Part shown: positions 1-64,000 of the stretch, one piece after another
Layout of the letters: each line of letters starts with the position of its first letter
Position numbering within the stretch: position 1 is the stretch's first letter
NCBI RefSeq assembly: GCF_002270485.1
Contig: NZ_NQOG01000010.1
Span: forward strand, 1 to 64,000
Direction of reading: 5' to 3'
DNA length: 64,000 nt
Source of the DNA: Anaerostipes hominis (ex Lee et al. 2021)
GTDB lineage: Bacteria > Bacillota > Clostridia > Lachnospirales > Lachnospiraceae
Position numbers and translations under genes: made by a program
Notes under the pieces: model-generated
The model's database searches: none
Seen by the model: the letters and a program-made list of their open reading frames with translations, nothing else
What the model was told of the DNA's origin: nothing

Positions 1-7
1 GCCCACT

Positions 8-16
8 CACCTCCTC
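8..16 (-). promoter_or_regulatory. Strong Shine-Dalgarno of a leftward gene outside the window
   Basis: Read on the minus strand this stretch is CGAGGAGGTG, a near-perfect ribosome binding site. No start codon at normal spacing lies inside the window, so a divergent gene probably begins just beyond the left edge. A minus-strand TATACT at 26-31 and an inverted repeat TTTGTAG/CTACAAA at 21-27 and 41-47 could be its -10 box and operator. This is inference from about 50 bases. Confidence 0.35.
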
Positions 17-70
17 GTGATTTGTAGTATACCGAGTTCCCTACAAAGAAGAATTATAAAGAAAAAATAA

Positions 71-108
71 GCTCAGGGAAATATTTTCATAACGTTTTGT
101 GCCTGAGC
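71..108 (+). promoter_or_regulatory. Inverted repeat in the argS leader
   Basis: GCTCAGG at 71-77 is repeated in inverted form as CCTGAGC at 102-108, leaving a 24-nt loop. It sits just before the argS ribosome binding site at 115-120. It could be a leader hairpin or a protein-binding site. It is too short to be a T-box, and no T-box core sequence is visible. Confidence 0.3.
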
Positions 109-132
109 GAAGCGAAAGGAATGGATATAAAA

Positions 133-1824
133 ATGAAAGATAAGATAATTGATTTAATCACAGATTCTATTGAAGAATTGGACAGAGAGACAGTAAGCAG
201 AATTTTAGAAATACCTCCCCAGGAGAATATGGGCGATTTTGCATTCCCATGCTTTCAGCTGGCTAAGATTTTCCGCAAAGCTCCGAATATGATAGCAGAA
301 GAGGTAGCAGAAAGAATAAAGAAAACAGATTTTGTCTCTAAAGTTATGGCTATGGGTCCTTATGTAAATTTCTTTATTGACAGAACGATGTTTGTAAGTG
401 AGATGTTGAATCAGGTTTCTGTGGATAATTACGGCAGTTCTGAGATGGGATGCGGAAAAACTATCTGTATTGACTATTCTTCTCCGAATGTGGCAAAGAA
501 TTTTCATGTCGGTCATTTGAGGACCACTTTGATAGGCAATTCTATTTACCGTATTTATAAAAAGCTTGGTTATCGGGTCGAGAGAATCAATCATTTGGGT
601 GACTGGGGAACCCAGTTTGGAAAACTGATTGTGGCTTATAAAAAGTGGGGAAGCAAAGAGGCTGTAGAACAGAACGGTATTTCTGAACTGATGAAGATTT
701 ATGTAAAATTTCATGAAGAAGCAGAAAAAGACGATACTTTAAATGATGAGGCCCGGGCATGGTTTGTCAAAATGGAACAAGGTGATCAAGAAGCTCTTTC
801 CATTTGGGAGTGGTTTAAAGATATTAGTTTAATCGAATACAAAAGGATCTATGAACTTTTGAATGTGGATTTTGATTCTTATGCTGGTGAAAGTTTTTAT
901 AGGGACAAGACTTCTGCCGTGGTAGATGAGTTAAAGGAAAAAGGAATGCTGAAAGAAAGCGAAGGCGCTTTTATTGTTGATCTGGAAGAGTATGATATGA
1001 CTCCTTGTCTGATTATGAAAAAAGACGGAAGTTCTATTTATGCTACGAGGGATCTGGCTGCAATTTTTTACCGCAAAAAAACTTATGATTTTGAAAAATG
1101 TATTTATGTCACAGGTATGGAACAAAAACTTCACTTCGCACAGGTATTTAAAGTGGTGGAACTTATGGGGTATGAGTGGGCCAAAACAGATCTAATTCAT
1201 GTTCCTTATGGGTTGGTAAGTCTGGAAGGCGGAAAGCTTTCTACAAGAAGCGGAAATATTATTTATGCAGAAGATATTCTCCGTGAATCTGTATCAAAGA
1301 TCAAAGAAGTCATCAATGATAAAAATCCGGATCTTCAGGACAAAGACGAAGTTGCAAAGATGGTTGGTATTGGTGCTATCATTTTTAATGATCTTTATAA
1401 CCAGAGAATAAAGGATGTCACATTCAGCTGGGATAAGATTCATAGTTTTGACGGTGAGACAGGACCTTATGTTCAATACACTTATGCGCGTGCCGCCAGT
1501 GTTTTGAGAAAGACAGGGATAACGGATGTGCCTGAAGATATAGATCCTTCTTTATTGACAGACGTAGCATCAGTTTCTTTATTAAAAGAATTGATTCGTT
1601 TTCCAGAAGTCGTGAAGACAGCAGCTGAACGTCTGGAACCATCGGTTGTCGCAAGGTTCGTTATGTCGGTTGCCCAGGCATTCAATCATTTTTATCATGA
1701 AAATCAGTGCAATGTGGAAGATGAGAAACTCAAACGAGCAAGAGTTAAGTTAGTGATAATTGCAAAGAAAGCAATCAAAGATGGCCTTGATCTTCTTGGA
1801 ATGAAATGTCCGGAACAGATGTAG
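133..1824 (+). CDS. argS: Arginyl-tRNA synthetase
   Basis: Class I aminoacyl-tRNA synthetase that charges tRNA-Arg in the cytoplasm. The 563-aa product has an N-terminal Add-1-type domain and the HIGH-like motif FHVGHLR after SSPNVAKN. The second ATP-binding signature appears as GGKLSTRSGN. A C-terminal DALR-type anticodon-binding domain covers roughly the last 120 residues. The frame is open from a TTG at 97 with an in-frame ATG at 121, but AAAGGA at 115-120 directly abuts 121, so the ATG at 133 is the only start with workable spacing. Length matches bacterial ArgS (about 550-580 aa). It is monocistronic, ending in the terminator at 1845. Confidence 0.97.
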   Translation: MKDKIIDLITDSIEELDRETVSRILEIPPQENMGDFAFPCFQLAKIFRKAPNMIAEEVAERIKKTDFVSKVMAMGPYVNFFIDRTMFVSEMLNQVSVDNYGSSEMGCGKTICIDYSSPNVAKNFHVGHLRTTLIGNSIYRIYKKLGYRVERINHLGDWGTQFGKLIVAYKKWGSKEAVEQNGISELMKIYVKFHEEAEKDDTLNDEARAWFVKMEQGDQEALSIWEWFKDISLIEYKRIYELLNVDFDSYAGESFYRDKTSAVVDELKEKGMLKESEGAFIVDLEEYDMTPCLIMKKDGSSIYATRDLAAIFYRKKTYDFEKCIYVTGMEQKLHFAQVFKVVELMGYEWAKTDLIHVPYGLVSLEGGKLSTRSGNIIYAEDILRESVSKIKEVINDKNPDLQDKDEVAKMVGIGAIIFNDLYNQRIKDVTFSWDKIHSFDGETGPYVQYTYARAASVLRKTGITDVPEDIDPSLLTDVASVSLLKELIRFPEVVKTAAERLEPSVVARFVMSVAQAFNHFYHENQCNVEDEKLKRARVKLVIIAKKAIKDGLDLLGMKCPEQM

Positions 1825-1844
1825 TAAGAGTATAAAGTTGTTTG

Positions 1845-1879
1845 AAGCAGATATGAAATTTCATATCTGCTTTTTTGTT
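1845..1879 (+). terminator. Rho-independent terminator of argS
   Basis: Positions 1845-1872 form a perfect 28-base palindrome (14-bp arms AAGCAGATATGAAA/TTTCATATCTGCTT) followed by a T-rich run. The run merges directly into the first parS site. Confidence 0.85.
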
Positions 1880-1891
1880 TCACGTGAAACA
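1876..1891. other. parS centromere site 1 (perfect consensus)
   Basis: TGTTTCACGTGAAACA is the exact 16-bp palindrome bound by ParB/Spo0J in Firmicutes. It lies just upstream of parA-parB, where ParB nucleates and spreads. Such sites cluster near oriC, so the window is probably origin-proximal. Confidence 0.93.
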
Positions 1892-1909
1892 TTATTGTAC
1901 TTATTTTTA

Positions 1910-1925
1910 TGTTTTACGTGAAACA
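1910..1925. other. parS centromere site 2 (one mismatch)
   Basis: TGTTTTACGTGAAACA differs from the parS consensus at one base (C to T at 1915). Its centre lies 34 bp from that of the first site. The paired arrangement in the parA promoter region could also let ParB autoregulate the operon. Confidence 0.85.
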
Positions 1926-1947
1926 TATGGAAATGAAAAGTTGTAAG

Positions 1948-1956
1948 TGATATAAT
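1948..1956 (+). promoter_or_regulatory. Extended -10 promoter of parA-parB
   Basis: TGATATAAT carries a perfect -10 hexamer at 1951-1956 with an upstream TG. No good -35 is seen at 17 bp. The ribosome binding site AAAAGGAG follows at 1965-1971, before the ATG at 1982. Confidence 0.6.
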
Positions 1957-1981
1957 ATTTTTTAAAAGGAGAATATATAAT

Positions 1982-2755
1982 ATGGGAAGAATTATCGCAA
2001 TTGCTAACCAAAAGGGCGGCGTCGGAAAAACAACGACGGCGGTGAATCTTTCTGCTGCCCTGGCTGCTGCAGGAAAAAAGACACTCATCATAGATATGGA
2101 CCCTCAGGGAAATACAACAACCGGTCTGGGCTTGGACAAAAACAAATTAGAACATACAGTTTATGAAGTGATTTCAGATGAAATTACATTTGATGAATGT
2201 ATTTGTCCTGAAGTTTTTGAAAATTTGTCGCTGGCTCCGGCTAACCGTAATCTGGCAGGGGCAGAAATTGAACTGATGACTGTGGATCGGATGCAGTACA
2301 TACTAAAAGAGAAACTTCAGCCGACTGTGGAAAACTATGAGTTTATTATCATAGACTGTCCGCCTGCCCTGGGAATGCTCACAGTTAATGCTATGACGGC
2401 TGCGGATACCGTAATTGTACCGATTCAATGTGAATTTTATGCTTTGGACGGATTGACCCAGTTAATGTATACCATTGAATTGATACAAAAGAGTCTCAAT
2501 CCTGATTTGGAAATTGAGGGAGCGGTATTTACCATGTATGATGCCAGAACGAATTTATCGCTGCAAGTTGTGGAAAATGTAAAATCATATTTGAACCAAA
2601 ATATTTATAAGACAATTATTCCGAGAAATGTGCGTTTGGCAGAGGCACCTAGCCATGGACTTCCAATTAATCTGTATGATCCTAAATCAGTCGGTGCAGA
2701 GAGCTATCAGATGTTGGCAGAAGAGGTAATTGCAAACGGAGGAAAAGAGGAATGA
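1982..2755 (+). CDS. parA: Chromosome partitioning ATPase ParA/Soj
   Basis: ParA-family MinD-like ATPase of 257 aa that works with ParB in chromosome segregation and control of replication initiation. The deviant Walker A motif KGGVGKTT is at residues 10-17, followed by IDMDPQGN (Walker A') and IIIDCPPALG (Walker B). The start has a good ribosome binding site and a -10 box. The stop overlaps the parB start by four bases (ATGA), implying translational coupling. Two parS sites lie immediately upstream, the usual chromosomal layout. Confidence 0.96.
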   Translation: MGRIIAIANQKGGVGKTTTAVNLSAALAAAGKKTLIIDMDPQGNTTTGLGLDKNKLEHTVYEVISDEITFDECICPEVFENLSLAPANRNLAGAEIELMTVDRMQYILKEKLQPTVENYEFIIIDCPPALGMLTVNAMTAADTVIVPIQCEFYALDGLTQLMYTIELIQKSLNPDLEIEGAVFTMYDARTNLSLQVVENVKSYLNQNIYKTIIPRNVRLAEAPSHGLPINLYDPKSVGAESYQMLAEEVIANGGKEE

Positions 2756-3645
2756 CGACGAAAAAGAAAACAGGATTGGGACGGGGATTGAATACACTGA
2801 TACCAAGTGCTCCCGCCAAAGATGCCGAATCAGAGAAGATTTTAAAAAAAGAGGAGCAGATAAAATCGGAGATTATGGTACCGATACTGAAAGTAGAACC
2901 AAATCCAGATCAGCCCAGGAGACAGTTCGATGAAGACTCTCTTCAGGAGCTGGCAGATTCGATCAAGCAGTATGGAATTCTTCAGCCGCTAATCGTAAAA
3001 AAACACGAAAAATTTTATGAGATTATTGCGGGAGAGAGAAGATGGAGAGCGGCCAAACTGGCGGGCTTAAAGGAAGTGCCGGTACTAATCAGAGATTATG
3101 CAGAAAATGAAATAGTAGAAATTGCACTGATCGAAAATATTCAAAGAGAAGATTTAAATCCTATCGAAGAAGCGTTGGCCTACAAAAGGCTTATGGAAGA
3201 ATTCTCGCTGAAGCAGGACCAGGTGGCAGCCAAAGTTTCAAAAAGCCGTGTTGCCATCACGAATTCACTGAGACTTTTAAAGCTGGATCAGAGAGTCCAA
3301 AATTTGCTGTCGGAAGAAATGATCACTACGGGGCATGCCCGTGCGCTTCTGGCAATCGATGATCCCGATCAGCAGTATGAGACTGCGATGAAAGTTTTCG
3401 ATGAAAAACTCAGTGTCAGAGAGATTGAAAAGCTTGTAAAACAAATGTCAAAGAAAAAGAAGGAAACTCCTAAAGAGGAGGATAAAATTCAGGAATATCT
3501 GTTTGCCAATATAGAAGAATCCTTGAAACAGGCACTCGGCAGTAAAGTGAATATAAAGAATCGAAATAACAAAGGAAAGATTGAGATAGAGTATTACTCA
3601 AAAGAAGAACTGGACCGTTTAGTAGATATGCTGAGAACGTTATAG
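2752..3645 (+). CDS. parB: ParB/Spo0J CTPase, parS-binding protein
   Basis: A 297-aa ParB that loads onto parS as a CTP-dependent sliding clamp. The N-terminal CTP-binding domain shows GERRWRAAKLAG and ENIQREDLNPIEEA. A helix-turn-helix follows (QVAAKVSKSRVAITNSLRLL), and a C-terminal dimerisation segment ends in a Lys/Glu-rich region. A basic N-terminal tail (KKKTGLGRGLNTLIPS) is the usual ParA-stimulating peptide. It overlaps parA by four bases and is followed 10 bp later by the DUF4446 gene. Confidence 0.96.
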   Translation: MTTKKKTGLGRGLNTLIPSAPAKDAESEKILKKEEQIKSEIMVPILKVEPNPDQPRRQFDEDSLQELADSIKQYGILQPLIVKKHEKFYEIIAGERRWRAAKLAGLKEVPVLIRDYAENEIVEIALIENIQREDLNPIEEALAYKRLMEEFSLKQDQVAAKVSKSRVAITNSLRLLKLDQRVQNLLSEEMITTGHARALLAIDDPDQQYETAMKVFDEKLSVREIEKLVKQMSKKKKETPKEEDKIQEYLFANIEESLKQALGSKVNIKNRNNKGKIEIEYYSKEELDRLVDMLRTL

Positions 3646-3655
3646 GAGGAATAAA

Positions 3656-4153
3656 ATGACAACAGGTATTACAATTTTTGGGATTGACTTATTTTATATT
3701 TTATGTGGTTTGGCCGGCGTATGTGCCCTGGCATTACTGCTGATTGTTGTTTTGTTGGTGAAGACCAGCAGCTTAAAAAAGAAGTACCGCATGTTTATGA
3801 AGGGGGAAAATGGAAAGTCCCTTGAAAAGACTTTTGTAAAACATTTTGATGAATTGGAAAGAATTGAAGAGAATCATAAAATACTTGATGAAGAAATGGG
3901 AAGACTGAAAGATAAGCTTCAATTATCATATTCCAAAATGCAGGTTTTAAAATATAATGCATTTAAAGAGATGGGCGGAGAGACGAGTTTCGCGATTGCA
4001 CTTTTGGATCACAGGAACAATGGAATCGTATTGAATGCCATGAGCAACCGCTACGGAAGTTATATGTATGTAAAAGAAATTAAAGAGGGCCGTTCAGAGG
4101 TGGCGCTTTCAAAGGAAGAGCAGATTGTGTTGGAAGATTGTATGAATAAATAA
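3656..4153 (+). CDS. DUF4446 family membrane-anchored protein
   Basis: A 165-aa protein with one N-terminal membrane segment (about residues 12-35), then a positively charged and helical region (about 40-100) likely to form a coiled coil. A conserved-looking C-terminal module contains FKEMGGETSFAIALLDHRNNGIVL. This pattern and the position directly after parB match the DUF4446 family of Firmicutes, whose function is not established. The membrane anchor and parB linkage invite a role in chromosome positioning, but that is only inference. It has a good ribosome binding site (AGGAGGA). Confidence 0.85.
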   Translation: MTTGITIFGIDLFYILCGLAGVCALALLLIVVLLVKTSSLKKKYRMFMKGENGKSLEKTFVKHFDELERIEENHKILDEEMGRLKDKLQLSYSKMQVLKYNAFKEMGGETSFAIALLDHRNNGIVLNAMSNRYGSYMYVKEIKEGRSEVALSKEEQIVLEDCMNK

Positions 4154-4171
4154 ATATATCAGGAGGAAGTC

Positions 4172-5449
4172 ATGTTAGATATTAAATTTGTGAGAGAAAA
4201 CCCGGAAGCAGTAAAACAGAACATTAAAAATAAGTTCCAGGACCGTAAACTGCCTCTGGTAGATGAAGTTTTAGAATTAGATGAAAAAAACAGGGAGATC
4301 AAACAGGAAGTACAGTCTCTGAGAGCCAACAGGAATAAGATTTCCAAACAGATTGGCGGATTGATGGCACAGGGAAAAAAGGAAGAAGCGGAACAGCTGA
4401 AACAGGAAGTGTCAAATCAGGCCGGCAGGATTGAGGAACTGACAGAGGAAGAAAAAGAAGTAGAAGAAAAAATCTTAAAAATCATGATGACAATTCCGAA
4501 TATCATTGATCCTTCAGTGCCGATTGGAAAAGATGACAGTGAAAATGTAGAGATCGAGAAATTCGGAGAGCCGGTTGTTCCTGACTTTGAGATTCCTTAT
4601 CACACGGAAATTATGGAAAAATTCAGCGGTATTGATCTCGACAGCGCAAGAAAAGTGGCAGGCCAGGGATTTTATTATTTGATGGGAGATATTGCGAGGC
4701 TTCATTCCGCAGTCATATCTTATGCCCGTGATTTTATGATCAATAGAGGGTTTACTTATTGTGTGCCGCCGTTTATGATCAGAAGCAATGTAGTGACCGG
4801 TGTCATGAGTTTTGACGAGATGGATGCCATGATGTATAAGATCGAAGGAGAAGACCTGTATCTGATTGGAACGAGCGAACACTCCATGATTGGTAAATTT
4901 ATTGATACAATGATCCGGGAAGAAGAACTTCCAAAGACTCTGACAAGTTATTCTCCATGTTTCCGAAAGGAAAAAGGAGCTCATGGACTGGAAGAGAGGG
5001 GAGTTTACAGAATCCATCAGTTTGAAAAACAGGAAATGATCGTTGTATGTAAACCGGAAGAAAGTATGGACTGGTACGAAAAATTGTGGAAAAACACTGT
5101 AGATTTGTTCCGATCTCTGGATATCCCGGTCCGGACATTAGAGTGCTGTTCCGGAGATCTGGCTGATCTCAAAGTAAAATCAGTAGATGTAGAGGCATGG
5201 TCTCCGCGCCAGAAAAAATACTTTGAGGTGGGAAGCTGTTCTAATCTCGGAGATGCACAGGCACGGAGATTAAAGATCCGTGTTAATGGAGAAGACGGCA
5301 AGTACTTCGCGCATACATTGAACAACACGGTCGTTGCGCCGCCTCGGATGCTGATTGCATTTTTGGAGAATAATCTTCAGGCAGACGGCAGTGTGAAGAT
5401 ACCGGAGGCACTTCAGCCTTATATGGGCGGAATGAAAGTCATTCAGTAA
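4172..5449 (+). CDS. serS: Seryl-tRNA synthetase
   Basis: Class II synthetase of 425 aa that charges tRNA-Ser. The N-terminal 100 residues form the long antiparallel coiled coil that holds the tRNA variable arm (rich in KQEVQSLRANRNKISKQ-type heptads). The catalytic core has motif 2 (FRKEKGAHGLEERGVYRIHQ) and motif 3 (NNTVVAPPRMLIAFLENN). Motif 2 departs from the textbook E. coli form (sEaGsaGrDTrG), so this may belong to a divergent SerRS subgroup. It follows the DUF4446 gene by 18 bp and precedes the two-component genes by 10 bp. Confidence 0.95.
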   Translation: MLDIKFVRENPEAVKQNIKNKFQDRKLPLVDEVLELDEKNREIKQEVQSLRANRNKISKQIGGLMAQGKKEEAEQLKQEVSNQAGRIEELTEEEKEVEEKILKIMMTIPNIIDPSVPIGKDDSENVEIEKFGEPVVPDFEIPYHTEIMEKFSGIDLDSARKVAGQGFYYLMGDIARLHSAVISYARDFMINRGFTYCVPPFMIRSNVVTGVMSFDEMDAMMYKIEGEDLYLIGTSEHSMIGKFIDTMIREEELPKTLTSYSPCFRKEKGAHGLEERGVYRIHQFEKQEMIVVCKPEESMDWYEKLWKNTVDLFRSLDIPVRTLECCSGDLADLKVKSVDVEAWSPRQKKYFEVGSCSNLGDAQARRLKIRVNGEDGKYFAHTLNNTVVAPPRMLIAFLENNLQADGSVKIPEALQPYMGGMKVIQ

Positions 5450-5459
5450 AGGATTTTAT

Positions 5460-6131
5460 ATGGAAAAAGCAAAGATTATTTTAGTGGAAGATAATCAGAA
5501 GATCCAAAAAGAACTCTGTGAGTTTCTGGGAAGATATGATTATGAGACAAAAGCACTCAATAACTTTGAAAATATAGTGGAAGATATCTTGAAGGAAGGG
5601 GCTGACCTGGTCCTTCTGGATATCAATCTTCCTGTGTACGACGGATATTATATATGCCGTGCGGTCAGAGAAAAATCGGATGTCCCGATCATCGTCGTCA
5701 CAAGCAGAGACAGCGAGATGGACGAGCTCATGAGCATGAATCTGGGAGCCGATGATTTTATTTCTAAGCCATATAATACGCAGATTCTTGTGGCCCGGAT
5801 ATCTTCTCTGCTCAAGCGCACAAAGCATGTGAAAGAAGACTGGCAGATCACCCATAAAGGACTTTTGATTAATTTGTCAAACAGTACGGCATGCCACGGA
5901 GAAGAGCAGATAGAACTGAGCAAAAATGAATTGAAGATACTGTCTGTACTTATGAAGCATAAAGAGGAGATCGTATCCAGAGATAATCTGATGGAAGAAC
6001 TGTGGCAGTCCAATGAATTTGTGGATGACAACACACTGACGGTAAATATCAACAGGCTCAGAAAGAAACTGGATTCCATCGGGCTTGCCGATTATATTGT
6101 CACAAAGAGAGGGCAGGGGTATCTTGTATGA
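5460..6131 (+). CDS. OmpR-family response regulator, BceR type
   Basis: A 223-aa regulator with an N-terminal receiver domain. Asp54 in LVLLDINLPVYDG is the probable phosphoacceptor, Asp10/Asp11 form the acidic pocket, and the switch lysine lies in FISKPYN. The C-terminal winged helix ends in LRKKLDSIGLADYIVTKRGQGY. It overlaps the kinase gene by four bases. The pair resembles BceRS systems that sense cell-wall antibiotics together with a BceAB transporter, and such a transporter lies downstream at 8030. The BceR-like operator at 7930 is its likely target. Confidence 0.9.
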   Translation: MEKAKIILVEDNQKIQKELCEFLGRYDYETKALNNFENIVEDILKEGADLVLLDINLPVYDGYYICRAVREKSDVPIIVVTSRDSEMDELMSMNLGADDFISKPYNTQILVARISSLLKRTKHVKEDWQITHKGLLINLSNSTACHGEEQIELSKNELKILSVLMKHKEEIVSRDNLMEELWQSNEFVDDNTLTVNINRLRKKLDSIGLADYIVTKRGQGYLV

Positions 6132-7135
6132 GCTTCAGGGCATATTTAAGAGATAAGTCATTATTTTTCGGACTTCAAATATTTTATTTGGCTTTTCTTG
6201 TATGGATGCTGAATCTGTTCCACGCCACAACCTTTGCTATTATTTACCTGCTTTGCCTGTACTTTATTCTTATGGTTCTTGCACTGGGAAATGAATATTT
6301 TAAGAAAAAACGTTTTTATGAGACGGCACTGGAAAGTATGGATTCCTTAGATAAAAAATTCATGCTGCCAGAGCTTCTTGACAGGCCCGATTTTACAGAG
6401 GGGAAAATATTTTATGACTGTCTGTCGCAGACCAATAAATCTATGAGCGATGAGGTGGCAGAGTATAAGATCTCTGCCCAGGATTACAGAGAGTATGTAG
6501 AAATGTGGATTCATGAAGTGAAGACTCCCATCGCCGCTTCCAGGCTGATGATAGAAAATAATCCGTCTGAGGTAACAAAAAATATCAGCGAAGAACTGGA
6601 GGAAGTGGAATACTATCTTGAACAGGCACTGTATTATTCCAGAAGCAACGGAGTAGAGAAGGACTATATTGTAAAACGTATGAATCTTAATTCTATGGTT
6701 CAGGAACTGATCCGCAGTAACTCAAAGATTCTGATCCAGTCAAAGGTAAAGGTAAGCCTTGAAAATCTGTATTATGATGTTTATACAGATGAAAAATGGA
6801 TGTCATTTATTTTAAAGCAGGTGCTGATCAATGCAGTAAAGTACCGCAAAGATCATCCTGAAATTCAGTTTACGGCAGTGGACGAAAAGGAACAGGTACA
6901 GCTTTTTATAAAGGATAACGGTATCGGAATATCAGGGAAAGATCTTCCGAGAGTCATGGAAAAGGGTTATACAGGGACCACAGGAAGGAAGTATGCCAAA
7001 TCCACGGGAATGGGATTGTATCTTTGCAAAAAGCTCTCAGATAAGCTTGGGATTGGATTTGCTGTCCGGTCAAAAGAAGGAGAAGGAACACAGATAAAAA
7101 TAACATTTCCAAAAAATTCATTTGTTTATATGTAA
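6128..7135 (+). CDS. Intramembrane-sensing histidine kinase, BceS type
   Basis: A 335-aa kinase with two closely spaced N-terminal membrane helices (about residues 12-30 and 34-54) and almost no extracellular loop. This is the hallmark of intramembrane-sensing kinases that rely on their ABC transporter for input. The phosphorylated His129 lies in EMWIHEVKTP. The ATPase domain shows an N box around VLINAVKYRK, then DNGIGI and GMGLYLCKK. It is coupled to the regulator gene by a four-base overlap and ends before the terminator at 7173. Confidence 0.92.
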   Translation: MSFRAYLRDKSLFFGLQIFYLAFLVWMLNLFHATTFAIIYLLCLYFILMVLALGNEYFKKKRFYETALESMDSLDKKFMLPELLDRPDFTEGKIFYDCLSQTNKSMSDEVAEYKISAQDYREYVEMWIHEVKTPIAASRLMIENNPSEVTKNISEELEEVEYYLEQALYYSRSNGVEKDYIVKRMNLNSMVQELIRSNSKILIQSKVKVSLENLYYDVYTDEKWMSFILKQVLINAVKYRKDHPEIQFTAVDEKEQVQLFIKDNGIGISGKDLPRVMEKGYTGTTGRKYAKSTGMGLYLCKKLSDKLGIGFAVRSKEGEGTQIKITFPKNSFVYM

Positions 7136-7172
7136 GATACCAGGGTCAAAATACCCAACCTCTATGTAAAAC

Positions 7173-7204
7173 AAAACCGCTGCACACGTGGATGTCAGCG
7201 GTTT
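7173..7204. terminator. Bidirectional terminator
   Basis: AAAACCGCTG (7173-7182) pairs with CAGCGGTTTT (7195-7204). A T-rich run follows on the plus strand, and the minus strand has an equivalent run. It separates the kinase gene from the leftward gene ending at 7209. Confidence 0.8.
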
Positions 7205-7208
7205 TATT

Positions 7209-7421
7209 TTATTCAGGATCATGTTCGTCTGTATTTGGACAGTCTTCGATATTCATTACCGGCGGACGGAATGGATACAGCTGTTCATAGGATTCCATCT
7301 CCGCATCGGATACTGGTTTTGCAGGAATCAGTCCGGTGCAGTCGGTAGTAGAACAGGTAGAACACATGTCAAAAATATTTTCGTCGATCTCTTCATTGGT
7401 CAGCTCTTTTTTCTTTTTCAT
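7209..7421 (-). CDS. Small Cys-containing protein of unknown function
   Basis: A 70-aa acidic protein whose family I do not recognise. It starts with a Lys-rich stretch (MKKKKELTNEE) and has Cys20, Cys23 and Cys28 (DMCSTCSTTDCTG) plus Cys61. This spacing could hold a metal or cluster, or form disulfides. A Pro-rich segment (YPFRPPV) and an acidic tail follow. The start at 7421 is chosen because AAGGAGG on the minus strand sits nine bases upstream; an ATG at 7448 has no such site. It sits between a BceRS pair and its transporter, transcribed oppositely, next to a cupin gene. There is no signal peptide or membrane segment. Confidence 0.7.
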   Translation of the reverse strand: MKKKKELTNEEIDENIFDMCSTCSTTDCTGLIPAKPVSDAEMESYEQLYPFRPPVMNIEDCPNTDEHDPE

Positions 7422-7503
7422 GACATCAACCTCCTTATTGAGATACAATTAGTATGGTTGGTCTATGAAAAAAATATCATTCAAGAAGATTTTTCTAAAT
7501 TTT

Positions 7504-7854
7504 TTACTTGTCTAACAATATTAACGCAATGATTTCTAAGTCTGTGTCACCGATATTTTCAATGCCGTGACCGCATCCGCTCATAGTGTATGTAGTATCC
7601 CCTTCATTAACTTCATATTCGGTACCGTTGTCATTGTACATGCCTTTTCCGGCTAAAATATGATAGGCTTCTCCTTCATTCTCGTGGACATGGTATCCGA
7701 AGGAACATCCCGGAGGGATGATGATCTTGCCGAACAGACGACTGCTGTCTTTCATCTCTTCATTTGTAAGAAAAGCAGTCTTCCGGATCGTTCCTTTGCC
7801 TCCCCGTGCATTTTCTACGCTCTCATACTTTACATCTTCATTTTTTAAATACAT
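7504..7854 (-). CDS. Single-domain cupin protein
   Basis: A 116-aa cupin. Motif 1 is PPGCSFGYHVHENEGEAYHI, with His55, His57 and Glu62 or Glu60 as likely metal ligands. Motif 2 contains GDTTYTMSGCGHGIEN with His96. Proteins of this size and motif usually bind a small ligand or metal and may be isomerases, dioxygenases or sensors; the substrate cannot be read from the sequence. A clear ribosome binding site (CGGAGGT on the minus strand) precedes the ATG. The gene shares orientation with the small Cys protein, 82 bp apart. Confidence 0.88.
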   Translation of the reverse strand: MYLKNEDVKYESVENARGGKGTIRKTAFLTNEEMKDSSRLFGKIIIPPGCSFGYHVHENEGEAYHILAGKGMYNDNGTEYEVNEGDTTYTMSGCGHGIENIGDTDLEIIALILLDK

Positions 7855-7929
7855 AGCTTTACCTCCGTTTTTCTTGGTTATAGTATCAGTATAGAGGATA
7901 GCTTTTTAAATTACAATCAAAATAGAAAG

Positions 7930-7943
7930 TGACAAAAGTGTAA
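7930..7943. promoter_or_regulatory. BceR-like operator upstream of the ABC transporter
   Basis: TGACA-AAAG-TGTAA matches the TNACA-N4-TGTAA pattern reported for BceR-like regulators in Firmicutes. It lies about 87 bp before the ATP-binding gene. A -10 box TATAGT is at 7988-7993 with a poor -35 (TGGATA, 7965-7970), as expected of an activator-dependent promoter. Confidence 0.65.
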
Positions 7944-8029
7944 GCTTGCTGTAAGGAAGTTCGATGGATAGAGTGCACAGACAGTGATATAGTAAGGATA
8001 ACATAAAGAAAGCAAAGGAGAATTGGGAT

Positions 8030-8797
8030 ATGAAAACAGTATTGCAAGTTCAAAATATGGAAAAATATTATGGAAACAAAGGAAATGTGACAAAGGCCGT
8101 GGACGGTATCAGCTTTGACGTGGAAAAGGGTGAATATATCGGTATTATGGGAGCTTCCGGAAGCGGAAAAACCACACTTCTAAACTGTATTTCCACAATC
8201 GACCGTGTAACATCAGGATACATTTATATCGACGGAATGGATGTTACAAAACTTAAAGGAAAACATCTTTCCAAGTTCCGGAGGGAACAGCTGGGATTTA
8301 TTTTTCAGGATTTCAACTTGCTGGATACACTGACTGCTTATGAAAATATAGCGCTGGCTCTGACAATTATGAAAACTCCGGCCAAAGAAATTGATGACAG
8401 GGTAAAATCAATCGCAGAAAAATTAATGATAACAAAAGAACTGTCCAAGTATCCGTATCAGCTTTCCGGAGGACAGAAGCAGAGAGTGGCAAGTGCAAGG
8501 GCTATGGTGACCGACCCGACCCTGATCCTGGCCGATGAGCCCACCGGAGCACTGGACAGCAAGTCTGCAAGAATGCTTTTAGACAGTATGGAAACTATGA
8601 ACGCGGAACTTCATGCCACGATTCTCATGGTAACTCACGATGCGTTTACGGCAAGCTACTGTAAGCGGATTCTGTTTATCAAGGACGGTAAGATTTTTAA
8701 TGAACTTGTGAGAGGCAGGGATTCCAGAAAAGAGTTTTTTGACCGCATCATTGAAGTGGTGACATTGCTTGGAGGTGACAGTACCAATGTATTCTAA
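8030..8797 (+). CDS. ABC transporter ATP-binding protein, BceA type
   Basis: A 255-aa MacB-like nucleotide-binding subunit. It shows Walker [10 protein letters not shown], a Q-loop in [10 protein letters not shown], the signature [15 protein letters not shown] and Walker [13 protein letters not shown]. It pairs with the permease gene, which starts inside its last 11 bases. With the two-component system at 5460-7135 it would form a Bce-type detoxification module, in which the transporter removes peptide antibiotics from lipid II-cycle targets and signals to the kinase. The substrate is not known. Confidence 0.93.
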
Positions 8798-10835
8798 ATT
8801 AGCATTTGGAAATGTAAAAAAGAGCATGAAAGATTTTACGGTATATTTTTTGACACTGACATTCGGTGTCTGCCTGTTTTATGTATTTAACTCTATTGGC
8901 AGTCAGGAAGCGATGCTTAAAATTAATGAGTCACAGAAAAGTATCATTGAAATGCTTCAGATGGCAATCAGTTCTTTATCTGTGTTTATTGCAGTGATTC
9001 TTGGATTTCTTGTGATCTATGCCAACAGGTTTTTGATCAAAAGGCGGAAGAAAGAGCTTGGACTTTACCTGTGTCTGGGAATGGATAAACGCCAGGTTTC
9101 TAAAGTACTGATCATTGAAACGTTGTTCATTGGAGTGTTTGCACTGGCAGCAGGACTTTTGGCCGGAGTATTTTTATCTCAGGGACTGGCTGCGGTAACT
9201 GCAAAAATGTTTATGGTAGAGATGAAGGAATTTACTTTTGTATTTTCCGGAGAAGCATTTATAAAGACGATCATTTATTTTGCAGTTATTTTTCTGATTG
9301 TTATGATCTTTAATACGTTCAGTATATCCAAGGTAAAGGTCATTGAACTTTTAACAGCGAACAAAAAAAATGAAGCTTTAAAAGTTAAGAAACTGGGAGT
9401 TTCTGTTGTATTGTTTTTGATTTCTGTGGTCTGCATCGGATTTGCATATCACTGTATCCGGGAAAACGGCATGATGCAGACAGACGATCAGTTCTGGATG
9501 AGTATTATATTTGGTACGATTGGGACATTTTTGTTTTTCCTGTCTCTTTCCGGATTCTTTTTAAGAATTTTGAAAACAAACAAGAAGTTTTATTACCGGA
9601 AGCTTAATATGTTTATTTTAAGACAGATCAATTCAAAGATTACTACAACCTTCGTGTCTATGACACTGCTCTGTCTGATGCTCTTAGTGGCAATCGGTGT
9701 ATTTTCTACCGGGGCCGGACTGGCAACGACAATGGGCAGAGATATGAAGAAGGCAACACCATATGATGTATCTTATGTTAAATACTTCCCGGAAGATGAA
9801 AAGAACTCTGAAGTAAAGACAGACATGAGAAAAGAGTTTAAGTCAAAAGGAATCGATATGAACAAATTTGTTGATAAATCATGTATGATTTCCACAAGGC
9901 TCTACGAAAAACTTAAATTTAAGATATTTTTAAACGGCCGTGATAAACTTGTAGATTATCCTAAAGGTGTAAAAGCATCGATGGAAAAGTCATCACCTGA
10001 AATTATAGGTTTATCAGACTACAATGAAGCAATGAGAAAGCAGGGGAAACAGACGATCAGTCTGAAGTCGGATGAATACGCAGTAAACTGTAATTTTGAA
10101 AATATGAGGAAGCTGTGGGAAGACGTATGTAAAGATAGGGTAGAGATCAAAATGGGCGGCAAAGCTCTAACTGCAAAAAGTTCTATGATCGACAGCACCT
10201 ATTATTCTGCATCTGCTCTGCCAATGGACATGGGAACTTTGATCGTTCCTGACGATGTTGCAAAAAAGATCCCTGTGCATACAGTTGTGTACAACTGTCA
10301 GTTAAAAGGCGATGCAGAAGAAAATACCCATAAACTAAGTAAACTTATGGAAAGTGTGTATCCGAATAAAACAATGGAGGAAAGAAATAAAGCGCCGTAT
10401 CACACAGCAATCTATAAGGTAGAGATGATCGAACAGAGCGCGGGACTGAGCACCGTGATTACCTACATTGCTATTTATATAGGAGCCGTCTTCCTGATTA
10501 CATGTGCTGCCGTTCTGGCACTGCAGCAGCTCAGTGAAAATTCAGATAACGTGGAAAGGTATAATCTGCTGAGAAAGATAGGAGCGGATGAACGAATGAT
10601 CAATCATGCAATGCTGGCACAGATTGTTATTTACTTCATGGTTCCGCTGAGCCTCGCTCTCGTACACTCCTATATCGGTGTGAAGGTTGCCAGCAATGTT
10701 ATCTCAACATTGGGAAATGTAAATGCTTTCAACGGCATACTGGCTTCGGGAGGCGCTATCCTTGTAATTTACGGAGGATATATGCTGGCAACATATCTTG
10801 GAAGCAAGGCTGTCATCAAGGATAAAAACAGATAA
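8787..10835 (+). CDS. ABC transporter permease, BceB type (FtsX family)
   Basis: A 682-aa permease starting [13 protein letters not shown], typical of BceB proteins. About ten membrane helices are expected. A large hydrophilic region at roughly residues 320-540 between helices 7 and 8 is the extracellular domain that gives Bce systems their specificity. Two FtsX domains flank it. The start at 8787 is chosen because GGAGGTGA at 8771-8778 lies at proper spacing; a TTG at 8769 falls before that site. The gene overlaps the ATPase gene by 11 bp and ends before the terminator at 10851. Confidence 0.92.
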   Translation: MYSKLAFGNVKKSMKDFTVYFLTLTFGVCLFYVFNSIGSQEAMLKINESQKSIIEMLQMAISSLSVFIAVILGFLVIYANRFLIKRRKKELGLYLCLGMDKRQVSKVLIIETLFIGVFALAAGLLAGVFLSQGLAAVTAKMFMVEMKEFTFVFSGEAFIKTIIYFAVIFLIVMIFNTFSISKVKVIELLTANKKNEALKVKKLGVSVVLFLISVVCIGFAYHCIRENGMMQTDDQFWMSIIFGTIGTFLFFLSLSGFFLRILKTNKKFYYRKLNMFILRQINSKITTTFVSMTLLCLMLLVAIGVFSTGAGLATTMGRDMKKATPYDVSYVKYFPEDEKNSEVKTDMRKEFKSKGIDMNKFVDKSCMISTRLYEKLKFKIFLNGRDKLVDYPKGVKASMEKSSPEIIGLSDYNEAMRKQGKQTISLKSDEYAVNCNFENMRKLWEDVCKDRVEIKMGGKALTAKSSMIDSTYYSASALPMDMGTLIVPDDVAKKIPVHTVVYNCQLKGDAEENTHKLSKLMESVYPNKTMEERNKAPYHTAIYKVEMIEQSAGLSTVITYIAIYIGAVFLITCAAVLALQQLSENSDNVERYNLLRKIGADERMINHAMLAQIVIYFMVPLSLALVHSYIGVKVASNVISTLGNVNAFNGILASGGAILVIYGGYMLATYLGSKAVIKDKNR

Positions 10836-10850
10836 ATACTTTATAATCAT

Positions 10851-10886
10851 AAAAAACAGCAGATTTTTATATATCTGCTGTTTTTT
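10851..10886. terminator. Terminator after the Bce transporter
   Basis: AAAAAACAGCAGAT (10851-10864) pairs with ATCTGCTGTTTTTT (10873-10886), a 14-bp stem with an 8-base loop. It has T-runs on both strands. Confidence 0.85.
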
Positions 10887-10925
10887 ATTTCTTAAAAGGA
10901 GCTTATCATGCTGGCCTTTGAAAAA

Positions 10926-10968
10926 TTTGAATGACTGAAAATGCATGATATTGATTGACTTTGAATGA
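10926..10968. promoter_or_regulatory. Repeated candidate operator of the fructose operon
   Basis: Three direct repeats of TTGAWTGA occur: TTGAATGA at 10927-10934, TTGATTGA at 10951-10958 and TTGAATGA at 10961-10968. They overlap and flank the -35 box of the promoter. DeoR-family repressors often bind such repeats, and a DeoR-type gene follows, so autoregulation is plausible. Confidence 0.4.
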
Positions 10969-10982
10969 AATGGTGCTATAAT
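10955..10982 (+). promoter_or_regulatory. Promoter of the fructose operon
   Basis: A -35 TTGACT (10955-10960) and a perfect -10 TATAAT (10977-10982) are separated by 16 bp. The first gene starts at 11004 after AGAGGTG. Confidence 0.75.
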
Positions 10983-11003
10983 AAAAGAAAAAGAGGTGAT
11001 TTC

Positions 11004-11750
11004 ATGCTGCCAGATGAACGGTTTCGGAGGATTTTAGAGATAATACGGAAAAACCAGTCAGTCACAGTGCAGGAACTGGTAAAACAGATCGGGATATCTG
11101 AGTCAACGGTCCGAAGAGACCTGGCGGCTCTGGATAAAAAAGGTCTGCTTCATAAGGTTCACGGAGGAGCCACTTCTATTGATGCAGGATTTGGCGTAGA
11201 AGAAACAGTTGCGAAGAAATCTTTGAAAAATGTGGATGAAAAACGCCGGATCGCACAATACTGTGCAGAGATCATCAGGCCGGACGACTTTATTTATCTG
11301 GATGCCGGAACAACCACAGAGATGATGATTGATTTTCTTACAGAGAAAAAAGCCTCTTATGTCACCAATGGAATTATGCATGCAAAAAAACTCATGGACA
11401 ATGGTTTTAGGGTATATTTGATCGGAGGAGAACTTCGTGCGGTAACTGAAGCGGTAGTCGGAGAAGAAGCTTTGGAAAGTCTTAGAAAGTATAACTTTAC
11501 GAAAGGATTTTTTGGAATCAACGGGATTTCGAAAAAAACCGGTTTTACAACACCGGATGTAACCGAAGCATTGGTAAAAAAAACAGCTCTTAGTCATTGT
11601 CTGGATGCCTATATCTTAGCGGATGAATCTAAATTTGGCAGGATTTCGGCAGTCTGCGTGGCCGAGCTGGATCAGGCAGTCATAGTCACAGGGAAACTTA
11701 AGGAACCAAGCTTTTTAAAATATGCAGCTATCAAGGAGGTATTAGAATGA
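11004..11750 (+). CDS. fruR: DeoR-family transcriptional repressor, FruR type
   Basis: A 248-aa regulator. The N-terminal winged helix contains SVTVQELVKQIGISESTVRRDLAALDKKG, here described from about residue 20. The DeoR C-terminal sugar-phosphate sensor shows DAGTTTEMM, TNGIMHAKKL and KGFFGINGISKKTGFTTPDV. The start follows AGAGGTG at the right distance; an upstream in-frame ATG at 10965 overlaps the promoter. The four-base overlap with the fruK gene and the fruA gene beyond it give the standard fruRKA operon. Its likely effector is fructose 1-phosphate. Confidence 0.92.
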   Translation: MLPDERFRRILEIIRKNQSVTVQELVKQIGISESTVRRDLAALDKKGLLHKVHGGATSIDAGFGVEETVAKKSLKNVDEKRRIAQYCAEIIRPDDFIYLDAGTTTEMMIDFLTEKKASYVTNGIMHAKKLMDNGFRVYLIGGELRAVTEAVVGEEALESLRKYNFTKGFFGINGISKKTGFTTPDVTEALVKKTALSHCLDAYILADESKFGRISAVCVAELDQAVIVTGKLKEPSFLKYAAIKEVLE

Positions 11751-12649
11751 TTTACACAGTAACATTTAATCCGGCAATCGATTATGTCATCAAGGTGGAT
11801 GATCTCACTCTTGGGAAGGTAAATCGGACCAAAAAGGAAGATATGTACTGCGGCGGTAAAGGGATCAATGTATCAAATGTACTTGCCAATTTAGGAATCG
11901 ACAGTGTGGGATTCGGATTTATTGCAGGTTTTACGGGAGATGCCATTGAGACAGGGGCAAAACAGCTGGGATTTAAGCCGGACTTTATCCGCCTCAGAGA
12001 AGGCATGACAAGGATCAACGTCAAGATCAAGTCAAATGAGGAGAGCGAAATCAATGGGCAGGGACCGGATATCCATGAAGATGAGCTGGAAATGATGTAT
12101 CAGAAGCTGGATACATTAAAAGACGGAGATATTCTGGTCTTGGCCGGAAGTATTCCGAACACTCTTCCTGAAGATGTATATGAAAAGATTATGGAAAGGC
12201 TTCAGGGCAGAAAGATCCAAATTGTCGTGGATGCTACAAAAGATCTGTTATTAAACGTTCTGAAATACCATCCGTTCCTGATCAAACCGAATAATCATGA
12301 ACTGGGAGAAATGTTCGGGGTAGAACTGAAGAATAATGAAGAGATCATTGAGTATGGAAAGAAGCTTCAGGAGAAGGGTGCGAGAAATGTACTGATCTCC
12401 ATGGCGGGAGACGGAGCGATCCTGATCACGGAAAAGGGTGATGTGCACATCTCACCTTGTCCAAAAGGAGAAGTGAAGAACTCAGTGGGAGCAGGGGATT
12501 CCATGGTTGCAGGCTTCCTGACCGGTTATCTGAAAAACGGAGATTATGAAGAGGCCTTAAAGATGGGGATCGCAACAGGAAGCGCCAGCGCATTTTCTGA
12601 GGATCTTGCAACAAAAGAAAAGATCATGGAATTATATGAGCAATTATAA
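11747..12649 (+). CDS. fruK: 1-phosphofructokinase
   Basis: PfkB-family kinase of 300 aa that phosphorylates fructose 1-phosphate to fructose 1,6-bisphosphate. It begins MIYTVTFNPAIDYVIKVDDL, carries the first PfkB signature around GGKGINVSNVLANLGI, and has the second around NSVGAGDSMVAGFLTGYL with the catalytic Asp in GAGDS. It sits between the repressor and the PTS transporter that makes its substrate. The start overlaps the fruR stop by four bases. Confidence 0.94.
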   Translation: MIYTVTFNPAIDYVIKVDDLTLGKVNRTKKEDMYCGGKGINVSNVLANLGIDSVGFGFIAGFTGDAIETGAKQLGFKPDFIRLREGMTRINVKIKSNEESEINGQGPDIHEDELEMMYQKLDTLKDGDILVLAGSIPNTLPEDVYEKIMERLQGRKIQIVVDATKDLLLNVLKYHPFLIKPNNHELGEMFGVELKNNEEIIEYGKKLQEKGARNVLISMAGDGAILITEKGDVHISPCPKGEVKNSVGAGDSMVAGFLTGYLKNGDYEEALKMGIATGSASAFSEDLATKEKIMELYEQL

Positions 12650-12714
12650 TTGACTTTCTGCTGACTGATATATGACTTAATGTGTGAGGGATATTGATGA
12701 AAAGGAGTGATTAC

Positions 12715-14673
12715 ATGCGTATTACAGAATTATTGAAGACAGAAGGGATCGAACTTGGGGTTTCGGTCGACTCAAAAGAGGATGCCATAGACCGTCTGAC
12801 CGGACTTATGGATAAGACAGGCAATCTATCTGACAGGGAAGAGTATAAAAAAGGGATCCTCGCAAGAGAGGAAATGAGCACCACCGGGATCGGAGGAGGA
12901 ATCGCCATTCCCCATTCAAAGAACGCAGCAGTAAAAAAAGCAGGTCTTGCGGCTATGACAGTGCCGGACGGAGTTGACTACGACTCTATGGACGGGGAAC
13001 CTACCAAGGTATTTTTTATGATCGCCGCCCCGGCAGAGGGAAGTGATGTACACTTGGAGGCTCTTGCAAGACTTTCAACGATTTTAATGGATCCGGCATT
13101 TCTGGACAAATTGATTAATGCCAGCACAAAGGAAGAGTTTTTAAAGTATATCGACGAGAAGGAGACGGCAAAGTTTCCTGAAGAGGCAAAAGAAGATAAG
13201 GCGGAGCCTGATGTCCGGGAAGAGAAAAAGGACGGGTTCAGGGTATTGGCGGTCACTGCCTGCCCGACAGGTATCGCACATACATTTATGGCCGCAGAAG
13301 CATTGGAAAACAAGGCCAAGGAAATGGGCATTGCCTTAAAGGCCGAGACAAACGGCTCCGGCGGGGCAAAGAATGTTCTCACAAAGGAAGAGATCGAGCA
13401 CTGCGACGGTATCATCGTTGCGGCGGATAAAAATGTAGAGATGGCACGTTTTGACGGAAAACAGGTGCTTCAGACAAAGGTCGCTGACGGCATCCATAAG
13501 CCGGAAGAACTGATCCAGACCATCCTCGATGAAAAAGCCCCTGTCTACCACCACAGCGGAGCCGCTGAGGGTGATACAGCCAACGAAGAGGGAGAAGGCA
13601 TCGGAAGAACCATTTATAAGCATCTGATGAACGGTGTGTCCCATATGCTTCCCTTTGTTATCGGCGGAGGTATCCTGATCGCACTGGCATTCCTATTTGA
13701 TAACCAGGCCATTGATCCAAACAACTTCGGAAAGAACACGGAGCTCGCGGCGGTCTTAAAGACCATCGGTGAGCAGGCATTCGGATTCATGCTGCCTGTA
13801 CTGGCCGGCTTCATCGCCATGAGCATTGCGGACCGCCCGGGATTAGCGGTAGGTTTTGTGGGCGGCGCACTGGCCAATGCCGGCTATACCTTTGGCAATG
13901 TAATGAATTTTGCAGAGGCAAAACCGGTAAGCTCAGGTTTCCTCGGTGCACTGCTGGCAGGTTTCCTGGCCGGATATATTGTTGTCCTGTTAAAGAAGAT
14001 CTTTAATAAGCTTCCAAACGCTCTGGAAGGGCTTAAGCCGATCCTCCTCTATCCTGTGTGCGGGATTTTAGTGATGGGTGTTGTGATGATCGCTATCAAC
14101 CCGATCATGGGAGCCATCAATACGGGCCTTAACAACTTCTTATCCTCCATGAGCGGCACAAGTTCTATTTTATTAGGGGCAGTGCTGGGCGGAATGATGT
14201 CTGTGGATATGGGCGGACCGTTTAACAAAGCGGCCTATGTGTTCGGAACAGCACAGCTTACGGTTGCAAATGCGGGACCGGAACAGTATGCGATCATGGC
14301 AGCAGTCATGGCCGGAGGTATGGTTCCTCCATTGGCCATCGCACTGTGCACCACATTCTTTAAAAACCGCTTTACAGAGAGTGAGCGCAAATCAGGTATT
14401 GTCAACTACGTCATGGGGTTGTCCTTCATCACAGAGGGAGCGATTCCATTTGCGGCTGGGGATCCGATCCATATCCTGCCTCCGTGTATCATAGGATCTG
14501 CGGCAGCAGGAGCATTGTCTATGGCATTTAAGTGTGGGCTTCCGGCACCTCACGGCGGACTGTTTGTTTTAGGCGTTGTAACAAATCGCTGGATGTATCT
14601 GGCCGCAGTAGCCATCGGGGCCGTGATCGGTATGCTGATTATGTCCGTCACAAGAAAACCACTCAACAAATAA
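12715..14673 (+). CDS. fruA: Fructose PTS transporter subunit EIIABC
   Basis: A 652-aa fused PTS permease that imports fructose as fructose 1-phosphate. Domain EIIA (about 1-150) carries the phosphorylated His67 in GIAIPHSK. Domain EIIB (about 174-275) carries Cys183 in VTACPTGIAHTFMAAEAL. Domain EIIC (about 300-650) has eight or more membrane helices and GGMMSVDMGGPFNKAAY. The start at 12715 follows AAAGGAGTGA at 12701-12710; the TTG and ATG at 12694 and 12697 lie before that site. It is the last gene of fruRKA and ends before the terminator at 14729. Confidence 0.95.
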   Translation: MRITELLKTEGIELGVSVDSKEDAIDRLTGLMDKTGNLSDREEYKKGILAREEMSTTGIGGGIAIPHSKNAAVKKAGLAAMTVPDGVDYDSMDGEPTKVFFMIAAPAEGSDVHLEALARLSTILMDPAFLDKLINASTKEEFLKYIDEKETAKFPEEAKEDKAEPDVREEKKDGFRVLAVTACPTGIAHTFMAAEALENKAKEMGIALKAETNGSGGAKNVLTKEEIEHCDGIIVAADKNVEMARFDGKQVLQTKVADGIHKPEELIQTILDEKAPVYHHSGAAEGDTANEEGEGIGRTIYKHLMNGVSHMLPFVIGGGILIALAFLFDNQAIDPNNFGKNTELAAVLKTIGEQAFGFMLPVLAGFIAMSIADRPGLAVGFVGGALANAGYTFGNVMNFAEAKPVSSGFLGALLAGFLAGYIVVLLKKIFNKLPNALEGLKPILLYPVCGILVMGVVMIAINPIMGAINTGLNNFLSSMSGTSSILLGAVLGGMMSVDMGGPFNKAAYVFGTAQLTVANAGPEQYAIMAAVMAGGMVPPLAIALCTTFFKNRFTESERKSGIVNYVMGLSFITEGAIPFAAGDPIHILPPCIIGSAAAGALSMAFKCGLPAPHGGLFVLGVVTNRWMYLAAVAIGAVIGMLIMSVTRKPLNK

Positions 14674-14728
14674 AAGGTCCTGTATTGCGGCAATACCGCT
14701 AAAGCAGGTTTATAATTTAGAGACTGCG

Positions 14729-14775
14729 AAAAGAGCAAGGTATGTATAAAACCATATACCCTGCTCTTTTTGTTT
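14729..14775 (+). terminator. Terminator of the fructose operon
   Basis: AAAAGAGCA (14729-14737) pairs with TGCTCTTTT (14762-14770). An inner stem (GGTATG with CATATACC) closes an A-rich loop. A T-rich tail follows. Confidence 0.8.
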
Positions 14776-14779
14776 CATT

Positions 14780-14822
14780 TTTTGTGAAAGAAAATGTACG
14801 GGTGACATTTCTTTTCACAAAA
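14780..14822. promoter_or_regulatory. Long inverted repeat upstream of the PRD regulator
   Basis: TTTTGTGAAAGAAAATGT at 14780-14797 and its near-perfect inverse ACATTTCTTTTCACAAAA at 14805-14822 (16 of 18 positions pair) flank a 7-base spacer. It lies about 40 bp before a -10-like TATACT (14863-14868). It is a good candidate for the binding site of the downstream MtlR-type activator. Confidence 0.55.
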
Positions 14823-14892
14823 GATGAAATACCTCAAACTGTTTTTAAAAGGGTTGGAATGATATACTCAAAACATAGATGAGGTGATGAAT

Positions 14893-16974
14893 ATGAACAA
14901 GAGATCTCGGGTAATCTTATCTACTCTGATTCAGAAAAAAGAATATGGGCAGGCGGCATATATGAAAGAGCTTGCGGAGCAGTTCAAAGTATCCACAAGG
15001 ACCATCAGGAATGATTTGGAGCAGATTAATGAATTTCTAAATAAGAACAAACTATCCGGCGTAAGTCTCGGAAAACAGGGAGTCATTGAGACAGGAAAAG
15101 ACATGGAAAGAGCCAGGCAGTACCTTTTCCAAGATGACTTTTACTCCTATAAGCTGGAGAAACATGAAAGAAAGATGTTTATGGCAACTTTATTAATCTG
15201 TGAAAGGGACTATCGGACCCTTTCGAATCTGGCGGACTGCATGTATGTGAGCCGGTCCACAGTGGTCCAGGACCTGGACGGACTGAAGGCATTTTTTAAG
15301 AAACATAAGCTGTATGTTGTTTCCCATTCCAACAAAGGATTGATACTGGAAGGTGAGGAAAAAAATAAAAGGCTGCTGTTGTTATCCATGATAAAGAGCA
15401 ACGAATCTGTCTACCGGGAGGCACCGGTCTTTGAGAGGCTCATCCGTTCTCTGAAAGAAGAGTGCCGGGTGGACATGGAAGATCTGAAGACTATGGAAAA
15501 GGTGATTAATCTGGCGGAACATTTCTCAGGAAGGTTTCTCACAGATACCTCTTTTACAAACCTGAAATACTTCCTGGTGTTAAGCCTGTACCGCATGAGA
15601 CTAAAAAAGTATGCGGAGCAGGACAGCAAGAAGAACAGCAAATACGAGATGGCTGGTTACATCTTAAAACAGCTCAGTGATTTTGCAGGGATTGAGGTTA
15701 TGGAGGAGGAGATTAAGTTTCTCGGCAGAATATTAAATGAGATGCGTTATATCAAAAAAACGACCAGCAACCAGGAAATCGTAAAGATGCAGGTGATCAC
15801 AAGAACCTTCATTGAACATGTGTCCATTGACATCGACCTGAATTTACAGGGGGATTATATTTTCTATGAAAATCTGATCAACCATCTGGAATCCATGTTT
15901 TCATCGGCTATCCAGGATAACACGGTAAATTCAGTTGTGACAGAAGTATTGGAGCGTTATCCGAAGATTCAGGAAGCAGTGCAGAATAACGTATCTGTTT
16001 TGGAAGAATATATCGGACGGAAGCTGAATGAGGTGGAAATCTCGTACATTGTAGTGCATATCTGTGCTGCCATGGAACGGAACAAAAACTCTACGGAGCG
16101 TTATTCCGTGATCCTTGTGTGCAACGGCGGCATCGGAACATCCCAGCTTCTGCTGGCCAGGCTGAAGAAGTATTTTAATTTCGACGTGGCGGACATCATA
16201 CCGGCACATGACCTGAAAAACGCAGACATAAACGAGGCGGATGTGATCCTTTCCACAGTAGCGCTGGATACCGATATGGAATACATCCAAGTGGACCCGT
16301 TGTTAAATGATGAGGACTGTATCAATGTGGGAAAAAAGCTTTCACGGCTGAAGGGAAGCCATAAAGCCATCAGCAGGCCAAAGGTAAAAGAGAAGCCGGA
16401 GGCTGTGCACATGAAGCGGATCAAGGAGATCCTTGCCGCGGATACGCCCCCGGAACAGATGGTATTTCAAATTGAAGAGGTTGTAAATGAGTTTTGCCAC
16501 AAGGAAGTGAGCATGCCGCTTTTAGCTATGCTTCCCAGCGAGGCAGTCAGGTTAAATGTAAGCTGTGAAAGCTGGCAGGAAGCTGTCAGGCAGTCTGCGC
16601 AGTATCTTCTTAGAAACGGCTGCATCGAGGAGCGGTATATAAGCTCTATGATTGAGAACGTGGAAAAGAACGGCCCTTATATTCTGGTGGCGCCGGGCTT
16701 CGCCCTTCCCCATGAAGCCTTAAATGCGGGGGCTAAGAAGGTGGGTATGAGCCTGATCAGACTGGCAGAGCCGGTAGTGTTCGGCAAGCCTGAATTTGAC
16801 CCGGTTGAATGGGTCTGCTGTTTAAGTGCTATCAACAAGGAAACCCACTTAAAGGCTATGTTCCATCTGGTGAACCTGTTCCATAACCAGAAGTTCAGAG
16901 ATGAGATACGGGATGCAGGGAGCGGGGAAGAAGTCTATAACGCGATCAAACGATATGAATATGAAATGAGGTAA
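14893..16974 (+). CDS. PRD-containing transcriptional activator, MtlR/BglG type
   Basis: A 693-aa regulator. An N-terminal helix-turn-helix (residues about 1-65, KVSTRTIRNDLEQINEFL) and a second helical DNA-binding region (about 85-150) precede two PTS regulation domains (about 185-390). A GatB-like EIIB domain has Cys410 in VCNGGIGTSQ, and a C-terminal EIIA-like domain has His607 in APGFALPHEA. Such proteins activate PTS operons in response to phosphorylation by HPr and the cognate EII. The start follows GAGGTGAT at 14881-14888. The EIIA gene begins 6 bp after its stop, so it probably heads the operon it controls. Confidence 0.9.
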   Translation: MNKRSRVILSTLIQKKEYGQAAYMKELAEQFKVSTRTIRNDLEQINEFLNKNKLSGVSLGKQGVIETGKDMERARQYLFQDDFYSYKLEKHERKMFMATLLICERDYRTLSNLADCMYVSRSTVVQDLDGLKAFFKKHKLYVVSHSNKGLILEGEEKNKRLLLLSMIKSNESVYREAPVFERLIRSLKEECRVDMEDLKTMEKVINLAEHFSGRFLTDTSFTNLKYFLVLSLYRMRLKKYAEQDSKKNSKYEMAGYILKQLSDFAGIEVMEEEIKFLGRILNEMRYIKKTTSNQEIVKMQVITRTFIEHVSIDIDLNLQGDYIFYENLINHLESMFSSAIQDNTVNSVVTEVLERYPKIQEAVQNNVSVLEEYIGRKLNEVEISYIVVHICAAMERNKNSTERYSVILVCNGGIGTSQLLLARLKKYFNFDVADIIPAHDLKNADINEADVILSTVALDTDMEYIQVDPLLNDEDCINVGKKLSRLKGSHKAISRPKVKEKPEAVHMKRIKEILAADTPPEQMVFQIEEVVNEFCHKEVSMPLLAMLPSEAVRLNVSCESWQEAVRQSAQYLLRNGCIEERYISSMIENVEKNGPYILVAPGFALPHEALNAGAKKVGMSLIRLAEPVVFGKPEFDPVEWVCCLSAINKETHLKAMFHLVNLFHNQKFRDEIRDAGSGEEVYNAIKRYEYEMR

Positions 16975-16980
16975 TTCAAC

Positions 16981-17451
16981 ATGATTTGGGAAGATTTAAA
17001 AGAAGAACTGGTGCTCACAGGCCTGGATGCCGAAAGCTCCGGGGAAGTCTTTGAACGTCTGGGTAAGACATTGATAAAAGAAGGCTATTGTAAGGATTCC
17101 TATATTGACGCTCTGAAGGCAAGAGAAAAGGATTTTCCTACAGGAGTTAATATGGCAGGAATCGGGATCGCCATACCGCATACGGACAAAAGCCATGTGC
17201 ATAAGGGCGCTGTGGCTATCGGAGTGTTAAAAAAGCCTGTGAAGTTTTATCAGATGGGCACCACAGATGAAGTTGTCATGGCAAGGCTCATCTTTATGCT
17301 CGCCGTGGACGATCCAGAGGAACATCTCGTATTTTTACAAAAAATACTGCAGGTACTGCAGGATCCAGAGACATTGAGAGGGTTGACTGAATGCAAGGCG
17401 AAACAGGACGTGATCCAAATAATTAAAGACAAAGAACAGTCACTTTCCTAA
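16981..17451 (+). CDS. PTS EIIA component, galactitol/fructose type
   Basis: A 156-aa free-standing EIIA that passes phosphate from HPr to EIIB. His67 in AGIGIAIPHTDKSH is the phosphorylated residue. It belongs to the PTS_EIIA_2 family used by galactitol-type permeases. The genes for EIIB and EIIC follow at 27-bp spacings, so the three make one transporter. A stem after the stop (CTTTCCTAAACAGGGAAAACCG) is too weak to call a terminator. Confidence 0.92.
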   Translation: MIWEDLKEELVLTGLDAESSGEVFERLGKTLIKEGYCKDSYIDALKAREKDFPTGVNMAGIGIAIPHTDKSHVHKGAVAIGVLKKPVKFYQMGTTDEVVMARLIFMLAVDDPEEHLVFLQKILQVLQDPETLRGLTECKAKQDVIQIIKDKEQSLS

Positions 17452-17478
17452 ACAGGGAAAACCGAAAGGAGATATATT

Positions 17479-17781
17479 ATGTCAGTTGTAAATATTTTAT
17501 CCGTTTGCGGATCAGGAACCGTAACTTCATCCATGGTAGCAGCAAAGCTGAAAGAAAAATTAGGAGAGAGAGGATACTCTGTATCCACCACGGAGGCAAG
17601 ACCTACCGAGGCTTTAAATTTAGCACAGTCAGGTAGATTTCATATCCTTGCCCATACCAGTCCGCTTCCGGACGGGGATTACGGCATCCCGACAGTCAAT
17701 GCTTTCGCATGCATTACCGGTATGGGAGAGGAGGAATTTTTTGATCAGATTGTGGAGGCACTGAAGTCTGTCGGAAAGTAA
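17479..17781 (+). CDS. PTS EIIB component, galactitol type
   Basis: A 100-aa EIIB of the GatB family. Cys10 in ILSVCGSGTVTSSMVAAKL is the phosphocysteine that donates phosphate to the incoming sugar alcohol. A clear ribosome binding site (GAAAGGAG) precedes it. GatB relatives serve galactitol, arabitol, ribitol and related polyols, so the family alone does not give the substrate. Confidence 0.92.
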   Translation: MSVVNILSVCGSGTVTSSMVAAKLKEKLGERGYSVSTTEARPTEALNLAQSGRFHILAHTSPLPDGDYGIPTVNAFACITGMGEEEFFDQIVEALKSVGK

Positions 17782-17808
17782 AAAGAGAGTAAAACGGAGG
17801 AAATACAT

Positions 17809-19236
17809 ATGGAAGCAATTCTTACAACATTGAAAGCAATCATTGACAACTTCGGGTCGGCTATCATCGTACCATTTATTATTTTTATCATTGCATTAAT
17901 ATTTAAAGTAAAAGTTCAAAAAGCATTTTTATCGGCGCTCTATGCAGGAGTATCCCTGATGGGATTTACGCTGATTCTCGGAGCATTTACACCAATCATC
18001 ACACCGATGGTTAAAAATATGTCCCAGGTTATGGCAGGTATCACGGGAGTCAACTTAAATACATTCGATGTGGGCTGGCAGGCAACATCAGTAGTTGCCT
18101 TTGCCACCAGTGCGGGAATGATTTATTTAGGCCTGGGTATTTTGCTGCAGACGATCCTGTTCCTTGTGAAGTGGACAAATATTTTTCAGCCGTCTGACCT
18201 TTGGAATAACTATTCCTATATTGTCTGGGGTGCCATGGTTATTTTCAAGACCCATAATTTTTTCCTCGGAATCGCATGTATGATTCTCTTGAATCTGTAC
18301 AGCCTGCTCATATCCGAGCTGGTGGCAAAGCGGTGGTCCAAGTATTATAACTATCCGAATTGTACGATCATCGCCATGCACAACGTGGAACCGGCTATTT
18401 TTGCCATCTTGTTTGACCCGATCTTAAATAAACTCGGATTCAATAAATTAAAGCTGAACCCGAAATCCATAGAAAAGAAAATTGGTTTCCTCGGTGAGCC
18501 GATGACACTTGGATTTTTCCTTGGAATGTTTATCGGAATACTTGGAAGCGTAAATAAGCTCGGAACGATTGCTGGATGGGGTGATATCTTAGAAGCTGCC
18601 ATTGCAACGAGTGCAGTCATGGCCATTTTCCCTAAGATCGCCAGTATGTTTGCCCAGGCGTTTGCGCCGATCACAGAGGCCGCACGAAGATTTATGGGAA
18701 AAGCGGGAGACAGAGAATGGTACATTGCAGTCAATGACGCGGTAGGATACGGAGAACCTGCGACTCTTACAAGCGGACTTCTCCTGATCCCGATCATGAT
18801 CGTGGTTTCCACCATTCTTCCGGGCAACCAGGTGCTGCCGGTCGTGGATCTGCTGGCAATTCCATACATGGTACAGGGTCTGGTAGCCGTGTATAAAGGA
18901 AATATGTCAAAGATTCTTGTGGCAGGAACCATCTGGTTCAGTTTAGGGCTTTTGATGTGTACCTACACAGCGCCGCTGTTCACACAGGTAGCCATGGCTG
19001 CAGGCTTTGCCATTCCGGCAGGAGCAGCTATGATCACCAGCTTTAACATTCTTGGAAAACCGATGCTTGGTTTCGTATTCCTCGCGTTCCTTTCCGGAAA
19101 TCCGGTATTCATCGCCATCGCGGTGGCAGTTTATGCGGCAATGTTTGCAGTATTTAAATTAAAAAACAAGGAAATCGTAGCTTACTTAGACCGTCAGGCA
19201 GATAAAAATGAATCAGCAGAAGAGGCAGGGGTGTAG
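17809..19236 (+). CDS. PTS EIIC component, galactitol type
   Basis: A 475-aa integral membrane permease of the GatC family with about nine to eleven hydrophobic segments, including FGSAIIVPFIIFIIALIF near the N terminus. Conserved-looking stretches are GWQATSVVAFATSAGMI, HNVEPAIFAILFDPI and GEPATLTSGLLLIP. It forms the transmembrane channel for the polyol. The next gene begins four bases after its stop, linking transport to the AraM-like dehydrogenase. Confidence 0.92.
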   Translation: MEAILTTLKAIIDNFGSAIIVPFIIFIIALIFKVKVQKAFLSALYAGVSLMGFTLILGAFTPIITPMVKNMSQVMAGITGVNLNTFDVGWQATSVVAFATSAGMIYLGLGILLQTILFLVKWTNIFQPSDLWNNYSYIVWGAMVIFKTHNFFLGIACMILLNLYSLLISELVAKRWSKYYNYPNCTIIAMHNVEPAIFAILFDPILNKLGFNKLKLNPKSIEKKIGFLGEPMTLGFFLGMFIGILGSVNKLGTIAGWGDILEAAIATSAVMAIFPKIASMFAQAFAPITEAARRFMGKAGDREWYIAVNDAVGYGEPATLTSGLLLIPIMIVVSTILPGNQVLPVVDLLAIPYMVQGLVAVYKGNMSKILVAGTIWFSLGLLMCTYTAPLFTQVAMAAGFAIPAGAAMITSFNILGKPMLGFVFLAFLSGNPVFIAIAVAVYAAMFAVFKLKNKEIVAYLDRQADKNESAEEAGV

Positions 19237-19239
19237 AGT

Positions 19240-20541
19240 ATGAAAGTGGATGTAAAAGAATTTTTGAAACCGTGCAGCTGCGGCAGAAAACATGAGATCG
19301 TCGTGGACGATATAATCATAGAAAGCGGGGCAGTCTCAAAGCTCCCGGAAATCCTTTCAAGGGACGCATATAAGAAGTTCCAGAATATTGTCATGATCTG
19401 TGATGAAAATACTTATGAGGCAGCGGGAAAGACGGTGGAACGCCTTGTGCCGGGTCTGAAAAAGGCAGTTCTTGACCCAGCCAACCTTCACGCCAATGAA
19501 CACGGCGTGGAGGCAGCCAAAAACCAGCTTGACCAGATCGGAGACGTGGATCTGATGATCGCCGTCGGATCAGGAACGATCCACGATATCACAAGATATC
19601 ATGCCTATGAGAGAAAGATCCCGTTCTTCTCTGTACCTACAGCGGCCAGTGTGGACGGCTATGTGTCCACGGTGGCAGCTATGACATGGCATGGATTTAA
19701 AAAAAGCTTTACTGCCGTGTCACCGGTTGTGGTGATCGCGGACACTGATATCTTCAGCAAGGCGCCGATGCGTCTGACAGCTTCCGGGGTTGCAGATCTG
19801 CTTGGAAAATATACGGCTCTGGCAGACTGGAAGATCACACATATCCTGACCGGGGAATACATTTGTGAAGAAATATGTGAGATGGAGTACAAGGCGCTGG
19901 ATGCGCTGACAAACAGTCTTTCCGGGCTGGCCAGGGGAGATGCCGGAGCCTATGAGGAGCTTATGTATGGGCTTCTGCTCTCAGGACTGGCTATGCAGAT
20001 GACAGGAAACTCCCGGCCGGCCTCAGGGGCGGAGCATCATATGTCCCATCTGTGGGAGATGGAAGTGCTGAATGATTACATTGATTTTTACCACGGAGAA
20101 AAAGTGGGCGTGGGTCTGATCCTCGCTTCTAAGATCTATCACAAGGCAGCCCAGAAAATGCGCAGCGGGGCATTTACGGTAAAAGAATCCATGCCGGTGG
20201 AAGAAGAACTGATCAGAGTGAATTTTACAAAGCTCGGTATGTACGAGTCCATTATGGAGGAAAATACACCGAATCTTCTGGAAAAGGTTGATTCCCAAAA
20301 GCTTTTGGATAAAAAGAATGAGATCGCAGCTGTCATTGACGAGATTCCTTCTGCCGAGGCTCTTACGGAGATGCTCGCAAAGGTGGACGGGGTCAGATCC
20401 CTTGAGGATCTTGGATTTGACGAGAGCTTCCAGGAAAAGACCGCAAGGCTGTCTCCTTATGTGAGAGCCAGGATCACGTTTATGAGGCTTCTCAAGTTCT
20501 ATAGTTTTTATGAAGAAGTGATCAAGAATCAGGGAGGGTGA
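19240..20541 (+). CDS. sn-Glycerol-1-phosphate dehydrogenase family protein (AraM-like)
   Basis: A 433-aa metal-dependent polyol-phosphate dehydrogenase of the AraM/EgsA family. It has a Rossmann segment with [13 protein letters not shown] and [13 protein letters not shown]. Likely metal ligands are Asp186 in GVADLLGKY, His266 or His267 in SGAEHHMSH and His285 in YHGEKVG. B. subtilis AraM makes glycerol 1-phosphate from dihydroxyacetone phosphate and lies in the arabinose operon. Here the gene follows a polyol PTS and precedes AraD- and AraL-like genes, so oxidation of an imported pentitol phosphate is a reasonable alternative role. That role is inferred from context. Confidence 0.85.
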
Positions 20542-20546
20542 AAGAT

Positions 20547-21242
20547 ATGCTGGAAGAATTAAAACAGCAGGTTTATGAGGCAAATATGGAACTTCCCGCA
20601 AAGGGACTGGTTACCTATACTTGGGGAAACGTAAGTGGCATCGACCGTGAAAAAGGGCTGTTTGCCATCAAGCCAAGCGGCATTGCCTATGAAGACCTGG
20701 AACCATCTGATATGGTTCTTATGAATTTAAACGGAGAGTGTGTGGAGGGAGATTATAAGCCTTCCTCCGACACACCGACCCATCTGGAACTGTATAAAGC
20801 ATTTCCGCAGGTGGGAGGCATTGTCCACACCCACTCTGCCTGGGCAGCCTCCTGGGCGCAGGCAGGAAGGCCAATCCCATGTTACGGAACCACACATGCA
20901 GATTATTTTTATGGGGAGATCCCGTGTGCCAGAAGTCTGAGACCGGAAGAGATTGAAACGGAATATGAGAAAAATACAGGGCTAGTCATTGTCGAGACAT
21001 TTCAGGGAATGAATCCAGCCTATGTTCCAGGAGTTCTCTGCACAAACCACGGACCGTTTGCCTGGGGAAAGGATGCAGAGGAGGCAGTACACAATGCTGT
21101 CGTGATGGAAGAGGTGGCAAAAATGGCTGCCAGGACAGAGCAGCTGAAGATAGAAGTGGGTGAGGCGCCCAAGACCATCCAGGATAAGCATTTTTTCCGG
21201 AAACACGGCCCCAATGCCTACTACGGAAACGCCGGAAAGTGA
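20547..21242 (+). CDS. araD: L-ribulose-5-phosphate 4-epimerase family protein
   Basis: A 231-aa class II aldolase/epimerase fold protein. It matches AraD/UlaF/Sgb[32 protein letters not shown] (zinc-binding His pair) and [16 protein letters not shown]. It converts L-ribulose 5-phosphate to D-xylulose 5-phosphate, feeding the pentose phosphate pathway. The start at 20547 follows AGGGAGGGTG at 20531-20540; a GTG at 20538 lies inside that site. The gene is 5 bp from araM-like and 6 bp before the HAD gene. No araA or araB is seen nearby, which argues against simple arabinose breakdown. Confidence 0.9.
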
Positions 21243-21248
21243 GGGGCT

Positions 21249-22025
21249 ATGTTAGAAAATATCAAAGCTTTTGTCCTGGATATGGACGGAACGATTTATC
21301 TTGGAAATGAACTGTTTCCGTTTACGAAGGACTTTCTTTCCAGAGTGGAGGAGACAGGCAGAAAATTTTACTTCTTCACAAATAACTCTTCCAAGAGCCA
21401 GCAGGCCTATATTGAAAAGCTTTCCAATATGGGCATTGCTATCTCCAAAGAGCAGATGATGATCTCCAGCCATGTGATGATACGGTTTCTTTTGGAAAAC
21501 CATCCTGGAAAAAGTGTTTATGTCGTGGGAACACCTTCTCTGCTGAACGAATTCAGAAGCTTTGGGATACCTCTGGTGGAAGAAGATCCGGATATTGTTG
21601 TTCTGGGATTTGACACGACTCTGACCTATGAAAAGCTGTCCAGGGCCTGCCATTCTATCCGGAACGGCTGCATCTATTACGGAATCAATCCCGATTTAAA
21701 CTGTCCCATGGAGGGAGGTACGTTTATCCCGGACTGCGGTTCCATGGCAAGGCTTGTGGAGGCTTCCACCGGACGGTACCCGGAGTTTTTCGGAAAACCT
21801 TCAAAATATACATTAAATTATATGATTCAGGAGACGGGATACCGCCCGGATGAAATCGCCATTGTAGGTGATCGGCTGTATACAGACATTGCCGTGGCCG
21901 ATCAAAGCGAAGTGACATCCATTCTTGTGTTAAGCGGTGAGAGTACCCTGAAAGATGTGGAGAATGGAGATATAAAACCAGATCTCATTGTGAAAGATTT
22001 AAGTGAGATAACGAGAGAACTGTAA
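21249..22025 (+). CDS. HAD-family sugar phosphatase, NagD/AraL type
   Basis: A 258-aa phosphatase of the NagD subfamily. Motif I is LDMDGTIYLG with Asp11 and Asp13. Motif II is in FFTNNSS. The C2 cap includes GINPDLNCPMEGG, and motif IV is AIVGDRLYTDI. B. subtilis AraL, in the arabinose operon beside AraM, belongs to this group and removes phosphate from toxic sugar phosphates. The same neighbours here suggest the same detoxifying role for excess pentitol or pentulose phosphates. It is the last gene of the operon and is followed by a strong terminator. Confidence 0.88.
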   Translation: MLENIKAFVLDMDGTIYLGNELFPFTKDFLSRVEETGRKFYFFTNNSSKSQQAYIEKLSNMGIAISKEQMMISSHVMIRFLLENHPGKSVYVVGTPSLLNEFRSFGIPLVEEDPDIVVLGFDTTLTYEKLSRACHSIRNGCIYYGINPDLNCPMEGGTFIPDCGSMARLVEASTGRYPEFFGKPSKYTLNYMIQETGYRPDEIAIVGDRLYTDIAVADQSEVTSILVLSGESTLKDVENGDIKPDLIVKDLSEITREL

Positions 22026-22028
22026 AAA

Positions 22029-22075
22029 AGAAAAACACATTGGATGTTGTGTACGGAGATCCAATGTGTTTTTCT
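22029..22075. terminator. Bidirectional terminator
   Basis: AAAAACACATTGGAT (22031-22045) pairs with ATCCAATGTGTTTTT (22059-22073), a 15-bp stem with T-runs on both sides. It separates the HAD gene from the convergent Uma2 gene. Confidence 0.88.
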
Positions 22076-22084
22076 ATTAAATTT

Positions 22085-22627
22085 TTATAAATTAAATTGA
22101 TTAAAATCTATGACCAAATCCTCATATATTCCGGCGGGTACGGAATCATTAAACGTATATTCATGGATATCTTCATGGGAAAGATCATGAACCATGATTC
22201 TGTTTTTCTCAACATCAATAATCCAGTATTCCCGTACACCGGCAGTGCGGTATTTGAAAAGCTTAATACTGTAATCCATCCGTCTGCTGCTTAAGGAGAC
22301 AACTTCGATGATCCAATCCGGAGCCCCATGGCAGCCTTTATCATCCAGTTTGTCTTTATCACAGATAACGGATAAATCAGGCTCCACATAATTTATATGA
22401 TCATTTTCTAAAAAAACGGCAAATGGAGCAGGATATACTTCACAGGAACCATCGTGGCTGTCTATATAATTTGCAATTTTCTGATTGAGCTTACTTACAA
22501 TTTTCTGATGATTTCTTGAAGGCGGAGACATATAGTAAATATGCCCGTTGATTAGTTCTGCCCTCGTACCGTCAGGAAGACCATAAATATCTTCTATTGT
22601 ATAAAGTTTTTCTTTTACTAAGGGCAT
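22085..22627 (-). CDS. Uma2-family protein (PD-(D/E)XK nuclease fold)
   Basis: A 180-aa protein with the Uma2/DUF820 pattern: YTIEDIYGLPDGTRAELINGHIYYM near the start, NYVEPDLSVIC as the nuclease-like acidic motif, then PDWIIEVVSLSSRRMDY and KYRTAGVREYWIIDV. The fold is that of PD-(D/E)XK nucleases, but biological roles are poorly known. The start at 22627 is chosen for AAAGGAT on the minus strand; a TTG/ATG frame extension upstream to 22666 has no such site. It stands alone between two terminators, with its own promoter. Confidence 0.85.
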   Translation of the reverse strand: MPLVKEKLYTIEDIYGLPDGTRAELINGHIYYMSPPSRNHQKIVSKLNQKIANYIDSHDGSCEVYPAPFAVFLENDHINYVEPDLSVICDKDKLDDKGCHGAPDWIIEVVSLSSRRMDYSIKLFKYRTAGVREYWIIDVEKNRIMVHDLSHEDIHEYTFNDSVPAGIYEDLVIDFNQFNL

Positions 22628-22649
22628 GGAAACACATCCTTTCATAAAG

Positions 22650-22679
22650 ATTATGGGCAAAGCCAAAGCAAGTATTCAA
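22650..22679 (-). promoter_or_regulatory. Promoter of the Uma2 gene
   Basis: On the minus strand TTGAAT (22674-22679) and CATAAT (22650-22655) are 18 bp apart. The start codon lies 22 bp downstream. Confidence 0.4.
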
Positions 22680-22728
22680 TTTTATTATAATATGAGGATA
22701 CTCCTAAAACAAGAGTATTGCGAACAAC

Positions 22729-24624
22729 CTACTCAAGTTCAAAGGCACCGCTATACAACTGATAATATACTCCCTTTTGTGCAATGAGTTCATCATGGTC
22801 TCCGCGTTCAATGATACGGCCATGATCCAGAACCATGATAGCATCACTGTTTTTTACGGTGGACAGGCGGTGTGCAATGACGAATACGGTCCGGTCCTTC
22901 ATCAGATTATCCATTCCTTTCTGTACCAAAGCCTCTGTTCTTGTATCAATGGAGGAAGTAGCTTCATCCAGGATCATTACCGGAGGATCAGCCACAGCGG
23001 CTCTTGCAATAGAGATCAGCTGCCGCTGTCCCTGTGACAGGCTTGAGCCATTTCCCGTGAGAACCGTATCATACCCGTCAGGAAGCCTTGTGATAAAATC
23101 ATCTGCATTGGCCAGTTTTGAAGCAGCAATACACTCTTCATCTGTGGCGTCCAGTTTTCCATAACGAATATTCTCCATCACCGTTCCGGTGAAAAGGTTT
23201 ACATCCTGAAGCACTACACCAAGGGACCTTCTCAGATCCGGTTTGCAGATTTTATTAATGTTGATTCCGTCATAACGGATCTTTCCGTCAGGAATATCAT
23301 AGAAGCGGTTGATGAGGTTTGTGATCGTAGTCTTACCCGCCCCGGTGGCTCCGACAAAAGCGATTTTCTGTCCTGGCTTTGCATACAATGAGATATCATG
23401 AAGGACCAGCTTCTCCGGTACATAGGAAAAATCCACTTCTTCCATTTGGATATCTCCTGTTAATTCTGTGTAGGTCAGGGTGCCCTGTTCTCTGTGAGGA
23501 TGCTTCCATGCCCACATTCCTGTAGGGACAGAAGATTCCTTAAGATCTCCGTTTTCATTTTTTGTCACATTCACAAGAGTGACATATCCATGATCTTCTT
23601 CAATTTCTTCATTTAAAAGCTGAAAGATTCTTCCGGCTCCGGCAACTCCCATAGCGATCATAGAAATCTGCATAGAGGCCTGCCCGATGGTCTGCGACAG
23701 CTGCCTTGCCATACTTAAAAATGAAACAATAATACCGACGGTGACAGGGCTTACACCTGTCAGGCAGAAATTAGAGGCATGGAAGTAAACCAGCAGTCCG
23801 CCAACTACAGCCAACAACACATACATGATATTTCCAATATTATTTAGGATCGGCATTAAGATATTGCCGTACTGGTTTGCCTTTTCCCCATTGATAAATA
23901 ACTGCTCATTCAGCGCAGTAAAAGCTTCCTTGCTTTCTTCCTCGTGACAAAAGACTTTTACTACTTTTTGCCCGTTCATCATCTCTTCTACAAAGCCTTC
24001 CTCTTTGGCCAGGGATTTCTGCTGAAGCATCATGTATCTGGAGCTGGCGCCTCCCAGCCGTTTGGTTAAAGCAATCATGATTCCCAGAATGACCAGAACA
24101 GTAATCGTCAGCCAAAGACTGTAGTAAAGCATCATGACAAACATAACGGCTACGGTCAGCATAGACTGTATCAGGGCCGGAAGGCTTTGTCCGATCAGCT
24201 GGCGGATCGCATCCGTATCATTGGTATAGGTACTCATAATATCCCCATGGGCATTGGTATCAAAGTACTGGATAGGCAGCTTCTGCATATGCTTAAACAT
24301 ATCATCGCGCAGATTCCGCAGTGTACCCTGTGTCACAACGGCCATGATTCTGGTATACAGAAATGCACAGACAATGCCCGTCACATAAAATGCAGCCATA
24401 ATACAGAGGATAGAGGTGAAGGTAACCCACACGCTGGACAAACCTCCAGTGATTCCCGGGGTGATACAATCATCAATCAGTCTCTGAAGAAAAAATGTAG
24501 TTACCACTGAAGCGCAGGAACTGATTACGATACAAATCATTACAACGGTTAACTGAACCGGATAATGATGAAAAATATAGGCTATCAGCCTTCTAAAACT
24601 ATGAATCTTCTTTTTTTCGTCCAT
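22729..24624 (-). CDS. ABC exporter half-transporter with canonical ATP site
   Basis: A 631-aa fused membrane/ATPase protein. Six membrane helices occupy about residues 20-330. The ATPase domain has Walker A FVGATGAGKTT, signature LSQGQRQLISIARAA and Walker B VMILDEATSSID with the catalytic Glu present. The start codon directly follows the stop of the upstream partner (TAG-ATG), so the two are co-translated and probably form a heterodimer like BmrCD or TmrAB. The substrate is unknown; drug or lipid export is typical. The divergent TetR gene is the likely regulator. Confidence 0.92.
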   Translation of the reverse strand: MDEKKKIHSFRRLIAYIFHHYPVQLTVVMICIVISSCASVVTTFFLQRLIDDCITPGITGGLSSVWVTFTSILCIMAAFYVTGIVCAFLYTRIMAVVTQGTLRNLRDDMFKHMQKLPIQYFDTNAHGDIMSTYTNDTDAIRQLIGQSLPALIQSMLTVAVMFVMMLYYSLWLTITVLVILGIMIALTKRLGGASSRYMMLQQKSLAKEEGFVEEMMNGQKVVKVFCHEEESKEAFTALNEQLFINGEKANQYGNILMPILNNIGNIMYVLLAVVGGLLVYFHASNFCLTGVSPVTVGIIVSFLSMARQLSQTIGQASMQISMIAMGVAGAGRIFQLLNEEIEEDHGYVTLVNVTKNENGDLKESSVPTGMWAWKHPHREQGTLTYTELTGDIQMEEVDFSYVPEKLVLHDISLYAKPGQKIAFVGATGAGKTTITNLINRFYDIPDGKIRYDGININKICKPDLRRSLGVVLQDVNLFTGTVMENIRYGKLDATDEECIAASKLANADDFITRLPDGYDTVLTGNGSSLSQGQRQLISIARAAVADPPVMILDEATSSIDTRTEALVQKGMDNLMKDRTVFVIAHRLSTVKNSDAIMVLDHGRIIERGDHDELIAQKGVYYQLYSGAFELE

Positions 24625-26361
24625 CTATTGTTCCTCCTTTCCGCTGTTCTGTGAAACATAGACATCATAGTATTCACCTTTCTGTTTCATGAGCTCCTGA
24701 TGGCTTCCAGATTCTTTGATCCGGCCGCCCTCCATAATAAGGATTAAGTCAGCATCTTCTATGGAAGAAACACGCTGTGCGATTATGATCTTTGTGGTGT
24801 TAGGGATTTCTGTTCTCATGGCCTGCCGGATCAGGGCATCGGTCTTGGTGTCTACCGCTGAAGTAGAGTCATCCATGATCAGGATCTTCGGTTTCTTTAA
24901 CAGTGCCCTGGCAATACAGAGACGCTGCTTCTGCCCGCCGGAAACATTGGTTCCGCCCTGTTCTATGTAGGTGTCATACTGGTCCGGGAACTGGCTGATA
25001 AACTCATCTGCCTGGGCAAGCCTGCATACGTGTCTGAGTTCTTCGTCACTTGCATTCGGATCACCCCATCGGAGATTCTCTTTAATAGTTCCGGAGAATA
25101 AAATGTTCTTCTGCAGTACAACCGCCACTTCATTTCTCAACGCTTCAAGATCATATTCACGTACATCTTTTCCGCCGACATACACGGTCCCTTCTGTGGC
25201 ATCGTAAAGTCTTGAAATAAGCTGGATCAGACTTGTTTTGGAAGCGCCTGTTCCGCCCATAATCCCTATAGTAGCGCCGGACGGTATCATAAGGTCAATA
25301 TCAGATAGAGCGTCCTTTTTGCTGTGTTTGTTATATTTAAACGAAACATGGTCAAATCGGATACTGCCGTCTTTCACTTCTGTAATACCATTTTCAGGAG
25401 ATACCAGGCTGCTTTCGTGGGTGAGCACCTCACAGATACGATTGGCAGATTCTGCGGCCATGGAACATAAGACAAACACCATAGACAGCATCATGAGGGA
25501 GGACAGGATCTGAACGCCATAGTTGATAAGAGAAGAAAGCTGGCCCGTAGTTAACACACTCCCCTGTGTTTTGATGATCATCTGGGCACCGATCAAGCTT
25601 ACAAGGAAGATTGCAAGGTAAATCCCAAACATCATGATCGGGTTATTCAGGGCGAGCAGTTTTTCGGCCTTTGTAAAGTCATTGCAGACATCCTCAGACG
25701 CTTTTTGGAATTTTGTTTTCTCATAGTCTTCTCGGACAAAGGATTTCACAACTCTGATGCCGGAGACATTTTCCTGAACCGAATTATTTAATGCATCGTA
25801 CTTTCGGAAAATCCTCTGAAAAACCGGAAAGGAAAACCATGCGATTCCTAAAAGAGCCAGACCGATGACAGGGATCATAGCCAGGAAAATGAGAGACATT
25901 TTTACATTGATCGCCATACTCATAATCACTGAAAAAATCATCATCAGCGGAGTCCTCACCGCAATACGGATAATCATCTGGTAAGCGTTTTGTACATTGG
26001 TGACATCTGTTGTAAGTCTGGTCACAAGAGAGGATGACGAGAACCTGTCGATATCAGCAAAGCTAAAATCCTGTATTTTAAAATAAATATCTTTTCGCAG
26101 ATTTTTTGCAAATCCGCAGGATGCAGTTGCCGCATATTTTCCGGACAGGATACCAAAAACAAGCGACAGCATTGCCATGATAAATAAAGCAATCCCGTAT
26201 TTTATGACCGGATTCATTGAATTTGCAGTCATTTCGTCAATCAGTTCTGCCATAACCAGAGGAAGGATACATTCCATGATAACTTCCAAGGTCACAAAAA
26301 CCGGTGTTTTAATAGATTCTTTTCTATATTGCCTTATACTTTTTCCTAATGTTTGAATCAT
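24625..26361 (-). CDS. ABC exporter half-transporter with degenerate ATP site
   Basis: A 578-aa partner of the downstream gene, with an N-terminal six-helix membrane domain and a C-terminal ATPase. Walker A reads GGTGASKTS, Ser replacing the usual Gly before Lys. Walker B reads ILIMDDSTSAVD, Asp replacing the catalytic Glu. One impaired ATP site per dimer is the pattern of heterodimeric exporters. The signature NVSGGQKQRLCIARAL is intact. The start at 26361 follows AAAGGAG on the minus strand; codons up to 26430 precede that site and overlap the promoter. Confidence 0.92.
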   Translation of the reverse strand: MIQTLGKSIRQYRKESIKTPVFVTLEVIMECILPLVMAELIDEMTANSMNPVIKYGIALFIMAMLSLVFGILSGKYAATASCGFAKNLRKDIYFKIQDFSFADIDRFSSSSLVTRLTTDVTNVQNAYQMIIRIAVRTPLMMIFSVIMSMAINVKMSLIFLAMIPVIGLALLGIAWFSFPVFQRIFRKYDALNNSVQENVSGIRVVKSFVREDYEKTKFQKASEDVCNDFTKAEKLLALNNPIMMFGIYLAIFLVSLIGAQMIIKTQGSVLTTGQLSSLINYGVQILSSLMMLSMVFVLCSMAAESANRICEVLTHESSLVSPENGITEVKDGSIRFDHVSFKYNKHSKKDALSDIDLMIPSGATIGIMGGTGASKTSLIQLISRLYDATEGTVYVGGKDVREYDLEALRNEVAVVLQKNILFSGTIKENLRWGDPNASDEELRHVCRLAQADEFISQFPDQYDTYIEQGGTNVSGGQKQRLCIARALLKKPKILIMDDSTSAVDTKTDALIRQAMRTEIPNTTKIIIAQRVSSIEDADLILIMEGGRIKESGSHQELMKQKGEYYDVYVSQNSGKEEQ

Positions 26362-26386
26362 ATAACATTTCTCCTTTACTTTTTTC

Positions 26387-26415
26387 TCTATACAAATTAA
26401 TATAATAATCAACAA
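26387..26415 (-). promoter_or_regulatory. Promoter of the ABC exporter operon
   Basis: On the minus strand TTGTTG (26410-26415) and TATAGA (26387-26392) are exactly 17 bp apart. The start codon lies 25 bp downstream. Confidence 0.65.
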
Positions 26416-26428
26416 TCGTCTATTATTC

Positions 26429-26477
26429 AATCAACGGTTTTTAAATATCGTTGATTAATCTACGGCATCGTACGATG
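26429..26477. promoter_or_regulatory. Candidate TetR operators between divergent genes
   Basis: AATCAACG (26429-26436) and CGTTGATT (26449-26456) form an 8-bp inverted repeat with a 12-bp spacer. A second, perfect 12-bp palindrome CATCGTACGATG lies at 26466-26477. Both lie between the exporter promoter and the TetR gene, the expected place for a shared operator. Confidence 0.5.
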
Positions 26478-26533
26478 TGTTCATTACCTTTCACAGATAG
26501 GAATACAGAACTTTTAGGAGGGATTCTGAAACC

Positions 26534-27067
26534 ATGAAAAAACGGGAAGATTTAAGAGTTGTAAAGACAAAGGCAAATTTAAAAGGGGTCTTAAAGAAGC
26601 TTCTGAGAAAAAAGCCCATCCGTAAGATCACAGTGACGGAACTGGCCAGGGAGGCTGTGATCAATAAGGGAACGTTTTATTTGCATTACTCAGATATCTA
26701 TGACTTATATGAAGAAGTGATCCTGGAGCACATAGAAGGAACTCTTGGAAATCTGGATTATTATATGGAGTTCTTTACAAACCCAAAGATGTTTGTGAAA
26801 AAGTTCCTGGAGGATTTTGATTTTGGACGTCTGGAAAAGACTTTTCCATATCTGCATGAAGACGAACATAAACTGCCGCTTCCATTGATCGTAACGAACA
26901 CCCTGTCTGAAAGGTTAATGTCTACCGGACTTTTAGAGGATACAATGAAGAACAAAGTAAAGCTTACAGTTGCGATATCCTGTATCACTGAGCCGTTTAT
27001 ACAGATGAGAGAGGAAGCGGATTTAATCTGTGAGATCGCAGGTGAGGTGATCTCAAATATGTTTTAG
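26534..27067 (+). CDS. TetR-family transcriptional regulator
   Basis: A 177-aa regulator. Its N-terminal helix-turn-helix reads KITVTELAREAVINKGTFYLHYSDIYDLYEE from about residue 35, shown here only as position. The C-terminal ligand domain is helical and not recognisable to a specific ligand. AGGAGGG at 26516-26522 precedes the ATG. It is divergent from the two ABC exporter genes, with palindromes between them, so it most likely represses them and responds to an exported compound. Confidence 0.88.
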   Translation: MKKREDLRVVKTKANLKGVLKKLLRKKPIRKITVTELAREAVINKGTFYLHYSDIYDLYEEVILEHIEGTLGNLDYYMEFFTNPKMFVKKFLEDFDFGRLEKTFPYLHEDEHKLPLPLIVTNTLSERLMSTGLLEDTMKNKVKLTVAISCITEPFIQMREEADLICEIAGEVISNMF

Positions 27068-27169
27068 TACCGGTCTGTATGGCTGGATGGAAAGATGATG
27101 GGCTTGTCCACTTTGTTTTCATATGCTATCCTTTTTGGTAAAGAAAGGTCAGACAGAGGTGTGGAGGAT

Positions 27170-27715
27170 ATGAAAGAAAAACAGTACATCCGTCAACAGA
27201 TCAAACAAAAAACAGAGAAGTTATCCACAAGATATCTTCGGGATTCGGAAGAAGAGATTCAGAAACAGATCCTTATGCTGCCGGAATTTAAGAGGGCGGA
27301 GACTGTTTTCTGCTACATATCCGTGGGAAAGGAAGTATCCACAGAATTGATTTTAACAGAATGCTTCCGACAGGGAAAACGGGTGGGAGTGCCCTTGTGC
27401 ACAGCTCCCGGAATCATGGAAGTAAGGCAGATCACCTGTATGGACCAGTTAGAACACGGCATCTACGGACTCATGGAGCCAAAAAGAAATACTCCCATTG
27501 TGGAGAAACGAGAGATTGACCTGGGGATTATTCCTTGTATCAGCGCAGACTTCTGTGGAAAACGTCTCGGACATGGAGCCGGGTATTATGACCGGTATCT
27601 AAGCGATACAGAATTTTTGAAGGTGGTTTTATGCAGAAAAGAGCTTCTGTGGGAGGAGATTCCTACAGACAGCTATGATGTGCCAATGGACCTTGTGGTC
27701 ACGGAGAAGGGGTGA
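27170..27715 (+). CDS. 5-Formyltetrahydrofolate cyclo-ligase
   Basis: A 181-aa enzyme that converts 5-formyl-THF to 5,10-methenyl-THF with ATP. Diagnostic stretches are VFCYISVGKEVSTE, VGVPLC and GKRLGHGAGYYDRYL, the phosphate-binding loop of the family. The start at 27170 follows AGAGGTG at 27155-27161; earlier in-frame ATGs from 27095 lack a ribosome binding site. Its stop is 4 bp before the TTG start of the AraC gene, suggesting co-transcription without obvious functional link. Confidence 0.93.
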   Translation: MKEKQYIRQQIKQKTEKLSTRYLRDSEEEIQKQILMLPEFKRAETVFCYISVGKEVSTELILTECFRQGKRVGVPLCTAPGIMEVRQITCMDQLEHGIYGLMEPKRNTPIVEKREIDLGIIPCISADFCGKRLGHGAGYYDRYLSDTEFLKVVLCRKELLWEEIPTDSYDVPMDLVVTEKG

Positions 27716-27719
27716 AACT

Positions 27720-28598
27720 TTGATTCGATTTGATATTAACCAGAATTTAAAAGAAGTTTTTGAGGACGGAAAGCTGCCAGCCATGGTATACATATCCAGA
27801 CAGGAGAGCACCCCGGAGAAAATAAGCCGTCCGCTGCACAGCCATGAATCTATCTGTGAACTTTTGCTTGTATATAAGGGGACCGGAACCTATCAGGTAG
27901 GCACCAGTATTTATCCCATAGAAGAAGGCTGTATGGCTTATTATAACCAGGGAGACCTTCATGAGATCGCAACGGCTGAGAAGACCAACATCGGCCATTA
28001 TTGTATCGGTATTACAAACCTTCACTTAAAGGAACTTAAGAAAAACCAGATGGTGCCGGAGGGAGGGCCCTATATCCGCCATGCAGGATCCCTGTTTCCG
28101 TTTTTAAAGATGATGTGTGATCAGATCTACATGATGGAAGAGCTGAATCCGGCAGGCCAGCTGGCATCGCAGCTTTTCTGCGCCTCCATGGTGGTCATTG
28201 CCAGCCAGCTGGATACATTTCCGCAGGCTATGGCCGCGGAGACGAGGGAGGAAGAGTTTATCTCAAGAATTCTGGATTATTTGAATGAACACTTCACGGA
28301 GGAATTAAATCTGGACAAGATCGCTGAGGACATGCACTGCTCTGCCACTTATGTCTCCCACGGCCTGAAAAAAGCCACGGGTATGACTCCCATCAATTAT
28401 ATTATCCGCAGGCGGATCGGCCTTGCCCAGACAATGCTGATCTCTACCGATCTCACGGCGACCCAGATCGCCACTATGGTGGGATACGACAACACCAATT
28501 ACTTCAGCACACTGTTTACAAAGACCGTTGGTATGACGCCGATCCGGTACCGGAACATGTATCTGGAAAAGCTGAGGGGCAGGAGAGACCAGTCATGA
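27720..28598 (+). CDS. AraC-family transcriptional regulator with cupin domain
   Basis: A 292-aa regulator. An N-terminal cupin sensor (about residues 30-130) includes SRPLHSHESICELLLVYKG and GDLHEIATAE. A C-terminal AraC DNA-binding domain (about 185-285) has DKIAEDMHCSATYVSHGLKK and the second helix pair ending in DNTNYFSTLFTKTVGMTP. I chose the TTG at 27720 because AAGGGG at 27707-27712 lies seven bases upstream. An ATG at 27675 would run 15 codons inside the previous gene. The ligand and targets are unknown. Confidence 0.88.
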   Translation: MIRFDINQNLKEVFEDGKLPAMVYISRQESTPEKISRPLHSHESICELLLVYKGTGTYQVGTSIYPIEEGCMAYYNQGDLHEIATAEKTNIGHYCIGITNLHLKELKKNQMVPEGGPYIRHAGSLFPFLKMMCDQIYMMEELNPAGQLASQLFCASMVVIASQLDTFPQAMAAETREEEFISRILDYLNEHFTEELNLDKIAEDMHCSATYVSHGLKKATGMTPINYIIRRRIGLAQTMLISTDLTATQIATMVGYDNTNYFSTLFTKTVGMTPIRYRNMYLEKLRGRRDQS

Positions 28599-28699
28599 GA
28601 GTGAAAAGAGCAGGAATACATACAAGAGGGCATGATTTCAGAATACTTCTGATAGATTCTAATTCTAAAAAGGTAGTAGGACAGATAGCAATCAAATAA
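28595..28699 (+). CDS. Possible 34-aa peptide coupled to the AraC gene
   Basis: An ATG at 28595 overlaps the AraC stop (ATGA) and is preceded by AGGAGAG at 28581-28587. It opens 34 codons with a basic composition (MRVKRAGIHTRGHDF at the start, VVGQIAIK at the end). Its last eight bases overlap the 3' end of the convergent MerR gene. No family is recognised. It may be a real small protein or a leftover gene start. Confidence 0.35.
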   Translation: MRVKRAGIHTRGHDFRILLIDSNSKKVVGQIAIK

Positions 28700-29588
28700 T
28701 TCTAAACTTAGAGTTACATGTTTTTTTCTTGAGATAATATTGTAATGCTTCCCCTATAAACTTTGAAGCTCCTTTACAGTACTGCTGATCCATAGCCTCG
28801 ATCAGCTTTGGATTGTGGAGATATCCGTCAATCAGCTTATCATAGTAGTTCTCGCCCAGATCCATTGTAGGCTGGTCTTCTTCATCCAGCAGGTTTAACA
28901 TCTGGCCGATGATATTCTGTACTTCTTCAGATTTGACATCCCTTGAAACGTCACTTGTCAGCTGCTCCATCAAGTCTTTATTCTTTTCTACATACCCTTT
29001 TTCTTTGATCTTCCGCATCTTCTCCATATTCTCAGAGAAATGGCTTAGGCTCTCTTTCATGGCATCTGTGTATTTTTCAACACTGCCGTAATACTCCACC
29101 GCCGTTTGAGCGATGCTGGACTTATGATCCCTGGCTCTTTTTATAAATTCATCGAAGGCTTCGGTACTTCCCCAGTATTTCATAATCTCCTCTGTATTCT
29201 CTTTTTTAAACTGCTCCAATGCCTGGATATATTCACTTAAATCAAATTCTTTAAAACTCATATAGGTTTCTCCTTGTTCCAGTCTGCCAATCAGGTCTAA
29301 CAGTCTGTTCAGCCTGTCTCGTTTTGCTTTTAGCAGTGTTTTTTGCCTGCTAAGAGCTTCTTTTTTATTAAAATTGGGATTTTCCATGATCCTTTTAATA
29401 TCCTTCAGAGGAAATTCCAACTCCTTAAAAAGTAATATCTGCTGTAGAGTGTTTATGGATTCATCGTTGTATAGTCTATAACCGGCGCCGGTGACCTTTG
29501 CGGGTTTTAATAAACCGATTTCATCATAATACTGTAAGGTCCGCACGCTGACGCCTGAAAGTACTGCAACTTCTTTTATGGTTCTCAA
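28692..29588 (-). CDS. MerR-family regulator with TipAS-like effector domain
   Basis: A 298-aa regulator. The N-terminal MerR domain (residues about 1-70) starts MRTIKEVAVLSGVSVRTLQYYDEIG and includes the wing GAGYRLYND; a coiled coil follows at about 75-110. The C-terminal half (WGSTEAFDEF, SHFSENMEKM, GEALQYYL) matches TipAS domains, which in TipAL and Mta bind antibiotics. The start is TTG at 29588 with GGAGATG upstream. A typical MerR promoter lies before it, so it probably controls itself. No other target gene is adjacent. Confidence 0.88.
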   Translation of the reverse strand: MRTIKEVAVLSGVSVRTLQYYDEIGLLKPAKVTGAGYRLYNDESINTLQQILLFKELEFPLKDIKRIMENPNFNKKEALSRQKTLLKAKRDRLNRLLDLIGRLEQGETYMSFKEFDLSEYIQALEQFKKENTEEIMKYWGSTEAFDEFIKRARDHKSSIAQTAVEYYGSVEKYTDAMKESLSHFSENMEKMRKIKEKGYVEKNKDLMEQLTSDVSRDVKSEEVQNIIGQMLNLLDEEDQPTMDLGENYYDKLIDGYLHNPKLIEAMDQQYCKGASKFIGEALQYYLKKKTCNSKFRII

Positions 29589-29624
29589 GACATCATCTCC
29601 AATCTGTTGTGTATCTTTGATTCT

Positions 29625-29655
29625 ATCTTACATTATCACGTTACGTGAGAGTCAA
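29625..29655 (-). promoter_or_regulatory. MerR-type promoter with operator in a 19-bp spacer
   Basis: On the minus strand TTGACT (29650-29655) and TAAGAT (29625-29630) are 19 bp apart. The perfect 13-bp palindrome TCACGTTACGTGA (29636-29648) fills the spacer. This is the classic over-long promoter that TipA/Mta/BmrR-type regulators untwist to activate. Confidence 0.85.
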
Positions 29656-29884
29656 TGGTTTTTCATGTCTTTTTAAAAATCATTATATGAGTAATTTGTG
29701 GGTACTTTGTTTGTGTCTTATACAAGATAGTGGAGTCCTTGTTCTCATTTCTAATATATTTCTTTGAAATGCCCCTGTTTTTGATCTCACAGCGAACAAA
29801 ATAGTAAAGGCGGAGGACCTTTGTTTTTTCTAAAATAATAATTACAGAAAGCGATGCTGAACAAACAAAACAGGAGGTTTTAAC
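29656..29884 (+). promoter_or_regulatory. Upstream region of the inositol-type cluster
   Basis: This AT-rich stretch should hold the promoter of the operon at 29885, but I see no convincing -35/-10 pair. A small stem (AAAGG 29806-29810 with CCTTT 29818-29822) followed by a T-run could be a weak terminator or attenuator. AGGAGGT before 29885 is the ribosome binding site. Confidence 0.3.
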
Positions 29885-30811
29885 ATGAGTATGAATATCT
29901 GCGGAGCTCCTTGCTGCTGGGGCGTGGATGATGTAAAGAACCCTTATCTGCCGCCATGGCAGAGGGTACTTAAGGAGGCAGGCCAGGCGGGTTACCGGGC
30001 CATTGAGCTTGGACCTTACGGATATCTTCCGATTGATGTGGAGACAGTCTCTGAGGAGTTAAAAAAGAATGGATTAGCCATTGTGGCAGGGACGATCTTC
30101 GACGATCTGCTGAGTGAAGAAAACTATGAAAACGTATTGAGACAGACAGAAGAGATCTGTTCTCTGGTCACAAAGCTTCCGCCGCTTCCGGTACATGAGG
30201 GCCAGCATTTTGCTGCGCCTTATATGACCATCATGGACTGGGGTCATGATGAGAGGGATTATGCGGCCGGACATCCTGACAAAGCGCCGAGGCTTTCAGA
30301 AGAAAAATGGGCAGCGATGATGGGCCACATCAGGGGAATCTGTGAAAAAGCAAAAGAATACGGTGTGCGGCCGGTCATTCATCCTCACGCTGGAGGTTAT
30401 ATTGAGTTTGCAGATGAGATCGAAGCGGTGGTAAGGGACATTCCTTATGAGCTGGCAGGTCTCTGCCTGGATACAGGGCATCTTTATTACTCCGGCATGG
30501 ATCCGGCAGAATGGCTGAAAAAGTATGCGGACCGCTTGGATTATGTCCACTTTAAAGATGTGGATGAAAAGGTATACCGGGAAGTTCTGGGAGAACATAT
30601 CCGCTTTTTTGAGGGCTGTGGTAAAGGAGCCATGTGTCCCATAGGAAAAGGCGCACTGGACTACCCTGAGATCAAGCAGACCTTGGAGGATATCCAGTAC
30701 AGCGGATATATCACCATAGAACAGGAACGTGATCCAAGAAATTCAGACACAAGCCTCCGGGACGTGAAGGCCAGTGTTACATATTTAAAAAGTGTAGGAT
30801 ATGAAATCTAA
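29885..30811 (+). CDS. TIM-barrel sugar isomerase/dehydratase, IolE-like
   Basis: A 308-aa AP-endonuclease-2-like TIM-barrel protein. It opens ICGAPCCWGVDD, close to the NAPCSWG start of inosose dehydratase IolE, and contains GYRAIELGPYGYLP, VIHPHAGGYIE, LAGLCLDTGHLYYSG, YVHFKDVDEKV and GYITIEQERDP. These His, Asp and Glu residues are the usual metal ligands. IolE dehydrates 2-keto-myo-inositol; this protein may act on the same or a related keto-cyclitol. Its partners are a Gfo/Idh dehydrogenase and IolH, which supports an inositol-type pathway. The exact reaction is not fixed by the sequence. Confidence 0.85.
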   Translation: MSMNICGAPCCWGVDDVKNPYLPPWQRVLKEAGQAGYRAIELGPYGYLPIDVETVSEELKKNGLAIVAGTIFDDLLSEENYENVLRQTEEICSLVTKLPPLPVHEGQHFAAPYMTIMDWGHDERDYAAGHPDKAPRLSEEKWAAMMGHIRGICEKAKEYGVRPVIHPHAGGYIEFADEIEAVVRDIPYELAGLCLDTGHLYYSGMDPAEWLKKYADRLDYVHFKDVDEKVYREVLGEHIRFFEGCGKGAMCPIGKGALDYPEIKQTLEDIQYSGYITIEQERDPRNSDTSLRDVKASVTYLKSVGYEI

Positions 30812-30831
30812 TTCTGAAAAGGAGCAAAACT

Positions 30832-31995
30832 ATGTATTACGGAGAAAAGAAAATTGAAAAACCGATCCGCTGGGCTATGGTAGGGGGAGGAAAGGGAAGC
30901 CAGATTGGCTATATCCACCGGTCTGCCGCAATGAGAGATTTTAATTTTGACCTGGTTGCAGGTGCCTTTGACATTGACCCGGAGAGGGGCAGAGAGTTTG
31001 GTAAGCAGCTTCATGTGGATGAGGACAGATGTTACCCAGATTATAAGACTATGTTTGCAAAGGAAGCTAAGCGCCAGGACGGGATCCAGGCGGTCTCCAT
31101 TGCAACTCCCAACGGAACACACTTTGAGATCACAAAGGCAGCCTTGCTTGCCGGGCTTCATGTTGTATGTGAAAAACCTCTCTGTTTTACAACCGAAGAG
31201 GCGGAGGAATTAGAGGCACTGGCCACAAAACAAAATAAAATCGTAGGTGTTACTTACGGTTATGCGGGACATCAGGTCATCGAGGAGGCACGACAGCTGA
31301 TCGCCGAAGGAAAGCTGGGAAAGATTCGTATTGTCAATATGCAGTTCTCCCATGGATTCCACAACGTGGCAGTCGAAAAAAATACAGCCTCCACAAAATG
31401 GCGGGTAGATCCAAAGGTTGCAGGACCGTCCTATGTGCTGGGTGATGTGGGAACCCATCCGCTGTACTTATCTGAAGTCATGCTTCCGGATATGAAGATC
31501 AAACGGCTGATGTGCAGCAGACAGTCCTTCGTCGAGTCCAGAAAACCTCTGGAGGACAACGCTATGACCATCATGGAATATGACAATGGTGCCGTGGGAT
31601 ACGTTTGGTCATGCTGTGTAAACTGCGGTTCCATGCATGGGCAGAAGATTCGTGTCATCGGTGAAAAGGCATCTATTGAGTGGTGGGATGAGCATCCGAA
31701 CCAGCTGACCTATGAAGTGCAGAATGAACCTGTACGTGTTCTGGAAAGAGGCATGGGATATCTGGCACCTTCTGCCCTGGAGGAAGACCGTATTGGGGCA
31801 GGGCATCCGGAAGGTTTGTTTGAGGCATGGAGTAACTTATATAGCCGCTTTGCGCAGGCCATGGACGCATGTGACAGAGGAGAGAACGTGGAGTTCTGGT
31901 ATCCCAATGTACACGCAGGGGCAGAGGGCGTGCGCTGGGTAGAAAACTGTGTACAATCCGCAGATCAGGGCGCACAGTGGGTAGATTATAAGTAA
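30832..31995 (+). CDS. Gfo/Idh/MocA-family NAD(P)-dependent dehydrogenase
   Basis: A 387-aa oxidoreductase. The Rossmann fold (about 1-150) has MVGGGKGSQIGYIHR and ends in the family motif CEKPLC with the catalytic-region Lys. The C-terminal substrate domain has GPSYVLGDVGTHPLYLSEV, which holds the usual Asp and His. Members oxidise ring hydroxyls of inositols or sugars. It begins 20 bp after the IolE-like gene and ends 12 bp before iolH, so it likely performs the first oxidation in the pathway. Oxidation of a glycoside at C3 is an alternative activity in this family. Confidence 0.9.
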   Translation: MYYGEKKIEKPIRWAMVGGGKGSQIGYIHRSAAMRDFNFDLVAGAFDIDPERGREFGKQLHVDEDRCYPDYKTMFAKEAKRQDGIQAVSIATPNGTHFEITKAALLAGLHVVCEKPLCFTTEEAEELEALATKQNKIVGVTYGYAGHQVIEEARQLIAEGKLGKIRIVNMQFSHGFHNVAVEKNTASTKWRVDPKVAGPSYVLGDVGTHPLYLSEVMLPDMKIKRLMCSRQSFVESRKPLEDNAMTIMEYDNGAVGYVWSCCVNCGSMHGQKIRVIGEKASIEWWDEHPNQLTYEVQNEPVRVLERGMGYLAPSALEEDRIGAGHPEGLFEAWSNLYSRFAQAMDACDRGENVEFWYPNVHAGAEGVRWVENCVQSADQGAQWVDYK

Positions 31996-32007
31996 GGAGC
32001 TGATGAG

Positions 32008-32928
32008 ATGAAAATAGCATTTGACGTGGATGTGCTGGCAAAGCAGATGGATATCAACCGGATGGTGCATCAGGTGGCAGACTGGGGTTATAAATACATC
32101 GAACAGTCTCCGCATCCAAGGATCAATCCATTCTATAAACACCCGCTGTTCTCCAGGGAATGTGAGGCAGAATACAGGAAAGCACTCCGGGAAACCGGAG
32201 TGGAGATCTCCTCCTTTATCGTAGTGTACCGCTGGTCCGGACCTACAGAGGAGCAGAGACAGATGGCAGTAGCCAACTGGAAGCGGATGATTGAGATTGC
32301 CGTGGACATGGGTGTGCCGGTGATTAACACGGAACTCTCCGGGGATCCCAACCAGCAGGAGATCTGCAACGGCATGTGGTTCCATTCTATGGAAGAACTT
32401 CTGCCGATCATTGAGAGGGAAGGGCTCCGGGTGGAGATCCAGTCCCATCCGTATGACTTCTGCGAATTAAACAATGAGACTTGTGATCTGGTGAAATCCT
32501 TCCGCTCCCCGAACCTTGGATATGTGTATTCTTCCCCACATGGATTCTTCTATGACGAGGGAAAAGGGGATGTGCGCTCCATGTTACAGTACGCAGGGGA
32601 AGAACTGACCCACGTACTGTTTGCGGATACGTTCAACCAGACCATGGACTGCCGCTATATCGCCAACCCGCCGTGGTTAAACGGAAGAGGAAAAGCGGAT
32701 GTGACCATCCACCAGCATTTAGCCATGGGAGAGGGAGACGTGGACTTTGACGGTATCTTTGAGACGTTAAGAGAGATGGACTTCGCAAACAGCCAGTTAA
32801 GGGAAGATGCACCGAAAGCCGGAGGAGACAACATTGCATGTGTATCCATGTTCGGATTCCCGGAAAAGATGGAGAAGCAGGCGCCGGAGGCAAGAGAACG
32901 CATTGAACGGGAACTGCTGAAAGGGTAG
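32008..32928 (+). CDS. iolH: TIM-barrel isomerase/epimerase, IolH family
   Basis: A 306-aa TIM-barrel protein. From memory of B. subtilis IolH it shares distinctive stretches: YKYIEQSPHPRINPFYKHP, EISSFIVVYRWSGP, ELLPIIEREG, YDFCELNNET and DIACVS-like FGFPEKM near the end. IolH lies in the B. subtilis inositol operon, where its exact step is poorly defined. Its presence beside an IolE-like protein and a Gfo/Idh dehydrogenase is the strongest sign that the cluster handles an inositol isomer or derivative. Confidence 0.85.
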   Translation: MKIAFDVDVLAKQMDINRMVHQVADWGYKYIEQSPHPRINPFYKHPLFSRECEAEYRKALRETGVEISSFIVVYRWSGPTEEQRQMAVANWKRMIEIAVDMGVPVINTELSGDPNQQEICNGMWFHSMEELLPIIEREGLRVEIQSHPYDFCELNNETCDLVKSFRSPNLGYVYSSPHGFFYDEGKGDVRSMLQYAGEELTHVLFADTFNQTMDCRYIANPPWLNGRGKADVTIHQHLAMGEGDVDFDGIFETLREMDFANSQLREDAPKAGGDNIACVSMFGFPEKMEKQAPEARERIERELLKG

Positions 32929-32935
32929 AGTGAGA

Positions 32936-34324
32936 ATGGAAAAGAAGCAAGGAACGATATTAGAAAAATTATCATGGAAAACAAGATTCTCTTATGGATG
33001 CGGAGATACGGCGTGCAATGTGGTTTTTGGGATGATCAGCACGGTGCTGACGCTGTTTTACACAGATTACGTGGGAGTCTCTGCCGCAACAGTCGGAATG
33101 GTCATGCTGCTCTCCAGAGTATTTGACGGATTCTCTGACGTTATCATGGGATTTATTGTGGAACGAACCAACTCCAAATGGGGGAAATCAAGGCCGTGGA
33201 TCCTGTGGATGGCGGCACCGTATGCCGTCTCAGCCGTGCTGTTATTCACAGTGCCCCACACGACAAACTTTCTGCAGTTTCTGTATATGTTTGTGACGTA
33301 TAATTTTTGTACGACCATCTGTTATACGGCCATCAATCTGCCCTACGGAAGCCTATCTGCTATGATGTCCAGAAGTTCTGAGGAGCGGAGCATGCTCAGT
33401 ATCGTGAGAATGGGAATGTCACCGTTCGGGCGTATTCTGGCAGTAACCTGCACCATGCCGTTAGTAAAGCTGTTCGGGGATACCCAGTCCTCATGGGTGA
33501 TCGTCATGGGCATATGGGCTGTGATCGCCATGGTCCTTTTAATCATCTGTTTTGCCAACTGCCAGGAGACCGTAAAGATCGAAGCCCGTGAGAAGCAGGA
33601 AAAGATACCTGCGCTCAAGGCATTAAAGCTTTTAGTGACCAATCAGTATTTTTGGGCCGTATTGGTCCTCTGGATGATGCAGAATGTGATCTACGGTGTG
33701 ACAGGGACCATTCTGCCATATTACTGCAAGTACATATTCCACAACGATACATGGATGTACAGTACACTGTATCTGACGGAAACTCTGACCATCGTGGCAT
33801 CCACGTGTATCGTATGCCCTATCCTGCTAAAACACTTCGGCAAGAGAAATATGGCGCTTGCGGGGGCGGTGTTAGCGCTGGCCGGACAGCTTGTGTTCTT
33901 TGCCAATCCCTACAGTTTTCAGTGGATGCTTTTGTGCTGTATCATCAGGGGTATCGGATTATCGCCGTTAAATGCTATTGTCTTTGGCATGCTGGGCGAT
34001 GTGGTGGAATTCGGACAGTGGAAGCACCATATCCGCCAGGAGAGCCTGATATTTGCCGGCGGGTCAGTGGGAACAAAGATTGGTTCCGGCCTGGCCTCAG
34101 CCATCATGACGGGACTTCTCTCACTGGCAGGCTATCTGAGTTCTGCGGCAGGAGCAGTCACCCAGCCCCAGTCGGCCATTGATATGATTATAAACATTTA
34201 TAAAATGGGACCGATCATTGTCTGGGTCGTAGTCATCATAACACTTGTCCTATACAAACTGGACAAAAAATATGAAACGATCATGGAGGAACTGACAGAA
34301 CGGGAACTTCAGGGTCAGCTATAA
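32936..34324 (+). CDS. GPH-family sugar/cation symporter
   Basis: A 462-aa membrane transporter of the glycoside-pentoside-hexuronide type (MFS superfamily), with about twelve helices. Typical signs are FSYGCGDTACNVVFG at the start, DGFSDVIMGFIVERTNSKWGKSRPWI after helix 2 and GMLGDVVEFGQWKHHIRQES late in the chain. It is co-directional with the three catabolic genes and starts 7 bp after iolH, so it probably imports their substrate. I prefer the ATG at 32936; a GTG at 32930 is also possible and the ribosome binding site is weak. B. subtilis IolF/IolT transporters are of another MFS branch. Confidence 0.9.
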   Translation: MEKKQGTILEKLSWKTRFSYGCGDTACNVVFGMISTVLTLFYTDYVGVSAATVGMVMLLSRVFDGFSDVIMGFIVERTNSKWGKSRPWILWMAAPYAVSAVLLFTVPHTTNFLQFLYMFVTYNFCTTICYTAINLPYGSLSAMMSRSSEERSMLSIVRMGMSPFGRILAVTCTMPLVKLFGDTQSSWVIVMGIWAVIAMVLLIICFANCQETVKIEAREKQEKIPALKALKLLVTNQYFWAVLVLWMMQNVIYGVTGTILPYYCKYIFHNDTWMYSTLYLTETLTIVASTCIVCPILLKHFGKRNMALAGAVLALAGQLVFFANPYSFQWMLLCCIIRGIGLSPLNAIVFGMLGDVVEFGQWKHHIRQESLIFAGGSVGTKIGSGLASAIMTGLLSLAGYLSSAAGAVTQPQSAIDMIINIYKMGPIIVWVVVIITLVLYKLDKKYETIMEELTERELQGQL

Positions 34325-34331
34325 ATGAACA

Positions 34332-34372
34332 GCAGGGAAGGAGCCTTTGAATCAGGTTTCCTCCCTGCATTT
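34332..34372. terminator. Terminator between convergent genes
   Basis: GCAGGGAAGGA (34332-34342) pairs imperfectly with TTTCCTCCCTGC (34357-34368), followed by ATTTTATATTAT. It serves the transporter gene and perhaps the convergent AraC gene. Confidence 0.6.
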
Positions 34373-35304
34373 TATATTATAACAGGACGGCGGGCTTGCC
34401 CACTTTGTTCTTTATTACGGTTCCGGTATTCACGGGGCGAGCACTGGTAAGTCCTTTTAAACATCCGGGAGAAGTTGCTGGGGCTGTCAAAACCGCATCC
34501 TATGGAGATCTCTGAGATGCTTTGGCTGGTCTTGGTGAGCAGAAGGGCGCCTTTGGACAGACGGTAGCGGATCAGATACTGCATGGGCGGGATCCCCAGT
34601 GTCCGTCGGAAGCACCGTAAACATTCCCTTTCACCAATATTGGCGGATTTTGCGATGTCATATAACTTTAATGGTTCCGCAAACCGCTCCTCAATCATAT
34701 GAATCATTGTTTTGATGCGGCAGGAATCCTGGTCCGGCCTCGCCGTGGTTTCTGAGATCACAGATTCATGGCTTTGATATAGAAGAAAACAAAGGCGGGA
34801 GAGCTGTTCCCTGACTGTAAATTCATGGCCCTGTGAACCTTCAGAAAAGGCCTCGAAAGCCTTTAAGATGCACTGTGTGGATTCCGGCACAGTATCGTCT
34901 ACTGGAGAAAACTGCAGACAGTCTATGGCACAGGAGCTGATGAGCGGCTGGATATATTTTATATAGAAAACAGAGCTTTCAGAGCCGCATATGAAATCCG
35001 GATGAAATACAAGAGAATGAAGCCGGCAGGTGCCGGAGGTTTCAGCCTCATGAAGGATATTAGAATTGATCATCAGGCTGTCTCCTGCATTCATGCGCAG
35101 GGATCTGCCGGGGACCCTTATCTCTAAAGTCCCGGAGTACAGATAGATGACTTCCAGTTCTTCATGCCAGTGCCAAGGGATCCTGCTGACGTTGTCAACA
35201 GAATAGACAGAGTCATAGCCGGCACACGGGAATTCGATGGTTCCATGGGGCCGCACTTCCCGCCTGTCCTGGTCAGTATAGATTGTACAATCCTGCAAAG
35301 GCAT
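34372..35304 (-). CDS. AraC-family regulator with cupin domain
   Basis: A 310-aa regulator. The N-terminal cupin (about residues 40-110) contains RIPWHWHEELEVIYLYSG and GDSLMINSNILHEAE. The C-terminal AraC domain (about 205-300) contains LYDIAKSANIGERECLRCFRR and SISEISIGCGFDSPSNFSRM. AAGGAGG precedes the ATG on the minus strand. It is convergent with the inositol-type operon and is its most obvious candidate regulator, but nothing in the sequence proves this. The divergent PHP gene shares its upstream region. Confidence 0.88.
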   Translation of the reverse strand: MPLQDCTIYTDQDRREVRPHGTIEFPCAGYDSVYSVDNVSRIPWHWHEELEVIYLYSGTLEIRVPGRSLRMNAGDSLMINSNILHEAETSGTCRLHSLVFHPDFICGSESSVFYIKYIQPLISSCAIDCLQFSPVDDTVPESTQCILKAFEAFSEGSQGHEFTVREQLSRLCFLLYQSHESVISETTARPDQDSCRIKTMIHMIEERFAEPLKLYDIAKSANIGERECLRCFRRTLGIPPMQYLIRYRLSKGALLLTKTSQSISEISIGCGFDSPSNFSRMFKRTYQCSPREYRNRNKEQSGQARRPVII

Positions 35305-35431
35305 AGAGATTCCTCCTTTTTGTCGCTTTTTTTATATTATAGGTCCAAATTTATATTGTTTCAATCAGCAAAAGACGGTATTTATATATTAAGGTGACTG
35401 GTGTGCAGATATACAGGAGGTATGGGTTTTT

Positions 35432-36322
35432 ATGATAGATTTACATATGCATTCTTATTACAGTGATGACGGGGAGTTTCAGCCGGAAGAATTAGTGCAA
35501 AAATGCAAGGAAAAGGGCATCCGGTATATGGCCATTGCAGACCATAACTGTGTCCGGGCCGTGGAGAAAGGAAGAAAGGCAGCCCAGAAAGAGGGGATTC
35601 ATTTTATCTCAGGGATAGAGATCGACTGCACCTTTCAAGGGGTTAATCTGCATGTTCTTGGGTATGGAATAGATGAAAGGGACGCGGCTTTTCAAAAGAT
35701 CGAGGACAATATATCAGAGCAGAGCAGTGAAGCATCGGTTAAGATGCTTGAGGGGACGAGAAAATTAGGATTTGATGTGTCTGAGAAAGACATGGAAGCC
35801 CTGACGGAAACTATGTTTTGGAAAAACCGGTGGACAGGGGAGATGTTTGCGGAAGTTCTATTAAATAAACCGGAATATAAGGAACATGAACTGCTCCTGC
35901 CTTACCGTCCGGGAGGAGACAGAAGCAGCAATCCCTACGTGAATTTTTACTGGGATTATTACTCCCAGGATAAACCCTGTCATGTGGGTATAAAGTTCCC
36001 TTCTATGGAAGAGGTGATAACTCAGATCCATGAAAGCGGGGGAAAGGCAGTGCTGGCGCATCCGGGAGTGAACTTAAAGGACCACATGGAACTCTGGAAA
36101 GAGATCGCCGTTTCCGGCATTGACGGGGTAGAAGCCTTCAGCAGCTATCACTCACCGGAGGATGCTATGTTTTTCAGCCATGAGGCCGGAAAGTATGAAT
36201 TGTTTGTGACCTGCGGAAGTGATTACCACGGGAAGACCAAGTCGTCTATTTGTATCGGACAGCACGGCTGCAGCCATCCGGAAGATGAAATCCTGCCCCA
36301 GCTTGAGAGCATCGTGAAGTAG
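35432..36322 (+). CDS. PHP-domain phosphoesterase
   Basis: A 296-aa metal-dependent phosphoesterase. PHP motifs in order: DLHMHSYYSDDGE (I), MAIADHNCV (II), FISGIEIDC (III) and VTCGSDYHGKTK (IV). It resembles TrpH/RNase AM-type proteins that remove phosphate from nucleotides or trim RNA 5' ends; the substrate here is not known. A strong ribosome binding site (AGGAGGT, about 12 bases upstream) precedes the ATG. It is divergent from the AraC gene and could belong with the sugar cluster or stand alone. Confidence 0.87.
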   Translation: MIDLHMHSYYSDDGEFQPEELVQKCKEKGIRYMAIADHNCVRAVEKGRKAAQKEGIHFISGIEIDCTFQGVNLHVLGYGIDERDAAFQKIEDNISEQSSEASVKMLEGTRKLGFDVSEKDMEALTETMFWKNRWTGEMFAEVLLNKPEYKEHELLLPYRPGGDRSSNPYVNFYWDYYSQDKPCHVGIKFPSMEEVITQIHESGGKAVLAHPGVNLKDHMELWKEIAVSGIDGVEAFSSYHSPEDAMFFSHEAGKYELFVTCGSDYHGKTKSSICIGQHGCSHPEDEILPQLESIVK

Positions 36323-36353
36323 ACAGTTCAACAGAAAAAAATAATCAAGAATA

Positions 36354-36399
36354 AAAATAGTCAAGCCCTTCCTATCATTTTGAAGGGCTTGACTATTTT
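36354..36399. terminator. Strong bidirectional terminator
   Basis: AAAATAGTCAAGCCCTTC (36354-36371) pairs perfectly with its inverse at 36382-36399 across a 10-base loop. It terminates the PHP gene and the convergent murG gene. Confidence 0.92.
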
Positions 36400-36426
36400 C
36401 TTGCATGGAATACTTAATTGATCCGT

Positions 36427-37494
36427 CTATTTTCTTGCGAGCTCGTTGGCCAGCTTAACGATGGTTCCGATGGGATCGGAAAGCTCACTCTGATTCATGG
36501 CATTCACATAGCTTGCCCGGTTGTCATAAACCTCGTGCACTGCGTTCAGCAGGGACTTAGAGGTGACCTCCTCCTCGTTCAGTACATAGCTGTAGCCTTG
36601 CCGCTGGAATGACTGGGCGTTTAAGATCTGGTCTCCCCGGCTGGCGTTTAATCCCAGCGGAATCAGGATATTTGGCTTCCTGAGGGCCAGGAGCTCACAG
36701 ATGGCGTTGGCCCCTGCCCTGGAGATGATAACGTCTGCACAGGCAAAGAGATGCTTCAGTTCCTTTTTCACGTACTCAAACTGGCGGTAACCGCTTTTGC
36801 CTGCAAGCATGGATTCCAGGTTATTCTTCCCGCAGATATGGATGATCTGAAAATCCTCCAACAGCTCATCAATATTTTCCCTGACCGCATTGTTGATGGC
36901 AACGGAACCAAGGCTTCCGCCGATGATCAGCAGTACAGGTTTTGAAGATGTAAAGTCGCAAAGCTTAAGGCCTTTTTCCTTAGAACCGGTAAACAACTCT
37001 TCTCTGATCGGTGAACCAGTAAGTACAGCTTTTCCTTCTGGGAGATGTTTTACGGTTTCCGGAAAATTGCAGCAAACCTTATTGGCACTTGGAATGCTTA
37101 ATTTATTTGCAAGACCTGGTGTCATGTCAGATTCATGGATGATGACAGGGATCCGCAGATGCTTAGCCGCCATGACCACAGGTACGGTGACGAATCCGCC
37201 TTTGGAAAACACGACATTGGGTTTCAACTGCTTTAATATTTTCTTAGCGTCAAAATAACCTTTCATGACCCGAAAGGGATCCGTAAAGTTCTTCACATCA
37301 AAATATCTTCTGAGCTTACCGGAGGAAATACCGTAGTAGGGAAGACCAATGTCTTCGATCAGCTTCTTTTCCATCCCCTGTTTGGAGCCTATATAGCTGA
37401 TTTGATATCCCTCTTTCTCCAGTGCAGGTACCAATGCCATATTCGGAGTGACATGTCCGGCAGTACCCCCTCCGGTCAATACGATTCGTTTCAT
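36427..37494 (-). CDS. murG: MurG, lipid II-forming GlcNAc transferase
   Basis: A 355-aa GT28 glycosyltransferase that adds GlcNAc to undecaprenyl-PP-MurNAc-pentapeptide on the inner face of the membrane. It starts with the glycine-rich loop LTGGGTAGHVTPNMAL. It has HESDMTPGLANK in the N domain and GGSLGSVAINNAVRE and ADVIISRAGANAICELLALRKPNILIPL in the C domain, where UDP-GlcNAc binds. The gene lies outside the usual dcw cluster, as often in Lachnospiraceae. A GGAGG site precedes the ATG. Confidence 0.96.
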   Translation of the reverse strand: MKRIVLTGGGTAGHVTPNMALVPALEKEGYQISYIGSKQGMEKKLIEDIGLPYYGISSGKLRRYFDVKNFTDPFRVMKGYFDAKKILKQLKPNVVFSKGGFVTVPVVMAAKHLRIPVIIHESDMTPGLANKLSIPSANKVCCNFPETVKHLPEGKAVLTGSPIREELFTGSKEKGLKLCDFTSSKPVLLIIGGSLGSVAINNAVRENIDELLEDFQIIHICGKNNLESMLAGKSGYRQFEYVKKELKHLFACADVIISRAGANAICELLALRKPNILIPLGLNASRGDQILNAQSFQRQGYSYVLNEEEVTSKSLLNAVHEVYDNRASYVNAMNQSELSDPIGTIVKLANELARK

Positions 37495-37519
37495 AATACC
37501 TCCATCAATTAAACAGATG

Positions 37520-37765
37520 TTAATGAGTCTCTTTATATTCCTTTAAAGCTTTGGAAAGCTGGTCAGGACATGAGGTACCGCGGAAACCGCATTGGATGCC
37601 TGAAAGCCGTTCGATCACCTCGTCTACTGACATTCCTTTTACAAGGGCTGCCACGCCTGTGGTATTTCCCTGGCAGCCTCCCCGGAACTGTATGTCTTTT
37701 ATTATATCGTCTTCTATCTCAAATTCAATAGCGCTGCTGCAGACGCCTTTTGTTTTGTAAACCAT
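37520..37765 (-). CDS. TSCPD-domain small protein
   Basis: An 81-aa protein of the TIGR03905-type TSCPD family. It has IQFRGGCQGNTTGVAALVKGM and a C-terminal CGFRGTSCPDQLSKAL carrying the TSCPD tetrapeptide. The TSCPD motif occurs at the end of class II ribonucleotide reductases as a zinc-binding tail; the role of the free-standing protein is unknown. CAGGAGGT precedes the ATG. It lies 25 bp upstream of murG and may be co-transcribed with it. Confidence 0.85.
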   Translation of the reverse strand: MVYKTKGVCSSAIEFEIEDDIIKDIQFRGGCQGNTTGVAALVKGMSVDEVIERLSGIQCGFRGTSCPDQLSKALKEYKETH

Positions 37766-37858
37766 CGTAGTTACCTCCTGATTTTTTTATTGTATACCAA
37801 ATGGGTAATCCGTATTATATCATAAAAATCGGAGAATACATAGATGGGGAAGCTGTGT

Positions 37859-37864
37859 TATAAT
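37859..37864 (+). promoter_or_regulatory. -10 box of mtnN
   Basis: TATAAT precedes the mtnN start by 44 bp. No strong -35 is seen. AAAAGGAG before 37908 is the ribosome binding site. Confidence 0.4.
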
Positions 37865-37907
37865 TTTTATCAGACGGAAATAATGACAGTAAAAAGGAGA
37901 ATGATTT

Positions 37908-38624
37908 ATGAAAATAGGAATTATCGGGGCAATGCAAGAAGAGGTGGAATCCCTGATCTCTTCTATGGAGAATGTAAAAAAGAAGACAAAAGCCTCCATG
38001 GATTTTTATGAGGGAAGGCTCTGGGGAAATGACACGGTTGTTGTTATGAGCGGCATTGGAAAAGTAAACATGGCTGTTTGCGCACAGATACTGATCGACA
38101 GCTTTGGTGTGGAAAAACTGATCAATACCGGGGTCGCAGGCGGCCTGTACAAGGATATTGAGATCGGGGATATTGTGATCTCAAGCGATGCTGTACAGCA
38201 CGATATGGATGCCGTGGGATTTGGTTATCAGCTGGGAGAGATCCCGCGTATGGAGTGTTCTGTGTTCCAGGCGGATGCTGCACTGATAAAAGAGGCGGAG
38301 GAAGCCTGCAAAAAGGCCAATCCGGATATCCAATGCTTTACCGGGCGGGTTTTAAGCGGCGACCAGTTTATCTCCAGCGACGAAAAGAAACACTGGCTGA
38401 TCGAAAATTTTGGCGGGTACTGTGCGGAGATGGAAGGGGCGGCCATGGCCCAGACAGCATACTTAAATGACGTACCCTTTGTGATTTTAAGAGCCATCTC
38501 CGACAAGTGCGACGACACAGCAACAGTAAATTACAGCGAATTTGAGGAAGCTGCAATAAAGCATATAATTAGACTCATTCACGGTATTTTAGACAAAGAA
38601 GCGTCAAACTTTGTAAGGCAATAA
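37908..38624 (+). CDS. mtnN: 5'-Methylthioadenosine/S-adenosylhomocysteine nucleosidase
   Basis: A 238-aa nucleosidase that splits adenine from MTA and SAH, recycling by-products of SAM metabolism. It begins MKIGIIGAMQEEVESLI, has VVVMSGIGKVNMA and NTGVAGGLYKDIEIGDIV. The C-terminal catalytic region is EMEGAAMAQTAYLN and RAISDKCDDTA with the catalytic Asp in SDK. Length matches the family (about 230 aa). It is transcribed with its own promoter and followed by a different transcription unit. Confidence 0.95.
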   Translation: MKIGIIGAMQEEVESLISSMENVKKKTKASMDFYEGRLWGNDTVVVMSGIGKVNMAVCAQILIDSFGVEKLINTGVAGGLYKDIEIGDIVISSDAVQHDMDAVGFGYQLGEIPRMECSVFQADAALIKEAEEACKKANPDIQCFTGRVLSGDQFISSDEKKHWLIENFGGYCAEMEGAAMAQTAYLNDVPFVILRAISDKCDDTATVNYSEFEEAAIKHIIRLIHGILDKEASNFVRQ

Positions 38625-38644
38625 TCCGTGTATTCCCCTCTTTG

Positions 38645-38666
38645 TGATTCTATAATATAAGAATCA
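38645..38666. promoter_or_regulatory. Inverted repeat around a TATAAT box
   Basis: TGATTCT (38645-38651) and AGAATCA (38660-38666) flank ATAATATA, which includes a possible -10 box for the next gene. It may be an operator or a weak hairpin. Confidence 0.35.
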
Positions 38667-38688
38667 TAAAGGAAGAAGGAGAAATATC

Positions 38689-39390
38689 ATGGATGTATTA
38701 AAAAACGCATTTTTTTTACCGGGACTGATTGCAGTCATGGCAGCAGGTGTCTTGTCAAAGCTTATTGTCTGGAGAAATTACCGCAGGCTTTTGAGAGATT
38801 CTTATGAGATGGACGGGAATAAGAAACAGTGGATGGGAGTGCTGAAAAAAAAGTTTGAAAGTTACTATCAGCTGGAAGCAAACCTGAACAACATTCCCTG
38901 TGTTGTGGACAAGTATATGAAAAATCACAAGATAGCCGGAGTGTCTTCCGAGATTATGGAACAGATCACCGGGCTGTGTGCTGTCCTGAGTTTTTTCATG
39001 GGTTGTCTTGGCACAGTCTGGGGGTACATAGAAGGAGCCGATTTAAGTGTTGTGGCAGAGAGTCTGTTTTTAAGCCTGTCGGCCGGATTGTTTCTCGTGT
39101 TTGTGGACAGGCTGATCACCTTTGATGGCAGAAAACAGCTCGTCAGGGCCAATCTGATCCATTTCCTCGAAAATATCCTCCCTAACCGCTATCTGAAATC
39201 AGTGAAAAAACAGGAAAAAGAAGAACAGGCAAAGCAGAAGGAGAAGCAGAAAGAAAAGGAGCAGGTAAAGGAAGAAAAGAAAGAGGCAAAAAAAATAGAA
39301 AGACACTGGCAGGAAGCTGCCGCATCCAGAGAATTTGAACTGACTGATGAGGAAATGCAGGCGGTGAAAGATTTTATAAATGGATTATAA
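38689..39390 (+). CDS. Membrane protein with charged coiled-coil tail, unknown function
   Basis: A 233-aa protein whose family I do not recognise. Hydrophobic segments are at about residues 7-27, 92-112 and 118-140. The middle pair, separated by a short loop (GCLGTVWGYIEGADLS), faintly recalls MotA/TolQ/ExbB helices. The last third is a very Lys/Glu/Gln-rich helix (about 172-210) likely to form a cytoplasmic coiled coil, ending in a short acidic segment. It precedes the PdaA-like deacetylase gene by 47 bp, so an envelope-related role is possible. Confidence 0.75.
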   Translation: MDVLKNAFFLPGLIAVMAAGVLSKLIVWRNYRRLLRDSYEMDGNKKQWMGVLKKKFESYYQLEANLNNIPCVVDKYMKNHKIAGVSSEIMEQITGLCAVLSFFMGCLGTVWGYIEGADLSVVAESLFLSLSAGLFLVFVDRLITFDGRKQLVRANLIHFLENILPNRYLKSVKKQEKEEQAKQKEKQKEKEQVKEEKKEAKKIERHWQEAAASREFELTDEEMQAVKDFINGL

Positions 39391-39437
39391 ATCTAATGTA
39401 TACATAATAGAATAATAAAAAAGCAGGAAATCAAAAC

Positions 39438-40238
39438 ATGAGGAAAGTTTTTTTATTATTCTGTATCATTTGCATGCTTGGTCTCGCCGGCTGCCAAAAG
39501 GAAGAGGCACAGGTGGAGACTACGAAAGTGATCAGCCAGGGAAGCAATACAAAAGAAGGATGGTGGCTGAAACGAAATAAAGAACATCAGCAGCCGGAAT
39601 TTTCACAGAATGTGGATCTGTCCAAATATGATGCATACTCGGTGGATACGAAGGCGAAAAATAAGAAAGTGATGTATCTGACCTTTGACTGCGGATACGA
39701 AAATGGTTTTACGCCCAAAATTTTGGATGTATTGAAGAAAGAGAAAGTGCCGGCGGCATTTTTTGTGACAAAGCCTTTCATCCGGGAAAATCCGGATTTA
39801 GTAAAGAGAATGAAGAAAGAGGGACATGTGGTGGGAAATCATACGGTCCACCATAAGAGCATGCCGACGGTCTCAGACAGGGACAATAAGCAGGAACTCA
39901 TTGACTGTGCGGAATACTGCAAAAAAGCAACCGGTTATGATATGGATATGTTTATGCGCCCGCCTATGGGAGAATACAGCGAACATACATTGGCGCTGAC
40001 AAAGAAGCTCGGATATAAGACAGTTTTCTGGAGTATGGCATATGTGGATTTTAATGTGAACAGCCAGCCGGGCAAAGACTATGTGGTCCGGCATTTTGAA
40101 GAAAATTACCACAATGGAGCCATTCCGCTGATGCACAATGTATCCCAGTCTAACGCGGAAGCACTGGAGACCGTTATCAAGAATATGAGGGCAAAAGGAT
40201 TTGAATTCCGGTCGCTGAAAAAGCTCCCGGACTATTGA
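39438..40238 (+). CDS. Polysaccharide deacetylase lipoprotein, PdaA type
   Basis: A 266-aa NodB-fold deacetylase. A lipoprotein signal ends in LGLAGC with Cys19. The catalytic motif reads YLTFDCGYENG, with Asp84 as base and Cys85 where classical deacetylases have a metal-binding Asp. B. subtilis PdaA also lacks that Asp (Asn there), which supports assignment to the delta-lactam de-N-acetylase group that prepares muramic lactam in spore cortex. The second motif is HVVGNHTVHHKSMP. The length and overall pattern fit PdaA. Confidence 0.88.
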   Translation: MRKVFLLFCIICMLGLAGCQKEEAQVETTKVISQGSNTKEGWWLKRNKEHQQPEFSQNVDLSKYDAYSVDTKAKNKKVMYLTFDCGYENGFTPKILDVLKKEKVPAAFFVTKPFIRENPDLVKRMKKEGHVVGNHTVHHKSMPTVSDRDNKQELIDCAEYCKKATGYDMDMFMRPPMGEYSEHTLALTKKLGYKTVFWSMAYVDFNVNSQPGKDYVVRHFEENYHNGAIPLMHNVSQSNAEALETVIKNMRAKGFEFRSLKKLPDY

Positions 40239-40310
40239 ATAGAAGGGTGTTATTTGTTAAAATATAGATAACGCATTTAAACAAGAGAGACAACAGTAAA
40301 GGAGAAAGAC

Positions 40311-41657
40311 ATGGGAAAAATTAAGTTTGATTACAGCAACGCAAAAGATTTTATCAGGGACCATGAGATCGATATGATCGAGAAGCAGGTTTCGGATGCG
40401 AAAGAGTATTTGCTGTCAAGAAAAGGCCCGGGAAATGACTTCTTAGGATGGATAGATCTTCCTGTGGATTATGATAAAGAAGAGTTTGTGAGAATCAAAA
40501 AAGCTGCTGACAAGATTAAGAGCGATTCCGATGTATTGGTTGTCATTGGGATCGGAGGATCCTACCTTGGTTCCAGAGCCGTGATCGAAGGGCTGTCCAA
40601 CAACTTTAACAACAAGCTGGACAAAGAAGTGAGAAAAGCTCCGGAAGTATATTTTGCCGGACATAATATCAGCGGTACATATGTAAAACAGCTGATCGAC
40701 GTGATCGGAGACAGAGATTTCTCTGTAAATGTTATCTCCAAATCAGGAACGACGACAGAACCCGGAATTGCATTCCGTATCTTCAAAAAACTTCTCAAAG
40801 ACAAATACGGAAAAGAAGAAGCAAACAAGCGCATCTACGCTACCACAGACAAGGCAAGGGGGGCATTGAAGACACTTGCCACAGACGAGGGATACGAGAC
40901 CTTCGTTGTGCCGGATGATGTAGGAGGACGCTTTACAGTCCTGACAGCCGTAGGACTCCTTCCGATCGCAGCTGCGGGAATTGATATTGATGAGTTCGTA
41001 AAAGGATTCCAGGACGGAAGAGAGATGTTCCTTAACGCGCCGTTTAAGGAAAATCCGGCTATGCTGTATGCTGCGATCCGAAACATTCTCATGCGCAGAG
41101 GAAAGGGCATGGAGATACTTGCAAACTACGAGCCGAACCTCCACTTTATCTCTGAGTGGTGGAAACAGTTATACGGAGAAAGCGAAGGAAAAGACGGAAA
41201 AGGTATCTTCCCTGCATCCGTTGACTTCTCCACAGACCTTCATTCTTTAGGACAGTTCATCCAGGACGGATCTTCCAACCACTTTGAGACCGTGCTGAAC
41301 GTGGAAGAACCGGAATTAGATATTGTGCTCGAAGCAGAAGAAAACGATCTGGATGGATTAAATTATCTGGCAGGCAAGTCTATGAACTTCGTAAACCAGA
41401 ACGCTATGAAGGGAACCATCTTAGCTCATGTGGACGGAGGCGTTCCGAACTTAAGATTTGATATTCCTAAGATGGATGCATACCATCTTGCGCAGCTGTT
41501 CTACACATTTGAGTCTGCGTGCGGTATGAGCGGTTACTTAAACTGCGTGAATCCATTCGACCAGCCGGGAGTGGAAGCATACAAGAAAAATATGTTTGCC
41601 CTGCTTGGAAAACCTGGATTTGAAGACAGAAGAGAAGACTTATTAAAGAGATTATAG
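40311..41657 (+). CDS. pgi: Glucose-6-phosphate isomerase
   Basis: A 448-aa isomerase that interconverts glucose 6-phosphate and fructose 6-phosphate. It shows [37 protein letters not shown] and [19 protein letters not shown]. The length is that of the shorter Firmicute form. AAAGGAGAAAG precedes the ATG. The dut gene follows 8 bp later, so they are probably co-transcribed. Confidence 0.96.
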
Positions 41658-41665
41658 GAGAACAA

Positions 41666-42178
41666 ATGAAAAAGATTGCACAGTTCCATAAAGTAAGTTT
41701 TGGACAGTTTTTAGAAAGCTGGCAGGATACCTTTGAAGGTACCTCCGAGGATGAAGTGAGACAGATTTTTGACGGCATTGAGCTTCCCAGAAGGGCTACC
41801 AGAGGTTCCGCCGGGTACGATTTTTACAGTCCGGTTGATTTTGAACTCAAACCGGGTGAGACGATCAAGATCCCGACAGGCATCCGTGTGTATATGGAGC
41901 AAAGCTGGGTACTGAACCTGTTTCCGCGCAGCGGCCTTGGGTTTAAATTCCGCCTTCAGATGAACAATACGGTAGGGATCATTGACAGTGATTACTTTTA
42001 TTCAGACAACGAGGGACATATCTTTGTAAAGCTCACCAACGATTCTAATGAAGGAAAGGTTGTCAGAGTAGAAGCGGGAACCGGGATCGTACAGGGCATT
42101 TTTATGGAATATGGTGTGACCATAGACGATGATGCAAAGGAAGTCCGCAACGGCGGATTCGGCAGCACAACCAAATAA
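41666..42178 (+). CDS. dut: dUTP diphosphatase, trimeric type
   Basis: A 170-aa dUTPase that hydrolyses dUTP to dUMP and keeps uracil out of DNA. The conserved motifs are visible: RATRGSAGYDFYSP (1), PRSGLGFKFRLQ (2), NTVGIIDSDYF (3) and a C-terminal glycine-rich NGGFGSTTK (5). The 35-residue N-terminal extension is longer than in E. coli Dut. It ends before a strong terminator. Confidence 0.92.
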   Translation: MKKIAQFHKVSFGQFLESWQDTFEGTSEDEVRQIFDGIELPRRATRGSAGYDFYSPVDFELKPGETIKIPTGIRVYMEQSWVLNLFPRSGLGFKFRLQMNNTVGIIDSDYFYSDNEGHIFVKLTNDSNEGKVVRVEAGTGIVQGIFMEYGVTIDDDAKEVRNGGFGSTTK

Positions 42179-42182
42179 CAGA

Positions 42183-42220
42183 AAAAAGACCTTGCCTTTA
42201 AAGGGCAGGGTCTTTTTTTT
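42183..42220 (+). terminator. Terminator of pgi-dut
   Basis: AAAAGACC-TTGCC pairs with GGCAGGGTCTTTT across a short loop, followed by eight or more T residues. Confidence 0.9.
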
Positions 42221-42366
42221 GACAGAAAGTATATGCCTGAATATGTAAATATCACGTTTTTGAGAGTTTGTGGCCAATGATATGATATTCAGGGGAAAAA
42301 GTTTTTATAATTTCCATGATACCTTCTAGTATAGAAACATTTGTAATCATAAAAAGGTGAATGATT
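42221..42366. other. Non-coding stretch
   Basis: AT-rich sequence between the dut terminator and the decayed gene. I see no gene, repeat or convincing promoter here. A plus-strand open frame starting near 42361 is antisense to the pseudogene and is not believed. Confidence 0.4.
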
Positions 42367-42789
42367 TCAGGAATTTTCCCGGTGTTTCATATGCTCCAGT
42401 TCTGCCGGGGTATGGCCGGAAGCTATGAACAGACGGGTGTCTGCGTACAGACCCATCATCTTCCCGGCAAAGGTATCTGCCTGCTCATACTCGTTGTACA
42501 GTTCGGCGATATGCTCAAGCGGTGCGGCTCCGTAAATACGGACACAGTAGTAGCAGTACTGGATCTGTTTTCATGTCAGTTCCCTGCGTTTCCTGAAATT
42601 CTCTGTATTCATGGCGCCGGGTTTTAAGATGTATTCAGAAAGATATGAGGCCAGATCAGGCTTCTCCATCTGTGAACAGTGATCCAGCTGATGGATATGG
42701 GCGATCTCCAGAAGATCATCCTTTGTATACTGAAGGTAAGCATCCTTGAGGGAATCGGAAGAGAAAGAGGGAGCGGCTTCTTCTGTTTT
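42367..42789 (-). pseudogene. Decayed gene with a SAP/Rho-N-like motif
   Basis: One minus-strand frame reads as protein from about 42789 to a stop at 42367, but a TGA at 42571-42573 interrupts it and a TAA at 42790-42792 blocks it upstream. The N-terminal half (YTKDDLLEIAHIHQLDHCSQ, then KPDLASYLSEYIL) looks like a SAP/Rho-N-type helical motif. The C-terminal half (IYGAAPLEHIAELYNEYEQA, then SGHTPAELEHMKHRE) also looks coding. The full gene must have been longer; the original function is unknown. No ribosome binding site or start is seen. Confidence 0.6.
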
Positions 42790-42880
42790 TTATCTGATAT
42801 CCGCCCATAATCAACCCACTGTCTGCAATGCTTGTGTAGAAGTTTTATTACATTTATTTTATCACATAAACAGGGCAGAA

Positions 42881-42916
42881 AAAAGACGGAGCAGGCATCC
42901 TCCTGATCCGTCTTTT
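42881..42916 (-). terminator. Terminator of the phosphoglucomutase gene
   Basis: AAAAGACGGA (42881-42890) pairs with TCCGTCTTTT (42907-42916). Read leftward, a run of T residues follows the stem. Confidence 0.75.
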
Positions 42917-42933
42917 CCGTCATAGTTTAATGA

Positions 42934-44658
42934 TTAAGAAAACTGTCCTACCCAGGTCTCGATCTTGCCACCGATGGCCTCTGCATCTTCCATGGAGGAA
43001 CCTTTCACTCCATAGTAGAACTTGATCTTAGGCTCTGTTCCGGAAGGACGCACGCAAAGCCATGTGTTGTTTTCCAGTTCGTAGTAGAGCACGTTAGAAG
43101 ATGGAAGACCGGTTGGAACTGTCTCACCAGTGGTAAGATCAGTGATCGTGTCGTTCTGGTAATCCCGGGATTTTAATACCTTGAGTCCTCCGATTTCTTT
43201 CGGCGGATTCTCTCTCAGAGACTTGAGCATATTCTGGATCTTTTCAGCTCCGTCCAGCCCTGCAAATTCAAGGGCTTTGACTTTATCCAGATAATAGCCG
43301 TACTTCTCATACATGTCGGTCATTGCATCCCACAAGGTCTTACCCTGGGTCATATAATATGCGGCAGCTTCACAGAGGGCTACGGTTGCGGATACCGCAT
43401 CCTTATCCCTTGCATAAGTTCCGATCAGGCAGCCGTAGCTTTCTTCCAGACCGAACAGGTAAGTTCCTTTGCCCGTATTTTCAAAGTTCAGCATCTGCTG
43501 TCCGATGAATTTGAAGCCTGTGAGCACTTCGATCAGGTTTACGCCGTAGCCCTCGGCCACTGCGTCCACCAGGTTGGTTGTGACAATAGATTTTACAATG
43601 GCTCCGTCATCCGGGAGAGATCCGTTCATGGCTTTCTTCTGGCTTAAAACATATTCACACAGAAGAGAACCGGACATATTGCCGGTCAGTGCGATATATT
43701 CTCCGGTCTTTGAATCTTTCACATAGACTCCGAGGCGGTCGGCATCAGGGTCTGTTGCCAATACAAGGTCGGCATCCTTTTCTTTGGCAAGCTTCAGGCC
43801 AAGTTCAAATGCCTCTTTGGATTCCGGGTTTGGATAGCTTACGGTTGGGAAAGCCCCGTCGGGCAGTTCCTGCTCCGGCACTACATAGACATTCTGGAAG
43901 CCTAAATCCTTTAATACGCGGCGGACAGGGAGATTTCCTGTTCCGTGCAGAGGAGTATAGACAATTTTTAATTTTGATGCCATCTGGTCGATCGCATCCT
44001 GATTATGTACTTGCTTTTCTACTTCGGTGATGTATGCATCGTCGACTTCGGAGCCGATTACTTCATATAATCCAGCTCTGATCGCCTCCTCCCTGGACAT
44101 TGTCTTAACCTTGGAAATATCTGTGATGGCGTTTACCTTGGAGGTTACCCCTTTGTCGTGAGGCGGCGTAAACTGGGCACCGTCCTCCCAGTATACTTTA
44201 TAGCCGTTATATTCCGGAGGATTGTGGCTGGCGGTAATATTGATTCCTGCAATGCAGTTATAGTAACGGACTGCAAAGGACAATTCCGGAGTCGGACGAA
44301 GTGATTCAAAAATATATGCTTTGATGCCGTTTGCTGCCAGGCACAGGGCTGCTTCCTCAGCAAATTCCGGAGACATATGCCGGGAGTCAAAAGCAATGGT
44401 AACGCGCTTTTTGTCCGTGCCCTGTTCCAGGATATAGTCTGCGAGTCCCTGAGTCGCCTTGCGGACAACATAGATATTCATACGGTTGATGCCGGCACCG
44501 ATGATCCCGCGAAGGCCTGCTGTTCCAAAAGCCAGGTCAGAGTAAAACCGCTCTTTGATCTCGTTGTCATCATCCTGAATGTTCTTAAGTTCCTCTTTTG
44601 TAGCTTCATCAAAATATGGATTGTTAAGCCATTCCTGATATGTTTCCTGATAGTTCAT
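42934..44658 (-). CDS. Phosphoglucomutase/phosphomannomutase
   Basis: A 574-aa alpha-D-phosphohexomutase, similar in length to B. subtilis PgcA (about 580 aa). It has AFGTAGLRGIIGAG near the start and the phosphoserine loop GINITASHNPPEYNGYKVYW. The metal loop is LVLATDPDADRLGV, the sugar-binding loop is GLEESYGCLIG and the phosphate-binding end is RPSGTEPKIKFYYGV. It interconverts glucose 1- and 6-phosphate for polysaccharide and envelope synthesis. A ribosome binding site (GGAGGAG) precedes the ATG on the minus strand. Confidence 0.95.
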   Translation of the reverse strand: MNYQETYQEWLNNPYFDEATKEELKNIQDDDNEIKERFYSDLAFGTAGLRGIIGAGINRMNIYVVRKATQGLADYILEQGTDKKRVTIAFDSRHMSPEFAEEAALCLAANGIKAYIFESLRPTPELSFAVRYYNCIAGINITASHNPPEYNGYKVYWEDGAQFTPPHDKGVTSKVNAITDISKVKTMSREEAIRAGLYEVIGSEVDDAYITEVEKQVHNQDAIDQMASKLKIVYTPLHGTGNLPVRRVLKDLGFQNVYVVPEQELPDGAFPTVSYPNPESKEAFELGLKLAKEKDADLVLATDPDADRLGVYVKDSKTGEYIALTGNMSGSLLCEYVLSQKKAMNGSLPDDGAIVKSIVTTNLVDAVAEGYGVNLIEVLTGFKFIGQQMLNFENTGKGTYLFGLEESYGCLIGTYARDKDAVSATVALCEAAAYYMTQGKTLWDAMTDMYEKYGYYLDKVKALEFAGLDGAEKIQNMLKSLRENPPKEIGGLKVLKSRDYQNDTITDLTTGETVPTGLPSSNVLYYELENNTWLCVRPSGTEPKIKFYYGVKGSSMEDAEAIGGKIETWVGQFS

Positions 44659-44712
44659 AGTAGTGCTCCTCCTTTACGTTTTTCCTTATGTTTTATTATA
44701 ACTTATTTGGGC

Positions 44713-45687
44713 CTAAAAAACATTATAAAAGTTGTGATATTGTAAAAGAAATTTCTCTCTTTTTTCTTTTAAATCAACAATATCCTGAAGCTTATTGAGA
44801 TATCTTGGAGATACCCAGTGTTTCTTATGATTCATGTATTGATTTGAGATTTTCCAAAGCTTTTCCGGGTATAAAAAAAGCACATACAAAAAAGAATAAT
44901 CATTCATTGTGAGGCGCTGAACTTTATTGTAGCCTTTCAGCATAGTCTCACAGATACTGAACTGATAATCATTTTTTTCCAGAGCCTTTCGGATAAAATA
45001 ATACAGATCGGTCAGAGGATAGCCATAATAAAAATGTTCAAAGTGAAGTGTGGCAGTCCCATGGGGTCCTATCAGCACATTGTGATGGTTGTAGGAACCG
45101 TGGCACCAGCCTTCCCTTAACCCTGTAAGTTTTTCCATTTTCGCGCTGGAATCCTCAAGCTGTTTCCAAAAAGGCTGAATCTCCTGCAAAAAAAGATACT
45201 CGAAGTCTCCTTTGTTCTTTCTGCTCCCGATATATTTCCAAATACTTTTAAGCTCCCGTCTCCGCTGATGATAGCTCTTTGTCAGGGAGAAATGAGGCGT
45301 CCCGTAGTCCGCATGGTAGGGAATTCTGCCTGACGCGCGATGGAAAGAGGCAAGATTCCTGCAGGCGGAAGACAGATCGGAAGGAGAGTGGATATTGCAT
45401 TCTGTACCATTGAAAGTCCTTCTCATAACAAAAGGCTCATAGTATTTATCATAAGAAATAAATTCATGTTCTTTGTTTACGATATATTGGTCAATTTTTG
45501 TAAATCCCTGGTCAATCAATTCTTCTTTCCACTGATGTTCGACAGCCAGACGTTCTTCGGACAGTTTCGTAGCAGACAGGGCAAATAACCCCTGATCAGT
45601 GCCGCAGATGATCTCGCCGCGGCCTCTTTTTAAATAATCAATATGCAGATCATATTGATCTAAAAGTATTTTGTATTTGTCGTTCAC
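44713..45687 (-). CDS. CotS-like spore coat protein, probable pseudokinase
   Basis: A 324-aa protein with the aminoglycoside-phosphotransferase/CotS kinase-like fold. The N lobe shows GTDQGLFALSATKL and FVMRRTFNG. The catalytic loop reads CHGSYNHHNVLI: Ser198 stands where active members have Asp. The metal-binding segment reads LHFEHFYYGYPLTDLYY, with no DFD/DFG Asp. Both catalytic acids therefore seem lost. CotS family proteins are coat components in spores, which fits the sporulation genes elsewhere in the window. It stands upstream of the mutase gene on the same strand, 54 bp away. Confidence 0.82.
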   Translation of the reverse strand: MNDKYKILLDQYDLHIDYLKRGRGEIICGTDQGLFALSATKLSEERLAVEHQWKEELIDQGFTKIDQYIVNKEHEFISYDKYYEPFVMRRTFNGTECNIHSPSDLSSACRNLASFHRASGRIPYHADYGTPHFSLTKSYHQRRRELKSIWKYIGSRKNKGDFEYLFLQEIQPFWKQLEDSSAKMEKLTGLREGWCHGSYNHHNVLIGPHGTATLHFEHFYYGYPLTDLYYFIRKALEKNDYQFSICETMLKGYNKVQRLTMNDYSFLYVLFLYPEKLWKISNQYMNHKKHWVSPRYLNKLQDIVDLKEKREKFLLQYHNFYNVF

Positions 45688-45752
45688 AATATGCCCTCCT
45701 CAAAGTTCTACCTCTAATTGTATGTGCCCGGGGTGCCGGATATGATATCGTC

Positions 45753-45781
45753 TTGTAATTCGGAAAAAAATGAGGTATACT
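45753..45781 (+). promoter_or_regulatory. Promoter of the lipoprotein gene
   Basis: TTGTAA (45753-45758) and TATACT (45776-45781) are 17 bp apart. The ribosome binding site TTGGAGGAA is at 45821-45829. Confidence 0.65.
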
Positions 45782-45836
45782 GGTATTAATCTAAATGTTA
45801 CAAATGTTACAGAAGTACAATTGGAGGAACAAAAAT

Positions 45837-46292
45837 ATGAGAAAAAAATATTTATTTATAACATGTATGCTGATGATCGGGGCTGTTGGCCTGATGGCAT
45901 GTGGAAAGAAGAGCCCAAGCTCCGAGGGTTCCACAGAAGCCACAACGGCTGAAACAGAGGAGACAACCGCCAGCGAGGAAGTGTCCACGGTAGCTACTGA
46001 GGAGACCGAAGCAACCACTGAAGCTGCGAAATCCACAACTGAAGCTACGATCGCAGACAAAAAGGATGAGCAGAAGAAACCGATAAGTGCAACTGGAGTA
46101 TACAATGGTTTCGGCGACAGTAATTCAGTGGAAGTAAAGATGTCCAGCGGGGAATACAAGACGTTCATCATAGAGGATGAGAAGGTCATGGACGCTTTAA
46201 ATGACATGGAACCGGGCACAAAGATCTCCTTTACTTATGGAGCCTTAGAAGGCCAGGCAAACATGCAGATTTTATCCGTGAAGAAAAAATAA
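45837..46292 (+). CDS. Lipoprotein with Thr/Glu-rich stalk, unknown function
   Basis: A 151-aa lipoprotein. The signal ends in VGLMAC with Cys22 as the lipidated residue. Residues about 30-75 are a low-complexity Ser/Thr/Glu/Ala stalk (repeats of TTEA, EETTAS and the like), probably spanning the wall. The C-terminal part (about 85-150) looks like a small beta domain ending in FTYGALEGQANMQILSVKKK. No family is recognised. The start at 45837 is chosen because the ribosome binding site TTGGAGGAA precedes it; upstream ATGs in frame from 45795 have none. Confidence 0.8.
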   Translation: MRKKYLFITCMLMIGAVGLMACGKKSPSSEGSTEATTAETEETTASEEVSTVATEETEATTEAAKSTTEATIADKKDEQKKPISATGVYNGFGDSNSVEVKMSSGEYKTFIIEDEKVMDALNDMEPGTKISFTYGALEGQANMQILSVKKK

Positions 46293-46296
46293 GTAT

Positions 46297-46335
46297 AAAA
46301 AGCACATAGGAATTTATAGTTCCTGTGTGCTTTTT
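46297..46335 (+). terminator. Terminator of the lipoprotein gene
   Basis: AAAAGCACATAGGAA pairs with TTCCTGTGTGCTTTT with one mismatch, followed by T residues. Confidence 0.85.
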
Positions 46336-46471
46336 ATTACATAGAGGGGAAAAGCATAAGTATGAAAAAATGAGGAAAAATATTTCGGAGGCTGACAGTT
46401 CTTTTTATAGGTTTAAGTAGTAGCAAGACTTTAATAAAGCAGAAAAGCCTCAATTGAATTTCTATACCAGA

Positions 46472-46516
46472 TTAGTTACTGTGTATAACCTCCATATAAA
46501 CGTCCTCTTCCATCAT
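46472..46516 (-). other. 14-codon frame overlapping the MFS stop
   Basis: An ATG at 46516 overlaps the MFS stop (ATGA) and opens a frame of 14 codons (MMEEDVYMEVIHSN) before a stop. It may be the start of a fourth operon gene that has been lost, or chance. The rest of 46336-46471 shows no gene. Confidence 0.2.
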
Positions 46517-47673
46517 TTGTTCTTTTGATTTTTTATCCAGATATAGCAGATAACCACTCCGATTAAGGCTATCCCTCCCGTGGTTATATATGGTAATTCA
46601 ATATTGCTTTCATACAGATACCCAGTTAATAAAGGAGCAATAACTTTGCTAAGATTTCCGGCGGTACTGGCAAATCCCATCAGTGTTCCTTTATGCTGAT
46701 TGTCAGTTTTTGAAAGGGTTGCGTTTAATGTGGGTACTGTAATAGCAGAAGATACCGCAAATAAGCCAAAAACCACCAACACACTAACAAACCCAGTTGT
46801 CAATACCATGGCAAACGCTACTAAGGCTTTGCAAAACATACCTATCAGTATTAGTCGCTTCTCACCAATTTTTTTTGCTAAAGGACCAGTCAAAAAGCCT
46901 TGTACTACAATCAAAATACCTGCTAGAGCCATCCAAATAACACCAACTTGCTTAGTGGAAAATCCAAACTTATCTACGACATACAGCCCCGTAATTCCTT
47001 GCAAGCCTGTTTGACAGAAATGCACGACGAAAATAAGTATCAAAACCATTCCTGCTGAGCCAAAAATTATACTTTTCAGGTCTGAAAAATCAAAGGGTTT
47101 TCTTTTTTCCGTCTGTCCTGAACGCTCAATTGACTCTGGCAAAAGTGTTAGAATTAGCAGAAAGGCAATAAATGAAATGCCAGCTCCTGTAAAAAATGGG
47201 AGCGCAAGCGAATAGCCTGCAAGAATGCCTCCCAATAATGGTCCCATCATTACGCCAACGCTCATTGAAGCTCCAAGTTGACTCATATTCTTGCTTCTTT
47301 CTTCCTCCGAGCTGGAATCTCCAACATATGCCAAAGATGCAACGGACGTAGCAGATGACAAAATACCCGATAAACTGCGAGCTATAAATAGTGTCCAAAA
47401 GGATGAAGCCAAACCGAACAGGAACAAACTGATGGAATATCCTATAATACCAATGCTGATAATCGGCTTTCTACCAATTCGGTCGGACAGTGCACCCCAA
47501 AAAGGTGCGCATACTGTTTGTGCCAGAGCATATACGGCAGTGAGCCATCCAAGCTCACGACCGCCAGCACCTAGATTTTCCATGTAAAATGGCATGACCG
47601 GAAGAATTAAGCTATATCCTAACGCAATCACCAAAGTAGCAAGCTTTAAAGCGAAAATCGGCTTTTTATTCAT
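46513..47673 (-). CDS. MFS multidrug/tetracycline-type efflux pump
   Basis: A 386-aa transporter of the DHA1 drug:H+ antiporter group with about twelve helices. Motif A between helices 2 and 3 is GALSDRIGRKPIISIG. The helix 5 antiporter motif region is ASMSVGVMMGPLLGGILAG. It overlaps the Rph-like gene by a few bases and is the third gene of a TetR-regulated operon. The start is taken as the ATG at 47673; a TTG lies one codon earlier. Export of the same antibiotic class as the Rph-like enzyme is plausible but unproved. Confidence 0.9.
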   Translation of the reverse strand: MNKKPIFALKLATLVIALGYSLILPVMPFYMENLGAGGRELGWLTAVYALAQTVCAPFWGALSDRIGRKPIISIGIIGYSISLFLFGLASSFWTLFIARSLSGILSSATSVASLAYVGDSSSEEERSKNMSQLGASMSVGVMMGPLLGGILAGYSLALPFFTGAGISFIAFLLILTLLPESIERSGQTEKRKPFDFSDLKSIIFGSAGMVLILIFVVHFCQTGLQGITGLYVVDKFGFSTKQVGVIWMALAGILIVVQGFLTGPLAKKIGEKRLILIGMFCKALVAFAMVLTTGFVSVLVVFGLFAVSSAITVPTLNATLSKTDNQHKGTLMGFASTAGNLSKVIAPLLTGYLYESNIELPYITTGGIALIGVVICYIWIKNQKNK

Positions 47674-50233
47674 CAATCGTCACCGTCCCCTCCGAGCCGT
47701 CCACCGTTATCATTTGTCCATTTTTAATACTTCTCGTGGCTGTGTGTGTCGCCATAACGGCAGGGATACCACATTCCCGTGCAACAATACTTGAATGACT
47801 GAGAGGACCTCCAATATCCGTTACAATTCCACTTGCAGAGGCAAATAAGGGTGTCCAAGCCGGAGTTGTAGTAACGGCAACCAAAACACTTCCCGGCTGG
47901 AAATTTTTAAAATCTGCCGGACTATTTAGTACGCAGGCACGAGCCGTCACGACACCAGAACTGGTTCCTATACCCCTCAACACGGTTTTTCCATCTTTTT
48001 GTTTCTGTGGTGCATGTGATATGCTTTTTACTTTCTTCTCAGGTAACTGAGCTGGTGGCACATAGCCCTGATACTTTTTGAGTTCCGCTTTTCGCTCAAG
48101 TATCGAATTTCTTCTATCGGATAAAGGTATATTTTCGTCTAACTGTATTATGAGTTTTTCCAATTCCAATTTTGTGAGCCAATAAATATCATCTATATGC
48201 GAAGTAGCTCCGCCACGTATAAGGCGTGCTGAAATTTCATGAAACATCTGGCGAATCAGAGGATGCCCCATTCCCATCAAATAAATAGCATTTTCACGCA
48301 TAGGAGCAGTTTCCTGCGCCCAATGGAGCAACTTCAAAAACAGTTTTTTGCGTGAGCTACCTATACGTTGTAAAATTTCTTCTTCTGCCTGTTTCCTATG
48401 CTTTTCAAATTTGGATTGACGTAAAAAAGGACTTTCACCTTTGCCTTCTACAAAGGTTTTTATGGATTCAAAGGTTGGTGTAAGTGTTTCCTGCGGTGTG
48501 GAATATGCAAAATCAAATTCATAAGCGGTACGACCAAACTCTTTAAAATACTGATTGATTCGATTTTTCCATTCTATCCATACTTCCAGCGAAACTTCGT
48601 CAGGCGGAACTGAGGACATAAAATTTTCCGCTATCTTTGCTGTTGGATTACTTTGCAGATAAAGGTTGAGAGTATTATTTTGCTTTACCCATTCCGAGAG
48701 ACTCCACAGGTTCTTTTCGGCTTGCAGAGCAATCGTATCAAATCCAAGCAGGAAAACAGAAGTATCTGTCATACCAGCGCGACGAGCCGCTCCCTGAAAA
48801 AATTTTGTAAATAATGTTTCGCTGATAGAGGCGGCTGGCAATGTAAGCTGAATCCTCGTGAAATAAATACACGCTCCATAAAATACAGTCTGAATCCCCT
48901 CCATTATTTGATGAGCATTCAGCATATGCAAGGGCTTTTCTTCCCATTGTTTAATCACATTCTCAAATTCTTTTCGTGCTGTTTCCCAGCGTGCAACACT
49001 GTTCGTGAGCGCACGGCGTAAAGATCGGGGTGAAAGGGATTTGACAGCAATCAAAAGAGGCTTTGAATTAGCGGAAAGATAAACATATCCGTTAATAATC
49101 GTATATGCTCCGTTTTCTGGCAGTAGCTTTTTCGCACTTTTACCAAACATATCTATCCATAAAAGCGCCGACGCACGGTTGACTATTTCAAGCCCAAGTG
49201 TGGCGAATAAGGGCGAAACAGGATTTGGCAAGTGTTCCGCTAGACTGCCTCTTGTATATATAACATCCTTTTCCGGTAACGTCCATTCCGGCGGTAGGAC
49301 AGTAATGGGGCGAGCCTGAACAATATACAACTTATCTTTTTCCAGTGCCCACTCTACATCCATAGGCATTTCATAATACTTCTCAATTTTTTTTCCAAGC
49401 TGTGTCAATCGCATAACTTGATTGCGAGTAAGAGCATGTTTTTTCCTCAACTGTTCAGGAGTTGGGATTTCTTCTGTTCCATCTGAGTTGCGGACTGTCA
49501 TAATCTCTTTGTTTGCTACTTCATACGATACAATTCGTTCAGCATTTTTATCTACAACGATTGTATCAGGGGTGACTAAGCTAGAAACCACCGATTCGCC
49601 AAGTCCCCACGCGGCGTTAACAATCATTTCGCTACGTCTGCCATTGGTGGGGTTTAGCGTAAACATAACGCCGGACGCATCGGAAAACGCAAGCTTTTGT
49701 ACTACAACAGCAAGTGCGACAATTTCCTGCTTTATATCATTCTTCATGCGGTAAGCAATAGCGCGAGCTGTCCATAGGGAAGCCCAGCACCTCTTTACAG
49801 CGTCAAGAACTTCATTCTCACCTTGTATGTTAAGATAGGTTTCCTGCTGGCCTGCAAAAGAAGCGTCGGGCAAATCCTCGGCGGTTGCGGAGGAACGGAC
49901 AGCCACCGCTATATTTCCCAATCCGGCATATGCGGTTTTAATTGCATCTGATACTTCCTGCGGCATTTCTCCATTATGGAAAAGCATCCCTATCTGCGTA
50001 GATACATTTTCAAGCTGGCTGGTATTGTTAGAGTCAATACCGTCCAGCAACTTATTAATGTGAGGCTGAATATGGTTCTTTTCAACAAAAATCTTGTATG
50101 AAGTAGTCGTAACATGAAAGCCCTCCGGCACAGGGATACCCGCTGTCAAAAGTTTTGATAAAGACATACCTTTTCCGCCGACCATTTCAAGGGTTGCCTG
50201 TTTATGCAACAAGGGTAGAGTATAATAAATCAT
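47666..50233 (-). CDS. Rifampin phosphotransferase-like PEP-synthase-family enzyme
   Basis: An 855-aa three-domain enzyme. The N-terminal ATP-grasp region (about 1-320) has VGGKGMSLSKLLTAGIPVPEGF, AVRSSATAEDLPDASFAGQQ and EWALEKDKLYIVQARP, given here as landmarks. The central region (about 330-750) is the drug-binding part in Rph proteins. The C-terminal swivelling domain carries the phospho-His813 in GGPLSHSSIVAREC. Lacking the PEP/pyruvate-binding TIM barrel of true PEP synthases, it fits rifampin phosphotransferase, which inactivates rifamycins with ATP. Its place between a TetR gene and a drug pump supports a resistance role. Homologues with unknown substrates exist. Confidence 0.85.
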   Translation of the reverse strand: MIYYTLPLLHKQATLEMVGGKGMSLSKLLTAGIPVPEGFHVTTTSYKIFVEKNHIQPHINKLLDGIDSNNTSQLENVSTQIGMLFHNGEMPQEVSDAIKTAYAGLGNIAVAVRSSATAEDLPDASFAGQQETYLNIQGENEVLDAVKRCWASLWTARAIAYRMKNDIKQEIVALAVVVQKLAFSDASGVMFTLNPTNGRRSEMIVNAAWGLGESVVSSLVTPDTIVVDKNAERIVSYEVANKEIMTVRNSDGTEEIPTPEQLRKKHALTRNQVMRLTQLGKKIEKYYEMPMDVEWALEKDKLYIVQARPITVLPPEWTLPEKDVIYTRGSLAEHLPNPVSPLFATLGLEIVNRASALLWIDMFGKSAKKLLPENGAYTIINGYVYLSANSKPLLIAVKSLSPRSLRRALTNSVARWETARKEFENVIKQWEEKPLHMLNAHQIMEGIQTVFYGACIYFTRIQLTLPAASISETLFTKFFQGAARRAGMTDTSVFLLGFDTIALQAEKNLWSLSEWVKQNNTLNLYLQSNPTAKIAENFMSSVPPDEVSLEVWIEWKNRINQYFKEFGRTAYEFDFAYSTPQETLTPTFESIKTFVEGKGESPFLRQSKFEKHRKQAEEEILQRIGSSRKKLFLKLLHWAQETAPMRENAIYLMGMGHPLIRQMFHEISARLIRGGATSHIDDIYWLTKLELEKLIIQLDENIPLSDRRNSILERKAELKKYQGYVPPAQLPEKKVKSISHAPQKQKDGKTVLRGIGTSSGVVTARACVLNSPADFKNFQPGSVLVAVTTTPAWTPLFASASGIVTDIGGPLSHSSIVARECGIPAVMATHTATRSIKNGQMITVDGSEGTVTIDE

Positions 50234-50238
50234 AATAA

Positions 50239-50841
50239 TTAACCTCGATCATTCATAATTCCGTGTAGAAATATATCCATTGTTTCATCAAGCATTTTCT
50301 CCGGACTGGCTGATGGTCGGGATGTGTAAATGATTGATATAATGGAGTTAATTAACAAATGCGTCATAAGATCGGCATTCGTCTTACGGAAGACGCCTGA
50401 TTCCACTCCATTTTCAATTACAGATTTTATAATATCCTGATATGCGTAACGCGCAGTTTTCAGCCGCTTTCGATAATCTTCTTCTAAATAGTCAGATTCT
50501 GTATTTAACCACATCAGCACCGTTCGATACTGCTTTGGTACTCCAAGATGATTCAGCATGATTTTTCTAAGACACTGTTCCGGCGAGGATTCATCGGCAA
50601 TAATCCTATGAACCTTTTTAATTGTTTCTTCTATTTCTTTCTCAACTGCATATACAACAATCTCGTCTTTCGTTTTGAAAAAATCATACAGACTGGACTT
50701 TCCCATGTTTGCTAAAATCGCAATTTCCCTCATTGTTGTTTTTTGGAATCCATTTTTCTCTATGAGCTGCAAAGCAACACTGATTATTTCTTCTCGGCGT
50801 TCTTCTTGTTGTTCTGGTGTAAGCATAATTCCTTTTGGCAT
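50239..50841 (-). CDS. TetR-family transcriptional regulator
   Basis: A 200-aa regulator. The N-terminal helix-turn-helix spans about residues 15-60, with EKNGFQKTTMREIAILANMG and KSSLYDFFKTKDEIV. The start at 50841 follows GGGAGG on the minus strand; codons up to 50922 would cover its own promoter and operators. It heads the operon with the Rph-like and MFS genes (next ATG 6 bp after its stop). Two matching 17-bp palindromes in its promoter region are its likely autoregulatory sites. Confidence 0.9.
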   Translation of the reverse strand: MPKGIMLTPEQQEERREEIISVALQLIEKNGFQKTTMREIAILANMGKSSLYDFFKTKDEIVVYAVEKEIEETIKKVHRIIADESSPEQCLRKIMLNHLGVPKQYRTVLMWLNTESDYLEEDYRKRLKTARYAYQDIIKSVIENGVESGVFRKTNADLMTHLLINSIISIIYTSRPSASPEKMLDETMDIFLHGIMNDRG

Positions 50842-50860
50842 ATTTATGATACCTCCCCAT

Positions 50861-50877
50861 AGCGACCATCGGTCGTT
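50861..50877. promoter_or_regulatory. TetR operator copy 1
   Basis: AGCGACCATCGGTCGTT is an imperfect palindrome with arms CGACC/GGTCG. It lies between the promoter and the TetR start and matches copy 2 in its arms. Confidence 0.75.
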
Positions 50878-50892
50878 TCTTGTTTCGCTTTT

Positions 50893-50922
50893 ATTATATA
50901 GCGACCAATGGTCGCTTGTCAA
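50893..50922 (-). promoter_or_regulatory. Promoter of the TetR-Rph-MFS operon with operator copy 2
   Basis: On the minus strand a perfect -35 TTGACA (50917-50922) precedes TATAAT (50893-50898). The palindrome AGCGACC-ATT-GGTCGCT (50900-50916) fills the spacer between them. A repressor bound here would block polymerase directly. Copy 1 is centred 39 bp downstream. Confidence 0.88.
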
Positions 50923-50938
50923 GGCTAATTTTTAACTT

Positions 50939-50978
50939 AAAAGCCGCGGCAGAACATCATAGTCTGCCGCGGCTTTTT
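50939..50978. terminator. Terminator of the rubrerythrin gene
   Basis: AAAAGCCGCGGCAGA (50939-50953) pairs with TCTGCCGCGGCTTTT (50963-50977). It is GC-rich and has T-runs on both strands. Confidence 0.92.
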
Positions 50979-50992
50979 GTCTCCGTTTCTTT

Positions 50993-51532
50993 TTAATAGT
51001 CTTCTGAATGAATCTGGAAGAATTTTTTCGGATGTGCACAGACCGGACATACTTCAGGCGCCTCGGTTCCGTAATGTACATGTCCGCAGTTTGTACAGAT
51101 CCATGCCTGTTCTGTATCTCTCCTGTAAACAATTCCTTTGTCGATATTCTCTGTAAGCTGCTGATAGCGTTCGTCATGGCGTTTTTCGATGCCTGCAACC
51201 ATCTCAAACAGGGCTGCGATTTCATCAAAACCTTCCTCTTTTGCTTCTTTGGCAAAAGTCGGATACATATCCGTCCATTCAAAATTTTCTCCCGCAGCAG
51301 CATCTTTTAAGTTGACTTCTGTTGAAGGCATTCCGTCATGCAGTAGTTTAAACCAGATTTTTGCATGTTCTTTTTCATTCAATGCGGTTTCAGCAAAGAT
51401 ATTGCCGAACTGCACATAGCCGTCCTTTTTTGCCTGGCTTGCATAAAAATCGTATTTTGTACGTGCCTGTGACTCCCCCGCATATGCAGCCATCAAGTTC
51501 TGTTCTGTCTTCGTTCCTTTTAAATTTGGCAT
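50993..51532 (-). CDS. Rubrerythrin
   Basis: A 179-aa non-haem iron protein that reduces hydrogen peroxide in anaerobes. The N-terminal four-helix di-iron domain has [16 protein letters not shown] and [11 protein letters not shown], with further Glu/His ligands in [14 protein letters not shown]. The C-terminal rubredoxin domain has [20 protein letters not shown], giving the four Fe-binding Cys. It is monocistronic, with its own promoter and terminator. TAGGAGGT precedes the ATG. Confidence 0.95.
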
Positions 51533-51553
51533 TTCACATAACCTCCTAATTTT

Positions 51554-51570
51554 ATAATAGTAATTATTAT
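51554..51570. promoter_or_regulatory. Possible PerR/Fur-like box before rubrerythrin
   Basis: ATAATAGTAATTATTAT has inverted arms ATAATA/TATTAT and loosely resembles PerR boxes. It lies between the promoter and the start codon. AT-rich sequence makes chance likely. Confidence 0.25.
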
Positions 51571-51576
51571 TGTTTT

Positions 51577-51605
51577 ATTGTCTCAGATATAAGTATATAA
51601 GTCAA
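51577..51605 (-). promoter_or_regulatory. Promoter of the rubrerythrin gene
   Basis: On the minus strand TTGACT (51600-51605) and GACAAT (51577-51582) are 17 bp apart. Confidence 0.55.
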
Positions 51606-51689
51606 TACATACTCTGTTATTATTATGGTACAATAAGGATAAAATATTCAATTAATGGACGCAATGTATGCTTAAAGGAGGCGGCCCCT

Positions 51690-52994
51690 ATGAGAATGTA
51701 TGATCTGATCTTGAAAAAAAGAGATGGATATTCCCTTGCAAAAGAAGAAATCAGGTGGATGACAGACAACTATTTACATGGAAAAATTCCGGATTACCAG
51801 ATGTCGGCAATGATGATGGCAGTGTATTTCAGGGGAATGGACACACAGGAGACTTTTGAACTCACGATGGCCATGGCAGAGAGCGGAGACCGGCTGGATC
51901 TGTCAGGGATTCCGGGCATCAAAGCAGATAAACACAGCACCGGAGGAGTGGGGGATAAGACCTCTCTTGCGCTGGGACCGCTGGCGGCGTCCTGTGGTGT
52001 TCCTGTTGCAAAAATGTCGGGAAGAGGACTGGGACATACAGGAGGAACCATTGATAAACTGGAAAGCATTCCGGGATTTCAGACAGCGCTCACAGAGGAG
52101 CGGTTTATGGAACAGGTAGCATCTGTGGGCATAGCGATCATGGGACAGACAAAAGACCTGGCACCGGCGGATAAGCTTTTATATGCACTTCGTGACGTGA
52201 CGGCAACCGTAGATCAGATCTCGCTGATCGCCAGCAGTATTATGAGCAAAAAGCTTGCGGCCGGCGCGGATGCCATACTGCTGGATGTGAAGTGCGGCAG
52301 CGGTGCTTTTATGAAAAACTTTGAGGATGCCAGGAAGCTTTCGGAGGCTATGATCCGGATCGGGAAAACTGCCGGAAAAAATATGGCAGCGGTCATATCG
52401 GATATGGATCAGCCTTTGGGAAGAGCAGTCGGCAACGCGCTGGAGGTAAAAGAGGCCATTGATACACTTAAGGGAGAAGGTCCCGAAGATTTTACGGAGC
52501 TTGTGCTGACGCTTGGCTCCCGGATGCTCTGTATGGCAAAGAAAGCGGAAACACCGCAGGAGGCACGAAAGATATTAAAACAGAAGATCTCGGACGGAAG
52601 CTCGCTGCATAAATTCACGGAATTTGTCACGGCACAGGGGGGAGATCCGTCATGGATCGAATATCCGGAAAATTTCTGCAAGGCAGATTATATAGAAGAA
52701 ATCCCCTCTGTAAAAAACGGTTTTGTCACTGCTTTTAACACACAGGAGATCGGAGTCTGTTCTCTCCTGCTGGGCGGAGGAAGAGAAACGAAGGAAAGCG
52801 CGGTCGATCCGTTTGTGGGGTTGGTGCTCCGGAAGAAAAAAGGAGAGGCAGTAAGAAAAGGGGAAGGACTGGCAGTCATATACGCCAACGATAAAGAAAA
52901 ACTGGCAAAAGCAAAAGAGCATTTTCTGAAAAATGTGACGGTTGAGTCTGAGATGAAGGAGCCGGGGCCGCTGATCAAAGAGATACTTTCTTAA
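51690..52994 (+). CDS. pdp: Pyrimidine-nucleoside phosphorylase
   Basis: A 434-aa enzyme that splits thymidine, deoxyuridine and uridine with phosphate. The family start is MRMYDLILKKRDGYSLAKEE. The phosphate-binding segment is KADKHSTGGVGDKTSLALGPL, followed by GRGLGHTGGTIDKLESIPG and SKKLAAGADAILLDVKCGSGAFM. Length fits the Firmicute Pdp group. The start at 51690 follows TAAAGGAGG at 51673; the open frame upstream to 51570 is not coding. It appears to be a single-gene unit. Confidence 0.95.
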   Translation: MRMYDLILKKRDGYSLAKEEIRWMTDNYLHGKIPDYQMSAMMMAVYFRGMDTQETFELTMAMAESGDRLDLSGIPGIKADKHSTGGVGDKTSLALGPLAASCGVPVAKMSGRGLGHTGGTIDKLESIPGFQTALTEERFMEQVASVGIAIMGQTKDLAPADKLLYALRDVTATVDQISLIASSIMSKKLAAGADAILLDVKCGSGAFMKNFEDARKLSEAMIRIGKTAGKNMAAVISDMDQPLGRAVGNALEVKEAIDTLKGEGPEDFTELVLTLGSRMLCMAKKAETPQEARKILKQKISDGSSLHKFTEFVTAQGGDPSWIEYPENFCKADYIEEIPSVKNGFVTAFNTQEIGVCSLLLGGGRETKESAVDPFVGLVLRKKKGEAVRKGEGLAVIYANDKEKLAKAKEHFLKNVTVESEMKEPGPLIKEILS

Positions 52995-53050
52995 AAGAAT
53001 TCATGAGAGGGCTTCTTTTTTCATAAGTTAATAAAAAAACGGAGCGCACT

Positions 53051-53452
53051 ATGAAAAGATATATCGTTTTTATCATGATGGCTGTAAGCTGCTGTTTGTG
53101 TGTCGGATGCTTAAATCAGGAAAAGCACGGCGCAAAAGAGAATGTAGACTATGCAGTCTGCAAAAAAGAAAATTTGCCGAAAGAATTAGCGGCACGAATT
53201 AATGAACAGAAGGATAAAGTTTTTCATTTTACGTATTCTATGAAAGAGACAATGTACTATGTGATCGGATATGGGAAACAGACAGGAAGCGGATATAAGG
53301 TCCGGGTGAAAAAGATGACCATGGATGAAGGCCATGTCTATATTGACACGAACCTGATCGGAGTTCCGAAGCGGCAGCAGGAAAAAGGATATTCATATCC
53401 ATATATCGTGATCAAGAGCCAGAATTATGAAAAAGACGTAGTATTTTTGTGA
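53051..53452 (+). CDS. Small lipoprotein of unknown function
   Basis: A 133-aa protein. The signal MKRYIVFIMMAVSCCLCVGC ends at Cys20, a usable lipobox (CVGC). The mature part (about 110 residues) is basic and has alternating hydrophobic residues, including YYVIGYGKQTGSGYKVRVKK and VYIDTNLIGVPKRQQEKGYSYP. The latter recalls PrcB-type domains, but I cannot confirm it. It lies between pdp and ftsH and has a weak ribosome binding site (CGGAGCG). Confidence 0.7.
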   Translation: MKRYIVFIMMAVSCCLCVGCLNQEKHGAKENVDYAVCKKENLPKELAARINEQKDKVFHFTYSMKETMYYVIGYGKQTGSGYKVRVKKMTMDEGHVYIDTNLIGVPKRQQEKGYSYPYIVIKSQNYEKDVVFL

Positions 53453-53481
53453 TATGTCACAAAAACTTTAGAATTGTTTTA

Positions 53482-53510
53482 TTGATTTTCAAGCAGTGAA
53501 ACCATATAAT
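53482..53510 (+). promoter_or_regulatory. Promoter of ftsH
   Basis: TTGATT (53482-53487) and a perfect TATAAT (53505-53510) are 17 bp apart. Confidence 0.75.
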
Positions 53511-53554
53511 GGAGTCTATAAATGCTTGAGAAGATCGAAGGAGGAAAAGCATTC

Positions 53555-55513
53555 GTGGATAATAGACAGAAGAAACCGGATAAAAATAACAAGAATTCCA
53601 TTCAGATGATCATATCGATTTTGATTACATCTATTTTAGTGGCTGTCTTGTTCAACTTTGTAGTGGGCAAATGGAAAAACGGTACAGAGACCGAGATTTC
53701 CTACGGCAAGTTTGTCAAGATGATCGAGAAAAAAGAAATTAAAAAGGTTGTGTTCGAAAGTGATGTGATCACCGTTATTCCGAAAGAATCAGAGAACCCG
53801 CTGTATAAGACTACATACAAAGTAGTCCAGCTTCCCGTACCTGATTATCAGCTGGTCAACCGGCTGGAGAAGGCAGGGATCGAAAATTACCAGGCAAAGG
53901 CAAAGGACGGATCTGAGGTTCTCATGAGTGTTCTCGTGAGCATTCTGCCTGCCATCATTATTTTTGGACTGCTGATGTTTATGATGCGCGGAAAGAGCGG
54001 TATGATGGGCGTAGGAAAGTCCAACGCCAAGGTCTATGTGGAGAAGAAGACAGGCGTCACCTTTGCCGACGTTGCGGGACAGCAGGAGGCCAAGGAGTCC
54101 CTGACCGAGATGGTGGATTTTCTGCATCACCCTGACAAGTATTTAAAGATCGGTGCAAAACTGCCCAAGGGAGCACTTCTTGTGGGACCTCCGGGTACCG
54201 GTAAGACTTTGCTCGCCAAAGCAGTGGCGGGAGAAGCGAATGTTCCGTTTTTCTCCCTGTCCGGTTCTGATTTCGTGGAGATGTTCGTTGGTGTCGGTGC
54301 GTCCAGAGTCCGTGACTTGTTCAAGCAGGCCCAGTCTATGGCTCCGTGTATTATATTTATAGACGAAATCGATGCCATCGGAAAAAGCCGTGACACGGGC
54401 ATCCAGGGCGGAGGAAACGATGAGCGTGAACAGACATTAAACCAGCTTTTATCTGAAATGGATGGATTTGATACTTCCAAAGGACTTGTCATTCTGGCTG
54501 CTACCAACCGTCCGGAAGTACTGGATAAAGCACTTCTGCGCCCGGGACGTTTTGACAGGCGCGTCATCGTAGAGCGCCCGGACCTGAAAGGAAGAATCGA
54601 GACTTTAAAAGTCCATTCCAAAGACGTTAAGATGGATGAGAGCGTAGACTTTGAAGAGATCGCCCTGGCTACATCCGGGGCAGTGGGATCGGATCTGGCC
54701 AATATGATCAACGAAGCGGCCCTGGCTGCTGTCAAAGCAGGAAGGGAGTATGTGTCTCAGTCAGACCTGTTTGAGGCTGTGGAAGTGGTCATCGCCGGAA
54801 AAGAAAAGAAAGACCGTATCCTCGGCAAGGAAGAAAAACAGATCGTTGCATACCACGAGGTGGGACATGCGCTTGTCATGGCTCTCCAGAAGGAGTCTGA
54901 GCCGGTGCAGAAGATCACCATCGTGCCAAGGACCATGGGAGCCCTCGGATATACGATGCAGAGGCCGGAGGAAGAGAAGTACCTGAATAAAAAAGACGAG
55001 ATGCTGGCAGACCTGGTATCCTTCTTTGGAGGCCGTGCGGCCGAGGAGATCAAGTTCCACACGGTGACAACCGGTGCGTCCAATGACATCGAACGGGCTA
55101 CGGCCATCGCGAGAGCTATGGTGACACAGTACGGTATGTCCGAAGAATTCGGCCTGATCGGCCTGGAATCCATTACCAACCGTTACCTGGACGGACGTCC
55201 CGTTATGAATTGTGCGGAATCCACCGCGGCAAAGGTAGACGAGGTGGTTATGGGAATTTTGAAAGATGCATATAAAAAAGCGCTTTACCTGATCCGGGAC
55301 AACATGGACATACTGGATGAGGCTGCACAGTTCCTGATCGAGAAAGAGACGATCACAGGAAAAGAGTTTATGGAAATCTTCAATGCCAAGAAAGAAAATT
55401 CTGAACAGGAAGAGGAAGATTCCAGGGAAGATGCCTCAAGCTCCACGACAGAGGATGAGCCTGCACAGGAACAGCCGTCGGAAGATATGGAAAAAAATTC
55501 TCAGGATATGTAA
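53555..55513 (+). CDS. ftsH: FtsH, ATP-dependent membrane zinc protease
   Basis: A 652-aa membrane protease that degrades misfolded membrane and regulatory proteins. Two membrane segments flank an extracytoplasmic domain (about residues 17-38 and 125-145). The AAA domain has Walker A GPPGTGKT near 211 and Walker [12 protein letters not shown], followed by the second region of homology with [18 protein letters not shown]. The zinc site HEVGH is at 434-438. A Glu/Ser-rich acidic tail follows. I chose the GTG at 53555 because AAGGAGG at 53538-53544 precedes it; the ATG at 53522 lies before that site. Confidence 0.94.
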
Positions 55514-55538
55514 CATTCTGGACATCCCATGTATAGAT

Positions 55539-55567
55539 TTGACAGGATTCGGTTATAATGATACAAT
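55539..55567 (+). promoter_or_regulatory. Promoter of veg
   Basis: A perfect -35 TTGACA (55539-55544) and TACAAT (55562-55567) are 17 bp apart. The veg promoter is known to be very strong in B. subtilis, which fits. Confidence 0.85.
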
Positions 55568-55626
55568 AAAGTTCACAGTATACAGAAGGTGTCACGAGTT
55601 CTGTATAGATAGAATGGGGTGAAAGA

Positions 55627-55872
55627 ATGACACAGATGGATATTCAATGCATTCGTAAGTCAATTCAGAAGCGCATTGGCAGCAAAATCAAGATCAGCTC
55701 AAATAAAGGTAGACACAAGTTTGTAACATCACAGGGAGTCATTACGGAGACATATCCGAACATTTTTTTGGTAGAGATTGAAGACGACAGCAGCACTAAA
55801 AGCAAAACTGTCAGTTTCAGTTATCAGGACGTGATCACGAAAGATGTCAGGATGATGCTGCTGGAAGGCTGA
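55627..55872 (+). CDS. veg: Veg family protein
   Basis: An 81-aa protein that matches Veg: IQKRIGSKIKISSNKGRHKF and GVITETYPNIFLVEIED are characteristic. Veg is linked to biofilm formation in B. subtilis and lies before ispE in many Firmicutes, as here. Its biochemical role is not well defined. The start is preceded by GGGGTGAAAG. A short inverted repeat GAAGGAAT/ATTCCTTC at 55900-55917 follows the gene but lacks a T-run. Confidence 0.9.
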   Translation: MTQMDIQCIRKSIQKRIGSKIKISSNKGRHKFVTSQGVITETYPNIFLVEIEDDSSTKSKTVSFSYQDVITKDVRMMLLEG

Positions 55873-55961
55873 CACTGTACCGGATACAATTTTAATCTTG
55901 AAGGAATAGATTCCTTCCTGTCTGAATATATTTGTATATACAAGACAGGGAGGAATTTTTT

Positions 55962-57521
55962 ATGGATTTTAACAAAAAGGATTTTTATGGAATCGTTGCA
56001 AAAGAACGAAAGCAGGTACAAATAACAATCGACCAGGACTGCAATGTGCCTGATACGAAGCCGGATGTGGAGAAGATGATCCAGACCAAAGGGCTGGTGA
56101 TCATGCAGGAGACAGAGATGATGGTGGACCGTATCCGGATCAAAGGAGAATTCCATTTTTCAGGTCTGTACGGGACAATTGACGCCAGGACCTATTTAGA
56201 GTCTCTGGATTTTGTTCTCCCTTTTGAGGAGTATATACATATGGACGGCGCTGTGCCGACAGATTATGTGAAAGTTTCTTATGTCATTGATGACATCAAC
56301 ACAGTGCTGATCAATTCCAGGAAACTGAGTATAAGGATTCTTCTGACCCTGACCCTCCATGTCAACGAGGAGATTAAAGAGGAAGGCATTATCGATGTTC
56401 TTGGTGACGGGATATCTTCCCTGAAAAAGGAAGTTCAGGTGACAGACCTGATTGTCAATAAAAAGGATATTGCCAGAATGAAAGAGGAGCTGGTTCTGCC
56501 GGCCAACAAATCCAACATCTATGAGATTCTCTGGAGCCAGGTGGAGCTTGAGAATGTACAGGGAAAGTTAAAAGACCACAGCATCGACATACAGGGTGAT
56601 ATGCATGTGTTTATTTTATATCTCGGAGAGGATGAACAGCTTCCGGTCCAGTATGCCAGGTGGGAGATCCCGCTGCACACAGAATTGGAGTGCTATGAAT
56701 GTGCACCGGGAATGATCGGCAAGATCCACATTTCCCTTGGAAACCATCAGCTGGAGATCCGTCCGGATGTGGACGGAGAAGAGAGAGTGGTATCGGTTGA
56801 CGCAACTCTTGAGTGTGATATTAAAGTCTACGAAGATCAGGTGCTTTCTTACGTGGGAGACTGCTATACGATGCAGAAGACTCTGGTGCCGGAATATAAA
56901 GACTTTGCTTTTGAATCCCTGATCGGAAAAAATCAGGCTACCATGAAGATGGCGAAGCGTTTTTCCATCGAGCAGGAGCCTGGAAAGCTTTTGCAGGTGC
57001 TTTCTGTCAAAGGAAGCTGCAATTTAGACGATGTGGAAGTCAAAGAGCAGGGGCTCCAGGTGGAGGGTGTCCTGATGGCGGATGTGCTGTTTTTGTCCAG
57101 CGAGGACCAGAACCCGGTAATGAGCAGCTCATATATGGAACCGTTTTCTTACTTTATCGAGGCTAAGGGTCTGATGAAAGAGGACGATTATCAGCTGGAT
57201 GTTATGCTGGATCATATCAGCGCCACTCCAACGGAAGGGGATGAGATCGAGATCAAAGCAAATGTTATATTTGACTTCATCTCTTTCCACAAAAAAGCGG
57301 AAAAGATTATGACAAATGTATCTGAGCAGCCTCTGGATTATGAAGAACTGCAGAAGATCCCGGGAATCGTCGGATATATCGTGAAGGACGGGGATACTCT
57401 GTGGTCCATAGCAAAACGTTATTTTACTACCGTTGACGATATCCGTGATCAAAATGAAGGCATTGAGGAAGTAAAGCCAGGTGATAAACTGTTAATAGTC
57501 AAAGAAATTGAATGGAATTGA
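55962..57521 (+). CDS. DUF3794 (SPOCS) and LysM domain protein
   Basis: A 519-aa protein with repeated beta-rich DUF3794/SPOCS-type segments (for example near residues 30-140, 170-300 and 330-440; short motif DCNVPDTKPDVEKM near the start). A C-terminal LysM domain follows (about 470-517, IVKDGDTLWSIAKRYFTTVDD). LysM binds peptidoglycan. Such proteins are found in spore-forming clostridia and are linked with spore coat or cortex assembly, though the role is not proved here. The start at 55962 follows AGGGAGGAA. It lies between veg and ispE. Confidence 0.87.
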   Translation: MDFNKKDFYGIVAKERKQVQITIDQDCNVPDTKPDVEKMIQTKGLVIMQETEMMVDRIRIKGEFHFSGLYGTIDARTYLESLDFVLPFEEYIHMDGAVPTDYVKVSYVIDDINTVLINSRKLSIRILLTLTLHVNEEIKEEGIIDVLGDGISSLKKEVQVTDLIVNKKDIARMKEELVLPANKSNIYEILWSQVELENVQGKLKDHSIDIQGDMHVFILYLGEDEQLPVQYARWEIPLHTELECYECAPGMIGKIHISLGNHQLEIRPDVDGEERVVSVDATLECDIKVYEDQVLSYVGDCYTMQKTLVPEYKDFAFESLIGKNQATMKMAKRFSIEQEPGKLLQVLSVKGSCNLDDVEVKEQGLQVEGVLMADVLFLSSEDQNPVMSSSYMEPFSYFIEAKGLMKEDDYQLDVMLDHISATPTEGDEIEIKANVIFDFISFHKKAEKIMTNVSEQPLDYEELQKIPGIVGYIVKDGDTLWSIAKRYFTTVDDIRDQNEGIEEVKPGDKLLIVKEIEWN

Positions 57522-57530
57522 TAAATAGGA

Positions 57531-57559
57531 TTGCATTTTTATAGGAACAATATTATAAT
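57531..57559 (+). promoter_or_regulatory. Promoter of ispE
   Basis: TTGCAT (57531-57536) and a perfect TATAAT (57554-57559) are 17 bp apart. ispE starts at 57611. Confidence 0.75.
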
Positions 57560-57610
57560 GTTCTGTATACAATACTAAGTTTCAGCGGCAGGAGACAGTG
57601 AGGAGTACAG

Positions 57611-58483
57611 ATGAAAAAGGTAGTTCTGAAAGCTTATGGAAAAGTAAATTTAGGGCTGGATGTAGTACGGCGGAGAGATGACGGGTATCATGAGGTAAGG
57701 ATGATCATGCAGACAGTGGGTCTTTTTGACCGGCTGGAGCTTAAAAAGACTTCCGGTGATTCCGTCACACTTTCCGCCAATCTTAGATTTCTTCCGGTCA
57801 ATGAACAGAATCTTGTCTGTCAGGCCATCGCAGCCGTAAAGAAAAAGTATTCGCTCAAAGACGGCGTGGAAGCGTATCTGGAAAAGCGTATCCCTATCGC
57901 CGCAGGCATGGCGGGCGGCAGCTCTGACTGCGCCGCAGCACTGAGAGGAATGAACCAGCTGTTTGAACTGGGACTTAAGGAAGAGGAACTGTGTGAGATC
58001 GGAGCCGGGCTGGGAGCGGATGTGCCTTATTGTGTCATAGGAGGAACTGCACTGGCCGAAGGGATCGGAGAAAAACTTACAAAGTTGCCCCCTGTGTCGG
58101 ACTGCCATATACTGATTGCCAAGCCGGGGATCAGTGTATCCACGAAAACTGTGTATGAGAATCTGGACGTGCCGGGGCTTTCCTCACACCCGGACATCAC
58201 AGGAATGATATCTGCCATTGAAAATCAGGATTTGAAGGGGATCACAGGAAGGATGGAAAATGTTCTTGAAACAGTCACCATACCAAGATATCCCGTGATC
58301 GATGAGATCAAAGAGTTCCTGCTTAAACAGGGAGCCGAGAATGCACTCATGAGCGGGAGCGGACCGACGGTCTTTGGAATCTTTGCTTCACAGGAAAAGG
58401 CACAGAGAGCCCTTTCCAATCTAAGATCCTTTGAAGATGTGAAGCAGGCCTATGTGGTGGCGCCGGTCAATAGAGAATCATAA
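57611..58483 (+). CDS. ispE: 4-Diphosphocytidyl-2-C-methyl-D-erythritol kinase
   Basis: A 290-aa GHMP kinase of the MEP isoprenoid pathway. It begins VVLKAYGKVNLGLDVVRRRDDGYHEV. The ATP loop is IPIAAGMAGGSSDCAAALRGM and the C-terminal glycine loop is NALMSGSGPTVFGIF. It makes CDP-ME 2-phosphate, an intermediate on the way to undecaprenyl phosphate. The GntR gene follows 16 bp later on the same strand. Confidence 0.95.
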   Translation: MKKVVLKAYGKVNLGLDVVRRRDDGYHEVRMIMQTVGLFDRLELKKTSGDSVTLSANLRFLPVNEQNLVCQAIAAVKKKYSLKDGVEAYLEKRIPIAAGMAGGSSDCAAALRGMNQLFELGLKEEELCEIGAGLGADVPYCVIGGTALAEGIGEKLTKLPPVSDCHILIAKPGISVSTKTVYENLDVPGLSSHPDITGMISAIENQDLKGITGRMENVLETVTIPRYPVIDEIKEFLLKQGAENALMSGSGPTVFGIFASQEKAQRALSNLRSFEDVKQAYVVAPVNRES

Positions 58484-58499
58484 TTGGAGGGAACGAAAG

Positions 58500-59180
58500 A
58501 TGAGCAGTGATAAATTAAAAGTAAATGTCAATGAATATCTGCCGCTGAGGGATGTGGTGTTCAATACACTCAGACAGGCGATCATCACCGGAGAGTTTGT
58601 GCCCGGAGAGCGTTTGATGGAGATCGCGCTGGCAAACCGTCTCGGAGTCAGCCGTACCCCGGTCAGGGAAGCCATAAGGAAGCTGGAGCTTGAGGGTCTG
58701 GTAGTCATGATCCCGAGAAAGGGCGCGGAAGTAGCCCGCATCACGGAAAAAGATTTAAGAGATGTCCTGGAAGTGAGAAGTTCTCTGGAAGAACTGGCAG
58801 CAGGACTTGCCACGGAGCGCCTGGATGAAAGTTCCAGAGAGAAGATTCAGGCAGCCCTCGACAATTTCCGGGAGGCCATCCAGACGGATGACAATCCTAA
58901 GATCGCAGACTGTGATGTGGAATTTCATGATGCCGTCTTCGAGGCGACTCAGAACAAGAGGCTGATCCAGATCATTAACAATCTGAGAGAACAGATTTAC
59001 CGCTACCGTCTGGAATATGTCAAGGATACGGCATATCATGCGGTTCTTCTCAAAGAACACGAGGAACTGGTGGAAGCCATGTTCGCAGGCAACAAAGAGA
59101 GAGCGAAAGAGATCATGAAACGTCATATCGACAATCAGGAAGAGACGGTAATCAAAAAGATTCAGGAAGAAGAAAAATAG
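58500..59180 (+). CDS. GntR-family regulator, FadR/FCD type
   Basis: A 226-aa regulator. The N-terminal winged helix (about residues 10-80) has FVPGERLMEIALANRLGVSR and TPVREAIRKLELEGLV. The C-terminal all-helical FCD domain (about 90-215) has VEFHDAVFEATQNKRL and HEELVEAMFAGNKERAKEIM, where Asp/His residues usually bind a metal and organic acid ligand. The start at 58500 follows TTGGAGG. It is probably co-transcribed with ispE; its targets are not evident. Confidence 0.92.
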   Translation: MSSDKLKVNVNEYLPLRDVVFNTLRQAIITGEFVPGERLMEIALANRLGVSRTPVREAIRKLELEGLVVMIPRKGAEVARITEKDLRDVLEVRSSLEELAAGLATERLDESSREKIQAALDNFREAIQTDDNPKIADCDVEFHDAVFEATQNKRLIQIINNLREQIYRYRLEYVKDTAYHAVLLKEHEELVEAMFAGNKERAKEIMKRHIDNQEETVIKKIQEEEK

Positions 59181-59198
59181 GTCCGTGGACTTTCAGAC

Positions 59199-59233
59199 AG
59201 AACTCTGTGCGTGCGCATAGAGTTCTTTTTTTT
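59199..59233 (+). terminator. Terminator after the GntR gene
   Basis: AGAACTCT (59199-59206) pairs with AGAGTTCT (59219-59226), followed by a run of T residues. An inner GTGC/GCGC region extends the hairpin. Confidence 0.85.
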
Positions 59234-59265
59234 GCTCATACTACTTTCAAAGGTGGTGTGAAAAA

Positions 59266-60789
59266 ATGGATCGATTTCATGATAAAAATCACAAAATGAA
59301 AGGTAAAATATCAAAGGATCTGGAGCAGAATATTGCATATCTCGAAGCGGTATTTTCAGACTGCAATGATATTGTAAAAAAGAAGTTTTACGTTGGGAAG
59401 AAAAAACACACAGGAATGTATGTGATCTACACGGACGGTCTTGCCAAAGCCGACATGATCCAGGAAAATGTACTGGAACCTCTCCTCACAGACCCTCTTC
59501 ACCCTCTGAAAGAGTCTGTGACCTCCTGGGTGATTGAGAGTGCAGACCGGAAAATGGTTACGACAATGGATGAAGTTGTCACGGCCGTTTTATCAGGAGA
59601 TACGGTACTGTTTTTTGACGGGCTTGATCAGGGGATTTTTATATCCAGCAAGTTTTTCCCTACCAGAGGAGTGCAGGAAGCCGACAGGGAAGTAGCAATG
59701 ATCGGTCCGAAGGACAGCTTTAATGAAAGTCTCAGGACCAACACGGCACTGATCCGAAGACGGGTCAGGGATACGAGAATGAAGGTTGTCCAGCTCAGGA
59801 TCGGAACAAGGAGCAAAACAGATGTAGCGCTTATGTATATCGAGGATCTGGCCAAAGATGAGGTAGTAAAGGAGATAAAAAAACAGTTGGATGAACTGAA
59901 TATTGACGGAATTTTTGACAGCGGAATGCTGGAACAGCTCATGGAGCAGGACAGCAAATCTCCGTTTCCCCAGTACCAGCTGACTCAGAGGCCGGACAAG
60001 GCGGCAAGCGGGCTCATGGAGGGAAGAGTTGTGCTCGTGGTGGACAATTCTCCGGAGGTCATTGTGCTGCCGGTGACGCTGAACATTTTTTTTCAGGCCA
60101 GTGATGACTACTATAATCGGTGGGAAGTAGCCACATTTGCCAGAATCCTTCGATATATTTCTTCTTTTATTGCCATCGGGCTGCCGGGATTTTATATTTC
60201 CATTGCAAATTATCATCCGGAGATTCTTCCCACACCGTTTATGCTGTCCATTGTGTCGGCCAGGGAGGGAGTGCCTTTCCCTGTCGTCGTGGAAGTTCTG
60301 CTTTTGGAACTTGCGTTTGAACTTTTAAGGGAAGCGGGTATCCGCCTTCCGGGACAGCTGGGCGGCACCATAGGCATTGTAGGAGGGCTGATCATAGGAC
60401 AGGCAGCGGTGGATGCCAATATTGTCAGCACGATCGTGGTAATTGTTGTAGCCTTTACAGCCATCGCATCGTTTTCTATACCAAATGAAAGCTTTTCGGG
60501 GGTATTCCGGCTGCTGAGATTTTCTATTATGATCGTCTGTGCCATATGGGGTCTTTATGGATTCTTTCTCGGATTCCTTGCGATTGCAATCCATTTGATG
60601 AAGCTTCAGAGCTATGGAATCCCGTATCTGTTTCCGACCGTATCAGCCACGGTGGAAGAAACGGACCCCTGGGAGGATTATATGGTGCGCCTGCCTATCA
60701 GGCGTATGATTTTCAGGCCATGGTTTACAAAGGACGGGGCGAAAAAACGCCAGGGAAGGAGGAAACATCATGTGGACGGCGAATCTTGA
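59266..60789 (+). CDS. Spore germination protein, GerA family (A subunit)
   Basis: A 507-aa germinant-receptor A subunit. A hydrophilic N-terminal domain (about residues 1-280) includes ESVTSWVIESADRKMVTTMDE and PTRGVQEADREVAMIGPKDSF. The C-terminal part has about five membrane helices (about 300-470) with PGFYISIANYHPEILPT. GerA-type receptors sit in the inner spore membrane and trigger germination. The gene overlaps the B subunit gene by 20 bp. A ribosome binding site (AAAGGTGG) precedes the ATG. Confidence 0.94.
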   Translation: MDRFHDKNHKMKGKISKDLEQNIAYLEAVFSDCNDIVKKKFYVGKKKHTGMYVIYTDGLAKADMIQENVLEPLLTDPLHPLKESVTSWVIESADRKMVTTMDEVVTAVLSGDTVLFFDGLDQGIFISSKFFPTRGVQEADREVAMIGPKDSFNESLRTNTALIRRRVRDTRMKVVQLRIGTRSKTDVALMYIEDLAKDEVVKEIKKQLDELNIDGIFDSGMLEQLMEQDSKSPFPQYQLTQRPDKAASGLMEGRVVLVVDNSPEVIVLPVTLNIFFQASDDYYNRWEVATFARILRYISSFIAIGLPGFYISIANYHPEILPTPFMLSIVSAREGVPFPVVVEVLLLELAFELLREAGIRLPGQLGGTIGIVGGLIIGQAAVDANIVSTIVVIVVAFTAIASFSIPNESFSGVFRLLRFSIMIVCAIWGLYGFFLGFLAIAIHLMKLQSYGIPYLFPTVSATVEETDPWEDYMVRLPIRRMIFRPWFTKDGAKKRQGRRKHHVDGES

Positions 60790-61828
60790 AATTTCTAAAA
60801 AGCAGGGAAGCAGGATCTTTCTTCTGGAAACCTTCTGCGGAGTGGGCATGTTCCTTCCCCAGGCATCTGCCTTGAAATCCGGTGAAACAGGGCTTTATAC
60901 GGTGCTCCTTGGGGCCCTTGCCGCGGCCTGCTATCCGTGGCTTGTACAAAAAGCAGAAGGCAGTCTGACCATGGAAGAGGTATTAAAAAAGCACCGGGTG
61001 ATTTCCTTTCTCTATTATGTGAGATTTTTTATAAACGCCGCATTTTTTTATGCATATATGCTGATCTTAGCCAGGGTGTTCCTTCTGCCGTATATGAATA
61101 TTTACTGGATCGGACTGCCGATCATTTTTCTGGCTTTCCGGATGAACGGGGAGGGGCTGGACGACAGAGCGAGAGTCATGGAAGGGCTGTTCTGGTTTAT
61201 CCTGATCCCGTTTATTTTTATCCTTCTTCTCAGTACCACGGAATTTTCTATGAAACCCTTCCTGATCCGGAAGTTTGAACCGGAGAATCTGGCGATGGGC
61301 GGGCTGTATGTGCTCGCACTGTTTCATCCTATGGAACTGGTGTGGTTTTATCAGGGGCATATGAAGGAAAAGGGAATAAATAAGAGGACGCTGCTTGGAA
61401 TTATCATTTTATCGGCAGGAGTGTTTGCCGCCACGGCGGGAAGCCTGGGTCTTCGGATGATCAGGAGAGACCCGTTTCCGGTGATCTCCATGGCCCAGAA
61501 TGTAGCCATGCCGGGAGGGATCATGGCAAGGCTGGACATTTTCCTGATCGCATTCTGGATCGTTGGAGTTTTTTGTGTGCTGAGCGGATACCTGTTTTAT
61601 GGAAACTGGAGTTTTGAAAACACATTTCCGGGGAAAAAGAAATGGGGCAGGTGGATTTCTTACGGCGGACTGTTTTTGACCACTGGATTTCTGATCCCTA
61701 TGATCCGTCTTTGGGAAAATTATATTTCTGTGTTCCTTTTTGCAAATCTATTGCTGGGCATTTTAATTCCGGCAGTTTTGTTTTGGCTGGAACGGAGAGG
61801 AGGCACCCATGAAAAAGATCATCATTAG
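60770..61828 (+). CDS. Spore germination permease-like B subunit (GerAB family)
   Basis: A 352-aa membrane protein of the amino acid permease superfamily with about ten helices. It begins WTANLEISKKQGSRIFLLET, has IGLPIIFLAFRMNGEGLDDRARVME and FSMKPFLIRKFEPENLAMG. In GerAB relatives this subunit binds the germinant. A strong ribosome binding site (GGAAGGAGG) precedes the ATG inside the end of the A gene. It overlaps the C gene by 20 bp. Confidence 0.92.
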   Translation: MWTANLEISKKQGSRIFLLETFCGVGMFLPQASALKSGETGLYTVLLGALAAACYPWLVQKAEGSLTMEEVLKKHRVISFLYYVRFFINAAFFYAYMLILARVFLLPYMNIYWIGLPIIFLAFRMNGEGLDDRARVMEGLFWFILIPFIFILLLSTTEFSMKPFLIRKFEPENLAMGGLYVLALFHPMELVWFYQGHMKEKGINKRTLLGIIILSAGVFAATAGSLGLRMIRRDPFPVISMAQNVAMPGGIMARLDIFLIAFWIVGVFCVLSGYLFYGNWSFENTFPGKKKWGRWISYGGLFLTTGFLIPMIRLWENYISVFLFANLLLGILIPAVLFWLERRGGTHEKDHH

Positions 61829-62342
61829 CCTTTTGATGGCCGCAGTCACAGCAGCGGCACTTACGGGCTGCAAAGAAGCCGGGGACATCGAGGACAGCAG
61901 CTATGTTTTGGCAATGGGCATCGAAAAGACAGAGAACGGATATCTGATCGATTATTCCTGTGCAGATTTTTCCAAGGCTCAGGACAACCAGGGAACGAAC
62001 GTGCCGTCCAAGTCTGTGGTTTATTCAGGCAGGTCTTTTAATGAGACAAACCAAAGTTTTGAGCGAACCCAGCCGAAAAAATTAAACTTCGGGCATTTAA
62101 AGGTGATTGTATTTACCAACGGACAGATTGATGATACTATGATAGAGGAGCTTTTAAATCATTCGGAAATCGCAAAATCCGTACTGATTCTTAAAAGTAA
62201 AAAACAGTTAAAAGAGCTTTTTTCGATCGAGAAGGAGCTGCCTGTCTCCTTTGGTGAATACATGGCCAAAGGCATTGAAAGTTCTCCGAAAGTGAAAAAG
62301 CCCAAGGATCTGAGCCTTGGCAGGATTTACGGCAGAAAGTGA
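61809..62342 (+). CDS. Short Ger(x)C-family lipoprotein (C subunit)
   Basis: A 177-aa lipoprotein with a signal ending in ALTGC (Cys21). The rest (EDSSYVLAMGIEKTENGYL, PKKLNFGHLKVIVFTN and SVLILKSKKQLKELFSIEKEL) matches the N-terminal domain of GerAC. GerAC proteins are usually about 350-400 aa, so the last two domains are absent. The stop at 62340-62342 is clean and the nrdD promoter lies 13 bp downstream, so no decayed 3' part is present. AGGAGGC precedes the ATG. It may be a natural short variant or a truncation with loss of function. Confidence 0.88.
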   Translation: MKKIIISLLMAAVTAAALTGCKEAGDIEDSSYVLAMGIEKTENGYLIDYSCADFSKAQDNQGTNVPSKSVVYSGRSFNETNQSFERTQPKKLNFGHLKVIVFTNGQIDDTMIEELLNHSEIAKSVLILKSKKQLKELFSIEKELPVSFGEYMAKGIESSPKVKKPKDLSLGRIYGRK

Positions 62343-62354
62343 AAAAAATCAGCC

Positions 62355-62383
62355 TTGACTTGTATCGGATGAGATGGTAAGAT
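62355..62383 (+). promoter_or_regulatory. Promoter of nrdD
   Basis: TTGACT (62355-62360) and TAAGAT (62378-62383) are 17 bp apart. Two NrdR-like boxes lie just downstream, where a repressor would block initiation. Confidence 0.65.
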
Positions 62384-62395
62384 GGATACATTCAC

Positions 62396-62409
62396 ACAAG
62401 ATATAGTAG
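62396..62409. promoter_or_regulatory. NrdR-like box 1
   Basis: ACAAGATATAGTAG matches 11 of 14 positions of the NrdR box (ACAATATATAGTGT orientation). Its start is 32 bp from box 2, about three helical turns. Confidence 0.6.
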
Positions 62410-62427
62410 AATAAAAGATCATATCAA

Positions 62428-62441
62428 ACAATATATAGTAA
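62428..62441. promoter_or_regulatory. NrdR-like box 2
   Basis: ACAATATATAGTAA matches the first 12 of 14 positions of the NrdR box. Paired boxes at helical spacing before a ribonucleotide reductase gene are the standard NrdR arrangement. Confidence 0.7.
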
Positions 62442-62465
62442 TTTGATTGAGAAAATAGCGATGAG

Positions 62466-62517
62466 TCCCCTGCCTGCGGTGTCTCCTGCTTTCAGCGGGA
62501 TATGCCGCAGGCAGGAC
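62466..62517 (+). ncRNA. Structured leader RNA of nrdD, class unknown
   Basis: CCTGCCTGCGG (62469-62479) pairs perfectly with CCGCAGGCAGG (62505-62515), and an inner stem TCCTGC/GCGGGA (62484-62489, 62495-62500) sits inside. A GTCC/GGAC base may extend the stem. The GC-rich element stands out from its AT-rich surroundings and lies 33 bp before the start codon. There is no T-run, so it is not a simple terminator. I cannot match it to a known riboswitch. Confidence 0.5.
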
Positions 62518-62549
62518 GATGCTCTGGGAACAGTCAGGGAGGAGAGAGT

Positions 62550-64000
62550 ATGATACGGGTAGTAAAAAAGGACGGAACAACAGAGGATTTTAATATTCAG
62601 AAGGTGGTGACGGCGGTAAATAAATCCGCCTACCGTGCCCTTGTGAAATTTACGGAAGATGAGCTTGATGAGATCTGCCGGTTTGTCAATGGGAGAGTGG
62701 ACGAGCTTAATAAGGCGGAAGTACATATTACGGAGATGCACAATGTGGTGGAAGGGGCTCTGGAGAGGGTAAATCCCGACGTGGCCAAAAGCTACCGGGA
62801 CTACCGGAATTATAAACAGGATTTTGTGGAAATGCTGGATGATGTGTATAAGAAAAGCCAGTCCATCATGTACATAGGAGACAAAGAGAACAGCAATACA
62901 GACAGCGCCCTTGTGTCAACGAAGCGGAGTCTCATCTTTAATGAGCTGAACAAGTCTCTGTATCAGAAGTTTTTTTTAACGACAGAAGAGATTCAGGCCT
63001 GCCGGGACGGGTACATTTATATTCATGATATGTCAGCCAGAAGAGATACGATGAACTGCTGTCTGTTTGATGTGGAGGCCGTGTTAAAAGGCGGCTTTGA
63101 GATGGGGAATCTCTGGTACAATGAACCAAAGACACTGGATGTGGCCTTTGACGTCATAGGAGACATCGTGCTGAGCGCGGCCAGCCAGCAGTATGGCGGA
63201 TTTACGGTGCCGAATATTGAACTGATCCTGGAACCGTATGCCGAGAAGTCTTATGAAAAAGGCATTGAAAAGTATGAAGCCCTCGGCCTTTCCAGAGAGC
63301 GGGCAGAGACCGAGTCCCTCAAGGATGTGCAGAAAGAATTCTGTCAGGGATTCCAGGGGCTTGAATATAAGTTTAACAGTGTTTCTTCCAGCCGCGGAGA
63401 CTATCCTTTTATCACAGTGACCGCAGGAACCGGCACAGGCCGGTTTGCAAAGATGGCAACGATTACGATGCTGGATGTCAGGAGAAGAGGACAGGGAAAA
63501 GAAGGACATAAAAAACCGGTGCTGTTTCCAAAGATCGTATTTCTCTACGATGAAAATCTCCATGGACCCGGCGGAGAACTGGAGGATGTGTTTGAAGCGG
63601 GCATCCGCTGTTCCAGCAAGACGATGTATCCCGACTGGCTGAGCCTTACAGGGGACGGATATGTCCCGGACATGTATAAAAGATATGGAAAGATCGTAAG
63701 CCCTATGGGCTGCCGAGCATTTTTATCTCCCTGGTATGAAAAGGGAGGGGCAGAGCCTCTGGACGAGCAGGACAAGCCGGTTTTTGTGGGCCGTTTTAAC
63801 ATCGGGGCGGTAAGTCTGCATCTGCCGATGATCTATGCAAAGGCAAAGCAGGAAAGCCGTGACTTCTATGAAGTGCTGGACTATTATCTGAATCTGATCA
63901 GGGAGCTCCACAGAAGGACCTACGATTATCTGGGAGAGATGAAGGCATCCACAAATCCTCTGGCATACTGTGAGGGAGGCTTCCTGGGAGGACATCTGGG
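62550..64000 (+). CDS. nrdD: Anaerobic ribonucleoside-triphosphate reductase (partial)
   Basis: Class III ribonucleotide reductase that makes deoxynucleotides with a glycyl radical; the window holds 483 codons and the gene runs off the right edge. The N-terminal ATP-cone (about residues 1-90, MIRVVKKDGTTEDFNIQKVV) is the allosteric site. The catalytic barrel has YIHDMSARRDTMNCCLFD with Cys, SAASQQYGGFTVPNIE, and FNIGAVSLHLPMIYAKA. The C-terminal zinc and glycyl radical segments lie beyond the edge. GGGAGGAGAG precedes the ATG. Promoter, NrdR-like boxes and a structured leader precede it; an activase gene (nrdG) usually follows. Confidence 0.95.
   Translation, partial: MIRVVKKDGTTEDFNIQKVVTAVNKSAYRALVKFTEDELDEICRFVNGRVDELNKAEVHITEMHNVVEGALERVNPDVAKSYRDYRNYKQDFVEMLDDVYKKSQSIMYIGDKENSNTDSALVSTKRSLIFNELNKSLYQKFFLTTEEIQACRDGYIYIHDMSARRDTMNCCLFDVEAVLKGGFEMGNLWYNEPKTLDVAFDVIGDIVLSAASQQYGGFTVPNIELILEPYAEKSYEKGIEKYEALGLSRERAETESLKDVQKEFCQGFQGLEYKFNSVSSSRGDYPFITVTAGTGTGRFAKMATITMLDVRRRGQGKEGHKKPVLFPKIVFLYDENLHGPGGELEDVFEAGIRCSSKTMYPDWLSLTGDGYVPDMYKRYGKIVSPMGCRAFLSPWYEKGGAEPLDEQDKPVFVGRFNIGAVSLHLPMIYAKAKQESRDFYEVLDYYLNLIRELHRRTYDYLGEMKASTNPLAYCEGGFLGGHL

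Follow-up and report, generated by a model that had tools for sequence, protein, structure and literature searches.

The bacterial AraM proteins are counterparts of the enzyme that produces the lipid backbone of archaea, and the characterised AraM and glycerol-1-phosphate dehydrogenase (G1PDH) enzymes use a three-carbon substrate, acting on the carbon adjoining the phosphate-bearing one. To our knowledge, the presence of AraM in sugar operons has no accepted explanation. In the ara operon of Bacillus subtilis, L-ribulose 5-phosphate comes from the AraA isomerase and the AraB kinase, and a PTS is not the uptake system; the ula route arrives at L-ribulose 5-phosphate through a lactonase, a decarboxylase, and a 3-epimerase; and the gat operon combines EIIA, EIIB, and EIIC with an MDR dehydrogenase, a kinase, and an aldolase. 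B. subtilis AraM has been reported as a glycerol-1-phosphate dehydrogenase (PMC5059525, PMC13400652). In Bacillus methanolicus, atlABCD encodes a GAT-type PTS proposed to deliver D-arabitol phosphate, which a dehydrogenase would convert to a pentulose phosphate, with xylulose 5-phosphate as the product (PMC6685057). Two further araM loci have been filed under L-arabinose, namely araMDBW of Thermotoga maritima, with AraM beside AraD and AraB (PMC3750489), and araB-araB-araM-araL of Propionibacterium freudenreichii, with AraM beside AraB and AraL (PMC4437456). Adonitol was used by all P. freudenreichii strains and L-arabitol by half, growth for which the authors, in the available sections of that paper, found no pathway (PMC4437456).

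Here, we describe an operon in a window of 64,000 nucleotides (the whole stretch of DNA analysed) in which AraM and AraD are joined to a GAT-type PTS. It would be a new form of PTS polyol catabolism and would add a role to the AraM family, which is poorly understood. No link between AraM and pentitol phosphates was found in the titles and abstracts of the literature searched, a scope lying mostly outside subscription journals.

The seven-gene operon and its proteins

Seven intact genes were found on the + strand at 14893-22025, in the order activator-EIIA-EIIB-EIIC-AraM-AraD-phosphatase, by combining the window's open reading frames with Pfam. All seven were confirmed, in agreement with the preliminary description of a PTS, AraM, AraD, and NagD/AraL-type phosphatase behind their own PRD activator. 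They are one operon, with a strong hairpin at either end. The features are as follows.

14728..14775, +: probable intrinsic terminator, upstream boundary, at the end of the fructose genes; hairpin -20.2 kcal/mol, z -8.1, 0/200 shuffles as good
14780..14822, +: candidate operator 5' of the activator gene, its function predicted from an 18-base inverted repeat (16/18 paired) with a 7-base spacer
14893..16974, +: PRD/Mga-type activator with EIIB-like and EIIA2 domains; Pfam PRD 51.8, Mga 31.5, PTS_EIIA_2 106.8 bits
16981..17451, +: PTS EIIA; PTS_EIIA_2 120.7 bits; best NCBIfam model galactitol EIIA, 80.7 versus a cut-off of 139
17479..17781, +: PTS EIIB; PTS_IIB 27.6 bits versus a cut-off of 23.6
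17809..19236, +: PTS EIIC, GAT family; EIIC-GAT 218.8 bits (cut-off 24.2); PDB 9u82 galactitol EIIC, E 2.4e-50
19240..20541, +: AraM-type Fe-ADH_2 dehydrogenase, proposed pentitol-5-phosphate 2-dehydrogenase; Fe-ADH_2 PF13685 113.4 bits (cut-off 28)
20547..21242, +: AraD-type L-ribulose-5-phosphate 4-epimerase; NF009003 375.1 versus 331 bits; Escherichia coli AraD 1jdi, E 6.8e-88
21249..22025, +: HAD-IIA (NagD/AraL-type) phosphatase; Hydrolase_6 92.5 bits; HAD-SF-IIA 141 versus 100.15; PDB 1vjr, E 1.2e-66
22022..22078, +: probable intrinsic terminator, downstream boundary; hairpin -25.2 kcal/mol, z -8.2, 0/200 shuffles as good

The AraM start follows the EIIC stop by 3 bases, and the conserved AraD ATG (20547) follows the AraM stop by 5 bases; the AraD reading frame as called mechanically starts earlier, at a GTG (20538). 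For the activator, the mechanical reading frame begins at 14884, and comparison with related loci gave a conserved start, MNKRSR, at 14893. Both terminator hairpins were chosen by eye and then folded against 200 shuffles, the folded stretches being 14728-14771 and 22029-22075, and neither was among the hits of a consensus terminator scan. These hairpins suggest that the operon is a unit apart from the upstream fructose genes. The stretch around the candidate operator could be aligned with the equivalent position in L063, L064, and L060, where the inverted repeat is less regular.

The activator exceeded the Pfam cut-offs for HTH_11, Mga, PRD, and a C-terminal PTS_EIIA_2, and its EIIB-like stretch was marginally below (22.2 versus 23.6). 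The assignment of the transporter to the GAT family stood, with an EIIC-GAT domain and separate, adjoining EIIA and EIIB genes, but its earlier labelling as galactitol-type did not, as EIIC scored 256.2 bits against a cut-off of 542.2 on TIGR00827. EIIB had no match among the NCBIfam models.

AraM matched the glycerol-1-phosphate dehydrogenase of PDB 9h4x (E 6.9e-50); a 296-residue stretch of this chain, compared at 295 positions, was 38% identical to the window protein. On the G1PDH equivalog NF002022, AraM reached 195.3 bits against a cut-off of 413 that may be archaeal. Residues D186, H266, and H285, which we take to be the Asp-His-His metal site, were invariant in 8 AraMs; across 37 AraMs, both histidines were invariant and D186 was kept in at least 90%.

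AraD exceeded the Pfam cut-off for Aldolase_II and was also over the cut-off of NF006047 (373.1 versus 257). It was slightly short of that of the equivalog TIGR00760 (371.1 versus 389.1), a shortfall shared by the ara copy (380.9) and the ula copy (378.2) of the genome. Alignment to 1jdi showed that it retains N28, K42, D76, H95, H97, D120, H171, H218, and Y229, presumably the catalytic and zinc residues of the E. coli enzyme. Aldolase models were much weaker (RU1PAldHalo 97 versus 300). The genome's two other strong AraDs, one beside an L-arabinose isomerase (774 versus 622 bits) and one beside an ascorbate-6-phosphate lactonase (621 versus 306), belong to its L-arabinose and L-ascorbate operons. 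The only AraA match in the genome, at C15, has an FGGY-like kinase and one more AraD as neighbours, and the ula operon copy at G000:C1 (L171) includes a lactonase and a 3-epimerase. The phosphatase exceeded the cut-offs of both Hydrolase_6 and Hydrolase_like, and its solved relatives include glycerol-3-phosphate phosphatases.

According to the list of reading frames and Pfam, the interval 14884-22025 holds no isomerase or kinase gene and no gene for an MDR-type arabitol phosphate dehydrogenase, the type to which we assume the atl enzyme belongs. The same search found neither AraA nor AraB, and neither a tagatose kinase nor a GatY-type aldolase, in the operon.

AraM and AraD in other genomes

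On the AraM tree, the 12 GAT-linked AraMs form a single clade (SH-aLRT 99). Besides the window, six named loci carry the PTS-AraM-AraD set (L060, L061, L063, L064, L065, and L076), and such loci span Clostridia, Negativicutes, and Erysipelotrichia. The set is therefore not a chance arrangement, since it is found again in other genera. The phosphatase is missing within 3 kb in L060, AraD is missing on the short contig of L062, and L007 and L070 are type II PTS loci with AraM and without AraD. L007, a paralogous locus, encodes AraM, a class II protein whose identity as AraD is not clear (best 111.8 versus 251 bits), and an MDR dehydrogenase.

Gene order links AraM to AraD in many genomes, up to their union in a single predicted polypeptide. 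In 20 of the 80 named AraM loci, AraD is encoded on the same strand no more than 3 kb away; with two natural AraD-AraM fusions and L136, where it is about 4 kb off, it is near or fused to AraM in 23. In the fusions, which come from the metagenome-assembled genomes L099 and L116, Pfam found both domains in one reading frame that is uninterrupted by stop codons and whose linker contains no ATG. The label "AraD nearby, no PTS", carried by 17 rows of the AraM tree, required 8 changes against a shuffled mean of 16.1, at least 7 of them forced by starred branches, indicating that the pairing is old or arose repeatedly.

Other contexts were also found. None of the tested sugar genes was nearby in 61 of the 108 AraM rows, for example in Blautia, some of these contigs being short. 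AraM stands with RpiB and a sorbitol-type PTS in L008, with a ribulose-phosphate 3-epimerase in L118, and with a xylulokinase-type kinase in L045, where transaldolase-like genes were seen by eye. Three AraM-phosphatase fusions, of which those in L046 and L047 adjoin AraB, suggest a reductive or detoxifying use. In L091, AraM occurs with AraA, a sugar kinase, and AraD; this counts against AraM as a needed oxidant, because AraA and the kinase make a dehydrogenase unnecessary there.

At the genome level, in the window's class, AraB was present in 21 of 30 AraM genomes versus 56 of 361 others. Among the 157 AraD-bearing genomes, it was present in 13 of 14 with AraM versus 44 of 143 without (within-family permutation p 0.0004), and no link between AraM and AraA was found (7/14 versus 63/143, p 0.48). 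Nor was AraM linked to AraD at the whole-genome level (14/30 AraM genomes versus 143/361 others, p 0.45). Of the 21 genomes in the class sample that have both AraM and AraB, just 2 (G068 and G389) have them side by side, as do 4 of the 80 named loci (L072, L075, L077, and L101). In L072, AraM, AraB (782 versus 583 bits), and AraD are consecutive, and the genome gave no AraA match. In 4 of the 6 PTS-type genomes searched (G391, G394, G395, and G396), neither AraA (E up to 0.001) nor AraB (TIGR01234, E up to 1e-30) was matched. The earlier argument from a missing isomerase is valid within the operon, but across whole genomes a lack of AraA proves little, because 87 of the 157 AraD-bearing genomes of the class are without it.

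Predicted pentitol route and alternatives

From its gene content, we consider it reasonably likely that the operon serves the catabolism of a pentitol that enters by the GAT-type PTS and is oxidised by AraM, with AraD acting next; the likeliest predicted substrate is L-arabitol or ribitol. The PTS would import and phosphorylate either compound, and AraM with NAD(P)+ would oxidise C2 of L-arabinitol 5-phosphate or L-ribitol 5-phosphate (equivalent to D-ribitol 1-phosphate) to L-ribulose 5-phosphate. AraD would then form D-xylulose 5-phosphate, which would feed the pentose phosphate or the phosphoketolase pathway. Overload may be eased by the HAD phosphatase, through dephosphorylation of pentitol or pentulose phosphates, and the PRD protein may switch the operon on while the PTS works. 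In other genomes, the ribulokinase AraB appears to feed the AraM step, possibly acting as a pentitol kinase. This role would be a chemical departure, because AraM would act on a distal carbon of a five-carbon substrate rather than the phosphate-adjacent carbon of a three-carbon one. The route, already put forward in the preliminary description, gained support from the fusions, the pairing on several tree branches, the AraM-AraB co-occurrence without AraA, and L072. The preliminary reading is thus partly supported; it had left the phosphatase unaccounted for, and its extension to Bacillus araL and araM is more doubtful, B. subtilis AraM being reported as a glycerol-1-phosphate dehydrogenase (PMC5059525, PMC13400652).

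That report is in keeping with an unlikely alternative, in which AraM reduces dihydroxyacetone phosphate to glycerol 1-phosphate, the HAD phosphatase frees glycerol as a redox valve, and the PTS imports a non-oxidised precursor of L-ribulose 5-phosphate, such as L-ribulose. The 38% identity to the compared 9h4x stretch, the AraM-HAD fusions, and the glycerol-3-phosphate phosphatases among the HAD relatives also point this way. However, it leaves the AraD-AraM fusions and pairs unexplained, the window AraM is far below the possibly archaeal cut-off of the G1PDH model (195 versus 413 bits), and a polyol-type PTS would have no dehydrogenase in its own operon.

It is very unlikely that the PTS substrate is a hexitol or other, galactitol-like polyol and that AraD takes the related ketose phosphate by a side activity. 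EIIC is in the same family as galactitol EIIC, but it is well under the cut-off of the galactitol model, a GAT PTS has been proposed for D-arabitol in B. methanolicus (PMC6685057), and the operon lacks a tagatose kinase and a GatY-type aldolase. The chance is smaller again that AraM oxidises a polyol phosphate beside the phosphate-bearing carbon to a ketose 1-phosphate, which the class II protein, as an aldolase, splits into dihydroxyacetone phosphate and an aldehyde. This agrees with G1PDH regiochemistry and may well be valid at L007, where the MDR dehydrogenase could reduce the aldehyde, but the window protein is a clear AraD that keeps the E. coli epimerase residues and scores poorly as an aldolase. 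The least probable reading, in which AraM works reductively and, with the phosphatase, converts excess L-ribulose 5-phosphate to free pentitol for overflow or as an osmolyte, is consistent with the AraB-adjoining fusions of L046 and L047, with L091, and with AraL and AraM in the B. subtilis arabinose operon (PMC3207120), but the window unit is headed by an activator and an uptake PTS of its own and has no other source of L-ribulose 5-phosphate.

Should AraM prove to be a pentitol-phosphate dehydrogenase, annotations would change throughout Clostridia and Erysipelotrichia, an L-arabitol/ribitol route of gut bacteria would be defined, and glycerol-1-phosphate synthesis inferred from bacterial araM would need caution. 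More tentatively, and as something possible rather than probable, AraM-AraD could be a widespread, unrecognised L-arabitol/ribitol module in Firmicutes, with phosphorylation by a PTS or AraB followed by AraM and AraD, sometimes as one bifunctional polypeptide, and with consequences reaching to G1PDH names, Bacillus araL/araM, and P. freudenreichii. Many bacterial "glycerol-1-phosphate dehydrogenases" would then be pentitol-phosphate dehydrogenases, Bacillus araL and araM would be left over from pentitol use or a side branch of it, and there would be an explanation for the orphan adonitol and L-arabitol growth of P. freudenreichii. Since AraD and AraM occur naturally as one fusion, the question can be tested on a single purified protein.

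Comparison with known systems

Like atlABCD of B. methanolicus, which has an antiterminator gene upstream, the window operon combines a GAT-type PTS with a dehydrogenase proposed to convert a pentitol phosphate to a pentulose phosphate (PMC6685057). Unlike the window, atl uses a sorbitol-dehydrogenase-like arabitol phosphate dehydrogenase, and the accessible parts of that report name no AraM or AraD (PMC6685057). AraD, an AraL-type phosphatase, and AraM are encoded together in B. subtilis araABDLMNPQ-abfA (PMC3207120), as in the window, whereas the window lacks the AraA and AraB of that L-arabinose operon. The T. maritima and P. freudenreichii araM loci differ in that no PTS is named for them in the available text (PMC3750489, PMC4437456). 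The ula operon for L-ascorbate shares PTS uptake and an AraD-type enzyme converting L-ribulose 5-phosphate to D-xylulose 5-phosphate, but it arrives at L-ribulose 5-phosphate without a dehydrogenase. The galactitol operon has EIIA, EIIB, and EIIC of the same family, with the window EIIC under the galactitol cut-off, and in the window AraM and AraD stand in place of its MDR dehydrogenase, kinase, and aldolase.

Gene organization and candidate control elements of the operon

The preliminary description placed a seven-gene operon at window positions 14893-22025, and the analysis of open reading frames and domain profiles confirmed this layout, with all genes intact and on the + strand. As had also been claimed, neither an isomerase nor a sugar kinase was present, and there was no dehydrogenase besides AraM either. 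The EIIC, described as galactitol-type, did belong to the GAT family, but its score on the galactitol model itself was well below the cut-off.

Features of the operon and its flanks
14728-14775, + strand: hairpin, picked by eye, folding far better than shuffles
14780-14822: 18-base inverted repeat about 70 bases 5' of the activator start; the surrounding stretch can be aligned with three relatives
14893-22025, + strand, first of the seven genes: activator of the PRD/Mga type, carrying an EIIB-like and an EIIA2 domain
14893-22025, + strand, after the activator: EIIA, EIIB, and EIIC of the GAT family
14893-22025, + strand, before AraD: AraM-type Fe-ADH_2 protein of 433 residues
20547, + strand: ATG, conserved start of AraD, 5 bases past the AraM stop
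14893-22025, + strand, last of the seven genes: HAD-IIA phosphatase of the NagD/AraL type, from profiles
22022-22078, + strand: hairpin, picked by eye, folding far better than shuffles

The two hairpins probably mark the limits of the operon, and the inverted repeat is a candidate operator. No CcpA box was found in a scan of 14674-14893, and the scans for promoters (17 sites; shuffled 13.0, sd 4.3) and terminators (8 sites; shuffled 6.0, sd 2.5) gave counts close to those of shuffled sequences.

In the profile search, AraD passed two subfamily models and narrowly missed the equivalog model, while its alignment to the E. coli enzyme showed the catalytic residues conserved. On these sequence features, its predicted identity as an L-ribulose-5-phosphate 4-epimerase is clear. 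AraM was placed in the EgsA/AraM branch of the iron-type alcohol dehydrogenases. The nearest solved chain, 9h4x, which is named glycerol-1-phosphate dehydrogenase (G1PDH), showed 38% identity over 295 positions. On the G1PDH equivalog model, AraM scored 195.3 of 413 bits, well below the cut-off, which argues for divergence without proving a different function. An N-terminal CxCGxxH motif was observed at residues 12-18 of AraM (window 19240-20541), with C12 invariant and C14 and H18 conserved in at least 90% of 37 rows; it is perhaps an extra metal site, and the 9h4x alignment begins past it, at residue 19.

Elsewhere in the window, a carbohydrate cluster at 27675-35304 lies between two proteins resembling AraC-type regulators (by eye) and comprises an IolE-like protein (154 of 290 bits), a Gfo/Idh/MocA-like dehydrogenase, a GPH symporter (325 of 231 bits), and a 306-residue protein with no match. 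On the minus strand, 46513-50233 encodes an 855-residue protein that resembles both PEP synthase and, at 417 of 999 bits, rifamycin phosphotransferase, with no model above its cut-off. It is adjoined by an MFS efflux-like transporter, which scored 136.6 of 131 on the general superfamily model TIGR00880 and passed no tetracycline-specific model.

AraD copies, fusions, and the predicted route

The AraD model had nine matches in the window's genome, three of them strong.

Strong AraD copies in the window's genome
Contig C15: with L-arabinose isomerase and an FGGY-like kinase
Contig C1: in an L-ascorbate operon with 6-phosphate lactonase and L-ribulose-5-phosphate 3-epimerase
Window operon: with AraM as the only oxidoreductase

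The L-arabinose and L-ascorbate routes both pass through L-ribulose 5-phosphate. Because the first two AraD copies belong to such routes and AraM is the only oxidoreductase beside the third, the gene context suggests that the window AraM would yield L-ribulose 5-phosphate too. The catalytic steps, all of which we infer, would be the formation of this product by AraM, followed by AraD. AraD as the next step would leave just two candidate substrates for AraM, L-arabinitol 5-phosphate and L-ribitol 5-phosphate (= D-ribitol 1-phosphate); by stereochemistry, the phosphates of xylitol and D-arabitol would give other pentuloses. L-arabitol and ribitol are about equally likely. By analogy with AraL, the HAD-IIA phosphatase would probably serve as a safety valve against excess sugar or polyol phosphates; such a role was proposed for AraL by its authors, who measured Km values of 25-41 mM for sugar phosphates (PMC3207120).

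AraD and AraM were found in one frame in two cecum MAGs, one from roe deer (locus L099, 717 residues; AraD 57% and AraM 48% identity) and one from goat (locus L116, 662 residues; 54% and 44%). In both, the two Pfam domains scored above the cut-off, there was no internal stop, and the linker had no ATG (one GTG in L099). The pair formed a small, weakly supported group in the AraM tree (SH-aLRT 84) and may reflect one event or two. Because they join two enzymes otherwise encoded side by side, these fusions are the strongest sign here that AraD and AraM would act in sequence.

Seven long-frame AraM rows were checked for fusion to a HAD-IIA phosphatase, which was found in L045, L046, and L047 only. 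In L046 and L047, ribulokinase came next after the fusion (665 and 672 of 583 bits), and no AraA match was present in these two genomes of the class sample. The other candidates were ruled out: L099 and L116, called by length, have AraD as the partner; in L112 a long frame upstream matches none of the reference proteins; and in L117 the AraM frame runs into another domain. This L117 frame (5359-7395) continues with no stop into a domain that by eye resembles an MTA/SAH nucleosidase.

Distribution of AraM, AraD, and AraB

The window's genome had four strong AraM matches (E < 1e-55, window copy included), all in PTS loci, and two weaker ones. Besides an AraM 62% identical to the window copy, a second GAT-PTS locus (L007; contig C23, 1-13000) encodes an MDR dehydrogenase and a protein resembling class II aldolases; it may represent a different polyol route, with AraM feeding the aldolase. 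In L063 and L064, its counterpart directly adjoins an operon of the window type, the two GAT-PTS-AraM loci known from the window's genome lying back to back there. At L008 (contig C1, 63000-82000), two AraM genes accompany a sorbitol-type PTS, RpiB, and a further HAD-IIA protein; a SorC-type regulator was also seen by eye.

One scan of genome contigs gave 573 AraM relatives, of which the best 80 were named; this set is biased towards the window's own kind and possibly omits the window's own or very near genome records. Among the 52 of these 80 loci with 3 kb on both sides, AraD was present in 13 and EIIC-GAT in 7. Within the best 80, the best matches to the operon came from Anaerostipes MAGs (EIIB and EIIC 91%, AraM 74-75% identity), which makes it probable that the window's genome belongs near the Lachnospiraceae. 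PTS, AraM, and AraD occurred together in six loci from Clostridia, Negativicutes, and Erysipelotrichia.

Loci with PTS, AraM, and AraD among the best 80 of 573 relatives
L060, Lachnospiraceae MAG: no phosphatase within 3 kb
L061, Megamonas: phosphatase before AraD
L063 and L064, Anaerostipes
L065, Catenisphaera
L076, Absicoccus: EIIC first

PTS and AraM were also found in Selenomonas (L062, a short contig) and, with aldolase and MDR genes, in L070. AraD lay on the same strand within 3 kb of AraM in 20 of the best 80 loci, nine of which had an araD-araM pair without PTS and a divergent regulator gene of the DeoR type, as assigned in L104. In L136, two AraMs stand in one row with AraD, an ABC importer, and a protein that by eye is HAD-like; L118 joins an ABC importer and an MDR dehydrogenase with ribulose-phosphate 3-epimerase and AraM. 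In L118 (3717-9906; BPD_transp_1 permease and SBP_bac_6 binding protein) and L136 (11289-15169), the binding-protein importer adjoins AraM and no kinase was seen; these importers might bring in a pentitol already phosphorylated. In Blautia loci, e.g. L088, L096, and L097, AraM was observed beside housekeeping genes (by eye ispF, cysS, and trmH), and no sugar genes turned up in its vicinity.

In a quick maximum-likelihood AraM tree of 108 rows (109 before L041, on the same contig as L115, was left out), all 12 GAT-linked rows fell in a single clade (SH-aLRT 99), and two sorbitol-PTS rows were placed elsewhere. For the 17 rows labelled "AraD nearby, no PTS" (fusions L099 and L116 scored with AraD), eight changes were required, at least seven of them forced by starred branches, against a shuffled mean of 16.1, with 0 of 500 shuffles as low. 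Because of these eight changes and the 61 of 108 rows with no tested sugar gene near AraM, AraD-AraM pairing is spread over several branches, yet is not universal.

The class sample comprised 391 genomes, 30 of them with AraM (E <= 1e-60), 77 with AraB (TIGR01234, <= 1e-140), 73 with AraA (<= 1e-30), and 157 with AraD (<= 1e-80). AraB was present in 21 of 30 AraM genomes and 56 of 361 others (Fisher p 4.5e-10, kinship ignored), whereas in the same 391 genomes AraM showed no association with AraA (7 of 30, p 0.47) or, at the whole-genome level, with AraD (14 of 30 vs 143 of 361, p 0.45). The AraM-AraD link is therefore local, seen in adjacency and fusion and not in presence or absence. Among the 157 AraD-bearing genomes, AraB occurred in 13 of 14 with AraM and 44 of 143 without (p 0.0004 in a within-family shuffle covering those with family labels), and the same test gave p 0.48 for AraA. 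AraM thus tracks the kinase AraB and not the isomerase AraA. The window's genome was the only one of the 14 AraM-AraD genomes without AraB. AraB rarely adjoined AraM, doing so in 2 of the 21 AraM-AraB genomes (G068 and G389) and in 4 of the 80 loci named from 573 relatives; at L072, AraM, AraB, and AraD follow one another in a genome with no AraA match. The co-occurrence would fit AraB as a pentitol kinase ahead of AraM; E. coli AraB phosphorylates L-arabitol and ribitol. For human FGGY, weak ribitol kinase activity is reported as unpublished data (PMC4873967).

Of six PTS-type genomes searched, four had no AraA or AraB match, Megamonas had both, and Selenomonas AraA only. AraA was above the cut-off in 6 of 20 AraM-AraD or AraM-PTS genomes, five times with E < 1e-70; these 20 cover 22 chosen loci without L070, L076 sharing a record with another. 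Genome-wide AraA absence was dropped as an argument for the route, 87 of the 157 AraD-bearing class genomes also having no AraA.

Possible alternative role of AraM and comparison with known systems

G1PDH has a three-carbon substrate and acts at the carbon adjacent to the one that bears the phosphate. We counted this regiochemistry against the proposed AraM step on a pentitol phosphate, and the many stand-alone AraMs against the proposed route. A reductive or side role of AraM would suit the AraM-phosphatase fusions and locus L091, in which AraM has AraA, AraD, a kinase, and a sodium symporter as neighbours.

No title or abstract in the literature searched connected AraM with pentitol phosphates, as is proposed here. 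In Propionibacterium freudenreichii, adonitol is used by all strains and L-arabitol by half, the authors finding no pathway, and a separate araB-araB-araM-araL locus is described (PMC4437456); this locus offers an independent setting for the idea that AraM acts on pentitol phosphates. The D-arabitol operon of Bacillus methanolicus is a PTS-linked pentitol operon (PMC6685057); the window operon differs from it by the AraM-AraD pair. PTS pentitol operons are thus already known, and what appears new from the sequence comparison is this pair, in which AraM, of an already known family, is predicted to have an activity new to that family.
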